Source: Hoeflea sp.
GTDB lineage: Bacteria; Pseudomonadota; Alphaproteobacteria; Rhizobiales; Rhizobiaceae
Assembly: GCF_030682515.1 (NCBI RefSeq)
Contig: NZ_JAUXOD010000015.1
Span: 1-50,011 of the forward strand
Direction of reading: 5' to 3'
DNA length: 50,011 nt
Positions 1-50,011 of the stretch are shown piece after piece; the stretch's first letter is position 1; each line of letters opens with the position of its first letter. The position numbers and the translations under genes are program-made. The notes below the pieces were generated by a model. The model did not search any database. It was not told the origin of the DNA and worked only from the letters and a program-made list of their open reading frames with translations.

Positions 1-34
1 GGCGTCCCGGAGGAACGGGACAAGGGGGACAGGC

Positions 35-721
35 ATGGGTGAGTCCTGGCGGCGGATCGCGGTCTCCCTTGCTGTCCGCGTCGTCGCCGGAACCCTGATC
101 GCGCTCCTGTCGGCCTGGAGCGCGACGCTTCGCAAGCAGACACGGCAGCTCGAGAGGCTCGACCGGTACATCGCCGAGGGCCATCAGGTGCTGGCGGTGT
201 TCTGGCATGGCAAATACGCGCCGCTGTTTGCCCTGGCGAGTGGCAGGCAGGCGGTGGTCATCACGGTCGATTCCTTTCGCGGCCAGGTGATCGGCAAGAT
301 CAGCCGATGGTTCGGCTACCGGCCGGTCCTGCTGCCGGCGGAGGTGAAGACAAGGGGATTTCCGGCGCTGGTGGAGCAGGTGGAGAGCAATGCCAAGCTG
401 ATTGCGCTGGCGCTCGACGGCCCGACCGGCCCGTTACAGCGTATCCGCTCGGGCGCGCTCAAGCTGAGTTCGCATCACGGCGTGAAGCTTGTGCCCATCG
501 GCGTGGCGAGCTCGCACAAGCTGGAACTCACGTCGCGCTGGGACCGGCAGGTGGTGCCGCTGCCGTTCTCGCGCGTCGTGATTGCCGTGGGCGACATGAT
601 TGACCTGTCGCGGCTCGATTCAGAGGCCGGGATCCCCCAGATGGAGGACATCGTGCGCAGCGGAATGGACGCGGCCGAGGGCGATGCCGAAGCGATCCTG
701 CGCGGGAAGCCGCAAAAGTGA
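35..721 (+). CDS. DUF374 lysophospholipid acyltransferase-like protein
   Basis: This 228-residue protein belongs to the DUF374 branch of the lysophospholipid acyltransferase superfamily, which probably transfers an acyl group to a lipid or lipid A-like acceptor at the inner membrane. A hydrophobic N-terminal stretch (about residues 8-28) could anchor it. The block FWHGK near residue 56 stands where acyltransferases carry their HX4D-type catalytic block, and DGPTGP near residue 129 is typical of DUF374. The ATG is preceded by a purine-rich GGGGGACAGG. It lies 121 bp upstream of a glycosyltransferase on the same strand, which fits a lipid or envelope role. The exact acceptor cannot be read from the sequence. 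Confidence 0.85.
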   Translation: MGESWRRIAVSLAVRVVAGTLIALLSAWSATLRKQTRQLERLDRYIAEGHQVLAVFWHGKYAPLFALASGRQAVVITVDSFRGQVIGKISRWFGYRPVLLPAEVKTRGFPALVEQVESNAKLIALALDGPTGPLQRIRSGALKLSSHHGVKLVPIGVASSHKLELTSRWDRQVVPLPFSRVVIAVGDMIDLSRLDSEAGIPQMEDIVRSGMDAAEGDAEAILRGKPQK

Positions 722-842
722 GGACCCCCTGCGCGCAGGACTGCCTGATCGGGCGGAGGCTGCCGGAGTTGATCCGGTTGCGTTGCGCGGTTATCAGGTG
801 AGGGGAGACTGAACCAGGCCAAATCGCCAGACGGACCGGTGC

Positions 843-1859
843 ATGCCCAAACTGCTGATTGTCACCGACGCCTGGCGCCCTCAGATCAACGGGGTCGTGC
901 GGTCGATCGAAAACCTGGTGCGCGAGCTCAAGCCGCTCGGCGTCGAGGTCGACATCCTGTCACCGGCCGAATACCGCACCGTGCCCTTGCCGGTCTATCC
1001 CGAAATCCGCCTGGCGCTGGCCACGCCCTGGAGTGTGTCCCGCCGCATCGCCCGGTCCAATCCCGACTTCATCCAGATCGCCACCGAAGGACCGCTCGGG
1101 TTGCTCGCGCGCCGCGCCGCACTCAGGCGCGGCGGGTTCACCACCAGCTACCACACCCGCTTTCCCGAATATGTCTCGGCGCGCTACCCCGTGCCCGAAA
1201 GCTGGCTCTATGCGTTCATGCGCTGGTTTCACAATGCCGGGCGGGGCTGCCTGGTGGCCACCGAGAGCCTCAGAGACGAACTTGCATCCAAGGGCTTTCG
1301 CAATCTTCACATCTGGTCGCGCGGCGTCGACACCGAACTTTTCCGTCCGGATTACCCCGCACCCTTCGATCTGCCCAAGCCCGTGTTCCTGCATGTCGGG
1401 CGCATGGCGGTGGAGAAGAATGTCGAGACCTTCCTCGCCATGGACCTGCCCGGATCCAAGCTGGTGGTTGGCGGCGGGCCGCAGCTCGATGACTTCAGTG
1501 CGCGCTATCCGGACGTCACCTTCACCGGCGCCAGGACCGGGGCGGAGCTCGCCGCGCTCTACGCGATGGGGGATGTCTTCGTGTTTCCGTCGCTCACCGA
1601 CACCTTCGGGCTGGTGTTGCTCGAGGCGCTGGCCTCGGGCGTGCCGATCGCCGCCTATCCCGTGACCGGCCCAAAGGACATTCTCGGCCAGAGCGGGGCA
1701 GGGGCGCTTGATCTCGACCTGCGCAAGGCGGCATTGGCCTGTCTTGAGGTGCCTTCGGAAAAGGCCCGCGCCCGGGCCATGGATTTTTCCTGGCAGGCCT
1801 GCGCCGTCCAGTTCATGGATGCGATCCACGAGAGCTACGGCGGGCGCCGGAACCGGTGA
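843..1859 (+). CDS. GT4-family glycosyltransferase
   Basis: A 338-residue GT-B fold glycosyltransferase of family GT4 (Glycos_transf_1), of the kind that moves mannose or another hexose from a nucleotide sugar to a lipid or polysaccharide. The N-terminal acceptor domain opens with LIVTDAWRPQINGVV, the common start of MgtA/PimB-like enzymes. The C-terminal donor domain has HVGRMAVEKN near residue 180, VGGGPQ, and FPSLTDTFGLVLLEALASG near residues 243-261, containing the conserved EX7E-type glutamates. No signal peptide is seen, so it should act on the cytoplasmic face of the membrane. The substrate is not determinable. The ATG at 843 begins directly with the conserved strand; the ribosome site is weak. 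Confidence 0.88.
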   Translation: MPKLLIVTDAWRPQINGVVRSIENLVRELKPLGVEVDILSPAEYRTVPLPVYPEIRLALATPWSVSRRIARSNPDFIQIATEGPLGLLARRAALRRGGFTTSYHTRFPEYVSARYPVPESWLYAFMRWFHNAGRGCLVATESLRDELASKGFRNLHIWSRGVDTELFRPDYPAPFDLPKPVFLHVGRMAVEKNVETFLAMDLPGSKLVVGGGPQLDDFSARYPDVTFTGARTGAELAALYAMGDVFVFPSLTDTFGLVLLEALASGVPIAAYPVTGPKDILGQSGAGALDLDLRKAALACLEVPSEKARARAMDFSWQACAVQFMDAIHESYGGRRNR

Positions 1860-2159
1860 TCCCCGCCTTGGGTGAAATGCCCGGTTGCTGGGTGGCCGAT
1901 CCCCGCGCACGCACTGCGGGTAATGAGAAGTTATCAAGTGATTGCAATGACTTATTCATTCAACATTAACACGGTCCGCGCATTCTGCGCTGCAGCATGA
2001 TGCCACGACCACTCCGGGAAATGTGTCCCGGGTCCGCCAGCCGGCTCCAGTTTTCAGCCGGTTTCCCATGGCGGCCTGTTTCAATGCTGTATTCGGGTCC
2101 TGCTGCGGCGAGGCCACAAGTTCATTCAGTCTAGATATTTGCAATTAGCGGAACTGATT
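1860..2159. other. 300-bp intergenic region with two short hairpins
   Basis: No gene is supported here. The stretch is more AT-rich than its flanks around 1921-1975. It holds two consecutive small dyads: CCGGGA/TCCCGG around a 6-nt loop (2014-2031) and CCGGCT/AGCCGG around a 9-nt loop (2041-2061). Neither is followed by a T run, so they are poor terminators. They lie upstream of the GGDEF/EAL gene and may be leader structure. An open frame on the minus strand (1956-2144) has no recognisable features and covers the probable promoter. Confidence 0.5.
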
Positions 2160-3731
2160 ATGCACAAGCACCTTCAAAGACAATTGCCGGGCGATGGCGT
2201 GGAGCTCAAATTCACGGCACTCGTTCTTGGCCTGGCCGCGTTTCTGGTGCTGTTGAGCTACATTGGCAGCTCGAACAGCCCTGACGGCACTGCATGGTCC
2301 GAGTTTACAGGCGTGGCCTTGCTCGGACTGGCCGTGCCTCTCGTCGCCGTTCTCGGGATCCTGGTCCTGGCCCTGCGCGACCAGATCCTCACTTTGAAGC
2401 GCAAGCACCGGATTGTCCTTCAGCAATTCGAGCGCGATGCCCTGACGGGTGTTCGGAACCGGGAAACATTTCTTGCCGAAGCCCAGACCGCCTTGAAAGG
2501 GCGCGCGAAGCGGGACTATGCGGCCTTGCTGCTGGTCGACATCGATCACTTCAAACAGGTCAACGACACGCATGGGCACCCGGCGGGCGACGAGGTGCTG
2601 ATGTTCTGCGCCAAGCAATTGCGCCTGCATTTCAGCGATGCGCTTGTCGGACGGCTGGGCGGCGACGAGTTCGGCGTGCTGATCGAACATACCGATCCGA
2701 TCACGGCAGCCTATGCAAACGGGCTTTGCACGCAATTGATCGACGGGCTGAGGGAGGGCGTCGGCTTCGGCGCAGCGCGGCTGTCCGTCTCCGCTTCCAT
2801 CGGCATCGCGCTGGCGCCGTCCCACGGCAAGACGTGGAGCTCGCTGTTCGCCAATGCCGACATGGCGCTTTACGCTTCGAAAAAGCGCGGCCGGGCCTGC
2901 TCGACCATCTTTGAGGAAGACATGATGAGCGATGTTCGCAATGAGCGGGCGCTTGTGCGGGAATTGCGCGCGGCGATCCTGCTCAGGCATCTCAATGTCG
3001 CCTACCAGCCGATCGTAAATGGCAAGGGCGAACTTGTCGCCTATGAGGCGCTGCTGCGCTGGCATCATGCGCTCAGGGGCGTCATTCCGCCGGACGTATT
3101 CATTCCGGTAGCCGAACGGTCCTCGCTGATCGCGGAGATCGGCTATTATGTCCTGCGCCAGGTGTGCCGGGACATGCCGAAGCTGCCGCCGGTTCTGGTC
3201 AATGTCAATCTTTCGGCCAACCAGATCGCATCGGCCGACTTGCTCGACAGGATGCTTGAAATCCTCAATGAAACCGGAACCGATCCCGCGCGGATCGTGA
3301 TTGAAATCACGGAAAGCGCCTCGCTTGCCGCCAGTGACACCAACGCCCGGAACCTGAAGGCGCTGCAGAACAGCGGGTTCCGGATCGCGCTCGATGATTT
3401 CGGCATGGGGTACTCGGAGTTCAACCAGCTGCGGGCGCTGCCCTTCGACGTGATCAAGATCGACAAGAGCTACATCCGCGCGCTCGGCACCGATGTGGTG
3501 ACCGACGTTTTTGTCAACGCGGTTGTCGAGATCGCGCGCAGGTCCGGCAAGCTGGTCGTAGCCGAAGGCATTGAAACCGAGGATGACCGGTTGCGTGCGC
3601 TGGCCTACGGCTGCCACGGATTTCAAGGATATCTGTTCGGCAAACCTGAATTTCTGCAAGACCTGAGCGCCAACCCGGTCCTATCGGAAGGCGTCGCGAC
3701 ACAAGTTTTTGCGAAGCAGAGCGCTGCCTGA
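2160..3731 (+). CDS. GGDEF-EAL cyclic-di-GMP turnover protein
   Basis: A 523-residue membrane-anchored protein with both cyclic-di-GMP modules. Two transmembrane segments (about residues 18-36 and 49-72) are joined by a very short loop, so there is almost no periplasmic sensor. The GGDEF domain (about 90-250) keeps the intact signature GGDEF at residues 167-171. The R-x-x-D inhibitory site usually found just before it is absent, so product inhibition may be lacking. The EAL domain (about 275-515) retains EALLRW, the NVN strand, DDFGMGYS, KIDKSYI and VAEGIE, consistent with an active phosphodiesterase. An in-frame TTG at 2139 is possible, but the ATG at 2160 follows AGCGGAA and was chosen. Whether net activity is synthesis or breakdown is unknown. 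Confidence 0.9.
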   Translation: MHKHLQRQLPGDGVELKFTALVLGLAAFLVLLSYIGSSNSPDGTAWSEFTGVALLGLAVPLVAVLGILVLALRDQILTLKRKHRIVLQQFERDALTGVRNRETFLAEAQTALKGRAKRDYAALLLVDIDHFKQVNDTHGHPAGDEVLMFCAKQLRLHFSDALVGRLGGDEFGVLIEHTDPITAAYANGLCTQLIDGLREGVGFGAARLSVSASIGIALAPSHGKTWSSLFANADMALYASKKRGRACSTIFEEDMMSDVRNERALVRELRAAILLRHLNVAYQPIVNGKGELVAYEALLRWHHALRGVIPPDVFIPVAERSSLIAEIGYYVLRQVCRDMPKLPPVLVNVNLSANQIASADLLDRMLEILNETGTDPARIVIEITESASLAASDTNARNLKALQNSGFRIALDDFGMGYSEFNQLRALPFDVIKIDKSYIRALGTDVVTDVFVNAVVEIARRSGKLVVAEGIETEDDRLRALAYGCHGFQGYLFGKPEFLQDLSANPVLSEGVATQVFAKQSAA

Positions 3732-3864
3732 CGCGCAGGCATGTGTTCCGGGTTGCTGTTGCAGAAAGGCACGGATTGCGATGAACGCCACCAACTCGCC
3801 CGGCTTGCTGTGGCGCCGGATGCACTGTCCAGGCGACCGGGCGACAGCGCTCTCCGGACCCGGC

Positions 3865-4953
3865 CTACGGCAAGGGCAATGTCACGGATTTTCGCCATTG
3901 GGACAGGAAGCGTGCGCGCTTGGCCTGGTCGAGCGAGACGAGAAGCGCCGGCGTCAGCGGAATTGGCCGGAACGCCGGCTCTTCATCTCCGCCCAAGCGG
4001 GCCAGCGCGTCCGCGCCGCTCAGCGGCGTGAGCAGACGGGTTTCGCCGTCAAGGATTGTCCGGCCTCGGTCCGACAGGGCCAGTTCCAGGAAGGCCCGGG
4101 CGGCGTTCGCGTCTCGGGCCTCGCGCGGAATATAGCCGGCGCGCGCCAGCACCAGGGTGTAGTCGGTCGGCAGGATCACGCCGATGCGGGGGTCCTTGTC
4201 GGCGCGCGACTGCGCATAGGAACCCAGCACATTGTAGCCGATATGGGCGCGTCCGTCGGCGACCCGGTCGATGATGTCGGCGCTGCAGCAGAATGTGGCG
4301 ACGCTGTTGCGCCCAAAGCCCTCGATCAATCGGCCCCAGGTGCTGGCTTCCGTGGAATCCTGAAAGGCGAAGAGATAGCCGACGCCGGAATCCTCGATGT
4401 CATAGGTGGCGATGCGGGCGTTGAGACTGCCCGACTGCCGCATCAGATCGATGAGGTCGAAGCGGCTGCGCGGCGGTCCGGCCGTTGCGAAGGCCGCCTT
4501 GTTGTAGACCATGACGGCGGGTTCGTAGGTCAGGCCGATTAGTTCGCCGCGCCATTGCGCCCAATCCGGCAGGCTTTCCAGCACCGGGCTCTCGATCTCG
4601 CGGGCACAGCCGCTGTTGACCAGGCGCACCTGCTGGGCGATCGACGAGGAGATCACCAGATCGGCGAAGAAACGGCGGTCGGCGCAGGCGCGCGACACGC
4701 TTGCATCAAGGATGTTGGACGTGTCCTCGATATAGGTCACGGACATTCCGGGGTTGGTGTCCTGGAACGCGGCAATCAGCGGCCGCATGAAGTCGAGGTC
4801 GGTGACGCTGGCAATCACCAGGTCGCCGGTTTCGCCCTCGCCGGCCTCGTTCTCTGCGGCCGGGAAGTGTGTGATGGTCTCAGCCGTGCCCGCGCCACCG
4901 GACAGGATCAGGATTGCGGCGGCCATCGCCAGGCTTGTTGCAATGCGGTTCAC
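3865..4953 (-). CDS. Periplasmic solute-binding protein linked to TctDE-like two-component system
   Basis: A 362-residue extracytoplasmic binding protein. A GTG start gives an N-terminus with a clear signal peptide (hydrophobic run about residues 9-20, then GGAGTAE). The mature part resembles iron/spermidine/putrescine-type type 2 binding proteins, with strands such as LVIASVTDLDFMRPLIAAF and TYEPAVMVYNKAAF, and cysteine pairs near its middle. Its GTG start overlaps the kinase stop codon by four bases (GTGA), so it is the third gene of a regulator-kinase-binding-protein operon and is translationally coupled to the kinase. No permease or ATPase accompanies it. I infer that it presents a ligand to the kinase instead of feeding a transporter. 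The ligand is unknown. Confidence 0.82.
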   Translation of the reverse strand: MNRIATSLAMAAAILILSGGAGTAETITHFPAAENEAGEGETGDLVIASVTDLDFMRPLIAAFQDTNPGMSVTYIEDTSNILDASVSRACADRRFFADLVISSSIAQQVRLVNSGCAREIESPVLESLPDWAQWRGELIGLTYEPAVMVYNKAAFATAGPPRSRFDLIDLMRQSGSLNARIATYDIEDSGVGYLFAFQDSTEASTWGRLIEGFGRNSVATFCCSADIIDRVADGRAHIGYNVLGSYAQSRADKDPRIGVILPTDYTLVLARAGYIPREARDANAARAFLELALSDRGRTILDGETRLLTPLSGADALARLGGDEEPAFRPIPLTPALLVSLDQAKRARFLSQWRKSVTLPLP

Positions 4954-6377
4954 GGGGTCTCGGCCTTCGGTGAAAGGGAGGGGAATGCGCCGGCGAGCGG
5001 CAATTCGACGCCGACCCAAAAGCCTCCGGCCGGACCCGTCGCGGTGCGGATCGAGCCCTGATGGAACTCGGCCACCTCGGCGACGATCGCCAGGCCAAGT
5101 CCGGCGCTCTGCGGATTGGAGGCGTCGCGGGCGAAGCGTTCGCCGATCCGCTGCACCTGGGCCGGGTTCATGCCGGGACCCCTGTCATGGGCGGCGATCA
5201 GGGCCGTGCCGTCGGGGGTGATGCTGACGCGCAGGATGACGGGCGGCTTTCCGTGCGCCAGCGCGTTGGTGATCAGGTTGCGCGCGGCTTCCCGCAGGCT
5301 GAAGGCATCGCCGCTCACCATCACGGGGTCGGCCGGCAGGTCGAGTTCGATGCCTTCGGCGCCGCCGGTTCGCCGCGCCTCTCGCTCGGCCTCCACCGCC
5401 ACCCGCCTGAGGTCGATGAGCTCAAGCGTCGCCGCATCCGCCCGGTGCGTCACCAGGGCGTGCGACAGCAACTGATCGGTCAGGCGGCTCACGCCGATGG
5501 CGCGGTCGCGGATGCGCCGCTGCAGCGTCTTGAGCTTTCGCGGATTGTCCTCTTCCAGCGCCAACTCGGTCTGGGCCCGGAGCGCGGTGATCGGCGTGCG
5601 CATCTGATGCGCCGCGTCGGCGACAAAGTCCTGCATGGCGCCGACGCGCTTGTCGAGCCGCGCCATGAAGCGGTTGATGGCGGCGACCAGCGCCTCGACC
5701 TCGCGCGGGGTCGCCGTCGAAAATGGCGTCAGATCCTTGGGATCGCGGGCGAGGATCGCGCGCTCCACCCGCCGCAACGGGCTCAGCGCCAGGTGCATCG
5801 CCAGCAGCGCCAGCGCCAGGGTGACGCCGCCGGCGATCACCACGCCGATCACCGCGCGGGTGACAATCTCTTCGGCGAGCTCGGAGCGGGCGCGCAGGGT
5901 CTGCGCCACGATGACGGTTACCTGTCCGCGCACGGCGCGCTCGGCGAGGAACCGCTGCATGCGGATGGCGCGGACCGGTTCGCCCGAAAACACCGTGTCG
6001 TAGAGCAGCGGCGCCATCCCATCGCCGCTCGCGTCCGGCAGCGGGAAGCTCTCATCCCCGGTCAGCGTCTCGCCGGCAAGTCCGATGATCCGGTAGAAGA
6101 TCCGGTCTTCCGATGCCAGCGACAGGAGGCCGAAGGCCGAGAGCGGAATGTCGATCACCGTCTCGCCCTCCTCGACAGTGATCCGCTCGGCGATCTGCAG
6201 GGCCGCGCCGGTCAACAGCCGGTCGAAGGCGCGGGTAGCGGCCGTCTGGCCGTAGCTCAGCGCCGCGGCAAGCGTTCCCGCCGCCGCAATGGTCAGAAGC
6301 AGCGTCAGCAGCAGGGTGAGCCGCCAGGCGATGGACCGGGAGCGGCCGGACGAGGGGAAGGACGTCGCCAGGCTCAC
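4950..6377 (-). CDS. TctE-like sensor histidine kinase
   Basis: A 475-residue inner-membrane histidine kinase with two transmembrane helices (about 17-40 and 175-196), a roughly 130-residue periplasmic domain of the TctE/2CSK_N type, HAMP, HisKA and HATPase_c domains. The phospho-acceptor is His257 in DAAHQMRTP; the N box (NLITNALAHG), DRGPGM and GLGLAIV follow. The GTG start at 6377 overlaps the response regulator stop by four bases. TctE kinases govern tricarboxylate uptake, and the tct genes lie just across the divergent promoter, so the phosphorylated partner probably controls tctCBA. The same frame stays open upstream inside the regulator gene, but that is a reading-frame coincidence and not a fusion. 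Confidence 0.93.
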   Translation of the reverse strand: MSLATSFPSSGRSRSIAWRLTLLLTLLLTIAAAGTLAAALSYGQTAATRAFDRLLTGAALQIAERITVEEGETVIDIPLSAFGLLSLASEDRIFYRIIGLAGETLTGDESFPLPDASGDGMAPLLYDTVFSGEPVRAIRMQRFLAERAVRGQVTVIVAQTLRARSELAEEIVTRAVIGVVIAGGVTLALALLAMHLALSPLRRVERAILARDPKDLTPFSTATPREVEALVAAINRFMARLDKRVGAMQDFVADAAHQMRTPITALRAQTELALEEDNPRKLKTLQRRIRDRAIGVSRLTDQLLSHALVTHRADAATLELIDLRRVAVEAEREARRTGGAEGIELDLPADPVMVSGDAFSLREAARNLITNALAHGKPPVILRVSITPDGTALIAAHDRGPGMNPAQVQRIGERFARDASNPQSAGLGLAIVAEVAEFHQGSIRTATGPAGGFWVGVELPLAGAFPSLSPKAETP

Positions 6378-7060
6378 GGGGCGACCCTGTCCGGCCCGGT
6401 CACCTGAGCCTGATAGCCAAGGCCGCGCAGGGTGCGGATTTCGAGACCCGCGCCGGACAGTTTTCGCCGCAGCCTGCCGACATAGAGCTCGACGGCATTG
6501 GGCCCGGCATCCGCGTCCATGCCGAACAGGCGGATGACCAGTTCGTCCTTCTCGAGCACGCGCCCCTTGTTGACCAGGAAGATCTCCAGCAGCAGTTGCT
6601 CGCGCGGGGTGAGCAGCAGTCTCTCTCCGGCCACGGTCGTCAGCCGCGTGGCCATGTCGAATTCCAGATTGCCCGCCGAAAGGGTCGCGCCCGCTTCGCC
6701 GCTGCGTCTGCGCACGATGGCGCGCACCCGGGCTTCCAGCTCGCCCAGATCGAAGGGCTTGACCATGTAATCGTCGGCGCCGAAATCGAGCGCGCCGATC
6801 TTGTCGTCGACGGCCAGCCGCGCGGTCAGCACCAGCACCGGCACGGCATCCTTGCGCTGCCTGAGCCATCTGAGGAAATCGAGCCCGGAGCCGTCGGGAA
6901 GATTGATGTCGAGGATGACCAGATCATAGACCGACGTGGCGGCGAAGTGCCTGGCGTCCTCCACCGACGGCGCGCGGTCGCACACATGCCCGCCGCGCCC
7001 CAGCCGTTCCATGATGGCTTCGGCGACGTCGGCGGTGTCCTCGACGACCAGAAAGTGCAT
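6374..7060 (-). CDS. TctD-like OmpR-family response regulator
   Basis: A 228-residue OmpR/PhoB-type regulator. The receiver domain (1-115) has the acidic pair VEDT, phospho-acceptor Asp51 in ILDINLPDGSG, the switch threonine in VLTA and Lys101 in YMVKPFD. The winged-helix DNA-binding domain (about 135-225) carries LLLTPREQLLLEIFLVNKGRVL and ends with RRKLSGAGLEIRTLRGLGY, a typical recognition helix and wing. It is first in a three-gene operon with the kinase and a binding protein, and is transcribed away from tctC. TctD proteins activate tricarboxylate transporter genes; direct repeats in the shared promoter (7099-7118) are a plausible target. Confidence 0.93.
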   Translation of the reverse strand: MHFLVVEDTADVAEAIMERLGRGGHVCDRAPSVEDARHFAATSVYDLVILDINLPDGSGLDFLRWLRQRKDAVPVLVLTARLAVDDKIGALDFGADDYMVKPFDLGELEARVRAIVRRRSGEAGATLSAGNLEFDMATRLTTVAGERLLLTPREQLLLEIFLVNKGRVLEKDELVIRLFGMDADAGPNAVELYVGRLRRKLSGAGLEIRTLRGLGYQAQVTGPDRVAP

Positions 7061-7098
7061 GGGCAACCCTCCCGCTTGCCAACCTCCGCCATGCACAT

Positions 7099-7118
7099 GG
7101 TTGACAGTTGGTTGACAG
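7099..7118. promoter_or_regulatory. Direct repeat GGTTGACAG x2, candidate TctD operator
   Basis: The 9-mer GGTTGACAG occurs at 7099-7107 and again at 7110-7118, an 11-bp period that places both copies on one face of the helix. OmpR-family regulators bind such direct repeats as tandem dimers. The site is in the 126-bp gap between the divergent regulator operon and tctC, about 70 bp before the tctC start. Each copy also contains TTGACA, so one copy may act as a -35 element; no convincing -10 lies at the right distance. Confidence 0.5.
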
Positions 7119-7186
7119 CTTTTTGCGCTAGCATAGCCACCATTCCGCCTTTGAGGAAAGGCGGCTTGATCATTGTGGAGGAAATC

Positions 7187-8170
7187 ATGAAGAACTTTGT
7201 CACGCGGCTTGCCGCGACCGCTATCGCCGTTGTCTCCCTGACAGCTGCCGCCCACGCGTTCGATCCGGGCGCGACCGAGTGCATCGCGCCGGCCAATCCC
7301 GGCGGCGGCTGGGATTTCACCTGCCGCCAGGCCGGCAAGACTTTGCAGGACCTCAAGCTCGTTTCCGGCACCATGCAGGTGACCAACATGGCCGGCGGCG
7401 GCGGCGGCGTGGCCTACGCCGAAGTCATCAACAAGCGCAACGACGCCAACAACCTCATCGTGGCGGCCTCGTCGGCCACCTCCACGCGCCTGGCGCAGGG
7501 CGCCTTTCCGGGCAACACCATGGACCAGGTCCGCTGGGTGGCTGCGGTTGGGGCTGACTACGGCATTGTCGCCGTCGCCAAGGACTCCCCCATCAACACG
7601 CTTCCCGAGCTGATGGAGATGATCAAGAACGATCCGACTTCGGTGTCCATCGCCGGCGGTTCCGCGGTTGGCGGCTGGGACCATCTGAAGGTGCTGATGG
7701 TCGCCAAGAAGGCGGGCATCGAGGATGTCCGCAGCATCAAGTACGTTGCCTTCGACGGCGGCGGCGAGGCCGTCACCCAGCTGCTCGGCGGATCCGTGCA
7801 GGCCTTCACAGGCGATGCCTCGGAAGCCAAGGGCTTCGTCGATTCGGGCGACATCAAGGTGCTCGCCGTGCTTGCGCCGGACCGGCTTGAAGGCGATTTC
7901 GCCTCGTTCCCCACCGCCAAGGAGCAGGGCATCGACGTGCTCGGCGCCAACTGGCGCGGGTTCTATGCTCCGGGCGGCATGTCGGACGAAGCCTATGAAT
8001 ACTGGGTCAATGCCCTCGGCACGGTCTACGACAGCGAAGAATGGAAAGCCGTGATGGCGCAGAACGGGATCGCTCCGCTCGGCCTTCGCGGCGCTGAATT
8101 CCAGGCTTTTGTCGCCGAGTCCGTCGCTTCGATCACGGATATCTCCAAGGAAATCGGCCTGATCCAGTAA
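7187..8170 (+). CDS. tctC: TctC: tripartite tricarboxylate transporter substrate-binding protein
   Basis: A 327-residue periplasmic binding protein of the Bug/TctC family. The signal peptide covers about residues 1-24 (MKNFVTRL, a hydrophobic core, then AAHA). The mature start FDPGATECIAPANPGGGWDFTCR carries the conserved P-G-G-G-W-D segment that lines the ligand pocket, and GGSAVGGWDHL follows in the middle. It captures citrate or another carboxylate and delivers it to TctBA. The ATG is preceded by a strong GTGGAGGAAA ribosome site. It is first in tctC-tctB-tctA, facing a TctDE-like operon. Bug ligands vary widely (carboxylates, nicotinate, terephthalate), so the true substrate is open. Confidence 0.93.
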   Translation: MKNFVTRLAATAIAVVSLTAAAHAFDPGATECIAPANPGGGWDFTCRQAGKTLQDLKLVSGTMQVTNMAGGGGGVAYAEVINKRNDANNLIVAASSATSTRLAQGAFPGNTMDQVRWVAAVGADYGIVAVAKDSPINTLPELMEMIKNDPTSVSIAGGSAVGGWDHLKVLMVAKKAGIEDVRSIKYVAFDGGGEAVTQLLGGSVQAFTGDASEAKGFVDSGDIKVLAVLAPDRLEGDFASFPTAKEQGIDVLGANWRGFYAPGGMSDEAYEYWVNALGTVYDSEEWKAVMAQNGIAPLGLRGAEFQAFVAESVASITDISKEIGLIQ

Positions 8171-8183
8171 GGCCGGGCGTTTC

Positions 8184-8210
8184 GTCCCCGCCCGGTCGAC
8201 GGGCGGGGAC
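8184..8210 (+). promoter_or_regulatory. Strong hairpin between tctC and tctB
   Basis: A perfect 11-bp GC-rich stem (8184-8194 with 8200-8210, GTCCCCGCCCG paired with its complement) closes a 5-nt loop. It begins 13 bases after the tctC stop and is not followed by a T run. Such structures after a binding-protein gene usually stabilise the upstream mRNA segment or partly attenuate readthrough, giving more binding protein than membrane subunit. Confidence 0.65.
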
Positions 8211-8258
8211 ATTTCCACGTCCGGCACTGTCTGCCGGACCATCAAGGGAGAGGGCGCC

Positions 8259-8690
8259 ATGAGCGACCGGATTCTGGGAGGCCTGGGCCTCCTGCTCACA
8301 GTCTTTTTCATCTGGCAGGCGACACTGATCAAGGAAAGCTTCATTTCCGATCCGGTCGGCCCGAAGGTCTTTCCGATCATCATCGGGGTCCTGGTCGGCC
8401 TGTCGAGCCTGGCGATCTTCCTCAAGCCGGACGAGGAGCCGGAATGGCCCGAGTTCAGCCGCCTGTTCGAGGTCGGCCTGACCATCGCGGTGATGATCGC
8501 CTATGCCTATGCGCTGCCGACCGCGGGCTTCGTCGTCTCCACGGCCGTGGCCGCAGCCTATCTGTCCTGGCGGCTGGGGACGCCGCCGCTCAAGGCGGTG
8601 ATGGCCGGAGCCGCCATCGCCATCGGCATTTATGTCATTTTCCATCTCATCCTGGGTCTGTCGCTCGCGCGCGGCCCATGGGGATTTTGA
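8259..8690 (+). CDS. tctB: TctB: small membrane subunit of tripartite tricarboxylate transporter
   Basis: A 143-residue protein with four predicted transmembrane helices (about 5-22, 38-56, 73-92 and 115-135), the usual size and topology of TctB. The segment SDPVGPKVFPIIIG near residues 30-43 is typical of the family. It forms the small membrane partner of TctA. The ribosome site AAGGGAGAGG precedes the ATG. It lies between tctC and tctA, nine bases before tctA, in the canonical order. Its direct role in transport is not defined in the family. Confidence 0.9.
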   Translation: MSDRILGGLGLLLTVFFIWQATLIKESFISDPVGPKVFPIIIGVLVGLSSLAIFLKPDEEPEWPEFSRLFEVGLTIAVMIAYAYALPTAGFVVSTAVAAAYLSWRLGTPPLKAVMAGAAIAIGIYVIFHLILGLSLARGPWGF

Positions 8691-8699
8691 GGCAGGGTC

Positions 8700-10235
8700 A
8701 TGGATACACTTAACGCACTTGCACACGGGTTCTCCATTGCGCTGACGTTCCAGAATCTCGGCCTGGCGCTGATTGGCTGTTTTCTGGGCACCATCATCGG
8801 CGCGCTGCCGGGTCTGGGGCCCTCAAACGGCGTGGCGATCCTCATTCCGCTCGCCTTCACCCTCGGCCTACCGGCGACGCCGGCGCTGATCCTGCTCACC
8901 AGCGTCTATTACGGCGCGATGTATGGCGGCCGCATCTCGTCGATTCTGCTCAACATTCCCGGCGACGAACCGGCGCTGATGACGACGCTGGATGGCTATC
9001 CGATGGCCAAGAAGGGCATGGCCGGGGAAGCGCTGGCTCTGTCGGGCATCGCCTCTTTCGTCGGCGCCTTCTTCGCGACCTGGGGCCTGGTGTTCCTGGC
9101 GCCGCAGCTGGTCAAGGTGGCACTCCTGTTCGGCCCGGCGGAATATTTCGCCCTGTTCGCGCTGGCCTTCGCCACGCTCGGCGGTATCGCCAGCCGCAAC
9201 CAGGCCAAGGCGGCGCTGGCCGCGGGGCTTGGCCTCGGCATCGCCATGATCGGCGTGGACGGGCAGACCGGTGTGCCGCGGTTCACCTTTGGCGAGGTGC
9301 ACCTTTATGACGGGATCGACTTCCTGGTGGCCATTGTCGGCCTGTTCGCGCTCTCGGAGGTGTTCATCTTTCTCGAGCACCGCGGCACGACCAAGGCCAC
9401 GGGCGACGCGTCCGGCATCAAGCTCGGCCGTCTGACGCCGCCGCTCTCGATGCTCAAGCAGACAGCGCCGACCATGGCGCGCTCGACGGTGCTGGGTTTC
9501 ATCGCCGGCGTGCTTCCGGGCGCGGGCGCTTCGCTCGGCTCATTCATCGCCTATTCCGTGGAAAAGCGGCTGGTCGACAAGAACAAGACCTTCGGCACCG
9601 GCGATCCGCGCGGCCTGGCGGCGCCCGAGGCCGGCAACAACGCCGCCGCGGGCGGCGCTCTCGTGCCGATGCTGGCGCTGGGCGTGCCTGGATCAGGCAC
9701 CACGGCGGTGCTGCTGGCCATGCTGCTGGCGCTCAACATCACCCCCGGTCCGCTGCTGTTCACCAACAATCCGGATGTGGTCTGGGGGCTGATCGCCGCC
9801 CTGTTCATCGGCAACGTGATGCTTCTGATCATGAACATCCCGATGGTCGGCCTGTTCGTGCGGGTGCTTCTGGTGCCGCCGCGCTATCTGATGCCGGCGG
9901 TGGCGATGATCTCGTTCGTCGGCATCTACGGCATCTCCGGCTCGACCTTCGACCTGATGGTGATGGTGGGTTTCGGCGTGCTCGGCTGGCTTCTGCGCAA
10001 GCTCGAGGTGCCGCTGGTGCCGGTGATCCTGGGCGTGCTGCTGGGGAACCAGATGGAAGCCAACATGCGGCGCGCCATGACCATTTCGGACGGCGAGTGG
10101 AGCGCACTGTTTGCTTCGCCCCTGTCGATCGGGCTGTGGCTGTTCGCCTTCTTCGGCTTCATCCTGCCGATCATCGCCGGGCGGTTCTTCCGCTCCAAGC
10201 TGCCGCGGACGGACAGCGAGGCCGATCCGGATTGA
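8700..10235 (+). CDS. tctA: TctA: large permease subunit of tripartite tricarboxylate transporter
   Basis: A 511-residue polytopic protein with about 12 transmembrane helices, the length expected for TctA. Family signatures are GALPGLGPSNGVAILIPLAF near residues 38-57, YYGAMYGGRISSILLNIPG near residues 76-94, and their repeat in the second half, AGVLPGAGASLGSFIAY. The two repeats are part of the internal duplication of this family. It is the ion-driven permease that takes ligand from TctC. It closes the tct operon; a GC-rich dyad lies downstream before the AbrB-like gene. Confidence 0.95.
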   Translation: MDTLNALAHGFSIALTFQNLGLALIGCFLGTIIGALPGLGPSNGVAILIPLAFTLGLPATPALILLTSVYYGAMYGGRISSILLNIPGDEPALMTTLDGYPMAKKGMAGEALALSGIASFVGAFFATWGLVFLAPQLVKVALLFGPAEYFALFALAFATLGGIASRNQAKAALAAGLGLGIAMIGVDGQTGVPRFTFGEVHLYDGIDFLVAIVGLFALSEVFIFLEHRGTTKATGDASGIKLGRLTPPLSMLKQTAPTMARSTVLGFIAGVLPGAGASLGSFIAYSVEKRLVDKNKTFGTGDPRGLAAPEAGNNAAAGGALVPMLALGVPGSGTTAVLLAMLLALNITPGPLLFTNNPDVVWGLIAALFIGNVMLLIMNIPMVGLFVRVLLVPPRYLMPAVAMISFVGIYGISGSTFDLMVMVGFGVLGWLLRKLEVPLVPVILGVLLGNQMEANMRRAMTISDGEWSALFASPLSIGLWLFAFFGFILPIIAGRFFRSKLPRTDSEADPD

Positions 10236-10279
10236 TGGCGGGGCGGCTGGCCAGGCCGCTGGCCGCTGACTAGGCTTGC

Positions 10280-10304
10280 GGCCGCGGGGGTGACTCCCGC
10301 GGCC
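10280..10304 (+). terminator. GC-rich hairpin downstream of tctA
   Basis: GGCCGCGGG (10280-10288) pairs with CCCGCGGCC (10296-10304) around a 7-nt loop. No T run follows, so it is at best a weak or Rho-assisted terminator or an mRNA-stabilising structure between tctA and the AbrB-like gene, which starts 36 bases later with its own GGGGAG ribosome site. Confidence 0.45.
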
Positions 10305-10339
10305 GGTGTCTGCGCAAGCATGAAGGGGAGATTTACAGC

Positions 10340-11371
10340 ATGGCGACGGGTTCGTGGCAGATCCCCCTGCTCACATTCGGCATTGCCATACTCGGCGCCG
10401 GGGCGACCTATGCGCTTGGTTTTCCCGCGCCGTTCCTGACCGGGCCGGCCATGGCGGTGACGCTCGCGGGACTGGTGGGACTGCGGACTGCCGCGCCGCC
10501 GCAAAGGGCCCGCGACGCAGTCTTCGTCATTCTCGGCCTGACCATCGGGCAGGGGGTGACGCCGGACGTGTTTGACGCCATGCGGGCCTGGCCGGTGACC
10601 CTTGCCGCGCTGGCCGCAAGTCTGTTCGCCATTATCTTCCTGACCCGGGCGGCGCTGATGCGGTTCTGGGCGATGGATCCGCTCACGGCGTTCCTGTCGT
10701 CCTCGCCCGGGCATCTGAGCTATGTGCTGGGGCTTTCCGAAGGGGTCAAGGCGGATCTCAAGACGGTCAGCATCGTCCAGTCGATCCGAGTCCTGGCCCT
10801 GACGCTGCTTGTGCCGGTTGCGGTGACCGTCACCGGACAGATCCCCGAGAAAGCGGCCGTCGGTCCGGCCGAAACCGAATTGGTCCCGCTTGTCGCCATG
10901 ATTCTCGTCGCCGGGGTCGCGGGCTATCTGCTGCAGCGTCTCAAGCTGCCCGCAGCCTATCTGATCGGCGGGATGCTGGTCTCGATCGTGGCCCACGTCA
11001 CCGGGCTGGTCGGCGGGGTGATGTCGTTCTGGCTGGCGGCGGCCGCTTTCGTCGCGCTCGGCGGGCTGATCGGCTCGCGGTTTTCAGGCGTCACCTGGCC
11101 CGAACTGCGCCGCGCCTTCAGCGCCGGGATCATGGTCACGGTGCTGGGCGTCATCCTGGCCGGCGGCTTCGGACTGGTCGCGCACTGGATCACCGGCATG
11201 GACCTGATGGTGATTCTGATCGCGTTTGCGCCGGGCGGGCTCGAAACCATGGCGGCGATGGCGGTGATCCTCGGCATCGACCCGACCTTCGTGGCCTCCC
11301 ATCACGTGGCGCGACTGCTGATGCTGACGGCGATCGTGCCGGTGTTCCTGCTGGCTGGCCGGCGCGATTGA
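10340..11371 (+). CDS. AbrB-family integral membrane protein (function unknown)
   Basis: A 343-residue protein with about ten hydrophobic helices in two similar halves, matching the AbrB/ammonia monooxygenase-like membrane family (Gate-type duplication). Each half begins with a pattern such as YALGFPAPFLTGPAMAV (about 22-38) and LLQRLKLPAAYLIGGML (about 197-213), and SSSPGHLSYVL and APGGLETMA are also repeated family segments. Despite the database name, it is not the Bacillus AbrB DNA-binding regulator. It follows tctCBA by 104 bp on the same strand, so it may be co-expressed and could be a permease for the same or a related compound; this is inference only. Confidence 0.85.
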   Translation: MATGSWQIPLLTFGIAILGAGATYALGFPAPFLTGPAMAVTLAGLVGLRTAAPPQRARDAVFVILGLTIGQGVTPDVFDAMRAWPVTLAALAASLFAIIFLTRAALMRFWAMDPLTAFLSSSPGHLSYVLGLSEGVKADLKTVSIVQSIRVLALTLLVPVAVTVTGQIPEKAAVGPAETELVPLVAMILVAGVAGYLLQRLKLPAAYLIGGMLVSIVAHVTGLVGGVMSFWLAAAAFVALGGLIGSRFSGVTWPELRRAFSAGIMVTVLGVILAGGFGLVAHWITGMDLMVILIAFAPGGLETMAAMAVILGIDPTFVASHHVARLLMLTAIVPVFLLAGRRD

Positions 11372-11465
11372 TCCCGGCCCGCCGCTTTTTCCGGCTTTCG
11401 GCATTTTATTACATCGCCGCTTGCCCTATGTGGAGGGTGTCGAACGACAAACTGCGGAGTGCGAT

Positions 11466-12641
11466 GTGAGCGTTAGCAAAGAAGACGTCCTGGCCAAGCT
11501 GAGAACGGTCAAGGGACCGGATCTCGAAGGCAATATTGTCGATCTCGGGCTGGTCTCGGAGATATTCATCGCCGATGCGAAGGTCTATTTCTCGCTGACC
11601 GTCCCCGCCGCGCGCGCCCAGGAGCTGGAGCCGCTACGCGAGGCTGCCGAGCGCGCCACCAAGACCATTACCGGCGTCAAGGGCGCCATGGTGGCGCTGA
11701 CGGCGAGCCGCGATGCTGGCGCCGCACCAGCCGCCCCGCCACGGCCGGAGCCGCCGCGGGCGGCCCATTCCCATGCCCACGGGCATTCGCACGCGCCGGC
11801 GCAACCCGCCCAGCCGCAGGGCCGGGCGAAGATCGGGGTTCCGGGGATCACCACCATCATCGCGGTGGCCTCGGGCAAGGGCGGTGTCGGCAAGTCGACG
11901 ACCGCGGTCAACCTGGCGCTCGGGCTTCAGGCAACGGGACTGAAGGTGGGCGTGCTCGACGCCGATATCTACGGGCCGTCGATGCCGCGTCTGCTCGGGA
12001 TTTCCGGCCGGCCGGAGCAGCTCGAGGGGCGGATGCTCAAGCCCATGGAGAATTACGGCATCAAGGTCATGTCGATGGGCTTCATGGTCGAGGAAGACAC
12101 GCCGATGATCTGGCGCGGGCCGATGGTGATGTCGGCGCTCAACCAGATGCTGCGCGAAGTGGCCTGGGGCGAGCTCGACGTGCTGGTGGTCGACATGCCG
12201 CCCGGCACCGGCGACGCGCAGCTGACCATGGCGCAGAACGTGCCGCTCGCCGGCGCGGTGATCGTGTCGACGCCGCAGGATCTGGCGCTGATCGATGCGC
12301 GCAAGGGTCTCAACATGTTCAACAAGGTCAATGTGCCGGTGCTCGGCATCGTCGAGAACATGAGCTACTTCATCTGCCCCGACTGCGGCGGAAGGCATGA
12401 CATCTTCGGCCATGGCGGCGCCCGCGACGAGGCCACGCGGATCGGCGTGCCGTTTCTTGGCGAAGTGCCGCTGGCGATGCCTATTCGCGAGACGTCCGAT
12501 TCGGGCCGGCCGGTGGTGGCCACGGCCCCGGACGGGCCGCATGCCAAGGTCTATCTCGAGATCGCGGCCCGGGTCCGCGCCCGGCTGGAAGAGCTGTCCG
12601 GGGACGGGGCGCGGGTGATGCCGGAGATCGTGTTCGAATAG
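11466..12641 (+). CDS. Mrp/ApbC-type iron-sulfur cluster carrier ATPase
   Basis: A 391-residue cytoplasmic Fe-S carrier. The N-terminal MIP18/DUF59 domain (about 5-85) is followed by a linker rich in Pro, Ala and His (HSHAHGHSHA near residue 100), then the Mrp/NBP35 P-loop ATPase. The deviant Walker A ASGKGGVGKSTT, the switch VDMPPGTGD and the cluster-binding pair CPDC are intact. These proteins assemble a [4Fe-4S] cluster on the CXXC pair of a dimer and pass it to apoproteins. The GTG at 11466 is preferred over an upstream TTG because GGAG lies 7 nt before it and the domain begins at once. The neighbouring rirA and Fe-S oxidoreductase genes use iron-sulfur clusters. Confidence 0.93.
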   Translation: MSVSKEDVLAKLRTVKGPDLEGNIVDLGLVSEIFIADAKVYFSLTVPAARAQELEPLREAAERATKTITGVKGAMVALTASRDAGAAPAAPPRPEPPRAAHSHAHGHSHAPAQPAQPQGRAKIGVPGITTIIAVASGKGGVGKSTTAVNLALGLQATGLKVGVLDADIYGPSMPRLLGISGRPEQLEGRMLKPMENYGIKVMSMGFMVEEDTPMIWRGPMVMSALNQMLREVAWGELDVLVVDMPPGTGDAQLTMAQNVPLAGAVIVSTPQDLALIDARKGLNMFNKVNVPVLGIVENMSYFICPDCGGRHDIFGHGGARDEATRIGVPFLGEVPLAMPIRETSDSGRPVVATAPDGPHAKVYLEIAARVRARLEELSGDGARVMPEIVFE

Positions 12642-12646
12642 GGCGA

Positions 12647-13831
12647 TCAGCCTTCCCGGCACAGCTGCGCGAACAGGCCGAGCAGGGCCCGGTCGCGCGA
12701 ATCGTCCTGCGGTTCGTTCTGCGAGGACGTGCAGGCGATGACCGTGCCGGTGTCGGGATCGCAATAGAGGAACTGGCCGTGAATGCCCGCGGCGAGGAAG
12801 GCGTTCGACCCGCCGCCCACCTGGTACCAGTTGTTGCGGTAACGGCCATGCGTGAGAAATACCGCCTGCGAGCCGCGGGCCCAGACATCGGCATCGCCAT
12901 TCGTCTGCATGTCGTCGATCCAGCGCTGGGAGACGATCCGCCGTCCGTTTGCAATCCCGCCATCGACCAGCATCTGGCCGAGCGCCAAGAGATCGTGCGG
13001 GCGGCAGGAGATGCCGCCTGCGGTGCGCGGCGCGCCCTCGGGGTCGACCGTGATGAAGGCGTCGGCGGTGGCGCCGAGCGGCTGCCAGAGCAGCTTCGCG
13101 CAGAGATCCGGGAAGCGCACGCCCGAGGCCCGCTCGAGCACGATGCCGAGCATGTCGGAGTTGGGCGACAGATAGTCATGAACGCCGCCATGGGGGTGGC
13201 CCGGCTTCTTTTGCAGGCCGCACAGGAAGGACAGCATGGCTTCGTCATCGCCCGCGCATGAGGGCGGATTCCAGGACATCGCCCGGCGGTAGCGGGCATA
13301 GGCTTCCTGGGAGAGGTAGGATTCGTCGAAGTCTAGGCTCACCCGCATGTCGAGCAGATCCTGCACCGTGGCGTCGGCATAGGCGCTGCTGCCCGCCTCG
13401 GGAACGATCGAGCCGACCGCGGTGGAGGGATCGAGAACCCCCTGGTCCTCAAGGATGCCCGCAACCAGGGCGGTGATGGATTTCGAGATCGAGAACACCA
13501 GATGCGGGTCGGTTCGATCGACGCCCGGCGCGTGCCATTCGCAGACCGGCTTGCCGTTTCTTGACAGAAGGAAGCTGTCGGCTTCAAGCTGCACGAGCAG
13601 ATCGGCGATGGACTGGCTGGCGCCCGCTGCGGCCGAACGGGACAGGAGATCCGGATTGCTGACCTCTGCGGGGAGGGACGCGCCGTCGCCGGCCTTGATC
13701 CGGGCGGAGCGCACCATTTCGGAAACGTGGCGGAAGGACCAGAAGCTAAACGGACGGGTGCGCCAGTTGGCGAGGTTGATGTCCTCGCGCGCAAAACCGT
13801 TCAGGGTCTCGAATTCTCTGGTCAATGCCAT
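12647..13831 (-). CDS. Serine hydrolase, beta-lactamase class C / NylB-like
   Basis: A 394-residue serine hydrolase of the beta-lactamase/transpeptidase-like fold. The nucleophile motif SISKS (S-x-x-K) near residue 125 follows the usual LVFSI strand. DYLSPNSDMLG stands where the Tyr-Ser/Asn block lies, and GIHGQFLYCDP near residue 355 gives the third motif as HGQ. This pattern is closer to 6-aminohexanoate-dimer hydrolase and EstB-like esterases than to true AmpC. No signal peptide is visible, so it is probably cytoplasmic. The ATG at 13831 was chosen because upstream codons run into the shared promoter with rirA. The substrate is unknown. Confidence 0.85.
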   Translation of the reverse strand: MALTREFETLNGFAREDINLANWRTRPFSFWSFRHVSEMVRSARIKAGDGASLPAEVSNPDLLSRSAAAGASQSIADLLVQLEADSFLLSRNGKPVCEWHAPGVDRTDPHLVFSISKSITALVAGILEDQGVLDPSTAVGSIVPEAGSSAYADATVQDLLDMRVSLDFDESYLSQEAYARYRRAMSWNPPSCAGDDEAMLSFLCGLQKKPGHPHGGVHDYLSPNSDMLGIVLERASGVRFPDLCAKLLWQPLGATADAFITVDPEGAPRTAGGISCRPHDLLALGQMLVDGGIANGRRIVSQRWIDDMQTNGDADVWARGSQAVFLTHGRYRNNWYQVGGGSNAFLAAGIHGQFLYCDPDTGTVIACTSSQNEPQDDSRDRALLGLFAQLCREG

Positions 13832-13898
13832 AATTTGCCTCGTATTGGCGGCGATGGAGGGAGCCGCCGAAAAAACATGAATGAAAGGGTTTCCTTTT

Positions 13899-13915
13899 TC
13901 TGGAAGCATTCTAAA
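13899..13915. promoter_or_regulatory. Candidate ICE (Irr) box upstream of rirA
   Basis: The 17-mer TCTGGAAGCATTCTAAA matches the iron-control-element consensus TTTAGAA-N3-TTCTAAA at 12 of 14 fixed positions: the right half is perfect and the left half differs at two. It sits 49 bp before the rirA start and 67 bp before the divergent serine hydrolase start. Irr is the second global iron regulator of Rhizobiales, and cross-control of rirA by Irr would fit. This is a motif match only. Confidence 0.55.
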
Positions 13916-13964
13916 CTGGTAAGACTTCCGATTGGAAGGGCAGCCTGAGGACCGGAGCAAGAAA

Positions 13965-14414
13965 ATGCGGTTGACACGCCAAACCAACTACGCGGTGCGC
14001 ATCCTGATGTATTGCGCTGCCAACGATGCGCCGCTGAGCCGCATCGGCGACATCGCCAGGGCCTATTCGGTGTCCGAACTGTTCCTGTTCAAGATCCTGC
14101 AGCCATTGACAAAATCCGGCCTGATCGAATCGGTGCGCGGACGCAATGGCGGGATCCGGCTTGGACGCGCGGCCGAGAAGATCACGCTCCTCGACGTGGT
14201 CAAGGTGACCGAGGACAATTTCGCCATGGCCGAGTGTTTCGAGAATGACGCGACCGAGTGCCCGCTGGTTGATTCGTGCGCATTGAACTCGGCGCTTCGG
14301 AAAGCCCTTGGCGCCTTCTTCGAAGTGCTGTCGACCTATTCTATCGACGATCTGGTCAAGGCGCGGCCGTCGATCAATTTCCTGCTCGGGCTCGAAGAGA
14401 AGCCCGCGGCGTAA
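13965..14414 (+). CDS. rirA: RirA, Rrf2-family iron-responsive regulator
   Basis: A 149-residue Rrf2-type regulator that matches rhizobial RirA almost end to end, starting MRLTRQTNYAVRILMYCAAN. The winged helix occupies residues 1-80, with RGRNGGIRLGR as the wing. Cys91, Cys99 and Cys105 (CFENDATECPLVDSC) are the three ligands of the [4Fe-4S] cluster that makes RirA an iron sensor; loss of the cluster relieves repression of iron-uptake genes. GGAG sits 8 nt before the ATG. The gene is monocistronic, convergent with the flavin oxidoreductase and divergent from the serine hydrolase. This is the strongest marker that the host is a Rhizobiales member. Confidence 0.95.
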   Translation: MRLTRQTNYAVRILMYCAANDAPLSRIGDIARAYSVSELFLFKILQPLTKSGLIESVRGRNGGIRLGRAAEKITLLDVVKVTEDNFAMAECFENDATECPLVDSCALNSALRKALGAFFEVLSTYSIDDLVKARPSINFLLGLEEKPAA

Positions 14415-14421
14415 ACCGCCT

Positions 14422-16410
14422 CTACAGCCGCAGGCCGATCTGCCGGCCCTCGTGGATCGCATAGGGCGCCTGCCTTGGCGCCGCGCCGTCGCCGATCTCG
14501 CTGAAACTGATGCCACGCTCCTGAAGTGCAAGCGCCAGACTGTTCTCCGCCCGGTTGGCGGTGGCGAAGACCAGCGTCTCGGCCTCGATGTCCATCTCCG
14601 TTCCGTCCAGAAACGACTGCACGGTGGCCGATGTTCCGGTCCACCTTGTGATGGCGCTTTCGACGATGAACCTGACGCCCAGCCTCGCGAGCGTCCGGCG
14701 CAGCGGGAAATCGGCCGCGGTGCGCTGCAGTTCCTTGCCCACCATCGGGTCAGGCGTCACAAGGGTCACCTCGTGGCCGTCCTCGGCCAGTTTCCAGGCG
14801 GTGCCACAGCCCTTCCAGTTGCCGCCCTCGTCGAGCACGATGACGTGCTTTCCGGGCCTTGCCTGCCGCGCCATGATCTCCTCGGTCGAGTGCACGCCGC
14901 CGTTTTCGAGCCCGGGAAGCGTCGCGAGATGCGGCATGGCCTTCTGGAACCCGGTCTCGGGCGGCAGTGATCCCGTGGCCAGGATCACCGCGTCGACCGC
15001 TTCGGCGATGACGTCGTCGGCGTCCATGTAGGCGTTGAGCCGCACCTCGACCTGGAGCTTCATCAACTGCCGCTCGTACCAGTCGATCAGATCGGTGATC
15101 TGGGCGCGGCGTGGCTGCAGGCCGGCCAGCCGGTACGCGCCGCCCAAATGGCTCGAGGCCTCCGCCAGCACCACCCGGTGGCCGCGCTCGGCGCTGACGC
15201 GGGCGGCTTCGAGCCCTGCCGGGCCGCCGCCCACGACCAGCACGGACTTGCGGCTTGGGGCGGGCGTGAACCGGTCGCCGCCCCATTCGGCCTCGCGGCC
15301 GGTCGACGGATTGACCACGCAGGAGATCCAGTAGTCGCGCGAGCGCCGGCCCCAGCACATCTGGTTGCAGGACAGGCAGCCGCGGATGTCCTCGGCTCGT
15401 CCCACGCGCGCCTTGTTGGCGAGATGCGGATCGGCGATCTGGCCGCGCACGATCGAGACCAGGTCGGCCTGCCCCTGGCCGAGCACGGTCTCGGCGTTTT
15501 CGGGCGTACGGATATGGCTTTCGGCTGTGACCAGCGCGTGCCGGACCACGCCCTTGAGCGTGGCCGCCAGATCGGCGCCGAGCTTTTCGGGATAGAGGAA
15601 GGTCGGCATCAGCTTGTAGAAATCGAAATAGCTGCCGGTGCCGCAGGTGACATAGTCGATCATCTGGTCGCGGTCGTGGCGCTCGACAATCTCCGATATG
15701 GCCTCGCGCTGCAGCGCCACCTCGACCTCGGGTTCGTCATTGACGGCGAGACCGATGATGAAGCCCTCGCCGCAGGTCTTGCGGATGCGGGCGATGATCT
15801 CGCGGGAGAATCTGGTGCGGTTCTCGAGGCTGCCGCCCCATCTGTCGTCCCTGTGATTGGACCAGGGCGTCCAGAACTGGTCGACCAGGCCGTGATAGGC
15901 GGCCCAGACCTCGACGCCGTCAAACCCCGCTTCATGGCAGCGCCGGGCGGCCTCGACAAAGCCGGTGATGGTCTCCTCGATCTCCGCCTCGCTCATGGCG
16001 TGGGAGCCGTCGCTGTCGTGGTAGCTCGGCATGCCCGAGGGCGACCAGGCGGGATGGAAGGCGTTGTCCTGATCGCCATGGCTGCCGATATGATAGAGCT
16101 GCTGGATGGCGACCGCGCCGTGCTCCTTGATGGCGTCGGTGACCTTGCGGAAATGCGGGATCACCGCGTCGTCGCCATGGCGGAAATTGCCGCGCGTGAG
16201 CACGGCGGCCGCATGCACCGGCATCGGCTCGACCACCACCATGGCCGCACCGCCCATGGCGCGCTCGGCATAGTAGGCGGCGTGGCGCTCGGTCGGCAGG
16301 CCTTCGACGGCCATGTTGGTGGTGTGGGCGCCGAAGACGATGCGGTTGCGCAAGGCGTGGCCGCGCAGGTCCACCGGCGAGAACAGTCTGGTGAAGCGGT
16401 GGCCGGTCAT
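14422..16410 (-). CDS. FMN/[4Fe-4S]/FAD oxidoreductase of the N-methyl-amine demethylase type
   Basis: A 662-residue enzyme of the trimethylamine dehydrogenase/2,4-dienoyl-CoA reductase family. The N-terminal old-yellow-enzyme TIM barrel (about 5-335) carries RGHALRNRIVFGAHTTN, HPAWSPSG and WGGSLENRTRF. Cysteines in CLSCNQMC and a later ISC (about 343-365) ligate a [4Fe-4S] cluster. The C-terminal domain has the FAD motif VVGGGPAGLEAAR and a second dinucleotide fold. Closest in character are rhizobial N-methylproline (StcD-like) and dimethylglycine demethylases, which strip N-methyl groups and pass electrons to a flavoprotein. No other betaine-catabolism gene lies nearby, so the substrate is uncertain. 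It ends 8 bp from the convergent rirA. Confidence 0.88.
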   Translation of the reverse strand: MTGHRFTRLFSPVDLRGHALRNRIVFGAHTTNMAVEGLPTERHAAYYAERAMGGAAMVVVEPMPVHAAAVLTRGNFRHGDDAVIPHFRKVTDAIKEHGAVAIQQLYHIGSHGDQDNAFHPAWSPSGMPSYHDSDGSHAMSEAEIEETITGFVEAARRCHEAGFDGVEVWAAYHGLVDQFWTPWSNHRDDRWGGSLENRTRFSREIIARIRKTCGEGFIIGLAVNDEPEVEVALQREAISEIVERHDRDQMIDYVTCGTGSYFDFYKLMPTFLYPEKLGADLAATLKGVVRHALVTAESHIRTPENAETVLGQGQADLVSIVRGQIADPHLANKARVGRAEDIRGCLSCNQMCWGRRSRDYWISCVVNPSTGREAEWGGDRFTPAPSRKSVLVVGGGPAGLEAARVSAERGHRVVLAEASSHLGGAYRLAGLQPRRAQITDLIDWYERQLMKLQVEVRLNAYMDADDVIAEAVDAVILATGSLPPETGFQKAMPHLATLPGLENGGVHSTEEIMARQARPGKHVIVLDEGGNWKGCGTAWKLAEDGHEVTLVTPDPMVGKELQRTAADFPLRRTLARLGVRFIVESAITRWTGTSATVQSFLDGTEMDIEAETLVFATANRAENSLALALQERGISFSEIGDGAAPRQAPYAIHEGRQIGLRL

Positions 16411-16638
16411 CCATGTCCCTCCCAGGACCCATGCTGAAAATCATGATAACAGCTCAAGTCCCGGATGCTGTGCCGCCTGCGAAGCGTTGTGGCCTTATTG
16501 CGCTTCGCGCTCAAACCGGTCCTGCCGGTCCCGTTGCGGAAGAACCCGTGAGGCTCGGGGTTGTCAGGGGAAACATGCTGTTTTAAACGATTAGAAATAC
16601 GCAAGATCCCAGATGTTGAGCCTGAACTGGAGCGCGCC
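16411..16638. promoter_or_regulatory. Divergent promoter region between oxidoreductase and alpha-glucosidase genes
   Basis: This 228-bp gap holds a perfect 8-bp inverted repeat, GCGAAGCG at 16479-16486 and CGCTTCGC at 16501-16508, around 14 bases. A direct repeat CCGGTCC occurs at 16516 and 16525, and a small dyad GTTTTAAAC at 16580-16588. The last is followed by AT-rich sequence suitable for a promoter of the alpha-glucosidase gene. I cannot assign a regulator. Confidence 0.4.
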
Positions 16639-18288
16639 GTGAACACACTCACTCGGGACTGGTGGCGCGGCTGCGTCATCTACCAGGTCTATCCGCGCTC
16701 CTACCAGGACACGTCCGGTGACGGCGTGGGCGATATCCGCGGCATCATCCGGCGGCTCGATCACATCGCCTCGCTCGGCGTTGACGCGATCTGGCTGTCG
16801 CCCTTCTTCAAGTCGCCCATGGCCGATTTCGGCTACGACGTGTCAGACTACTGCGATATCGACCCGATGTTCGGCATGTTGTCCGATTTCGACGAGCTGA
16901 TCGAGAAGGCCCATGCGAAGGGGCTCAAGATCATCATCGACCAGGTGATCTCGCATTCCTCGGACCAGCATGCCTGGTTCAAGGAGAGCCGGTCGAGCCG
17001 GGACAATGCCAAGGCCGACTGGTACATCTGGGCCGATCCCAAGCCCGACGGCACCGCGCCCAACAATTGGCTGTCGATCTTCGGCGGACCGGCCTGGGAG
17101 TGGGACAGCACACGGCGCCAGTACTACATGCACAATTTCCTGGCCTCGCAGCCGGACATCAATTTCCACAATGAAGAGGCGCAGAACGCCATCCTCGACA
17201 CCGTCCGCTTCTGGCTCGACCGGGGCGTCGACGGGTTCCGGCTCGACACGGTGAACTTCTATTTCCACGACGCCCTTCTGCGCGACAACCCGCCGCTGGC
17301 GCTGTCGGCGGAGGACGGCAACTTCATGGGCGTGGATGCGCCCGACACCAATCCCTACGGCTTCCAGGACCATCTCTACGACAAGTCCCAACCCGAGAAC
17401 ATCGTGTTCCTGCAGCGGCTGCGCGCCCTGCTCGACGCGTATGAGGGACGCACCACGGTGGGCGAGGTCGGCGACGGCCGCCGCTCGCTCAAGACCGCGG
17501 CCGCTTACACAAACGGCGGCGACAAGCTGCACATGTGCTACACCTTCGACATGCTCGGCGCGGAGTTTTCCGCCGAGCATTTCCGCCGCAGCATCGCCAA
17601 TTTCCAGTCCGTGGTGCAGGACGGCTGGGTCTGCTGGTCGTTTTCCAACCACGACGTCGAACGGCATGTCTCGCGCTGGAAGCAGCCGGGCGACGATCCG
17701 CGGCACATGGCCCGCTTCGCCATCACGCTGCTGACCTCGTTCCGCGGCTCGATCTGTCTCTACCAAGGGGAAGAATTGGGACTGGAGGAAGCCGAGCTCG
17801 CGTTCGAGGATCTGACCGACCCCTACGGCATCCGGTTCTGGCCGGCCTACAAGGGACGTGACGGATGCCGGACGCCGATGGTGTGGAACCGCGATGCGCA
17901 CAATGCCGGCTTCTCCGACGCGCCGCGGACCTGGCTGCCGATACCGGACAGCCATCGCCAGCACGCGGTGGACCAGCAGGAACATCTGAGCGGGTCGACC
18001 CTGAGCCACTACCGCCACATGCTGGAATTTCGCCGGTCGCATGAAAGCCTGATCGACGGGCAGATGATGTTTCTCGAAACCAATGGCGATCTGCTGGCCT
18101 TCACCCGGGGCGAGGGCGCGGAGCGGTTCCTGTTCGTCTTCAATCTCGCCCGCACCGGGGTCGAGTGGACGGCGCCGTCCGATCTCGAGATCGCCGAAAT
18201 TGTCCGGCTGCCGGGCTTCGCGCCCGGTCATGACGGCCGCACGGTTCATCTCGCCGGGCTCGACGCCTTCTGCGCCCGGCTCGCCTGA
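16639..18288 (+). CDS. GH13 alpha-glucosidase (AglA-like)
   Basis: A 549-residue cytoplasmic GH13 enzyme that hydrolyses terminal alpha-glucosidic bonds in maltose, sucrose or trehalose-like disaccharides. The start WWRGCVIYQVYPRSYQDTSG is the family hallmark. The catalytic nucleophile is Asp203 in GFRLD, the acid/base Glu276 in VGEVGDG and the third acid Asp339 in FSNHDVER. A short C-terminal beta domain ends the protein. The GTG at 16639 is preferred over an ATG at 16561, because GGAG lies just upstream and the protein family begins there. Rhizobial homologues sit in agl ABC-transporter operons; here the gene stands alone, convergent with the broken adenine deaminase gene. Confidence 0.92.
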   Translation: MNTLTRDWWRGCVIYQVYPRSYQDTSGDGVGDIRGIIRRLDHIASLGVDAIWLSPFFKSPMADFGYDVSDYCDIDPMFGMLSDFDELIEKAHAKGLKIIIDQVISHSSDQHAWFKESRSSRDNAKADWYIWADPKPDGTAPNNWLSIFGGPAWEWDSTRRQYYMHNFLASQPDINFHNEEAQNAILDTVRFWLDRGVDGFRLDTVNFYFHDALLRDNPPLALSAEDGNFMGVDAPDTNPYGFQDHLYDKSQPENIVFLQRLRALLDAYEGRTTVGEVGDGRRSLKTAAAYTNGGDKLHMCYTFDMLGAEFSAEHFRRSIANFQSVVQDGWVCWSFSNHDVERHVSRWKQPGDDPRHMARFAITLLTSFRGSICLYQGEELGLEEAELAFEDLTDPYGIRFWPAYKGRDGCRTPMVWNRDAHNAGFSDAPRTWLPIPDSHRQHAVDQQEHLSGSTLSHYRHMLEFRRSHESLIDGQMMFLETNGDLLAFTRGEGAERFLFVFNLARTGVEWTAPSDLEIAEIVRLPGFAPGHDGRTVHLAGLDAFCARLA

Positions 18289-18305
18289 GGGCTGCCTCCC
18301 TCAGG
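18284..18305. terminator. Hairpin between convergent genes
   Basis: CCTGAGGG (18284-18291) pairs with CCCTCAGG (18298-18305) around a 6-nt loop and spans the stop codons of both the alpha-glucosidase gene (plus) and the adenine deaminase gene (minus). There is no T run on either side, so it may be a weak bidirectional terminator. Confidence 0.4.
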
Positions 18306-20001
18306 GATCGATGATCTCGAAGGCGTCGACGTCGATCATGCCGCGGTCGGAGATCTTGAGATGCGGGATCACCGGCAGCGGCAGGAAGGCCAGTTGCAGG
18401 AAGGGCTCGTCGAGCGTGCCGCCCAGCGATTTGGCGGCGGCGCGCAACGGGATCAGCGTTTCGCGCACCCATTCATAGGGCCGGTCGCTCATCAGCCCGG
18501 CCACCGGCAGGGCGATCTCGGCCACGACCTTGCCATGCTCGGCCACGACGAAGCCGCCGCGGATCTCGCTCAGCCGGTTGGCGGCCACCGCCATGTCAGC
18601 CTCGGTCGCGCCGACGACACAGATATTGTGGCTGTCATGGCCGACGGTCGAGGCGATGGCGCCGCGCTGGAGCCCAAAACCCTGGACAAAGCCGGTGGCG
18701 ATGTTTCCGTTCTTGCCGTGGCGTTCGCTCAGCTAAATCTTGAGGATATCGCGGGTGAGATCGACCTGCTTCTCGCCATTGTCGATGGCGAGATCGAGAT
18801 CGCGCCGCTCGGTGATGATCTTGCCGGGAATGATGCCGATCACCGGCGTCCGGCTCGAATTCTTGCGCACGGTGAAGGAGGAAGCCTCGACCTTCGGCGC
18901 GCGCACGCTGTCGGTGCCGACAAGCGCGGTCACCGCGCGCGTGGCGAACAGGTCGTCGGTGACGCGGCGGCCGGCGGAAAACACCATCTTAGCATTGCAC
19001 TCCTCCAGGCTGTCGAGCACCACCAGGTCGGCGCGCCAGCCCGGCGCCACCAGGCCGCGGTCCCTGAGCCCGAAGGCGCGGGCAGCCGAGATCGAGGCGG
19101 CGCGGTAGATCGCCAGCGGCTCGACGCCCTTCGCAATGGCGTGGCGGATCATGTAGTCGAGATGGCCGTGCTCGTATATGTCGAGCGGATTGCGGTCGTC
19201 GGTGCACAGCGCCAGGAACGGCGAATTGCGCTCGGTGATGATCGGGATCAGCGCGTCGAGGTCGCGGCTGACCGAGCCCTCGCGGACCAGCACATGCATG
19301 CCCTTCGACATCTTCTCGAGCGCTTCCTCGGCGGTCGTGGATTCGTGCTCGGTGCGGATACCGGCTGAGAGATAGCCGTTCAGCCCCAGCCCGCGCAACA
19401 GCGGCGCATGGCCGTCGATGTGGCCGCCCTGGAAGGCCTCGAGCTTGGCCATGCAGGCAGGATCGCGGGCGAGCACGCCGGGGAAGTTCATGAACTCGGC
19501 AAGGCCGATCACCTGGGGGTGATCGCGGAAGGGGAGGAGGTCCTCGATATCGAGGCGGGCGCCGGCGGTTTCGAGATGGGTGGCGGGCACGCAGCTCGAG
19601 AGTTGCACGCGGATGTCCATGATGGTCTGGACCGCGCAGTCGAGAAAATAACGGATGCCGGGCGCACCCAGAACATTGGCGATCTCGTGCGGGTCGCAGA
19701 TCGCGGTGGTGACGCCGCGCGGCAGGACGCAGCGGTCGAATTCGTGCGGCGTGACCAGCGAGCTCTCGATGTGCAGATGGGTGTCGATGAAGCCCGGGAC
19801 GACGATCCGGCCGGAGATGTCGATCTCCTTAAGGCCGGAGTAGCTCTCCAGCGTGCCGACGATCCGGTCACCACAGATGGCGATGTCGCCCTCGCGCAAG
19901 GCGCCGGTGGTGAGATCAAACAGCCTGCCGCCCTTGAGCACGAGATCGGCGGGCGCCTTGCCCTGGCCCTGGTCAATCATGTCGCCGAGTTTGTGGGTCA
20001 T
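18301..20001 (-). pseudogene. ade: Adenine deaminase interrupted by an in-frame amber codon
   Basis: The full frame from the ATG at 20001 to the TGA at 18301 would give 566 codons, the normal length for adenine deaminase (Ade; adenine to hypoxanthine plus ammonia). Metal-binding motifs DTHLHIES and DPHEIANV and the C-terminal part with [13 protein letters not shown]-like sequence (here [14 protein letters not shown]) are all present in one frame. Codon 423 (18733-18735) is TAG, just before the conserved [13 protein letters not shown] stretch, where relatives have a sense codon. There is no frameshift: 143 good codons follow. It is either a recent nonsense mutation, a sequencing error or, less likely, readthrough. 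A GGGAA ribosome site precedes the ATG. It is last in the pyrimidine gene train, after a terminator-like hairpin. Confidence 0.85.
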
Positions 20002-20033
20002 GGCTGGTTCCCTTGCTGTGTGCTCGAATCAAA

Positions 20034-20059
20034 ACCGGCCGGCTTGGGAGCCGGCCGGT
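20034..20059 (-). terminator. Strong hairpin after the ABC binding-protein gene
   Basis: A perfect 11-bp stem, ACCGGCCGGCT (20034-20044) with its complement (20049-20059) and a 4-nt loop, is followed on the minus strand by TTTTG. It lies between the binding-protein stop and the adenine deaminase start, so it probably ends or attenuates the pyrimidine transcript and makes ade poorly expressed unless it has its own promoter. Confidence 0.7.
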
Positions 20060-20081
20060 CAAGTCTACCTCAAACGGGCGA

Positions 20082-21047
20082 TCACATCGCGTCGGTGATG
20101 GCCGACGTCCAGGCGCCTTCCGGCTGCTTGGTGATGATCTTCTGGTCGAGCAGCGCCTGGGCGGTCCGCTCATAGGCTTCCGGGATCAGCTTGGCATCGG
20201 GTTCACCGATCAGCTTGGCCACTTCGCCCATCATCCGCTTCTGGTGGTTCTCGTCCTGGCCGCCATTGTCCATGACGATCGAGGCTGCTTCATCCGGGTT
20301 GGCGATGGCGTATTCCCAGCCCTTCATCGAGGCCTTGACGAACTTGACCATCTTTTCGGCGAAGGCCGGATCGGCGAGCTTGTCTTCCATCGCGTAGAGG
20401 CCGTCCTCGAGCAGGTCGTTGCCCATCTCGGAGTAGTTGAAGACGATCAGGTCTTCCGGCTTGTAGCCGGCGTCGATCAGCTGCCAGTACTCGTTGTAGG
20501 TCATGACCGAGATGCAGTCGGCCTGCTTCTGGATCAGCGGCTGCACGTCGAAGCTCTGCTTGAGCACGGTCACGCCATCGGGGCCGCCTTCGGTGGACAG
20601 GCCGAGCTTGTTCATCCAGGCATAGAACGGATATTCATTGCCGAAGAACCAGACGCCGAGCGTGTGACCCTTGAAGTCGGCTTCGGTCTTGATCGGACCG
20701 TCGGCGGGGCAGACGAGCTGCATGCCGGCCTTCTTGTAGGGCTGGGCGATGTTGACGAGGCCCACGCCCTTCTCGCGCGCCGACAGGGCGCCGCCCATCC
20801 AGTTGACGATGACGTCGGCGCCGCCGCCGGCAATCACCTGCTCGGGCGCAATGTCCGGTCCGCCCGGCTTGATTTCCACATCAAGGCCGGCTTCCTCGTA
20901 GAACCCCTTGTCCTTTGCGACGAAGTAGCCCGCGAACTGGGCCTGAGCGACCCACTTGAGCTGCAGGGTCACCTTGTCGGCGGCGTGTGCCGCACCCGCC
21001 ATCAGGGTCATGGCAAGCGCCAGTGTCAGTCCAATTGTTTTTTTCAT
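20082..21047 (-). CDS. NMT1/ThiY-like ABC substrate-binding protein (probable pyrimidine uptake)
   Basis: A 321-residue periplasmic protein with a signal peptide (residues 1-22, MKKTIGLTLALAM then AAHAA). The mature start KVTLQLKWVAQAQFAGYFVA is typical of the NMT1/THI5-like family, whose members bind hydroxymethylpyrimidine, thiamine precursors, riboflavin or related rings. GAGGAG precedes the ATG at 21047. It closes a set of two permeases and an ATPase embedded in a pyrimidine-catabolism train, so the probable cargo is uracil, thymine, dihydropyrimidine or a ureido intermediate; this is inference from position. The frame stays open far upstream into the permease gene, but the signal peptide fixes the start. 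Confidence 0.88.
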   Translation of the reverse strand: MKKTIGLTLALAMTLMAGAAHAADKVTLQLKWVAQAQFAGYFVAKDKGFYEEAGLDVEIKPGGPDIAPEQVIAGGGADVIVNWMGGALSAREKGVGLVNIAQPYKKAGMQLVCPADGPIKTEADFKGHTLGVWFFGNEYPFYAWMNKLGLSTEGGPDGVTVLKQSFDVQPLIQKQADCISVMTYNEYWQLIDAGYKPEDLIVFNYSEMGNDLLEDGLYAMEDKLADPAFAEKMVKFVKASMKGWEYAIANPDEAASIVMDNGGQDENHQKRMMGEVAKLIGEPDAKLIPEAYERTAQALLDQKIITKQPEGAWTSAITDAM

Positions 21048-21079
21048 TGACGTTCTCCTCTGGTTAAGGCCCCGGTCGA

Positions 21080-22189
21080 TCATCTGCGATAGCTCGGATG
21101 CCAGAATGTGACGGTTCGCTCGAGAAGTGCAAGCGCCCCATAAAACAAAGACCCGACAACGGCTGCAAGGGCAATTTCCGCCCAGACCATGTCGAGGTTC
21201 ATCCGACCCACTTCGGTCGAAATGCGAAAGCCCATGCCGACGACCGGCGTTCCGAAGAACTCGGCCACGATGGCGCCGATCAGCGCCAAGGTCGAGTTGA
21301 TCTTGAGGGCATTGAAGATGAAAGGCATTGCGGCCTGTAGCCGCAGTTTCATGAGCACCTGCCAGTGGCTGGCGCCATAGGTGCGCATCAGGTCGCGCTC
21401 CATGTCGCCGCTGGCGGCCAGGCCCGCGAGCGTGTTCACCAGCATCGGGAAGAAGGTCATGACGACGACGACGGCGGCCTTGGACTGCCAGTCGAAGCCG
21501 AACCAGATCACCATGATCGGCGCGATGCCGATCATCGGCAGCGCCGAGACCATGTTGCCGATGGGAAGCAGGCCATTGGCGAAGAAGCGGAACCGGTCGG
21601 CGAGAATGGCGACGAGGAAGCCCGAAAGCGAGCCCACCACATAGCCGAACAGAACCGCCTTGAGCACGGTCTGGCGGAAGTCCGCCGCCAGGATCGGCAG
21701 CGAATTGCCGATCCGCACGCCGATGGCGGAGGGGGGCGGCAGCAGCACGAAGGGAATTCCCGCGCCCCGGACAATGCACTCCCACAGGATCAGGACCCAG
21801 ATGCCGAACAGCACCGGCACGGTGATCGAGACAAGTCCGAATCCCTGGCCTTTGCTTCTGCCGTCGCCCGACAGCACGGTGACCAGCCGCCAGGCCAGAA
21901 GCCAGGCAGCAGTGAGGCTTGCGAAATACCCGGCCGTTGCCGTGCCGGTGGCTTCCGCGAGACCGGCAATCAGCAGGGCCGCCGCCGCGAAACTCGCCAC
22001 CATCAGCACCAGCGCCTCCACGCCCGACGGCAGGCGCAGCATCGACAGGCATGCGCCCGCGATGAGGATCGCCGCCACGGCGAGGGAGTAGGGGGCGCTC
22101 ATGCCGGCGGTAAAGGGCAGGGCGGTGAGACTGTAGAGTGTGGCGACGAGCGCTGCGAGCGCCTGCCAGTTGGGACGGAGCGCGCTCAT
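21080..22189 (-). CDS. ABC transporter permease with extra N-terminal membrane domain
   Basis: A 369-residue inner-membrane permease of the BPD_transp_1 type. The C-terminal 250 residues form the usual six-helix domain, with the EAA-type loop LMRTYGASHWQVLMKLRLQAA and AEFFGTPVVGMG. The first 110 or so residues add about four hydrophobic segments not found in ordinary permeases of about 260 residues. Its ATG overlaps the stop of the preceding permease gene (ATGA at 22186-22189). It pairs with that permease to form the channel. The role of the extra domain is unknown. Confidence 0.88.
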   Translation of the reverse strand: MSALRPNWQALAALVATLYSLTALPFTAGMSAPYSLAVAAILIAGACLSMLRLPSGVEALVLMVASFAAAALLIAGLAEATGTATAGYFASLTAAWLLAWRLVTVLSGDGRSKGQGFGLVSITVPVLFGIWVLILWECIVRGAGIPFVLLPPPSAIGVRIGNSLPILAADFRQTVLKAVLFGYVVGSLSGFLVAILADRFRFFANGLLPIGNMVSALPMIGIAPIMVIWFGFDWQSKAAVVVVMTFFPMLVNTLAGLAASGDMERDLMRTYGASHWQVLMKLRLQAAMPFIFNALKINSTLALIGAIVAEFFGTPVVGMGFRISTEVGRMNLDMVWAEIALAAVVGSLFYGALALLERTVTFWHPSYRR

Positions 22190-23073
22190 GCCTGTCTCGC
22201 TCCCATCCTTGCATTGACCAGCCGGCCGAGAATGCCCACGAGGCTCACGAGCAGGATGGCGACAATCGAGCCGGCGATGAGGGCCGCGAAGATGTCGATG
22301 GTCTGGCTGTAATAGGAGCCGGCCAGAAGCTTGGAGCCGATGCCGGCCACGGCGCCGGTCGGCAGTTCGCCGACGATGGCGCCGATCAGGGAGGCTGCGA
22401 TCGCCACCTTCATCGAGGTGAAGAAGAACGGCACCGAGGCCGGGATCCTGAGTTTCCAAAGCAGCTGCATTTTGCTCGCCGAATAGGTCCGCATCAGGTC
22501 GAGATGCAGCACGTCGGGCGAGCGCAGCCCCTTGACCATGCCGACGGCGACCGGGAAGAACGACAGGTAGGTCGAGATCAGCGCCTTGGGCAGAAGCCCG
22601 GTGACGCCGACGGCCGACAGCAGCACGATGATCATCGGCGCGACCGCCAGGATGGGAATGGTCTGCGAGGTGATGATCCAGGGCAGGAGCGACCGGTCGA
22701 GTGCGGGAACGTGGACGATGCCGATGGCGATGGCGACGCCCAGCGCCGTGCCCATGGCGAAGCCCAGAAGCGTGGCCGACAGCGTGATCCAGGAATGATA
22801 GACGAGGCTGCGCTTCGACCACGGCTTGACCGTCAGCGTGTTGGTCCACAGGTTCTCGGCCACCTGGTGCGGCGCGGGCATGGTGGGCTTGGGCTGGCTC
22901 ATGGTCGCCAGCAGGAATTCGGCGCCGGTGCGGGTCACGTCGGTGCGGCGGTCGAAATCGCGCTGGAACGGGGCATTCAACGCATAGGCGGCGATGTACC
23001 AGGCAATGAGGATCACCAGCAGAATGGAGCCGACCGGCGCCAGCCGGTCCCTGAGAAAGCTTCCGCCGCTCAT
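22186..23073 (-). CDS. ABC transporter permease
   Basis: A 295-residue permease with about six transmembrane helices and the EAA loop LMRTYSASKMQLLWKLRIPAS. An unusual hydrophilic periplasmic segment of about 55 residues lies between helix 1 (about 13-32) and helix 2 (near 90). This is the SsuC/ThiX-like class that pairs with NMT1-type binding proteins. It overlaps both neighbours by four bases: the small DMT protein stop upstream and the second permease start downstream, showing tight translational coupling within the transporter block. Confidence 0.9.
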   Translation of the reverse strand: MSGGSFLRDRLAPVGSILLVILIAWYIAAYALNAPFQRDFDRRTDVTRTGAEFLLATMSQPKPTMPAPHQVAENLWTNTLTVKPWSKRSLVYHSWITLSATLLGFAMGTALGVAIAIGIVHVPALDRSLLPWIITSQTIPILAVAPMIIVLLSAVGVTGLLPKALISTYLSFFPVAVGMVKGLRSPDVLHLDLMRTYSASKMQLLWKLRIPASVPFFFTSMKVAIAASLIGAIVGELPTGAVAGIGSKLLAGSYYSQTIDIFAALIAGSIVAILLVSLVGILGRLVNARMGARQA

Positions 23074-23408
23074 CCCTGCCTCCCCTGCGGCCAGACGATC
23101 AGCGTCACGGCGACGATGCCGAGCGTGATGCCGCCGATCTGCATGTTGGTCGGCCGCTCGCCGAAGATCAAAAGCCCGACGATGTTGATCAGCACCAGTT
23201 GCAGCACGGCCGACAGCGACATGGCGACCGCGAGCCCGCTTTCCTTCATCAGCCGCACCATCATCAGATTGCCGACCGAATAGAGCCCGATGGCGAGCGC
23301 CAGCAGCCAGATCGACGGCCGGTCGACATAGATCCTCAGGCTGCTGGCTGCGGCGAGGAAGATCACCATGGCGCCTGCGAGCCAGATCATCAGCGACGCG
23401 CTCATCAT
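23070..23408 (-). CDS. Small four-helix DMT/EamA-like membrane protein
   Basis: A 112-residue membrane protein with four helices (about 4-21, 32-50, 58-78 and 88-106), the size of one EamA half or an SMR protein. SLSAVLQLVLINIVGLLIFGERPTNMQIGGITLGIVAV has the G-E-R/x-P and helix-4 pattern of the drug/metabolite transporter superfamily. Its stop overlaps the permease start, and its start overlaps the GNAT stop. Embedded in a pyrimidine transporter block, it could export a product such as beta-alanine or an acetylated derivative. This role is a guess. Confidence 0.8.
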   Translation of the reverse strand: MMSASLMIWLAGAMVIFLAAASSLRIYVDRPSIWLLALAIGLYSVGNLMMVRLMKESGLAVAMSLSAVLQLVLINIVGLLIFGERPTNMQIGGITLGIVAVTLIVWPQGRQG

Positions 23409-23893
23409 GCTGCGGCTCCCGGCCAGCGCATCAGCAAGGTCTGAACACCTTCCTCTGTCGCCTCGTTGCGCCCTTCCGGGACTTCCACCAGCCCTTCGCG
23501 CGCGTAAAAGCGCACGGCATCGCGGTTGGGCTCGAACACTGTCAGCTCAAACCCCTGCGGACGCGCGTGCTTGGCCGCGTCGAGCAGGGCCTTGCCGAGG
23601 CCCGCGCCGCGGGCGGAGGGGCTGAGATAGAGCGCGTGAATGAAACCGGCTTCCTCATCCATCGACAGGTAGCCCTCGATGGCGCCGTCATTCTCGGCGA
23701 CGAAGATGGTCCGGCTGTCGAGCAATGCCGGGACAAACACCGCTTCGAGGGCGTCTTTGTCGATCGTCCGCGGCAGCCAGTCCGTGGCATCGATATAGGC
23801 ATTGATGATCGCCGCGCAGGCGGGCAGATCACGGGCGGCCGCGCGGCGGACGACAGGCATCGCAGGCGCTTTGCGGGCGGCGCTATTCATCAT
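23405..23893 (-). CDS. GNAT-family N-acetyltransferase
   Basis: A GNAT acetyltransferase of about 162 residues. The conserved acetyl-CoA loop LYLSPSARGAGLGKALL carries the R/Q-x-x-G-x-G/A pattern, preceded by IEGYLSMDEEAGFIHALYLS and followed by FEPNRDAVRFYAREGL, the usual motif B tyrosine region. The start at 23893 overlaps the ATPase stop; a later ATG at 23860 begins right at the domain and is an alternative. It lies between the transporter ATPase and the DMT-like gene, coupled to both. It may acetylate an amine that arises in the pathway, but no target can be read from the sequence. Confidence 0.82.
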   Translation of the reverse strand: MMNSAARKAPAMPVVRRAAARDLPACAAIINAYIDATDWLPRTIDKDALEAVFVPALLDSRTIFVAENDGAIEGYLSMDEEAGFIHALYLSPSARGAGLGKALLDAAKHARPQGFELTVFEPNRDAVRFYAREGLVEVPEGRNEATEEGVQTLLMRWPGAAA

Positions 23894-24665
23894 AGCTGTG
23901 TCCCGCCTTGAGGCCTTCACGCACCTGGTGGGCGATCTTCAGGAACTCCGGCGTCTCGCGGATGTCGAGCGGCCGGTCGGGCCCGAGATCGCAGTCGATG
24001 ATCTCGTGGATGCGGCCGGGCCGGGGGCTCATCACCACGATCCGTGTCGACAGGAACACGGCCTCGGGGATCGAGTGGGTGACGAAGACCACGGTCTTCT
24101 TCGTCTTGGCCCAGAGTTTCAGGAGCTGCTCGTTCAGATGATCACGGACGATCTCGTCGAGCGCGCCGAAGGGTTCGTCCATCAACAGCATCGCCGGTTC
24201 CACGGCGAGCGCGCGGGCGATGGAGGCGCGCTGCTGCATGCCGCCCGACAGCTGCCAGGGGAATTTCTTCTCGAAGCCCGCCAGGTTCACCAGTTCGAGA
24301 TTGCTCCTGACGCGTTCGCTGCGAGTGGCGGCATCCAGCCCCATCACCTCGAGCGGCAGGCCGACATTCTTCTCGATGGTGCGCCACGGCAGCAGCGCCG
24401 CCTGCTGGAACACATAGCCATAGGCGCGCGCCAGCCGGGCCTGTTCCGGCGTCATGCCGTTGACGCTCATGGTGCCGCCGGTGGGTTGCTCCAGGTCGGC
24501 GATCACCCTCAGGAGCGTGGTCTTGCCGCAGCCCGACGGGCCGATCAGCGAGATGAACTCGCCCTCGGCAATGTCGAGCGTGATGTCTTTCAGCGCGTGG
24601 ACGGGCCCGTCATTGGTCTCGAAGGTCAAGTCCAGATTTTGGGCGGAAATGACTGTCTCAGGCAT
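23883..24665 (-). CDS. ABC transporter ATP-binding protein
   Basis: A 260-residue ATPase of the SsuB/TauB/ThiZ class. Walker A is GPSGCGKTT near residue 43, the Q loop is VFQQAALLPW, the signature is LSGGMQQR and Walker B is LLMDEPFGALDE; the switch histidine is in VTHS. It powers the two permeases downstream. No good ribosome site precedes its ATG, but a nine-codon open frame (24658-24687) with its own GGGGAAC site ends over this start, so coupling to it is possible. It follows the secreted-protein gene by 98 bp. Confidence 0.94.
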   Translation of the reverse strand: MPETVISAQNLDLTFETNDGPVHALKDITLDIAEGEFISLIGPSGCGKTTLLRVIADLEQPTGGTMSVNGMTPEQARLARAYGYVFQQAALLPWRTIEKNVGLPLEVMGLDAATRSERVRSNLELVNLAGFEKKFPWQLSGGMQQRASIARALAVEPAMLLMDEPFGALDEIVRDHLNEQLLKLWAKTKKTVVFVTHSIPEAVFLSTRIVVMSPRPGRIHEIIDCDLGPDRPLDIRETPEFLKIAHQVREGLKAGHSYDE

Positions 24666-24763
24666 GAAGTGCTGCTTTTTGTTTCATTGCGTTCCCCATT
24701 ATGTTCGTCATGCCTGCCCTTGTCTTCCTTGGCAAGTTTTGTGCCGCATCACCCCCGGTTCGG

Positions 24764-25156
24764 TCATGGGCATTTCCCCAGCGGACCCCAGACGCTGAGC
24801 TCGTCGAAGTTGACCATATAGGTCGCATCCGGATTGCGCGAGATCGTGAACCGGGTCTTGACCGCGCCGCTCTCGCCTTCTTCGCGGCACAGCCCGTCCA
24901 CTTCAAGAACCCCGTCCTTGTCGCCCGCCAGGGTCAAGCCGTCGCAGGCGCTTGCAAAGCTCGACACCTCGTCGGGCGTCAGCAGCAATTGCATGTCGGA
25001 GACGATCCTGCCGGTCCTGTGAAATTCGCAGCCCTCCGCATTGCCATAGGCGCCGTCAATCGGCAGCCTCTCGGCAAATGCCGGAGCGGCAGCGGTCACG
25101 GCAAGCAAGGCCGTGCCCAGCAGGCGGTCAGGAACGAAAGCGCACACGACCGTCAC
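24764..25156 (-). CDS. Secreted 130-residue protein coupled to hydA
   Basis: I do not recognise this family. The GTG start overlaps the hydA stop (GTGA at 25153-25156). The N-terminus has a signal peptide (hydrophobic core about residues 11-24, then APAFAE). The mature part has five cysteines and ends in GPLGKCP, suggesting a disulfide-bonded periplasmic domain. A stretch such as DATYMVNFDELSVWG is likely beta structure. It is part of the pyrimidine train by position and coupling, between dihydropyrimidinase and the transporter ATPase. Confidence 0.7.
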   Translation of the reverse strand: MTVVCAFVPDRLLGTALLAVTAAAPAFAERLPIDGAYGNAEGCEFHRTGRIVSDMQLLLTPDEVSSFASACDGLTLAGDKDGVLEVDGLCREEGESGAVKTRFTISRNPDATYMVNFDELSVWGPLGKCP

Positions 25157-26610
25157 ACCCCGCTTGCCGGAATGCCGGAGCGTTCGACCCTGCGCGGCGA
25201 GGTCAGCTCCTTCCAGGTCGACAGCGCGGTGTTGGTGGGCGTCACCGGTTCGCGCTTGATGAACTTGCCGTGGCCTTCCTGGGTCCGGATCTCGCCGTCA
25301 TGCACGGCCACGTGGCCGCGGGTGAGCGTGTAGCGCGGCAGGCCCTTGACGTGCTTGCCCTCGAAGACGTTGTAGTCGATCGCCGACTGCTGAGTCGAGG
25401 CGGTGATGGTCTTGGACTTCTCCGGGTCCCAGACCACGAGATCGGCGTCGGCGCCGACCAGCACCGCGCCCTTCTTGGGATAGCAGTTCAGGATCTTGGC
25501 GATGTTGGTCGAAGTCACGGCCACGAACTCGTTCATGGTCAGCCGCCCGGTCGCCACGCCATGGGTCCAGAGCATCGGCATGCGGTCCTCGAGCCCGCCG
25601 GTGCCGTTGGGGATCTTGGTGAAATCGCCGACACCGAAGCGCTTCTGCTCGGTGGTGAAGGCGCAGTGGTCGGTGGCCACCACCTGCAGCGAGCCTGCTG
25701 CCAGGCCGGCCCAGAGTGAGTCCTGATGCAGCTTGTTGCGGAAGGGCGGGCTCATCACCCGGCGGGCGGCGTGGTCCCAGTCGGGATGGGCGTATTCGCT
25801 CTCGTCGAGCGTCAGGTGCTGGATCAGCGGCTCGCCCCAGACGCGCATGCCCTTCTGGCGGGCGCGGCGGATGGCCTCGTGGGCCTGCTCGCAGGAGGTG
25901 TGCACGACATAGAGCGGGGTTCCGGTCATGTCGGCGATCATGATGGCGCGGTTGGTGGCTTCGCCCTCGACTTCGGCGGGGCGCGAATAGGCATGCGCCT
26001 CGGGGCCATTGTTGCCTTCGGAGAGAAGCTTCTGCTGGAGCTGCGCCACCACGTCGCCGTTCTCGGCGTGGACCATGGCGATGCCGCCCAATTCGCCGAC
26101 GCGGCTGAAGGAGGCATACATCTCGTCGTCATCGACCATCAGCGCGCCCTTGTAGGCCATGAAGTGCTTGAAGGTGGTGATGCCCTTGTCGCGGACCACG
26201 GTTTCCATCTCGTCAAACACCTGCTCGCCCCACCAGGTGATCGCCATGTGGAAGGAGTAGTCGCAATTGGCCCGTGTCGACTTGTTGTCCCACATGGTGA
26301 GCGCTTCCAGCAGCGACTGGCCGGGGGCGGGGAGCGCGAAATCCACCACCATGGTGGTGCCGCCCGACAATGCTGCGCGCGTCCCGCTTTCGAAATCATC
26401 GGCCGAATAGGTGCCCATGAACGGCATTTCGAGATGGGTGTGCGGGTCGATGCCGCCGGGCATGACATAGCAGCCGGTGGCGTCGAGCGCGGTGTCGCCC
26501 ACCAGGTTCGGGCCGATCGCGGTGATGACGCCGTTCTCGATCATCACATCGGCCTTGTAGGTCAGGTCGGCGGTGACGATGGTTCCGTTCTTGATGACTG
26601 TGGTGCTCAT
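25153..26610 (-). CDS. hydA: Dihydropyrimidinase (D-hydantoinase)
   Basis: A 485-residue cytoplasmic amidohydrolase that opens dihydrouracil or dihydrothymine to the N-carbamoyl beta-amino acid, the second step of reductive pyrimidine breakdown. His57 and His59 (DPHTHLE) bind the first zinc, Lys154 in MAYKG is the carboxylated bridging lysine, and His181, His238 and the aspartate of ATDHCAF complete the bimetal site. Length and motifs are normal for the family. GGGGAG precedes the ATG. The start overlaps the stop of the upstream DUF559 frame, and the stop overlaps the next gene. Confidence 0.96.
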   Translation of the reverse strand: MSTTVIKNGTIVTADLTYKADVMIENGVITAIGPNLVGDTALDATGCYVMPGGIDPHTHLEMPFMGTYSADDFESGTRAALSGGTTMVVDFALPAPGQSLLEALTMWDNKSTRANCDYSFHMAITWWGEQVFDEMETVVRDKGITTFKHFMAYKGALMVDDDEMYASFSRVGELGGIAMVHAENGDVVAQLQQKLLSEGNNGPEAHAYSRPAEVEGEATNRAIMIADMTGTPLYVVHTSCEQAHEAIRRARQKGMRVWGEPLIQHLTLDESEYAHPDWDHAARRVMSPPFRNKLHQDSLWAGLAAGSLQVVATDHCAFTTEQKRFGVGDFTKIPNGTGGLEDRMPMLWTHGVATGRLTMNEFVAVTSTNIAKILNCYPKKGAVLVGADADLVVWDPEKSKTITASTQQSAIDYNVFEGKHVKGLPRYTLTRGHVAVHDGEIRTQEGHGKFIKREPVTPTNTALSTWKELTSPRRVERSGIPASGV

Positions 26611-27062
26611 GGCTGGTCTCCCCGGTGAAGGCGATGGTTTGCTCCCTCTCCCCGCCGGGGAGAGGGATAGGAAGGCACTGCGAAGCGAAGCTGAGCAGAT
26701 GCCTGAGTTGGGTGAGGGGGCTCAAGGCGCCCCTCGAGGGCTGCGAGAATGGTGTCGAGAACGGCGCCGCGCTCGAAGACAATCTCATCATGCCAGAACC
26801 GGAGCACGCTGTAGCCGTTCCGTTTGAGCCATTCCGTACGTCGCTGATCGCCGCTTTCGTTCAAGGCATGCTGGCTGCCATCGAGTTCCACGACCAGCTT
26901 CTCGCTCCGGCAGCAGAAATCGCAGATGTAGGGTCCTACACGGACCTGCCGGGAGAAGCGGAAGCCGTTAAGGAGACGATTGCGAAGTTCTCGCCAGAGC
27001 AAATGTTCGGCGTCGGTGGGCTGTTTGCGCATCTGGCGCGCCAGCGTTTTGGTCGCGGGCAT
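26607..27062 (-). CDS. DUF559 Vsr-like endonuclease-domain protein in a repeat-flanked cassette
   Basis: A roughly 151-residue DUF559 protein. After MPATKTLARQMRKQPTDAE come LLWRELRNR, FRFSRQVRVGPYICDFCC and KLVVELDGSQHA, the PD-(D/E)XK-like core related to Vsr and homing endonucleases, and then GYSVLRFWHDEI. The first ATG of the domain is 27062. The last 40 residues are encoded by the left palindromic repeat and read on to the hydA start, where TGA overlaps ATG. The gene is framed by inverted repeat units (26644-26721 and 27080-27134). It has no evident metabolic link to its neighbours, and I infer it arrived as a mobile or parasitic cassette. Confidence 0.82.
   Translation of the reverse strand: MPATKTLARQMRKQPTDAEHLLWRELRNRLLNGFRFSRQVRVGPYICDFCCRSEKLVVELDGSQHALNESGDQRRTEWLKRNGYSVLRFWHDEIVFERGAVLDTILAALEGRLEPPHPTQASAQLRFAVPSYPSPRRGEGANHRLHRGDQP
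26644..26721. repeat. Palindromic repeat unit, left flank of DUF559 cassette
   Basis: A perfect hairpin with 10-bp arms (CCCTCTCCCC, 3-nt loop, complement; 26644-26666) is followed 44 bases later by GGGTGAGGGGG (26711-26721). The same two elements occur in opposite orientation at 27080-27134. Palindromes of this CTCTCCCC type are widespread intergenic repeats in proteobacteria and are often seen next to DUF559 genes. Confidence 0.8.
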
Positions 27063-27079
27063 CGGCTTTGCGGCCAAGA

Positions 27080-27134
27080 CCCCCTCACCCGGTCGCCGCA
27101 CGGCGGCGCCCGACCTCTCCCCGGGGGGGAGAGG
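27080..27134. repeat. Palindromic repeat unit, right flank of DUF559 cassette
   Basis: CCCCCTCACCC (27080-27090) is the reverse complement of the left-flank element, followed by a perfect hairpin with 9-bp arms (CCTCTCCCC, 3-nt loop, complement; 27114-27134). The two flanks form one large inverted repeat around the DUF559 coding core. The spacer between the two elements differs in length and sequence from the left copy. Confidence 0.8.
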
Positions 27135-27179
27135 TACATCGCCTCCGACACTGTGGCTTTCCTCAATCATGCAACCCAC

Positions 27180-27941
27180 TCACTCCGCATAGCCCGGATT
27201 CTCCCGATCGAGCACGATCTTCATTTCCTCGAAATGGGAGTATTCGGCGTCCTTGTAGACATCCCATTCGCGCGCCACCGATTCGGCCAGTTCGTCGCTC
27301 ATGACGTTGAGCTCCTGGCCGGTCGAATATGCCAGAACCATGGTGCGGGCGGCGCGTTCGAGGTGGTACATTGCGTCAAACGCCTCGGCCACCGTGGGCG
27401 CCACGGTGGTGACGCCGTGGTTGGCCATCATCATCACGGAATGATTGCCGATGCAGGCGGCGATGCGCTCGCCCTCGGCTTCTTCCGTGGCGATGCCGCC
27501 GAAGCTCATGTCCATCGCCAAGCGGTTGAAGAACCGCGCGGTGACCTGGTCGATCGGCTTGATCGACGGGTCCTTCAGCGTCGCGAGCGTGGTGGCATAG
27601 GGCGGATGCAGGTGCAGCGCCACGCGGGCATGCGGCACCCGGCGGTGGATGGCCGAATGGATCGACCAGGCGGAGGGATCGGGCGCGTCGGGCCGCTTCA
27701 TCGTCTCGGGATCATCAGCGTCGACCAGCAGCAGCTCGCTCGCCTTGGCGCGGGAAAAGTGCCGCCAGCGCGGGTTGACCAGGAAGGTCTTGCCGTCGGG
27801 CGAGACGGCGGCGGAGAAATGGTTGGCGACGCCCTCGTGCCAGTCGTAATGGGCGGCGAGCCTCAGGGCGGCGGCGAGATCGATGCGCAGCTGGCGTTCG
27901 TCGGTGCGGTCGATGGGCAAGATGTTTGAAGTGGCGTTCAT
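27180..27941 (-). CDS. Class II aldolase/adducin family protein
   Basis: A 253-residue class II aldolase/adducin-domain protein. The zinc-site pattern is present: HEGVANHFSAAV near residue 35, the pair in ALHLHPPYATTLA near residue 110 and MANHGVTTVAPTVAEAF near residue 175. These enzymes split or decarboxylate phosphorylated or oxo-acid substrates. It lies between a membrane-protein gene and the DUF559 cassette inside the pyrimidine train. No aldol step is part of the known reductive pyrimidine pathway, so the substrate is unknown; handling of a reactive semialdehyde is one speculative option. Confidence 0.85.
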   Translation of the reverse strand: MNATSNILPIDRTDERQLRIDLAAALRLAAHYDWHEGVANHFSAAVSPDGKTFLVNPRWRHFSRAKASELLLVDADDPETMKRPDAPDPSAWSIHSAIHRRVPHARVALHLHPPYATTLATLKDPSIKPIDQVTARFFNRLAMDMSFGGIATEEAEGERIAACIGNHSVMMMANHGVTTVAPTVAEAFDAMYHLERAARTMVLAYSTGQELNVMSDELAESVAREWDVYKDAEYSHFEEMKIVLDRENPGYAE

Positions 27942-28071
27942 GACATCAAAATCCTGTTGCTGGGGGTCGAGCTTTCGATGAACCTCTGCCGCAATGACCT
28001 CGAAAGGCGCGGTGCGAGCGGGCTCCCCGAGGATCCATTCTCACATGCTGCAACGGGCTTTGCACTTGAAA

Positions 28072-28962
28072 TCATTGGCCCCTCCCGCCGATCCGTGATT
28101 TCTTTTTCGACCACTGGCGATATTCCAGCAGCAGGCTCTCGAGCGTGCCGAAAACCGGAACCAGGATCGCAAAAGTGGCCGATCTGAGATTCTGCGTCGC
28201 CACGCAGGCCTTGACCACGCGCTCCTGGTGCTCCGGCGGAGTCCAGATGCGGGCGAAGCCGATGAACTGGGACGAGACCTCGTGGCGCAGGTCCTCGATC
28301 CTGAGCCCGTGCGCCCTGAAGATGCGGAAGGCGGCGTAGAGCGCCATCAGGATGGAGGTCGCCAGGATCACCAGGAGCAGGATCATGTCGCCGCGATAGG
28401 CGCCGCTGAGCGCGGCGTAGATCCAGACCAGCACGGAAAACAGGATGAAGGACTTGGCGATCCGGAATGCGGTGCTCACGCCCTCCAGTTCCTCCCGGTA
28501 GCTCTCCTCGTTGGCCGCGTCGATCTCGCGCAGTTTCTTGTCGAACTCGTAGAGCCTCTGGTTTTCCTCGTCCGAATGCTCCGCTCCGCGCGCGTCGCGC
28601 AGGATCTCGAAGGCCGGGTGGATCAGGTCCTCGATCGCATCCCAGCCCCTCAGCGGAATGATGCCCGGCGGCAGATAGGCGCCGATGCGGTCGAAGCCGA
28701 CATGGACGATGTGAATGGTGGTGAGGAAGACGAAGAGGATGAACAGCAGCGCGAAATCGGACACGCCCAGCAGATCGAAGATGGTCTGGTAGTTGGCGAC
28801 GACCTGGTTGATCAGCTCCATGTCGGGCAGGAAGCCCTCGGCGGCCGAGCCGATGTCGGTGAATCCGGTCATGACGTAGAAGAACACCCCCGCCACGATG
28901 AGACGCGAGGTCATGAAATTCGAGAATCGGATGACGCTGTGCAGCAGCGCGTCTATGTCCAT
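28072..28962 (-). CDS. Four-helix membrane protein of unknown function
   Basis: I do not recognise this family. The product has 296 residues and four hydrophobic helices at about 18-36, 72-92, 168-188 and 192-212. A polar, Glu/Lys-rich stretch with coiled-coil character (about 125-165) lies between helices 2 and 3, and a basic C-terminus ends with KKKSRIGGRG. The ATG at 28962 was chosen over ATGs slightly upstream because MDIDALL begins close to helix 1. It follows hyuC by 22 bp, so it is probably co-transcribed, and precedes the aldolase gene by 130 bp. Confidence 0.75.
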   Translation of the reverse strand: MDIDALLHSVIRFSNFMTSRLIVAGVFFYVMTGFTDIGSAAEGFLPDMELINQVVANYQTIFDLLGVSDFALLFILFVFLTTIHIVHVGFDRIGAYLPPGIIPLRGWDAIEDLIHPAFEILRDARGAEHSDEENQRLYEFDKKLREIDAANEESYREELEGVSTAFRIAKSFILFSVLVWIYAALSGAYRGDMILLLVILATSILMALYAAFRIFRAHGLRIEDLRHEVSSQFIGFARIWTPPEHQERVVKACVATQNLRSATFAILVPVFGTLESLLLEYRQWSKKKSRIGGRGQ

Positions 28963-28984
28963 GACATCCAGACTTCCTGAATTG

Positions 28985-30235
28985 TTATTCCACCACCCCG
29001 GCGGTTTCCACCACCGCATGCATCAGCACGTCGCAGCCCGCGGCGGCCCATTCCTTGGAGATTTCCTCGGCCTCGTTGTGGCTGAGCCCGTCGACGCAGG
29101 GGCACATGACCATGGCGGTCGGCGCCACGCGGTTGATCCAGCAGGCGTCATGGCCGGCGCCGGAGATGATGTCCATGTGCGAGTAGCCGAGCCGCTCGGC
29201 GGCGTCGCGGATCGCCTTGACGCAAGTCTTGTCGAATTCCGGCGGGTTGAACTGGCCGACGATCTCGGCCTCGAAACCCAGGCCCAGCGCCTCGCAGAGT
29301 TTCGGCGCTTCGTCCATCAGCCGCTCGACCATGCCGTTCAGCGTATCGATCTCGTGGCTGCGGAAATCGATGGTAAAGACCACCTTGCCGGGGATGATGT
29401 TGCGGGAGTTGGGATAGACGTCGACATGGCCGATGGCGCCCACGGCATTGGGCGCGTTGTCGATGGCGATCGCATGCACCAGCTCGGTGATCTGGGCGAG
29501 GCCGCGGCCGGCGTTCTTGCGCATCGGCATCGGCGTCGAGCCGGTGTGGCTTTCCTTGCCGGTGACGGTGCACTGGATCCAGCGCAGGCCCTGGCCATGG
29601 GTGACGACGCCGATGTCCTTGCCTTGCGCTTCCAGGATCGGGCCCTGCTCGATGTGGAGTTCGAACAGCGCGTGCATCTTCCGCGCGCCGACCTGCTCGT
29701 CGCCCTTCCAGCCGATGCGTTCCAGCTCGTCGCCGAAGCGCTTGCCCTTGGCGTCGACGCGGTCATAGGCCCAGTCCTGCTCGTGGATGCCGGCGAAGAC
29801 GCCCGATGCCAGCATGGCCGGGGCAAAGCGCGTGCCTTCCTCGTTGGTCCAGTTGACCACCACGATCGGGTGCTTCGTCTTGATGTCGAGGTCGTTCAGG
29901 GTCCGGACGAGCTCGAGGCCGCCCAGCACGCCCAGCACGCCGTCATACTTGCCGCCCGTCGGCTGGGTGTCGAGATGGGAGCCGACATAGACTGGCAGCG
30001 CGTCCGGATCGGTTCCCGGCCTGGTCATGAACATGTTGCCCATGGTGTCGACGCCCATGGTCATGCCGGCGTCCTCGCACCAGCGCTGGAACAGCTTGCG
30101 GCCTTCGCCGTCCTCGTCGGTCAAGGTCTGGCGGTTGTTGCCGCCAGCCACGCCCGGTCCGATCTTCGCCATTTCCATGAGCGAGTCCCACAGCCGGTCG
30201 GCGTTGATGCGAAGATTTGCTGCGGGTGCGGACAT
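28985..30235 (-). CDS. Zn-dependent N-carbamoyl-beta-alanine amidohydrolase (HyuC/PydC-like)
   Basis: A 416-residue M20/M28-type amidohydrolase of the allantoate amidohydrolase / L-N-carbamoylase family. It releases CO2 and ammonia from N-carbamoyl-beta-alanine or N-carbamoyl-beta-aminoisobutyrate, step three of pyrimidine breakdown. The two-metal site is visible: GSHLDT near residue 88, GGKYDGVLG, WTNEEGTRF near residue 131, ELHIEQGP near residue 197 and GLSHNEAE near residue 387. GAGHDA is also conserved. GAAGGAGA precedes the ATG. The assignment between carbamoylase and allantoate hydrolase rests on the neighbours hydA, the aminotransferase and mmsA. Confidence 0.92.
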   Translation of the reverse strand: MSAPAANLRINADRLWDSLMEMAKIGPGVAGGNNRQTLTDEDGEGRKLFQRWCEDAGMTMGVDTMGNMFMTRPGTDPDALPVYVGSHLDTQPTGGKYDGVLGVLGGLELVRTLNDLDIKTKHPIVVVNWTNEEGTRFAPAMLASGVFAGIHEQDWAYDRVDAKGKRFGDELERIGWKGDEQVGARKMHALFELHIEQGPILEAQGKDIGVVTHGQGLRWIQCTVTGKESHTGSTPMPMRKNAGRGLAQITELVHAIAIDNAPNAVGAIGHVDVYPNSRNIIPGKVVFTIDFRSHEIDTLNGMVERLMDEAPKLCEALGLGFEAEIVGQFNPPEFDKTCVKAIRDAAERLGYSHMDIISGAGHDACWINRVAPTAMVMCPCVDGLSHNEAEEISKEWAAAGCDVLMHAVVETAGVVE

Positions 30236-30250
30236 GGTCGTCTCCTTCTT

Positions 30251-30277
30251 TCGGTCGTCTCGGTCGTCTCGGTCAGC
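30251..30277. repeat. Short tandem repeat at the mmsA stop
   Basis: Three 9-bp units, TCGGTCGTC, TCGGTCGTC and TCGGTCAGC, lie head to tail at 30251-30277. The third overlaps the mmsA stop codon (30273-30275). The array sits in the 37-bp gap before hyuC. It could vary in copy number by slippage and so change the mmsA tail or the hyuC spacing. Confidence 0.6.
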
Positions 30278-31769
30278 TCGGGAAGGTGAACACGGCGCCG
30301 GACTTGATGCCGTTCGGCCAGCGCGAGGTGATGGTCTTCAGGCGCGTGTAGAAACGCACGCCTTCGGGACCGTAGATCGAATGATCGCCGAACAGTGAGC
30401 GCTTCCAGCCGCCGAAGGAATGATAGGCCACCGGCACCGGGATCGGCACGTTGATGCCGACCATTCCGACCTCGATGGAATCGGAGAAGGCGCGGGCGGC
30501 GTCGCCGTCGCGGGTGAAGATCGCGGTGCCGTTGCCATATTCATGGTCGTTGATCATCTTGACGGCTTCGTCGAAGGTTCCGGCGCGGACCACCGAGAGC
30601 ACAGGGCCGAAGATCTCTTCCTTGTAGATGGTCATGTCGGTGGTGACGCGGTCGAACAGCGTGCCGCCGACAAAATAGCCGTTCTCGTAGCCCTGCAGCG
30701 AGAAGCCGCGGCCGTCGACCACCAACTCGGCGCCTTCGCTCACGCCCTGGTCGATGTAACCCAGCACCTTCTGCTGATGCTGCTTGGTGACCACCGGGCC
30801 CATCTCTGCGGCCTCGTCGGTGGCGGGGCCGATCTTCAGCGCCTCGACCCGAGGCTTCAACTTGGCCACCAGCGCGTCGGCGGTGTTTTCGCCCACCGGA
30901 ACGGCGACAGAAATCGCCATGCAGCGCTCGCCGGCCGAGCCGTAGCCCGCGCCCATCAGCGCGTCGGCGGCCTGGTCCATGTCGGCGTCGGGCATGATCA
31001 CCATGTGGTTCTTGGCGCCGCCCAGCGCCTGCACGCGCTTGCCGTTGGCGGTGCCGCGCGAATAGACATACTGGGCGATGGGCGTGGAGCCGACGAAGCT
31101 CACAGCCTTGACGTCCGGGTGGTCGAGCAGCGTGTCGACGGCCAGCTTGTCGCCATGGACGACGTTGAGCACACCTTCGGGGAAGCCCGCTTCCTGGAAC
31201 AGTTTCCAGGCCAGCATCGGCGCAGAGGGATCGCGCTCGGAGGGCTTCAGCACGAAGGTGTTTCCGCAGGCGACTGCGATCGGGTACATCCACATCGGCA
31301 CCATGGCCGGGAAGTTGAACGGGGTGATGCCGGCAACCACGCCCAGCGGCTGGCGGTCGGCGATGGAATCGACGCCCGGCCCCACATTGCGGGAGAAGTC
31401 GCCCTTGAGCAGGTTGGGGATGCCGCAGGCGAACTCCACCACCTCAATGCCGCGGGTGACCTCGCCCAGCGCGTCGTCATGAGTCTTGCCGTGTTCGCGG
31501 CTGATCTCGCGGGCGATATCGGCCGCATGGCGGTCGAGCAGTTCCTTGAACTTGAACATGAACCGCGCGCGCTTCAACGGCGGCATGGCGCCCCAGGCGG
31601 GCTGGGCGGCCTTGGCAGAAGCGACAGCGGCGTTGATCTCGTCGACTGTCGACAGCGGCAGTTCGGCGATCTGTTCGCCGGTGGCGGGGTTGAACACCGG
31701 GGAGCGGCGGTCGGAGCCTGAAATGACGAGTTTGCCGCCAATGGCGTTTTCGATGATCTGCATGGTCAT
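30273..31769 (-). CDS. mmsA: CoA-acylating methylmalonate-semialdehyde dehydrogenase
   Basis: A 498-residue aldehyde dehydrogenase of the MmsA/IolA class. It converts methylmalonic semialdehyde to propionyl-CoA, and malonic semialdehyde to acetyl-CoA, with NAD and CoA. The catalytic cysteine is Cys283 in GERCMAIS, preceded by the conserved [13 protein letters not shown] and [10 protein letters not shown] (Gly/Asn) segments. [17 protein letters not shown] and NGTAIFT are typical of this class. It takes the last step of both uracil and thymine catabolism here. The ATG overlaps the aminotransferase stop (ATGA at 31766-31769). Confidence 0.94.
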
Positions 31770-33094
31770 GCCAGTCCTTTGAGCACTTTGCGGAGTTTTT
31801 CGAACAGCTCGTCGATCTGGTCCTTCGAGATGATCAGGGGCGGCGACAGCGCGATGATGTCGCCGGTGGTGCGGATCAGCAATCCGTCCTCATAGGCCTT
31901 GAGGAAGGCCGAGAAGGCGCGCTTGGTCGGCTCACCGGCGATCGGCTCGAGCTCGATGGCGCCGATCAGGCCGGTGTTGCGGATGTCGATGACATGCGGG
32001 CAGTCTCTTAGCGAATGAAGCTGCTCTTCCCAATAGGGCGCAAGTTCGGCGGCGCGGGTAAGCAGGCCTTCCTCCTTGTAGGTGTCGAGCGTGGCGAGTG
32101 CTGCGGCCGAGGCGATCGGGTTGCCCGAATAGGTGTAGCCGTGGAAGAACTCGATCAGGTGCTCCGGGCCGGTCATGAAGGTGTCATGGATCTCGGAGGT
32201 GACGAACACCGCGCCCATCGGGATGACGCCGTTGGTCAGGCCCTTGGCCGAGGTGATCATGTCGGGCATGACGTCGTAATGCTGCGCAGCGAAGGGTGAT
32301 CCAAGACGGCCGTAACCGGTGATGACCTCGTCGAAGACCAAGAGGATGCCGTGCCTGGTGCAGATCTCGCGCAGTTTCTTGAGATATCCTTTCGGCGGGA
32401 TCAGCACGCCGGTGGAGCCCGCGACCGGCTCGACGATGACGGCGGCGATGGTGGAGGCGTCATGCAGGGTGACGATGCGCTCGAGTTCGGAGGCGATGTC
32501 GCCGCCATGCTCGGGCTGGCCCTTGGTGAAGGCGTTCTGGGCGGGCAGGTGCGTGTGCGGCATGTGGTCGACGCCGGTCAGCAGCGTGCCGAACATCTTG
32601 CGGTTGGAGACGATGCCGCCCACCGAGATGCCGCCGAAATTGACGCCGTGATAGCCGCGCTCGCGGCCGATCAGGCGGAAGCGGCCGCCATTGCCCTTGG
32701 CGCGGTGATAGGCGAGGGCAACTTTCAGCGCCGTCTCGACGGCTTCCGAGCCGGAATTGGTGAACAGGACATGGTTCATGCCCTCGGGTGCGATGTCGAC
32801 CAGCCGGTTGGCCAGCTCGAACGCTTTCGGGTGCCCCATCTGGAAGGCCGGCGCATAGTCGAGTTCGCCCGCCTGCTGCGCGATCGCCTCGGTGATCTTG
32901 GGGCGGCAGTGGCCGGCATTGACGCACCACAGGCCCGCCGTGCCGTCCAGGATCTTGCGGCCGTCGGAGGTGGTGAAATGCATGTCCCTGGCGCCGACCA
33001 GCATGCGGGGGTTCTGCTTGAACTGCCGGTTTGCGGTGAACGGCATCCAGAAGGCGCGCAGGTCGTTGGGGGTTGTGTTGAGCCGGTTTGACAT
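31766..33094 (-). CDS. Class III aminotransferase, probable beta-alanine/beta-aminoisobutyrate transaminase
   Basis: A 442-residue PLP enzyme of the omega-amino acid:pyruvate aminotransferase group. It starts [20 protein letters not shown], as these enzymes do. The PLP lysine is Lys284 in TSAKGLTNG, preceded by [15 protein letters not shown], which holds the aspartate that contacts the pyridine nitrogen. Next to mmsA and the carbamoylase it most likely turns beta-alanine into malonic semialdehyde and beta-aminoisobutyrate into methylmalonic semialdehyde. AGGAGG lies 10 bases before the ATG. It is the first gene of the minus-strand train, 97 bp from a candidate RutR operator. Confidence 0.93.
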
Positions 33095-33190
33095 GGCTGG
33101 TTGCGCCTCCTGACGCAGGGGTTTCCCGATCCTCCAGTCAAATGCCATTTTGAAGGCTTTGTTTCCGCACAGAAGCTGTGGTACGAAATC

Positions 33191-33206
33191 TTGACTGTTT
33201 GATAAA
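33191..33206. promoter_or_regulatory. Candidate RutR operator between rutR and the pyrimidine gene train
   Basis: TTGACT-GTTT-GATAAA is a 16-bp imperfect dyad with a 4-bp centre. It matches the E. coli RutR box TTGACC-N4-GGTCAA at 9 of 12 arm positions and is nearly identical to sites upstream of preT (42950-42985). It lies 97 bp from the aminotransferase ATG and 105 bp from the rutR start, so binding could control both directions. TTGACT may also serve as a -35 element for rutR. Confidence 0.7.
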
Positions 33207-33310
33207 ACTCTAACAGGGCCAATGAGCCGGTCAAGGCCAATTCGCCGCGCCTGGCCCAAGGCGCCCACAGGCAAGGACGGCTGAATGCGGGTGCAAAGGG
33301 AACGCAGCAG

Positions 33311-33982
33311 GTGAAGGCACGGGCCACGGAAACCCAGCGCAAGACGCGCATCCAGACCGAGAACGAGGAGAAGATCCTCGATGCGGCGCTGGAGGAATTC
33401 TCCGCCCACGGGTTTCGCGGCGCCACCATCGACCGGATCGCCCAGCACGCGGGCATGTCCAAGCCGAACCTGCTCTATTATTTCCGGCGCAAGCAGGACA
33501 TCTACGAGGCGCTGATCGCGCGGCTGCTCGACACCTGGCTCGAGCCGCTCAGAGAGCTTGACGCCATCGGCGACCCGCTGCCGGAGCTGCAGTCCTATAT
33601 CCGCCGCAAGCTCGAGATGGCGCGCGACTTTCCGCGCGAGAGCCGTCTGTTCGCCAACGAGATGCTGCAGGGCGCTCCACGAATCAAGCGGCTCCTGCAG
33701 AGCGAGCTCAAGCCGCTGGTGGATGAGAAGGCCGAGGTTCTGAAAGGCTGGATGAAGGCAGGCAGGATCAACCCGGTGGATCCCAGGCACCTGATCTTCT
33801 CGATCTGGTCGACCACGCAGCACTATGCCGATTTCGATGTCCAGGTGCAGGTCATCCTCGGGCCGGACCGGGGCGCCGACGGCCGCTTCGAGGACGCTGC
33901 GCGCTATCTCGAGACGCTGTTCCTCGACGGTTTGCGGCCAAAAAACGCAGCCGGCGACGGGCCGCGCATTCGCACCTTGTGA
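33311..33982 (+). CDS. rutR: RutR-like TetR-family pyrimidine regulator
   Basis: A 223-residue TetR-family repressor. The N-terminal helix-turn-helix has ILDAALEEFSAHGFRGATIDRIAQHAGMSKPNLLYYFRRKQDIY. The C-terminal ligand domain closely follows E. coli RutR: YIRRKLEMARDFPRESRLFANEML, the DEKAEVLKGWMKAG helix and DPRHLIFSIWSTTQHYADF. RutR senses uracil or thymine and leaves its operator when they bind. The GTG at 33311 is the plausible start, though its ribosome site is weak. The divergent position beside the pyrimidine train, with a RutR-like dyad between, supports it as the local regulator. Confidence 0.9.
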   Translation: MKARATETQRKTRIQTENEEKILDAALEEFSAHGFRGATIDRIAQHAGMSKPNLLYYFRRKQDIYEALIARLLDTWLEPLRELDAIGDPLPELQSYIRRKLEMARDFPRESRLFANEMLQGAPRIKRLLQSELKPLVDEKAEVLKGWMKAGRINPVDPRHLIFSIWSTTQHYADFDVQVQVILGPDRGADGRFEDAARYLETLFLDGLRPKNAAGDGPRIRTL

Positions 33983-33997
33983 GCGCCAGGCACTGAC

Positions 33998-34756
33998 CTA
34001 GGCGATCAGGCCCACAGCGCGGCGGCCTTCCTCGGTCTTGAGCGAGAAATCACCGCCGTCATAGGGGCGCGCCGCGTCCGTTGTCAGCCAGGCGATCGTC
34101 TCTCCGACCCAGTCGGGCGAGATGTGCATGGACCAGTCTAGCTGGCTGATCGGATTGACGCCGGAGGTCTTGATCGCGCGCTGCATGTCGGTGGCCACCG
34201 TTCCCGGCGAGAGGCCGACGACGCGGATATTGTCGGCGGCGCATTCGGCGTGGGCGCAGCGGGTGAGCGAGAGCACGGCGGCCTTGGTGGCGCAATAATG
34301 GCTCCAGCCTTCCAGCGCGGACGAGGCGGCGCCCGAGGAGATGTTGATGATGACGCCGCCGCCCTGCCGCTTCATCACCGGAATGGCCGAGCGCAGGCCG
34401 TGATAGACGCCCTTGAAATTGATGTCGACCACCTGGTCCCAGGCTTCCGGGTCGGAGTCCTCAAGGCGGGCGATCGGGTCGATCACGCCAGCATTGTTGA
34501 CCAGGATATCGAGACTGCCAAAGCTCTCCAGGGCCTGATTGACTGCATTCTCGACATCAACGTACTGGGCAACGTCGCAGGTGACGGCCAAGGCCTTGTC
34601 ACCGATTTCCGCGGCTATCCGCGCGGTGTCGCGGGTCGAGCGCGCCGCCAGGACGACATTGGCGCCGTATCCCGCCATGATGCGGGCCGCCGCCTCGCCG
34701 ATGCCGCGGCTCGCGCCGGTGATCAGGGCCGTCTTGCCGCTCAGGTCGATGCTCAT
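33998..34756 (-). CDS. Short-chain dehydrogenase/reductase
   Basis: A 252-residue classical SDR. The dinucleotide motif TGASRGIGEAAA is near residue 15, then VNNAGV near residue 86, the catalytic Ser in NISSGAASSA near residue 140 and YCATK near residue 153. LSPGTVATDMQ near residue 184 is typical. It is convergent with rutR and ends 16 bp from it, so it is not part of the pyrimidine train. Substrate unknown; NAD(P) preference cannot be set with confidence. Confidence 0.9.
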   Translation of the reverse strand: MSIDLSGKTALITGASRGIGEAAARIMAGYGANVVLAARSTRDTARIAAEIGDKALAVTCDVAQYVDVENAVNQALESFGSLDILVNNAGVIDPIARLEDSDPEAWDQVVDINFKGVYHGLRSAIPVMKRQGGGVIINISSGAASSALEGWSHYCATKAAVLSLTRCAHAECAADNIRVVGLSPGTVATDMQRAIKTSGVNPISQLDWSMHISPDWVGETIAWLTTDAARPYDGGDFSLKTEEGRRAVGLIA

Positions 34757-34884
34757 GTCTCATCCTCGTTTTGATGCCGCCCTTTCTGGCGCGGATGGGA
34801 CGAGCAATCAAGAGCGCCGGGCCCGAAAGTGCGCGGGCGACCGGATCGACCCGCAGGGGTCCGGGCCGATCCGACAGGATAGGG

Positions 34885-35094
34885 TCAGTGGCTTCCGCCA
34901 CCGCCGCCTTCGCCTTCACCGCCCGGACGTTCGTCATCGACTGCGTCGGTGTTGCGCCGGTTGAAGGTGGAATAGGGGTCCCGCCTCTGCGATGTGGGGG
35001 TTCCTCCACATCCGGCCGCGGCCGCGGTGGAGGTCAGTCCGAGCAGCAGCGTGAGCCGCGAACGGTCGACCTTGGTGTCCTGATCTTCTTGCAT
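34885..35094 (-). CDS. Small Gly/Glu-rich lipoprotein-like peptide
   Basis: A 69-residue product with a charged start, a hydrophobic run (TLLLGLTSTAAAAGC, about residues 15-29) ending in a lipobox-like AAAGC, then a hydrophilic tail finishing in a Gly/Glu-rich segment and SH. GAGGAGAGA precedes the ATG at a good distance, which supports translation. No known domain. It is convergent with no gene and lies 128 bp before the start of the SDR on the same strand. It could be a surface lipoprotein; it could also be chance coding. Confidence 0.55.
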   Translation of the reverse strand: MQEDQDTKVDRSRLTLLLGLTSTAAAAGCGGTPTSQRRDPYSTFNRRNTDAVDDERPGGEGEGGGGGSH

Positions 35095-35238
35095 GGCGAG
35101 TCTCTCCTCTCAGAAAATATCGATCTGTGCGCTCCATTCGCCTGTCCTGAAACTGGCAGCCTGGAGACGCCGTGCATTCGGCATCCGCGTCTATCGCGAT
35201 CTGCTAAAACATCAGATCAAGGGTCGCCGGATCCGGCA

Positions 35239-35325
35239 TTGATAAACATCAACAAACTTGCATGTGTCCGCCAAAAAATGCGCGGCGGGTTGCGGTGCCA
35301 CGGGGATAAATCAAGAAATCTTGAT
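35239..35325. promoter_or_regulatory. Two dyads upstream of arsC, candidate ArsR-type operators
   Basis: TTGAT-AAAC-ATCAA (35239-35252) and ATCAAGA-AA-TCTTGAT (35310-35325) are perfect inverted repeats sharing ATCAA/TTGAT arms. ArsR/SmtB repressors usually bind AT-rich dyads of this ATCAA/TTGAT type. The second lies 71 bp before the arsC ATG. No arsR gene is in the window. The rest of the 301-bp gap between the small lipoprotein gene and arsC (35095-35395) shows no gene. Confidence 0.5.
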
Positions 35326-35395
35326 AGATCACTGGACCTGGCGGGCCTGGTGCGCTAAGTCGGGTTCGTCGAACGCCAAGGGTATGGGAGCGATC

Positions 35396-35800
35396 ATGAG
35401 CATTGTCATTCACCACAATCCGGGATGCGGCACGTCGCGCAATGTCCTGGAGATCATTCGCGCCTTTGCCGGAGAGCCGGTCGTGATCGAGTATCTCAAG
35501 ACCGGCTGGACCCGGCCGCAGCTGCAGGGCCTGTTTGCCGCAGCCGGCCTGACGCCGCGCGAGGCGTTGCGGCAGTCCAAGACGCCGGCCGAGGAGTTGG
35601 GGCTGACCGACCCTGCTGTCAGCGACGAGGCCATCCTCGATGCGATGGTCGAGCACCCGGTGCTGGTCAACCGGCCGATCGTCTGCACGCCGAAGGGCGT
35701 TAAGCTGTGCCGGCCGTCGGAGGCCGTCTTCGCGCTCCTCGATGTTGCCCCGGGTACGACCTACACCAAGGAAGACGGAGAGGTTATCACCGCGCCATGA
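35396..35800 (+). CDS. arsC: Glutaredoxin-type arsenate reductase
   Basis: A 134-residue ArsC of the glutaredoxin-coupled (plasmid R773-like) family, which reduces arsenate to arsenite. The catalytic cysteine is Cys11 in [11 protein letters not shown]. The arginine-bearing segments [11 protein letters not shown] and [17 protein letters not shown] follow as in the family. GGGAG sits 5-9 bases before the ATG. The stop overlaps the arsH start (ATGA). No arsenite efflux gene (arsB/acr3) or arsR lies in the window, which is unusual because arsenite must be exported. Confidence 0.92.
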
Positions 35801-36513
35801 AGGACAAGATGCCGAACATTGATGCGGAGAGCTTCCGCCTGCCGGATGTGGACAGCCTGGCCTTGCCCGGCGAGGCGGGGCATCCGCCCCGGGTGCTGAT
35901 GCTTTACGGGTCGCTGCGCGGGCGGTCCTACTCGCGCTTCCTCACGCTCGAAGCCCAGCGGGTGCTCGAAGCGCTGGGCGCCGAGGTGCGGGTGTTCGAT
36001 CCGTCCGGGTTGCCGCTGGTTTCGGACGAAGCGGAAAAACATCCCAAGGTTCTCGAGTTGCGGGAGCTGTCGCTCTGGTCGGAAGCCCAAGTGTGGTGCT
36101 CGCCCGAGCGTCACGGCGCCATGACCGGGGTGATGAAGACGCAGATCGACTGGCTGCCCTTAGCGCCGATCGGCGGCGTGCGCCCGACGCAGGGGCGGAC
36201 GCTCGCCCTGATGCAGGTCTGCGGCGGGTCGCAAAGCTTCAACACGCTCAACCAGATGCGCATTCTCGGCCGCTGGATGCGGATGATCACCATTCCCAAC
36301 CAGTCCTCGGTCGCCAAGGCCTTTGCCGAGTTCGACGACGACGGCCGGATGAAGCCGTCGCCCTACTACAATCGCATGGTCGACGTGATGGAGGAACTGA
36401 TGAAGTTCACGCTGCTCACGCGGGGGCGCTCGGCCTATCTGGTGGACCGCTATTCCGAACGGGTGGAGAGCGCCGAGGAACTTTCCAGGCGGGTCAATAT
36501 CCGCTCGATCTAG
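35797..36513 (+). CDS. arsH: ArsH, NADPH-dependent FMN oxidoreductase
   Basis: A 238-residue flavoprotein of the ArsH family. [21 protein letters not shown] near residues 34-54 is the FMN phosphate loop, [18 protein letters not shown] is the signature, and [18 protein letters not shown] and [14 protein letters not shown] follow. ArsH oxidises trivalent organoarsenicals and also acts as a general quinone/azo reductase. It is translationally coupled to arsC by a four-base overlap and ends 26 bp from the convergent peroxiredoxin gene. Confidence 0.94.
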
Positions 36514-36539
36514 CGCAGCCGTCTTTCCCGGGACCGGGA

Positions 36540-37076
36540 CTATACCGCGCCGGTGTATTCGCCGCGTGCCGGATAGTCGTTCTTGATGGCAAAATCGAGC
36601 GCGCTGACCAGTTCCGAAAAATGCGGGCGGACAAACGGCATGGTCTGGACCGAGCCGTAGTAAAGCGTCTGCTGCGGCGTCACCATGAACAGGCCGGGCT
36701 CGGAGAACAGCGCCGGCTCCTCGATGCCGATCGAGGTCTTGCCGCGCGATGTCGAGATGTAGAGCCCCCATTCCCGCGCCTTGGCCAATGGCAGATCGTA
36801 GCCGAAGCGAAGGCTGTCGGCGCCGATCTTCTCTGCCATCTGGCGGGTGCGATCCTGACCGTCCGAACTGACGGCAATGGTCGCCACGCCGCGTTCGGCG
36901 AAGTCGGCGACGCGCTTTTGGAGTTCAGTGAGATAGGTGGCGCAGATCGGGCAGTGCAGTCCGCGGTAGAAGCAGATCACCGTTCCGCGGTCCGAGGCGT
37001 CGGTGGTCAGGTCGAAATCGCCGTGGTCAAGCGTCGGCAGTTTCAGATCCGGGGTTTTCTGGCGGGGGAGGAGCAT
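36540..37076 (-). CDS. AhpC/TSA-type peroxiredoxin-like protein
   Basis: A 178-residue thioredoxin-fold redoxin. The active site is FYRGLHCPICATYL with Cys42 and Cys45 (a CXXC, as in AhpC/TSA-like and AhpE-related proteins that use a nearby resolving cysteine). VSSDGQDRTRQMAEKIG and PGLFMVTPQQTLYYGS are typical peroxiredoxin strands. It should reduce peroxides. GGGGGAGGAG directly precedes the ATG. It faces an AraC-type regulator across a 94-bp promoter region, which suggests that regulator controls it. Confidence 0.88.
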   Translation of the reverse strand: MLLPRQKTPDLKLPTLDHGDFDLTTDASDRGTVICFYRGLHCPICATYLTELQKRVADFAERGVATIAVSSDGQDRTRQMAEKIGADSLRFGYDLPLAKAREWGLYISTSRGKTSIGIEEPALFSEPGLFMVTPQQTLYYGSVQTMPFVRPHFSELVSALDFAIKNDYPARGEYTGAV

Positions 37077-37090
37077 GGGAAAGCCTTTCC

Positions 37091-37149
37091 ATCGGGGTTG
37101 TGGACGCACTCTATCGGAACTAGGGTCTGAAAAATCCGATTTAACCGAT
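37091..37149. promoter_or_regulatory. ATCGG/CCGAT half-sites in the peroxiredoxin-AraC promoter
   Basis: Four copies of the pentamer ATCGG or its complement CCGAT lie at 37091-37095, 37113-37117, 37136-37140 and 37145-37149. The first two are direct repeats 22 bp apart, two helical turns; 37113-37118 and 37135-37140 form the inverted pair ATCGGA/TCCGAT. AraC-family proteins bind spaced half-sites, so these are candidate sites for the adjacent regulator. Confidence 0.4.
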
Positions 37150-37170
37150 GAAAACACCGAAATGGGCGAC

Positions 37171-37920
37171 ATGGACAGACTGACAACGCTGATGGAGCGG
37201 TTCACCCTGCAGGTGAAGCCCACGACCTTGAAGGCCGCCACGCTTGTGGTGACGTCGGACAGCGATGGCTCGCCGAGCCAGGTCTGGTTCGGGCGTGCCG
37301 GGCTCGGATCGCAGTTGCCGGCCGAAACGGTCCGGTTTTCAGCCGAAGTCGAGTGGGGCGGGGCTTTCAATCCGCTGCTGGCGGCACTGCCGGACAGGAT
37401 CTGTTTCGATCTGTCGCGGGACCCCGAGGCGGCAAGTCTCATCGATCTGATGCTTTCGGAACTCGCGAAGGCCCGATGCGGATCTGCGTCGGTGGTCAAC
37501 CGTCTTGGCGAGGTGATGGTCGTGCGCTTGCTGCGGGCGCAGATCGAGGCAGGCTCGACCGAACCGGGATTGCTCTCCGGGCTTTCGGATGCGAGGCTCA
37601 ACCGGGTGATCGTCGCCATTCACGGCAACCCCGGGCGCAAGTGGCGCAATGAAGACCTCGCCGGGATCGCAGGTCTCTCGCTCAGCCGCTTTGCGGAGAC
37701 ATTCGTCTCGGTCGTCGGCGAAGCACCGGCGGCCTATCTGCGCCGGTGGCGGCTGTTGCTGGCGCGCCGGGATCTTCAGAACGGGGACCGGGTCGAGGCT
37801 GTGGCGCGACGCTATGGCTATCGATCACCGGACGGCTTCGCGCGCGCTTTCAGGCAGCGGTACGGGCAGAAGCCGCTCGAGATGCGCGGCATTCGACAGA
37901 CTGGTCCGGCTGCCGGGTAG
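37171..37920 (+). CDS. AraC-family transcriptional regulator
   Basis: A regulator of about 249 residues. The N-terminal part is a cupin-like AraC-binding domain (cupin_6 type). The C-terminal 100 residues are the AraC double helix-turn-helix: WRNEDLAGIAGLSLSRFAETF, then APAAYLRRWRLLLARRDLQ and VEAVARRYGYRSPDGFARAFRQRYGQKPLEMR. The ATG at 37171 or the one at 37162 could be used; neither has a strong ribosome site. It is divergent from the peroxiredoxin gene, as is usual for cupin_6 AraC regulators that control a redox or dehydrogenase gene. Confidence 0.88.
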   Translation: MDRLTTLMERFTLQVKPTTLKAATLVVTSDSDGSPSQVWFGRAGLGSQLPAETVRFSAEVEWGGAFNPLLAALPDRICFDLSRDPEAASLIDLMLSELAKARCGSASVVNRLGEVMVVRLLRAQIEAGSTEPGLLSGLSDARLNRVIVAIHGNPGRKWRNEDLAGIAGLSLSRFAETFVSVVGEAPAAYLRRWRLLLARRDLQNGDRVEAVARRYGYRSPDGFARAFRQRYGQKPLEMRGIRQTGPAAG

Positions 37921-37929
37921 CTTATTGTT

Positions 37930-37980
37930 TCACGCAATTCCGGGCGCGAAACCGGTTCCTACTTTCGCTGGAATTGCTCT
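37930..37980. repeat. Short palindromic intergenic element
   Basis: GCAATTCC (37934-37941) pairs with GGAATTGC (37970-37977) across a segment containing the smaller dyad AACCGGTT (37950-37957). The element exactly fills the gap between two convergent stop codons. From memory its form (TTTCACGCAATTCCG ... GGAATTGCTCT) matches a short palindromic repeat scattered through Rhizobiales genomes; it occurs once here. Confidence 0.6.
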
Positions 37981-38854
37981 AAGGCTGGCGCCGGGCCCAG
38001 TCCCTGCCGATGTCCCTTATCAGATCGGCCATCGACGCTTGCCGCCAGCCTTTGCGGTCACCCTTGACGTAGCCGACAAGGACGAGGCCATGCTGCTTGC
38101 GGATCGCCGAAACGGCAAGGCTGTCGGGCATGATCGTGCGCACGCCGTAGATCTCGGTGATCGGCAGGTCGAGTTGCGGCATGACGCGGTGGATCAGTTC
38201 GGCGCAGAATGTGCAGTCGGTCGAATCCACGTTGAACAGGAAGTCGAACCTCATCCCAAGGGTGGCGACAAAGTCGAGCGCCGTCCTGCGCCGCTGCTGG
38301 AGACTGTCGAAGTGCGGTCGCAGGATCGCGACCGCGTCGGTGTTGAGTACGATGGAAGACGGTGACAGGTGCACGCCCTTGGCATCGGCCTCGATGAAGA
38401 CATGACCGCTTCGGATCCTGGCCAGGTGTGGCTTGACCTCAGGAGATGCCGAGATGCCGAGACGTTGCAGGTCCTGTTCCGTGCCGAGATAGATTGCGGC
38501 ATGTCCGAACAGTCCGGGTATCAACCGGCCCGAGCCTCTGCCCTTGGAACTGACCAGAACGATATCAAGCGGCTGCAGGACATCCATGACCGCGTCCTGC
38601 GCGGCCTGCTTGGACTTGAGGTGACCGCTGCGCCAGGCCGCATGGCTCAAGACCGTACCCAGCACCGGGGCAACCGTGCGCGCCATGTCGACAAACCAGC
38701 GTGGATAGTCCTCCATGTCGGTGCAGCACCGGGCAAGCGTGGCCTGCGACGGCGCGGCGGCGGTCGGTGCCGGAGCGGACCGCATGCAGCCTTGCGCGGC
38801 GAGCGTCAGCCCAAGCAAGGCCACGAGCAGGAGCGGACTGAGGATGGACCTCAT
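37979..38854 (-). CDS. YiiX/YebB-like NlpC/P60-fold lipoprotein hydrolase
   Basis: A 291-residue probable lipoprotein: signal peptide (residues 1-22) with the lipobox AAQGC. The body resembles YiiX/YebB-like permuted papain-fold hydrolases: QPLDIVLVSSKG, the histidine in LFGHAAIYLG near residue 135, and the cysteine in DSTDCTFCAELIHRV near residue 225 are candidate catalytic residues. These enzymes cut peptides or lipids in the envelope. Its start overlaps the methyltransferase stop (ATGA). It is last of three coupled minus-strand genes. Confidence 0.78.
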   Translation of the reverse strand: MRSILSPLLLVALLGLTLAAQGCMRSAPAPTAAAPSQATLARCCTDMEDYPRWFVDMARTVAPVLGTVLSHAAWRSGHLKSKQAAQDAVMDVLQPLDIVLVSSKGRGSGRLIPGLFGHAAIYLGTEQDLQRLGISASPEVKPHLARIRSGHVFIEADAKGVHLSPSSIVLNTDAVAILRPHFDSLQQRRRTALDFVATLGMRFDFLFNVDSTDCTFCAELIHRVMPQLDLPITEIYGVRTIMPDSLAVSAIRKQHGLVLVGYVKGDRKGWRQASMADLIRDIGRDWARRQP

Positions 38855-39477
38855 AGCTTCCGGGCCAGCAGGACGGTGTGACATCCGCAATCCGGATCTT
38901 GCCTGACGAACTCAAGGATGCGCAGTCCGAGGCTTGCGAGCGCGGCATCGTAATCCTCGAGCGAGAGGCTCGCATGATAGACGGGATCATCGCCGACATG
39001 GCCCGCCACTTCGCCGGCTTCGGGGCCGACCGTCAGCATCAGCGCGCCCTGCGGCGCAAGATGGGCGTCCAGGCGCACCAGGGTCGCGCGCTGTTCCTCC
39101 GGTGTGAGATGAAAGAAGCTGTCCCAGCCGATCACGCCGTCGAAGGTCTGCCCCAGATCGATGCGGCGCAGATCGGCCTGCCGCCAGTCGCCATGGGGGA
39201 AGGCTTCGCGCGCCAGATCAATCATCGCCTGGGCCGCGTCGACGCCGGTGACGCGAAGGCCCAGATTCGCGAGATATGCGGCGATCGGGTCGCCCGACCC
39301 GCAGCCCGCATCGAGCACCGATCCGCCTTGCGGCAGCAGTGCGGCAAACCGGTCGAGCCAGGGTTTTTCCATCAGCGCCCGGGTTCGCTCGGCATCGAAG
39401 CGGGCGGCGTTGCGCTCGTAGATCTCGACCGTCTGGGTCGCCAGCACCGCGAGCGCCGGGATCCTGTCTCCCTGCAT
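38851..39477 (-). CDS. Class I SAM-dependent methyltransferase
   Basis: A 208-residue methyltransferase with the Rossmann motif VLDAGCGSGDPIAAYL near residues 54-69, acidic VTGVDAAQAM, the WRQADLRRIDLG motif and FDGVIGWDSFFHL. The target is unknown. It is coupled on both sides: its ATG shares a base with the stop of the DUF2799 lipoprotein gene (TGATG at 39475-39479) and its stop overlaps the start of the YiiX-like gene. A cytoplasmic enzyme set between two lipoproteins is unusual. Confidence 0.88.
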   Translation of the reverse strand: MQGDRIPALAVLATQTVEIYERNAARFDAERTRALMEKPWLDRFAALLPQGGSVLDAGCGSGDPIAAYLANLGLRVTGVDAAQAMIDLAREAFPHGDWRQADLRRIDLGQTFDGVIGWDSFFHLTPEEQRATLVRLDAHLAPQGALMLTVGPEAGEVAGHVGDDPVYHASLSLEDYDAALASLGLRILEFVRQDPDCGCHTVLLARKL

Positions 39478-40073
39478 CAGCTCCGCGACGCCCGGCTGTA
39501 GCGGAAATTGTCCATGTCGGCCTCGATCCGGCTGAGCTCGGATTGCAGGCGACCTATGTCGCGCTCCATGTCGCGGATCTTCCAGCGGTTGGAATCGATC
39601 CTGCTCTGTGCCGCACGCGGATCGGGTGTGCCGGCGCGGATCAGTTCCTCGTCGGTCCGGATTTCCTGCTCGACGCCGCGGATGCGCGATTCCAGGCTGC
39701 TGATCTCGCTTTTCTTCTGATGGTGGAAGCGCCCGAGATCGTAGCCCTCGCGGAAGCCGGCATCGAGATCGATCGGGCAGACATTGGCGTAGGAGCCGCC
39801 CTGGCTGCCGACGGACAGGCCGTTCAGCGGCGTGCAGTAGCGCGGCAGGCCCTGCTGGTAGCCCTGGTACCAGAGCGTCTGGTCGGCGTTAACACCTGCC
39901 TTGGTGCAGGCCTGGACGTGCCGGGCAAAACGGTCCTGCGGGTTGTAGCCGGCCGCACCGTCCTGCTCGCCGATCACCCGCCAGTCGGCGACGGCGCATT
40001 CCTCCTTCGACATCGTCTGGCAGGAGGAGATGAGCGCGCACAGCGCGATGATCAGGAAGACACGCACCTTCAT
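39477..40073 (-). CDS. DUF2799 lipoprotein with C-terminal coiled coil
   Basis: A 198-residue lipoprotein. The signal peptide ends in the lipobox ISSC at about residue 18. The DUF2799 region follows: CAVADWRVIGEQDGAAGYNPQDRFARH, then LWYQGYQQGLPRYCTP and DLDAGFREGYDLGRFHHQKK, with several conserved cysteines. The last 70 residues (SEISSLESRIRGVEQEIR onward) form a heptad-rich coiled coil. It probably sits in the periplasm, anchored to a membrane. Function unknown in the family. It starts a three-gene coupled set. Confidence 0.85.
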   Translation of the reverse strand: MKVRVFLIIALCALISSCQTMSKEECAVADWRVIGEQDGAAGYNPQDRFARHVQACTKAGVNADQTLWYQGYQQGLPRYCTPLNGLSVGSQGGSYANVCPIDLDAGFREGYDLGRFHHQKKSEISSLESRIRGVEQEIRTDEELIRAGTPDPRAAQSRIDSNRWKIRDMERDIGRLQSELSRIEADMDNFRYSRASRS

Positions 40074-40129
40074 TTTGATCTCCGAAATACCTCGAAACAA
40101 CCCATCGCAAGCAAACCCTTAAAAAAGAC

Positions 40130-40158
40130 AAGGACCCCGTTTTGTCAACGGGGTCCTT
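40130..40158 (-). terminator. Intrinsic terminator of preTA
   Basis: A perfect 12-bp stem (40130-40141 with 40147-40158) closes a 5-nt loop. On the minus strand it is followed by GTCTTTTTTAAG, a six-T run, so it is a canonical intrinsic terminator 22 bp after the preA stop. It separates preTA from the three-gene lipoprotein set. Confidence 0.92.
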
Positions 40159-40179
40159 GGTTTGGGATGCGTTGTTGTT

Positions 40180-41490
40180 CTATTCCGCGGCCTCTTTGGC
40201 CATCGGGTTGTTGGGGTGCGTGGTCCAGTTGGCGTAGCGCGGATCAATCGGCTTGCCGGTGCGCGGGTCGGAGCCCACGGTCATCTCCACCATGGTGATG
40301 CAGTCATCGACCGGGCAGACATTGACGCAGAGGTTGCAGCCGACGCATTCGTCGTCCATCACCTCGAAATGCCTGACGCCGTCGACCATCGAGGTGATGG
40401 CCTGGTGCGACGTGTCTTCGCAGGCGATGTGGCAGCGGCCGCACTTGATGCACAGGTCCTGGTCGATCCTGGCCTTGGTGATGTAGTTGAGATTGAGATA
40501 CTGCCAGTCGGTGACATTGGGCACCGCGCGGCCCTGGAAGTCGGCGATCGTGGCATAGCCCTTCTCGTCCATCCAGTCCGACAGGCCCTGGGTCATCTCC
40601 TGCACGATCTTGAAGCCATAGGTCATGGCCGCAGTGCAGACCTGCACCGTGCCGCAGCCGAGCGCGATGAACTCGGCGGCGTCGCGCCAGGTCTGGACGC
40701 CGCCGATGCCGGAGATCGGCAGGCCGCGGGTCTCGCCGTCGCGGGCGATCTCGGCTACCATGTTGAGCGCGATCGGCTTGACCGCCGGGCCGCAATAGCC
40801 GCCATGGGAGCCCTTGCCGTCAATGGTCGGCACGGGGGCGAAGTTGTCGAGATCGACCGAGACGATCGAGGAGATGGTGTTGATCAGCGACACTGCGTCG
40901 GCGCCGCCCGCCTTGGCCGCCCGCGCCGGATAGCGGATGTCGGTGATGTTGGGGGTGAGTTTCACGATCACCGGCATCTTCGAATAATGCTTGCACCATT
41001 CGGCCACCATCTGGATGTATTCGGGCACCTGGCCGACGGCGGCGCCCATGCCGCGCTCGCTCATGCCGTGCGGGCAGCCGAAATTCAGCTCGATGCCGTC
41101 GGCGCCGGTGTCCTCGACGCGCGGCAGGATCGCCTTCCAGCTTTGCTCCTCGCAGGGCACCATGATCGAGACGACCATCGCCCGGTCGGGCCAGCGCCGC
41201 TTGACCTCGGCGATTTCCCTGAGGTTCACCTCGAGATCGCGGTCGGTGATCAGCTCGATGTTGTTGAGGCCCAGCAGCCGGCGATCGGGACCCCAGATCG
41301 CGCCATAGCGTGGGCCGTTGACGTTGACGACCGGCGGGCCTGCCTCGCCGAGCGTCTTCCAGACCACGCCGCCCCAGCCCGCCTCGAAGGCGCGCTCGAC
41401 ATTGTAGGCCTTGTCGGTGGGCGGGGCCGAGGCCAGCCAGAACGGGTTGGGCGACTTGATGCCGATGAAATTGGTGGAAAGGTCAGCCAT
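40180..41490 (-). CDS. preA: NAD-dependent dihydropyrimidine dehydrogenase subunit PreA
   Basis: A 436-residue catalytic subunit that reduces uracil and thymine. The FMN TIM barrel (about 1-310) opens with FIGIKSPNPFWLASAPPTDK and holds the catalytic cysteine in NFGCPHGMSERGMG near residue 135. The C-terminal ferredoxin part has two [4Fe-4S] motifs, CIKCGRCHIACED and CVGCNLCVNVCP. It starts 16 bp after preT. Length and motifs are normal for the family. It takes electrons from PreT through the clusters. Confidence 0.96.
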   Translation of the reverse strand: MADLSTNFIGIKSPNPFWLASAPPTDKAYNVERAFEAGWGGVVWKTLGEAGPPVVNVNGPRYGAIWGPDRRLLGLNNIELITDRDLEVNLREIAEVKRRWPDRAMVVSIMVPCEEQSWKAILPRVEDTGADGIELNFGCPHGMSERGMGAAVGQVPEYIQMVAEWCKHYSKMPVIVKLTPNITDIRYPARAAKAGGADAVSLINTISSIVSVDLDNFAPVPTIDGKGSHGGYCGPAVKPIALNMVAEIARDGETRGLPISGIGGVQTWRDAAEFIALGCGTVQVCTAAMTYGFKIVQEMTQGLSDWMDEKGYATIADFQGRAVPNVTDWQYLNLNYITKARIDQDLCIKCGRCHIACEDTSHQAITSMVDGVRHFEVMDDECVGCNLCVNVCPVDDCITMVEMTVGSDPRTGKPIDPRYANWTTHPNNPMAKEAAE

Positions 41491-41506
41491 GATATCTTTT
41501 CCTCCG

Positions 41507-42853
41507 TCAAGCCATCAGGGCTTTGTGAATGCTCTGAGCTGCGATCTTGCCGTCCTCGACGGAGACCACGGTCAGGTCTTCGCCGCCTGCGACGCAGTCG
41601 CCGCCGGCCCAGATCTTGGGGTGCGAGGTGCGGCGGTCGTCGCTGACCCGGATGCGGCCCTTGTCGAGTTCGACCGAACCGGCCAGAGGTCCTGAATCCG
41701 GCGTCTGGCCGATGGCCTTGAACACCTGGTCGGCTTCAAGCGTCACCAGCTCTCCGGTGCCTGAAAGCTTGCCTGCGGCATCGAGCGCGGTCTTCTCGAG
41801 CGTGATTGCGGATACCGCGCCATCGGTCACGTGCAGGCTCCTGGGCGCCAGCCAGTGGCGGATGACGACGCCGTGGGTCTGGGCCAGTTCCTGCTCATAG
41901 AGCGAGGCGTTCATGTGCTCCTGGCCGCGCCGGTAGGCGATGGTCACCTCCTCGGCGCCGAGCAGTTTCGACTGGACCGCTGCATCGATGGCGGTCATGC
42001 CGCCGCCGATGACGACAATCCGCCGGCCCACTTCCAGCAGCGACAGATCCTCGGCCTGGCGCAGCACGCCGATGAAATCGACCGCGTCGATGACGCCCGC
42101 GGCGGATTCGCCCTCGAGGCCGAGCGCGTTGACGCCGGGCAGGCCGAGGCCGAGAAACACGGCGTCGAAGTCCTGGGGCAACTGGTCGAGCGTGATGTCG
42201 CGGCCGAGCGCCTTTCCGGTCTCGATGGCAATCCCGCCGACCTCGAGAATGAAGCCGACCTCGTCCTGGGCAAAGTCATTGGTCGTCTTGTAGGCGGCGA
42301 TGCCATATTCGTTGAGGCCGCCAGCCTTCTCGCGCGCTTCGTAGATCGTGACGTCGTGACCGAGGCTCGCCAGCCGGTGGGCGCAGGACAGGCCCGCGGG
42401 CCCGGCGCCGACAACGGCGATCTTCTTGCCGGTGGCGGCCGCGCGGGTGAACGGATGCGGCTGCTCGCGCTCCATGAAGGTGTCGGTGGCGTAGCGCTGC
42501 AACAGGCCGATCTTGACCGGCTTGCCTTCGGCCACTTCCCGCACGCAGACTTCCTCGCACAAGGTTTCCGTGGGGCAGACGCGGGCGCACATGCCGCCCA
42601 GGATGTTCTGGTCGAAGATGGTCTTGGCGGCGCCCACGGGATTGCCGGCCTGGATCTTGCGGATGAACATCGGAATGTCGATGGAGGTCGGGCACGCCGT
42701 CATGCACGGCGCGTCGTAACAGAAATAGCATCTGTCCGCCTCCACCAGCGCTTCGTGCGGCGTCAGCGGCGGGTGGATGTCGGAAAAATTGTCGGCATAG
42801 TCGGCGCTGGAAAGACGTTGCGCCTTCACATCGGCGGATTGGGTTGCTGTCAT
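41507..42853 (-). CDS. preT: Dihydropyrimidine dehydrogenase subunit PreT
   Basis: A 448-residue flavoprotein of the GltD/PreT type. The N-terminal helical domain has two Cys clusters for [4Fe-4S] centres, CYFCYDAPCMTACP and CARVCPTETLCEEVC. The FAD fold carries VVGAGPAGLSCAHRL near residue 145, and the NAD(P)H fold GGGMTAIDAA near residue 285. It passes electrons from NAD(P)H to PreA. The ATG at 42853 is chosen because GAGGGG lies 8 bases upstream; an upstream ATG at 42904 has no site. Two candidate RutR operators lie about 100-130 bp upstream. Confidence 0.95.
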   Translation of the reverse strand: MTATQSADVKAQRLSSADYADNFSDIHPPLTPHEALVEADRCYFCYDAPCMTACPTSIDIPMFIRKIQAGNPVGAAKTIFDQNILGGMCARVCPTETLCEEVCVREVAEGKPVKIGLLQRYATDTFMEREQPHPFTRAAATGKKIAVVGAGPAGLSCAHRLASLGHDVTIYEAREKAGGLNEYGIAAYKTTNDFAQDEVGFILEVGGIAIETGKALGRDITLDQLPQDFDAVFLGLGLPGVNALGLEGESAAGVIDAVDFIGVLRQAEDLSLLEVGRRIVVIGGGMTAIDAAVQSKLLGAEEVTIAYRRGQEHMNASLYEQELAQTHGVVIRHWLAPRSLHVTDGAVSAITLEKTALDAAGKLSGTGELVTLEADQVFKAIGQTPDSGPLAGSVELDKGRIRVSDDRRTSHPKIWAGGDCVAGGEDLTVVSVEDGKIAAQSIHKALMA

Positions 42854-42949
42854 CCTCTGGACCCCTCGTTTCGAGATCTTCTTGTGCGGACTGGTGTGGC
42901 GCAACTCCTCAGTGTCGCCATCGCCGCGATAGGGGGAGAATGAAGCGGT

Positions 42950-42985
42950 TTTATCAAAAGGTCAAATTTTTTATCGGATGATAAA
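42950..42985. promoter_or_regulatory. Two tandem RutR-like operators upstream of preT
   Basis: Read on the minus strand, 42950-42965 is TTGACC-TTTT-GATAAA, matching the E. coli RutR box at 10 of 12 arm positions. 42970-42985 is the perfect dyad TTTATC-GGAT-GATAAA. Their centres are 20 bp apart, about two helical turns. On the minus strand TTGACC can also serve as a -35, with CATTCT 17 bp downstream as -10, so a repressor bound here would block the preT promoter. The site is also 75 bp before the divergent hydrolase start. Confidence 0.75.
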
Positions 42986-43059
42986 TATTCAACCCGACGG
43001 CCGCGGATTGCACTTCCTTGCGGGTCCGGTATTGATGCTTCAAAGACCGGAGACAGGCT

Positions 43060-43905
43060 GTGACCGATTACCCGATAACCGATTATGACGACGCCTATGC
43101 CAATGGGGCCTATATCGAGGGCGCTGCGGACTATCCGCCGCGATGGGCGGCGCTGGCGCAGGACTTTCGCGACGGACTGGCCGCATCGGGGCGGGCGAGG
43201 CTGGATCTCGCCTACGGGGAAGGGGCGCGCAACCGGCTCGACCTGTTCCTGCCGGAAGGTGACCCCAAGGGTCTCGCGGTGTTCGTCCATGGCGGCTACT
43301 GGAAGGCCTTCGACAAGTCGGTCTGGTCACACCTGGCCACCGGTCCGCTGGCGCATGGCCTCGCGGTGGCGATGCCGGGCTACACGCTCTGTCCGGACAA
43401 CCGTATTGCCGGCATCGGCCTAGAGATCGCGGCCGCCATCAGCCTGGCGGCGGAGCAGGTCGCCGGGCCGATCCGGCTGACCGGCCATTCGGCCGGCGGG
43501 CAACTGGTCACGCGGATGATCAGCGGCAGGGCGCTTCTGCCCGAGGCGGTTCTGGCCCGCATCGTCGGAGTTACCTCGATCTCCGGCGTTCACGACCTGC
43601 GTCCGATCATGAAGACCCAGATGAACGACATCCTGCACATCGATGCCGAGGAAGCGGTCACGGAGAGCCCGGTGCTGCTCGCCCCGCTCGCGCCCGTTCC
43701 GGTGATGGCCTGGGTGGGCGCTCAGGAGCGGCCGGAATTCGTCCGCCAGAACCGAGCACTCTACGAGATGTGGCGCGGATTGGCGACGCCCATGTCCATG
43801 CATGAGGAACCGGGCAGGCATCATTTCGATGTGATCGACGGCCTGGCCGAACCCGAGCATCCGCTGTGCCGGGCTTTCGTCGGGCTGGACCCGCAGGCAG
43901 GCTGA
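43060..43905 (+). CDS. Alpha/beta hydrolase, arylformamidase-like
   Basis: A 281-residue alpha/beta hydrolase of the kynurenine formamidase/esterase type. The oxyanion motif is FVHGGYWKAFDKS near residue 77, the nucleophile Ser is in GHSAGGQ near residue 145, and the likely acid and base are the aspartate before VQE-like AWVGAQERPEF and the His in GRHHFDVIDG near residue 250. The GTG start follows CCGGAGA. It is divergent from preTA with RutR-like operators in the shared region, so it may hydrolyse a formamide or ureido compound in the same regulon; this is inference. Confidence 0.88.
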   Translation: MTDYPITDYDDAYANGAYIEGAADYPPRWAALAQDFRDGLAASGRARLDLAYGEGARNRLDLFLPEGDPKGLAVFVHGGYWKAFDKSVWSHLATGPLAHGLAVAMPGYTLCPDNRIAGIGLEIAAAISLAAEQVAGPIRLTGHSAGGQLVTRMISGRALLPEAVLARIVGVTSISGVHDLRPIMKTQMNDILHIDAEEAVTESPVLLAPLAPVPVMAWVGAQERPEFVRQNRALYEMWRGLATPMSMHEEPGRHHFDVIDGLAEPEHPLCRAFVGLDPQAG

Positions 43906-44042
43906 AGCTGGGCCGTCGGGAAGGCCCGTTCGCGACCGGATTAAGCAAATGTTCACGGCGAAGACCTAGTCTGACGCCCACAGCTTCTGCATTGCGGCCA
44001 TCAGGGCCGTCCGTTCCCGATCCCCGAATCCGGAAAACAGCC

Positions 44043-46310
44043 ATGACGCACCCCAGGGCCATGATCGGCCTCCTTGCATTGCTGGCCTTGCCCGCACTTG
44101 AGACCGCTGCTTCAGCCACGGAACTGCTGCCTGACCCCGCCTTCGCGAAGTCTGCGCTTGCCGGCGACTGGTGGGCCACTCCCAACATCAAAGTCGACTA
44201 CAAGGCCGGCGCGCTGTGCGGTGTCGTGGAGGGCGGCACGAAGGAGCCGTGGGACGCTCTCGTCGGGTTCAATGGCCTCGGCCTCACACGGGGCGAGGCC
44301 TACCGGTTGTCGATCAGCGCTTCGGGCAATCCGGAGGGGCCGATGCGCGCTCTCGTGCAGAAGGCAAGCGAGCCCTGGACGCCGGAAGGCGAGATCAGCC
44401 GCAGGCTTTCTTCCGACAAGCAGGTGTTGAGCGAAGACTTCGTTGCCGGCGAAAACCAGAAAGCGGCGCAGCTCGTGTTCCAGCTCGGCGGATCGCCCGC
44501 TGCCTGGCGGTTCTGTTTGCACTCGGCGTCCCTGCTTGCAGGCCCGGCCGCGGCAGCGGAGGCGGGCGGCGTTCCGGCGATCCGGGTTAACCAGACCGCC
44601 TATTTCCCGGACGGGCCCAAGCGCGCGACGCTGGTGCACAAGGCGGACGCCCCGCTCGACTGGACACTCGTTTCCTCCACCGGCGAGAGGGTGGCCGCGG
44701 GCCAGACCCGGCCCCATGGGCTCGACCCATCCTCGGGCCTCAAGGTGCAGAGCATCGACTTCAGTGACTTTGCCCAGGCAGGCGATGGCTACCGCCTGCT
44801 CGTCGGCGGCGAGACCAGCCCGCCGTTTTCGATCTCGTCCGACGCTTATGCCCCCCTTCGCACCGACGCGCTTTCCTATTTCTACAAGGTCCGCAGCGGC
44901 ATCGAGATCCGGGAGGACCTGGCGGGCGAGGGCTACGGGCGACCGGCCGGGCATCTGGGCGTCTCGCCCAACCGCGGCGACACTTCGGTCGGCTGCCTCG
45001 ATGCCAGAACCGCGCGCAAGATCTACAGCGAGGCCTGGAGTTGCGGCTACAGGCTCGATGTCGCGGGCGGCTGGTACGATGCGGGCGATTTCGGCAAATA
45101 CGTGGTCAATGGCGGCATCGCCACTGCGCAGCTGCTCGGCGTCTACGAGCGGGCGCTGAATTTCAGCCGCCGCGCGTCGCCGGCGCTGACCGACAGCCTG
45201 CTCAGCATCCCCGAAGCCGGAAACGGCGTTCCCGACATTCTCGATGAGGCGCGCTGGGAGCTCGATTTCCTGATGTCCATGACCGTGCCCGAGGGAGAAC
45301 CCCTGGCCGGCATGGCGCATCACAAGGTGCATGGCGCGAGCTGGCCGTCGGGTCCGCTCATGCCGCATCGGGACGACAAGGCGCGGGTGCTGCACCGGCC
45401 CTCGACCGCGGCGACGCTCAACCTGGCGGCGGCCGCGGCGCAGGGCGCCCGGCTGTTCGCGCCGATCGACGCCGCCTATGCGGACCGGCTGCTGGCGGCC
45501 GCCGTCCGCGCCTATCGGGCGGCGGAAGCCAATCCGGCGCTGTTTGCGCCCTACAGCGACGGCAGCCATGGCGGCGGCGACTATCAGGACGACAATGTCT
45601 CGGATGAATTCTACTGGGCGGCGAGCGAGCTCTTTCTCACCACCGGTGACGAGGCCTGGCTCAAGCGTGCCAAGGCCTCGCCGCACTGGTCCGGCCCGGT
45701 GTTCCATCCCGACGGGTTCAGCTGGCGCTCTGTCGCCGGGCTCGCCCGCATCCACTTGGCCGCGGTGCCGTCGAGGCTGCCCGAGCGCGATCTCACGGCT
45801 GTCCGCGCCTCGGTCAGGGACGCCGCCGACGCCTATCTCAAGGTGCAGGCGCAGGAGGCCTTCGGCTTCATGTACAGGCCCGACGCCGGTTTCGGCTGGG
45901 GCTCGAACCAGTCGCTGATCCAGAACATGATCGTCGTGGCCACCGCCTATGACATCACGGGCGACAGGCGCTACCTGCAGGCGGTGCGCGAGAGCATGGA
46001 TTACATCCTCGGGCGCAACGCTCTGGGGAATTCCTATGTGACCGGCTACGGTACGACCTATTCGAAGAACCAGTTCTCCTACATGTTCTCGGCCTCGACA
46101 GATCCCTCCTATCCGCCGGTGCCCAAGGGCGCGCTCGCGGGCGGGCCCAACAGCGGGCTGGCCGACGACTATGCGATCCGCAAGCTCGAGGGATGCGCCC
46201 CGCAGGCCTGCTATGTCGACGATTCGCGCTCGTTCTCGACCAACGAGATCGCCATCAACTGGAACGCGCCGCTCGCCTGGATCGCCTCGTTCCTGGCGGA
46301 CGCGCGCTAG
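44043..46310 (+). CDS. Secreted GH9 endoglucanase-like glycoside hydrolase
   Basis: A 755-residue exported protein with a signal peptide (residues 1-27, ending SATE). Residues about 28-170 form a carbohydrate-binding-like beta domain, about 178-265 a CelD_N Ig-like domain (AIRVNQTAYFPDGPKRATL) and the rest the GH9 catalytic domain. GGWYDAGDFGKYVVNGG (about 342-358) holds the catalytic aspartates, SDEFYWAASEL is conserved, and STNEIAINWNAPLAW holds the acid near residue 735. GH9 enzymes cut beta-1,4-glucan. The target may be the cell's own cellulose or a plant or algal polymer. The following oxidoreductase gene is 83 bp downstream. Confidence 0.92.
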   Translation: MTHPRAMIGLLALLALPALETAASATELLPDPAFAKSALAGDWWATPNIKVDYKAGALCGVVEGGTKEPWDALVGFNGLGLTRGEAYRLSISASGNPEGPMRALVQKASEPWTPEGEISRRLSSDKQVLSEDFVAGENQKAAQLVFQLGGSPAAWRFCLHSASLLAGPAAAAEAGGVPAIRVNQTAYFPDGPKRATLVHKADAPLDWTLVSSTGERVAAGQTRPHGLDPSSGLKVQSIDFSDFAQAGDGYRLLVGGETSPPFSISSDAYAPLRTDALSYFYKVRSGIEIREDLAGEGYGRPAGHLGVSPNRGDTSVGCLDARTARKIYSEAWSCGYRLDVAGGWYDAGDFGKYVVNGGIATAQLLGVYERALNFSRRASPALTDSLLSIPEAGNGVPDILDEARWELDFLMSMTVPEGEPLAGMAHHKVHGASWPSGPLMPHRDDKARVLHRPSTAATLNLAAAAAQGARLFAPIDAAYADRLLAAAVRAYRAAEANPALFAPYSDGSHGGGDYQDDNVSDEFYWAASELFLTTGDEAWLKRAKASPHWSGPVFHPDGFSWRSVAGLARIHLAAVPSRLPERDLTAVRASVRDAADAYLKVQAQEAFGFMYRPDAGFGWGSNQSLIQNMIVVATAYDITGDRRYLQAVRESMDYILGRNALGNSYVTGYGTTYSKNQFSYMFSASTDPSYPPVPKGALAGGPNSGLADDYAIRKLEGCAPQACYVDDSRSFSTNEIAINWNAPLAWIASFLADAR

Positions 46311-46393
46311 CCAACGGCGGACGGTGCAGGCAACCGCATCTTAACGCGGGCAGGGTAGGGTCCGGGGCAACAGTTTGCCGGGACCCGAGACCC

Positions 46394-47533
46394 ATGACCA
46401 AGATCGCCCTGATCGGCACAGGCTTCGTCGCCGACTACTACATGACGACGCTGGCCAACTATCCCGAACTCAGACTGGCCGGGGCGTGGGACCGCGACTC
46501 CGGCCGGCTCGGTGAATTCTGCCGGTTTCACGACGCGCGCGCCTATGGCTCGCTCGAGGAGTGCCTGGCCGATCCGGCCGTCGAGATCATCGTCAATCTG
46601 ACCTCGCCAGAAAGCCATTACGCGCTCAATCGCGCGGCGCTCACCGCGGGCAAGCATGTCTATTGCGAAAAGCCGCTGGGGATGAGTTTTGATGAAGCGC
46701 GCGAAGTGGTGGAGCTCGCCGCGCGCAAGGACCTCGTGGTCTGCGGCGCGCCGGCCAATGGCCTGTCTGACGCGCTGGAGCTCACCCGGAGCCTGATCGC
46801 CGCCGGAGGGATCGGGACGCCGCGGCTCGCCTATGCCGAGATGGAAGACGGTCCGGTGTTCAGGGACAACTGGAGCAAGTGGCGCTCCCGCTCCGGCGCG
46901 AAATGGCCGGGGCTGCACGAGTTCGAGATCGGCTGCACGCTCGAGCATTCAGGCTACGGCCTGTCCTGGCTGGTGGCGCTGTTTGGTCCGGTCGAGAAGG
47001 GGCAGGTGTTCTCGGCGCTGACATTCCCCGACAAGGGGCCGGGCACATCCGGACTGGCGCTGGCGCCGGATTTCTCGGTGGGCTGCTTGAGCTTCCGCTC
47101 GGGCGTGACCGCGCGGCTGACCTGCGGACTGGCCGCACCACGAGACCGGTCGCTCACAATCATCGGCGATGAGGGCACGCTCGTCGTGCGCGACCTGTGG
47201 GACGACCGGTCGCCGGTGCATCTAAGCCGGTTCGATGGCAAGCCGCCGCTTCTCCAGCGCCTGGCGGCGCTGTTCGAGCGCCAGCGCGGACGCGTGCTGC
47301 CGCTGAGGCTGACCCATGGAAGGCCGGTCGCCTACAAGGCACCCGCCAAAGCGCGCAGCCTCTCGGCGTTTCCGTCGCGGATCGACTTTGCCCGCGGCAT
47401 CGCGGTGATGGCCCGGGCGATCGATGCGGGCGAGGCGCCGTTCTTCTCGGGCGAGCGGGCTTTGCATCTGACCGAACTGGCGCTGGCGCTCAATGACGGC
47501 GCGGGCAGCTTCACGCCGCGGTCGGGCTTCTGA
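46394..47533 (+). CDS. Gfo/Idh/MocA-family oxidoreductase
   Basis: A 379-residue NAD(P)-dependent oxidoreductase. The N-terminal Rossmann fold begins IALIGTGFVADYYM, with the EKP motif in HVYCEKPLGMSFDEA near residue 92. The C-terminal alpha/beta domain follows, with WPGLHEFEIGCTLEHSG near the substrate site. Such enzymes act on sugars or nucleotide sugars. It lies 83 bp after the GH9 gene, probably co-transcribed, and is convergent with a second member of the family. Substrate unknown. Confidence 0.9.
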   Translation: MTKIALIGTGFVADYYMTTLANYPELRLAGAWDRDSGRLGEFCRFHDARAYGSLEECLADPAVEIIVNLTSPESHYALNRAALTAGKHVYCEKPLGMSFDEAREVVELAARKDLVVCGAPANGLSDALELTRSLIAAGGIGTPRLAYAEMEDGPVFRDNWSKWRSRSGAKWPGLHEFEIGCTLEHSGYGLSWLVALFGPVEKGQVFSALTFPDKGPGTSGLALAPDFSVGCLSFRSGVTARLTCGLAAPRDRSLTIIGDEGTLVVRDLWDDRSPVHLSRFDGKPPLLQRLAALFERQRGRVLPLRLTHGRPVAYKAPAKARSLSAFPSRIDFARGIAVMARAIDAGEAPFFSGERALHLTELALALNDGAGSFTPRSGF

Positions 47534-47536
47534 GCC

Positions 47537-48601
47537 TCAAGGTTTCCAATGGGCCGACGGCGGCGATGACAGCACGGTCTTGATGATGCGCAGCGTGGCG
47601 ACGGTGTCGTCGAGCGTGTTGTCGGCCTCTTCGCCCAGGCCCTGGCGGATGGCGTCGGAGGCGGCCTCGATCTCGAACTGGAGCCCCGAGCCGTCGAAGC
47701 GGAAATCGTGGCGCGTGACACCGGGAAGCGGAAGGCTGCGTGCCAGTCTGCGGCGGATCCGGCCCGCCGTCTCGCCGGGCGCAGCCAGGTCGGCGATGCG
47801 GCGCGAGGGGTAGATCCCATAGCCCGAGGCCTTGATGAAGGGTGCGTCGAGCACCAGGAGACCCCGGCTGCCCTCGATGATCAGGCGGTTGGAGCCGACG
47901 CGGTCGAAACCGCAGCGGATGTCCGCCTCAATCGTCCCGAATCGCAGGCGAAGCGAGGCCGCCATGTCGACGCCCGAGGGCGCGGCCGTCCAAGATCCTT
48001 CGACGGCGTCGGGGTCGCCCAGGAAGAAGCGCGCAAGCGAGACCGGGTAGACGCCGAGATCATGGAGCGATCCGCCGCCCTGCGCGGTGTCGAAGAAGCG
48101 GCTCCGCGGATCGTAGGCGTGGGTCCAGGCGATCTCCGCCTCCAGTCTGCGGATGTCGCCGATGACGCCCTGGGCAAGCGCCATGCGCGCGGCCCTTATC
48201 GCGGGCAGGTAGCGGCTCCACATCGCCTCCATGACAAGAGTTCCGGCGGCCCGTGCCGCGGCCTGGATCTCCAGCGCGTCAGCGAGACTGGCGGTGAGCG
48301 GCTTTTCGACCATCACCGGCATGCGCGTGGCAATGCACTCCAGCGTCTGGGCGCGATGGACCATGTTCGGGGTGGCGATATAGACGGCGTCGACGGCCCC
48401 CGCGTCGATCATGGCGGTGAGAGAACCGTAGGACGCGACAGCATCGGACTGTTCCCGCGCGAAGCCTTGCGCCCTGGCGGGATCGCGCGAACACACCGCT
48501 GCCAACGAAGCGCCCCTGGCATGCTGCATGTCGGAGGCGAATTGCCGGGCGATGGCTCCGGTGCCTGCGATGCCCCAACGGATAGTTTTTGGCTGTGTCA
48601 T
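47537..48601 (-). CDS. Gfo/Idh/MocA-family oxidoreductase
   Basis: A 354-residue member of the same broad family as its neighbour. It begins IRWGIAGTGAIARQFASDM, has the EKP motif in MPVMVEKPLTASLADAL near residue 95, and HDLGVYPVSLARFFLG near residue 175, typical of trans-1,2-dihydrobenzene-1,2-diol dehydrogenase or xylose dehydrogenase-like enzymes. It ends 3 bp from the stop of the convergent gene. The two are only distantly alike, so they are not a recent duplication. Confidence 0.9.
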   Translation of the reverse strand: MTQPKTIRWGIAGTGAIARQFASDMQHARGASLAAVCSRDPARAQGFAREQSDAVASYGSLTAMIDAGAVDAVYIATPNMVHRAQTLECIATRMPVMVEKPLTASLADALEIQAAARAAGTLVMEAMWSRYLPAIRAARMALAQGVIGDIRRLEAEIAWTHAYDPRSRFFDTAQGGGSLHDLGVYPVSLARFFLGDPDAVEGSWTAAPSGVDMAASLRLRFGTIEADIRCGFDRVGSNRLIIEGSRGLLVLDAPFIKASGYGIYPSRRIADLAAPGETAGRIRRRLARSLPLPGVTRHDFRFDGSGLQFEIEAASDAIRQGLGEEADNTLDDTVATLRIIKTVLSSPPSAHWKP

Positions 48602-48649
48602 GGCCTGACTATGCAGGTCATCGGTAAAGGCCGGGTTAGCTCCGCAGGA

Positions 48650-49354
48650 TCACCAGGGAAGGGCGTCGCCCTTGTAATCGAAGAACCCGCCCGTCTGGGC
48701 CGGGCCAAGCCGGTCAAGGACGCCGAGCAGCAGCGGCGCGGCGTCCGCAGCGGTGCGGACCTTGAGCCCGTTCTTGGCAAAGCCCGAGGACAGACCGGTG
48801 TCGACCGTGCCCGGATGCAGCGCCACGCACACCGCGTCTGGCCGCCTGCGCGCCAGTTCGATCGCGGCACTGTGGACCAGCTGGTTGAGCGCCGCCTTGG
48901 AGGCGCGGTAGCTGTACCAGCCGCCGAGCGCATTGTCGCCGATCGAGCCGACCTTGGCCGACAGCGTGGCGAACACGGTCTTCCCGTCTTTCGCCAGCAG
49001 CGGCAGGAAATGCTTCATGAGAAGCGCGGGGCCGATCGCATTGATCGCAAAGGCATGGGCCATGTGGGCGGGCGTGATCGCGGCCAGCGTCTTTTCGGGC
49101 TTGAAGCCGCAGCCATGCAGGAAGCCGGTCGCGTCGAACACCAGCCGGAGCTCAAGCCCGCTTTCGCCCATGGCAGCCGCCGCGCGGATGATGGTTTGTT
49201 CGTCGAGCAGATCGATGTCGGGCTCCGAGACGCGGGACAGGCCGATCACCCTGGCGAAGGCGCCGGATTGCTTGAGCGCCTCGACCACGGCTTCGCCGAT
49301 GCCGCCGGTGGCGCCGACGACAAGGGCCAGTCCGCCGCGGGTCAGACTGTCCAT
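48650..49354 (-). CDS. SDR-family oxidoreductase (CsgA/C-factor-like)
   Basis: A 234-residue short-chain dehydrogenase of the C-factor (CsgA) type. The nucleotide motif VVGATGGIGEAVV is near residue 13, FDATGFLHG replaces the usual NNAG, the catalytic region has SAKVGSIGDN and YSYRASKAAL near residue 150, and LHPGTVDTGLS follows. FDATGF in place of NNAG is normal for this subgroup. It follows the start of the oxidoreductase gene on the same strand, 48 bp upstream of it, and may form a two-gene unit with it. Confidence 0.88.
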   Translation of the reverse strand: MDSLTRGGLALVVGATGGIGEAVVEALKQSGAFARVIGLSRVSEPDIDLLDEQTIIRAAAAMGESGLELRLVFDATGFLHGCGFKPEKTLAAITPAHMAHAFAINAIGPALLMKHFLPLLAKDGKTVFATLSAKVGSIGDNALGGWYSYRASKAALNQLVHSAAIELARRRPDAVCVALHPGTVDTGLSSGFAKNGLKVRTAADAAPLLLGVLDRLGPAQTGGFFDYKGDALPW

Positions 49355-50011
49355 GCCGCGCGGCCTCCGGTCTGGATTTCTTCGTGCCTTGCCAGGTGGC
49401 GGGTGCCGCGCATCAGGCCGCCCGCCCTGACGGGCGCTGGCCGGTGTCTTCGATCATCTTCTGCTGCATGAGCTGCCCCTGAACCGACCCAGCAATGCCA
49501 CGGCACGACTGGCGCCGCAAGCCGGCGAACGACCGGCGCAAGGTCGGAGCAAGTTTACATGGGCACTGTGGACTGCGACCGGCGGCATGGCAGGGATGTT
49601 CCTGCTGTCGCTTGACGGGCGTTGTCTCCGCCGGATGACGCCCGTCTGCCATTCCGGCGACGCCTCGCCGTTGCGTCCGCGCCAACAGCAATCAATCCCG
49701 GGTCTTCGGGGTCTACAGTGTCGGGTGCAGGAGATGCTCTCTCGACTGCCGGTCCGGCACGGATTTACTTGCGCCCGGTGCAAGCCTTAAGGACCGGGCA
49801 CGCCCCCGGTCGTGCGCCTCTCCAACTGCCGTTACTTGGGGAGTCCCCAAAATTTATCAGTAACAAATTGCTAACCCGACCTATTCATGAGGCTTCGGTT
49901 TCGGCGTGTTTCGGAGGACGGCAGATACATTTCTTGTGAGTTGGACAAGCAGTGATCTGTTGCGCCTTTTTCATCGCAGGGGGGTCGGGGCTTGGCGGGT
50001 TGAAGGATGGG
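49355..50011. other. 657-bp region without a supported gene
   Basis: Several open frames exist here, but none shows a domain, a ribosome site plus plausible start, or normal composition; arginine- and proline-rich translations suggest chance frames in GC-rich DNA. Notable sites are a 7-bp hairpin GACCGGG/CCCGGTC (49792-49811) and the dyad TTGGGGA-G-TCCCCAA (49836-49850), after which composition turns AT-rich (49850-49880). The region probably holds the promoter of a gene beyond the window. Confidence 0.5.
49836..49850. promoter_or_regulatory. Perfect dyad TTGGGGA-G-TCCCCAA
   Basis: A 15-bp perfect palindrome with a single central base, followed by AAAATTTATCAG and further AT-rich sequence. 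The one-base centre rules out a hairpin terminator, so it is more likely a protein-binding site in a promoter directed to the right. No regulator is assigned. Confidence 0.45.

Follow-up and report, generated by a model that had tools for sequence, protein, structure and literature searches.

The RutR protein of E. coli, which has a TetR fold, is reported to repress rutA-G and rutR (PMC10891134), and the residues reported to contact uracil are W77, Y97, W167, Q171 and Q179 (PMC10891134). Leyn et al. (2016) described a RutR regulon that governs pyrimidine catabolism, covering 68 genomes from 13 groups and noting changes in the motif that are specific to taxa (PMC5343134). Two further reports concern small RNAs. 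In S. meliloti, the alpha-r14 RNA NfeR1 has a terminator and hairpins with CCUCCUCCC loops and is reportedly repressed by NtrC (PMC10746234). A RutR-like motif is reported upstream of Azospirillum small RNAs (PMC7685610), the sole trace of a link between RutR and small RNAs in the literature searched.

The 50,011-nucleotide stretch of Hoeflea DNA analysed here (the window) resembles the E. coli system in encoding a TetR-fold regulator that keeps all five uracil contacts, in carrying a 16-bp dyad whose centre spans 4 bp, and in having a putative operator next to rutR and putative targets in pyrimidine catabolism. Unlike in E. coli, the putative targets are a reductive route (preTA, dihydropyrimidinase and amidohydrolase) together with importers, and the arms of the box (TTKAYC) are looser than those of the E. 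coli RutR box; in the E. coli rutA-rutR region, TGGACTAAACGGTCAA was the only match within 3 mismatches of a RutR consensus. Judging from comparative sequence evidence, we think it very probable that three sites in the window would act as operators of a RutR-like repressor, coordinating two pyrimidine-breakdown loci and being relieved by uracil. The best reading is that this regulon for reductive pyrimidine breakdown belongs to the known class of RutR regulons for pyrimidine catabolism described in Proteobacteria (Leyn et al. 2016; PMC5343134).

A RutR-like regulator and its neighbouring genes

A preliminary description of the window had placed a RutR-like TetR gene beside the first site, and the gene is indeed found there, at 33311-33982 (+), its product aligning without gaps to E. 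coli RutR. The protein carries a TetR_N domain (55.1 bits, cut-off 24) and a YcdC-like TetR_C_3 domain (169 bits, cut-off 25). Because its scores lie below both NCBIfam RutR equivalog cut-offs (TIGR03613, 224.8 against 368; NF011584, 202.5 against 230), we label it RutR-like and not an equivalog. The counterparts of the five uracil contacts are W76, Y96, W166, Q170 and Q178, invariant in 9 aligned sequences, and the helix-turn-helix residues M49-N53 are invariant across nine aligned RutR proteins.

Divergent from rutR is a train of genes on the minus strand. It comprises an AptA-type omega-aminotransferase (31766-33094; NF052567, 756 bits, cut-off 500), a methylmalonate-semialdehyde dehydrogenase type enzyme (30273-31769; TIGR01722, 732.6 bits, cut-off 448.5), a hydantoinase/carbamoylase-family amidohydrolase (28985-30235; NF006769 and TIGR01879, both above cut-off) that is likely to be a beta-ureidopropionase, a class II aldolase/adducin-domain protein (27180-27941; PF00596) and a dihydropyrimidinase (25153-26610; TIGR02033, 606 bits, cut-off 393). 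Domain matches identify an ABC transporter ATPase (23883-24665) and permease (22186-23073), and an NMT1/THI5-like solute-binding protein lies at 20082-21110, where the coding start is approximate and the open frame extends to 22214. The second locus, also on the minus strand, consists of the dihydropyrimidine dehydrogenase subunit gene preA (40180-41490; NF006183, 746.8 bits, cut-off 335) and a gene for a GltD-like oxidoreductase (41507-42853), which matched no named preT model and is called preT from its place beside preA.

Three sites and their statistics

The first site, TTGACT-GTTT-GATAAA (33191-33206, +), lies in the intergenic region between aptA and rutR as a single RutR-type box common to both genes. 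Two more precede preT on the minus strand: a proximal box, TTGACC-TTTT-GATAAA (42950-42965), and, 20 bp away centre to centre, a distal box, TTTATC-ATCC-GATAAA (42970-42985), which reads TTTATC-GGAT-GATAAA on the plus strand, so that the pattern fits on both. On re-reading the window, the letters, strands and coordinates originally claimed for the three sites were all as given.

Exact matches to TTKAYYNNNNGATAAA in the window are these three sites and no others; in the whole genome (4.67 Mb) it has 8 matches over the two strands, at 7 places, these three included. The palindromic form TTKAYCNNNNGRTMAA, from which the rutR/aptA site differs only at position 6 (T instead of C), has 9 places in the genome against 3 for a reversed control, and its per-genome counts summed over 18 genus genomes are 183 against 47. 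The excess within the window itself is modest, with 3 matches at no more than one mismatch against a shuffle mean of 0.46, and 2 of 100 shuffles equalling it. Strong evidence comes from conservation at the promoters of orthologous genes, which indicates that the sites are real. Identity of the boxes among close relatives is in part shared ancestry.

Conservation of the putative rutR/aptA operator

The dyad proposed for the window is conserved upstream of both rutR and preT orthologues in Rhizobiales. At rutR, a box with at most one mismatch was present in 80/80 Rhizobiales loci (21 perfect), these being the best 80 of at least 563 confirmed and mostly from Mesorhizobium or Rhizobium; random windows from the same loci gave 30/1489. 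Under a pattern that leaves out TTGACT, the count at rutR is for that reason 74 of 80. Among genomes with a RutR match of at least 48% identity, 37 of 40 (our own included) have the box upstream of rutR: all 30 in a first genome set and 7/10 among more distant relatives, where it was absent within about 500 bp in three (G049, G046 and G029) and, in G051, lies about 440 bp before the end of the fetched DNA. An alignment of 19 sequences shows the box to be identical in 18/18 genus loci and in genome G030, with all 16 bp, gap included, unchanged within the genus.

For aptA, the pattern finds a box in 54/60 loci, rising to 60/60 at no more than one mismatch (one by a strict one-way pattern and 59 listed, of which one, L242, has a different best match). 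Since the aptA box is the rutR box, these counts are not independent evidence. A promoter for aptA is predicted at 33207-33234 (-), with a -35 of TTGACC (33234-33229), a 16-nt spacer and a -10 of TAGAGT (33212-33207); the scan found one promoter against a shuffle mean of 0.1, and the GGTCAAGG block containing the -35 shows no change across the 19 aligned sequences. The box starts at the base immediately after this -10, on its downstream side.

Paired boxes at preT

Of 35 genomes that could be tested, our own included, 34 have the box upstream of preT (29/30 and 5/5 in two genome sets); a 36th, G025, was left out as its upstream region runs off the contig. The single miss, G027, has preT without a box, and its best match to RutR is 37%. 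It would constitute one natural negative, from a single RutR-poor genome, that agrees with a RutR regulon. A wider set gave 56/61 loci, the five misses being short of upstream DNA (four with none, one with 98 bases). The same locus scan found no box upstream of dihydropyrimidinase (0/67 loci) or preA (0/63 loci), and the amidohydrolase gene had one in 19/75. Paired boxes at the 20-bp spacing occur in 16/17 genus preT loci (G007 gave no preT match, hence 17), G008 having one box; the two may be used jointly.

The TTGACC of the proximal box doubles as a putative preT -35. CATTCT (42937-42942, -), which has 3/6 identity to TATAAT, is a candidate -10 by virtue of its conservation, lying 17 nt downstream of TTGACC in 17/18 aligned preT sequences; a promoter scan of the preT upstream region called no promoter-like site. 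The proximal box would thus overlap the -35 region of preT. This overlap, and the unchanged 16 bp with its gap at rutR/aptA within the genus, could also be explained without a repressor, if the boxes were conserved simply as core promoter elements (-35 TTGACC/T). We consider this very unlikely, as the preT, importer and small-RNA sites (see below) keep both arms and the fixed 4-bp gap while the gap letters vary, and the aptA box lies downstream of the -10 and not at the -35.

Another way to view the boxes is as sites that merely look RutR-like and serve a different regulator, for instance another TetR protein or one of the LysR type, whose box is T-N11-A. The form TTTATC-N4-GATAAA also fits T-N11-A, the generic LysR box (PMC10746234), and some relatives encode weaker RutR-like proteins with 37-42% identity. 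However, a box sits beside rutR in every one of those best 80 of at least 563 loci, mostly as TTGACC-N4-GG.., it is close to the RutR box of E. coli as well as to the best-matching sequence of the rutA-rutR region there, whole arms are kept rather than just the T and the A while the gap varies, and G027, with no close RutR match, has preT without a box. We therefore regard a different regulator as improbable and retain the RutR-like repressor as the reading of the three sites.

The right arm was at first taken for a lineage-specific version of the box, a suggestion that did not survive the comparison. The GATAAA arm is restricted at the rutR/aptA operator, where among the best 80 of at least 563 loci 5 have it, only from Hoeflea, Pseudohoeflea and two MAGs. 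However, all 57 preT boxes in the 56 loci end in GATAAA, with Rhizobium, Mesorhizobium and Pelagibacterium among them. As all of these preT boxes keep GATAAA and M49-N53 are invariant, the arm is more likely to be a half-site of the ordinary kind.

Importer box and other genome matches

The importer and small-RNA sites lie outside the window and were absent from the preliminary description. A box precedes a Bmp-type ABC importer gene in 18/18 genus genomes but in only 6/12 loci scanned outside the genus (in G028 the scan reached about 205 bp upstream, to the contig end). Within the genus, it is most likely that the same regulator also controls the importer.

Four of the nine perfect TTKAYCNNNNGRTMAA matches in our genome are the small-RNA, importer and two preT boxes. 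Another four (C53 twice, C83 and C85) fall inside ORFs kept by a base-composition filter, a crude one that also assigned several of the importer boxes to the inside of over-long ORFs, and the ninth (C25:9498) lies outside kept ORFs, with no close downstream gene. The matches at C53:5540, C83 and C85 are near the 5' ends of their ORFs, where a regulatory role is possible. Among 16 further genus loci that were checked, 11 boxes lie within filter-kept ORFs and 5 outside. None of these other genome-wide matches was counted as a regulon member, as there was no recurrence with varying gap letters.

A box upstream of a small RNA

A divergent alpha-r14-type small RNA, encoded between genes for a LysR-type protein and an ABC ATPase, is preceded by a box in 16/17 genus loci, at a distance of about 60 bp from its predicted start. 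The RNA matches RF02344 over positions 1-123 of 123 and, like NfeR1, has a terminator and hairpins with the CCUCCUCCC loops, as expected of alpha-r14 RNAs. It differs from S. meliloti alpha-r14/NfeR1 in its neighbours, in its RutR-type dyad and in scoring below the gathering score (58.8), with 40.1 (Hoeflea copy), 39.3 and 37.8 bits in three loci; none of 9 small-RNA loci matched RF02344 at that score, nor did Rfam annotation of the window give any match at gathering score. In 13 of 17 sequences, 14 of 39 predicted pairs are kept despite two-sided change, and the loop letters are nearly unchanged in all 17.

Tentatively, and with somewhat less than even confidence, we propose from these sequence features that in Hoeflea a uracil-sensing RutR-type regulator may control this small RNA, whose two anti-Shine-Dalgarno loops would pass pyrimidine status to the translation of many mRNAs, possibly those of importers. 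The positions that vary in its box (Y at 5, R at 12, M at 14) and those that are kept (C at 6 in 15/16, G at 11 in 16/16) are the RutR-box ones. Against a hand-weighted rutR/preT matrix, with which 11 small-RNA strings were scored, three strings outside the training set (G000, G011 and G016) score like the window sites, but scores are poor for those of G001 (11.0) and G005 (2.9). The matrix training set or its complement includes the three window strings and the G013 small-RNA string, its background loci were picked for holding a pattern match, the string labelled 'ecoli' is a typed consensus-like string and not E. coli DNA, and 'bmp G007b' comes from G007:C90 and not the importer locus.

We give close to an even chance to another reading of this site, in which a LysR-type regulator such as LsrB/VtlR, in place of RutR, would activate from it. 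In S. meliloti, LsrB is reported to activate NfeR1 through a T-N11-A at -72 to -57 (PMC10746234); here a LysR gene adjoins the RNA, the centre of the box lies some 60 bp ahead of the RF02344 start, a usual place for an activator, and only the letters of the box link it to RutR. Set against this are the RutR-like pattern of kept and varying positions, the three untrained strings with window-like scores, and the LsrB motif as reported, TGCA-N6-GCAT, which is unlike the dyad (PMC10746234). Among stronger alpha-r14 copies, 0/30 top loci had a box at no more than one mismatch within 130 bp upstream (one had 2 mismatches), and a DNA search for the small-RNA locus in a draw of 199 genomes of the family gave, beyond three genus members, only 22- and 39-base matches.

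Discussion

The view that one regulon unites the train of aptA, dehydrogenase, amidohydrolase, dihydropyrimidinase and ABC transporter genes with preTA is supported by four lines of evidence that agree: conservation at orthologous genes, overlap with promoters, the residues for uracil contact and the G027 negative. In the model that we favour, when uracil (or thymine) is scarce, a RutR-like dimer would occupy the box that directly follows the aptA promoter and, under the same condition, both boxes at the preT -35 region, blocking transcription of the degradation/uptake train and of preTA. Uracil entering the conserved pocket would release the repressor, and both loci would be expressed together. 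Repressor binding, repression as the direction of control and the identity of the ligand are presumed steps of this model.

A motif read by eye thus becomes a regulon that can be tested, its predicted footprints given to the letter. Groups differ in the right arm of the rutR/aptA box while preT keeps GATAAA, yet M49-N53 are identical in nine regulators, and this difference in arms despite the same helix-turn-helix is a clean case for studying half-site tolerance. The extension to the small RNA is the most novel point, and has its LysR-type rival; if true, it would link a repressor that senses a base with riboregulation of the anti-Shine-Dalgarno type.

A RutR-type box is conserved at two pyrimidine loci

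Inspection of the window sequence showed the three 16-bp RutR-type sites (33191-33206, plus strand; 42950-42965, minus strand; 42970-42985) to lie exactly where the preliminary description had placed them. Their excess over chance in the window is modest (three matches against a shuffle mean of 0.46, with 2 of 100 shuffles reaching three), and therefore conservation is the deciding evidence. A comparison with related Rhizobiales found the box kept before both rutR and preT.

The divergent genes rutR and aptA have a single box in common, found at no more than one mismatch in 30/30 loci, our own included, and reading TTGACTGTTTGATAAA in all 18 loci of the Hoeflea-type genus. Seven of ten further relatives carry it, in one case some 440 bp short of where the fetched sequence ends; it was not found in the other three. 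A genome scan gave it at ≤1 mismatch in 80/80 loci (the best 80 of 563 confirmed), 21 of them perfect, compared with 20 perfect and 30 at ≤1 mismatch among 1489 random windows from those loci, a control that may contain true preT boxes. The sole promoter-like site within 32900-33500, TTGACC-N16-TAGAGT on the minus strand, ends at base 33207, adjoining the box, so that a bound dimer would cover the aptA transcript start.

At preT, the box was present in 29/30 loci of the first set and in 5/5 further relatives; an additional locus, in G025, runs off its contig. The sole miss in the 30-locus set, G027, is also the one genome with preT in which the best match to RutR reaches just 37%. The wider ortholog comparison gave 56/61 loci, the five misses having no upstream DNA apart from 98 bases in one. 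In 16/17 genus loci there is another box 20 bp further upstream, and this spacing of about two helical turns suggests two dimers on one face. The preT box probably contains the -35 element: CATTCT follows 17 nt beyond this element in 17/18 aligned sequences, and a promoter scan made no call at this site.

GATAAA had been read as a lineage-specific arm. This reading fails because all 57 preT boxes counted in the wider comparison end in GATAAA, which is probably the ordinary arm there; only at rutR/aptA is it limited to a group. Among the 80 scan loci (best 80 of 563 confirmed), the right arm at rutR/aptA depends on the group, being GATAAA in Hoeflea, Pseudohoeflea and two MAGs (5 loci), GGACAA mostly in Mesorhizobium, GGTAAA in Rhizobium, Ensifer, Agrobacterium and others, and GGAAAA in Devosia and Pelagibacterium.

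The regulator and the pathway genes

The TetR regulator gene (33311-33982) encodes TetR_N and YcdC-like C-terminal domains, and its product aligns with E. coli RutR free of gaps. The counterparts of W77, Y97, W167, Q171 and Q179, which touch uracil in RutR according to PMC10891134, are identical in the window protein and invariant across nine aligned sequences. We call the protein RutR-like because it does not reach the NCBIfam RutR equivalog cut-offs. RutR is present in 18/18 genus genomes.

The reductive route takes uracil to beta-alanine and onward. A train of genes on the minus strand, spanning 33.1 to about 20.1 kb, begins with an AptA-type aminotransferase; its further products are an enzyme of the methylmalonate-semialdehyde dehydrogenase type, an amidohydrolase of the carbamoylase family, a class II aldolase-domain protein, a dihydropyrimidinase, and an ABC importer whose binding protein is NMT1/THI5-like. 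Together with preA and preT (40.2-42.9 kb) these genes spell out that route, in which the amidohydrolase would be the beta-ureidopropionase.

Divergent from preT, and with the two-box intergenic region in common, is a hydrolase (43060-43905, plus strand) that scores above the cut-off of a hormone-sensitive-lipase family model and was recovered at just 1/80 loci of the ortholog comparison. An ArsH-type protein (35707-36513, plus strand), above its NCBIfam cut-off, sits between both pyrimidine loci.

Boxes elsewhere in the genus

Summed over the 18 genus genomes, the palindromic pattern gave 183 matches against 47 for the reversed control, and two more non-coding places recurred with their arms kept and gap letters varying. 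An importer locus, in which an ABC ATPase gene comes after one for a Bmp-type binding protein, was scanned at 30 loci out of 36 genomes with the gene, and has the box at ≤1 mismatch in 18/18 genus genomes and 6/12 other loci. Of the six non-genus loci where it was not found, those of G056 and G045 are in genomes with no close RutR match, and those of G059, G051, G041 and G036 in genomes with one. The nearest NCBIfam names, for a putative B6 importer, fall far below cut-off, so a role in nucleoside uptake, from the Bmp family, is a guess.

Several genus genomes carry TTGACCATGCGATAAA with gap letters unchanged (extracted loci L006 1501-1516, L121, L122 and L133), near a gene that we take to be rpoZ; it is perhaps a promoter element. 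A box-like site in two genus genomes (L296 1984, L290 1993) is at the start of what is presumably a tRNA methyltransferase gene. The place of a perfect box, TTGACCATTTGATAAA at L270 370-385 (G007:C90), gave no match to any pathway gene of the window.

A box upstream of a small RNA

A divergent alpha-r14-type small RNA (L135 1524-1669, minus strand; G000:C17:198912-199057) is flanked by genes for a LysR protein and an ABC ATPase, both pointing toward it. The element, of about 146 nt, is kept in 17/18 genus genomes, missing from G007 (75% complete). It contains three hairpins and a terminator, and two of its loops read CCUCCUCC(C); its match to RF02344 spans the full length, yet is below the gathering score. 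Upstream of its TTGCA core, 16/17 loci have the box at ≤1 mismatch, 14 perfectly; 8500 shuffled 60-mers gave 3 perfect matches and 22 with ≤1 mismatch. The G005 box has three mismatches, and that of G008 is displaced 13 bp further upstream.

Many stronger RF02344 copies in the genus (L163 and other top loci) directly follow a short ORF, the end of which we take to be that of a DUF1127 protein, and the box was not found at these copies.

The dyad may instead be read by a LysR-type protein. It also satisfies a generic LysR box, and the related NfeR1 of S. meliloti has LsrB as its activator and NtrC as its repressor, according to PMC10746234. The reader could therefore be either the RutR-like or a LysR-type protein. 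Our literature searches yielded no case of an alpha-r14 RNA with a RutR-type box, the sole related report being of a RutR-like motif, one of those given for Azospirillum small RNAs (PMC7685610).

Relation to known regulons

We do not present the Rhizobiales regulon as unpublished, the supplement of Leyn et al. 2016 and RegPrecise being outside our comparison. That paper (PMC5343134) describes RutR regulons for 68 proteobacterial genomes from 13 groups, the motif changing in a taxon-specific way. Thus, we conclude that our core finding, which is well supported, is very likely a further RutR-type regulon of a known class.
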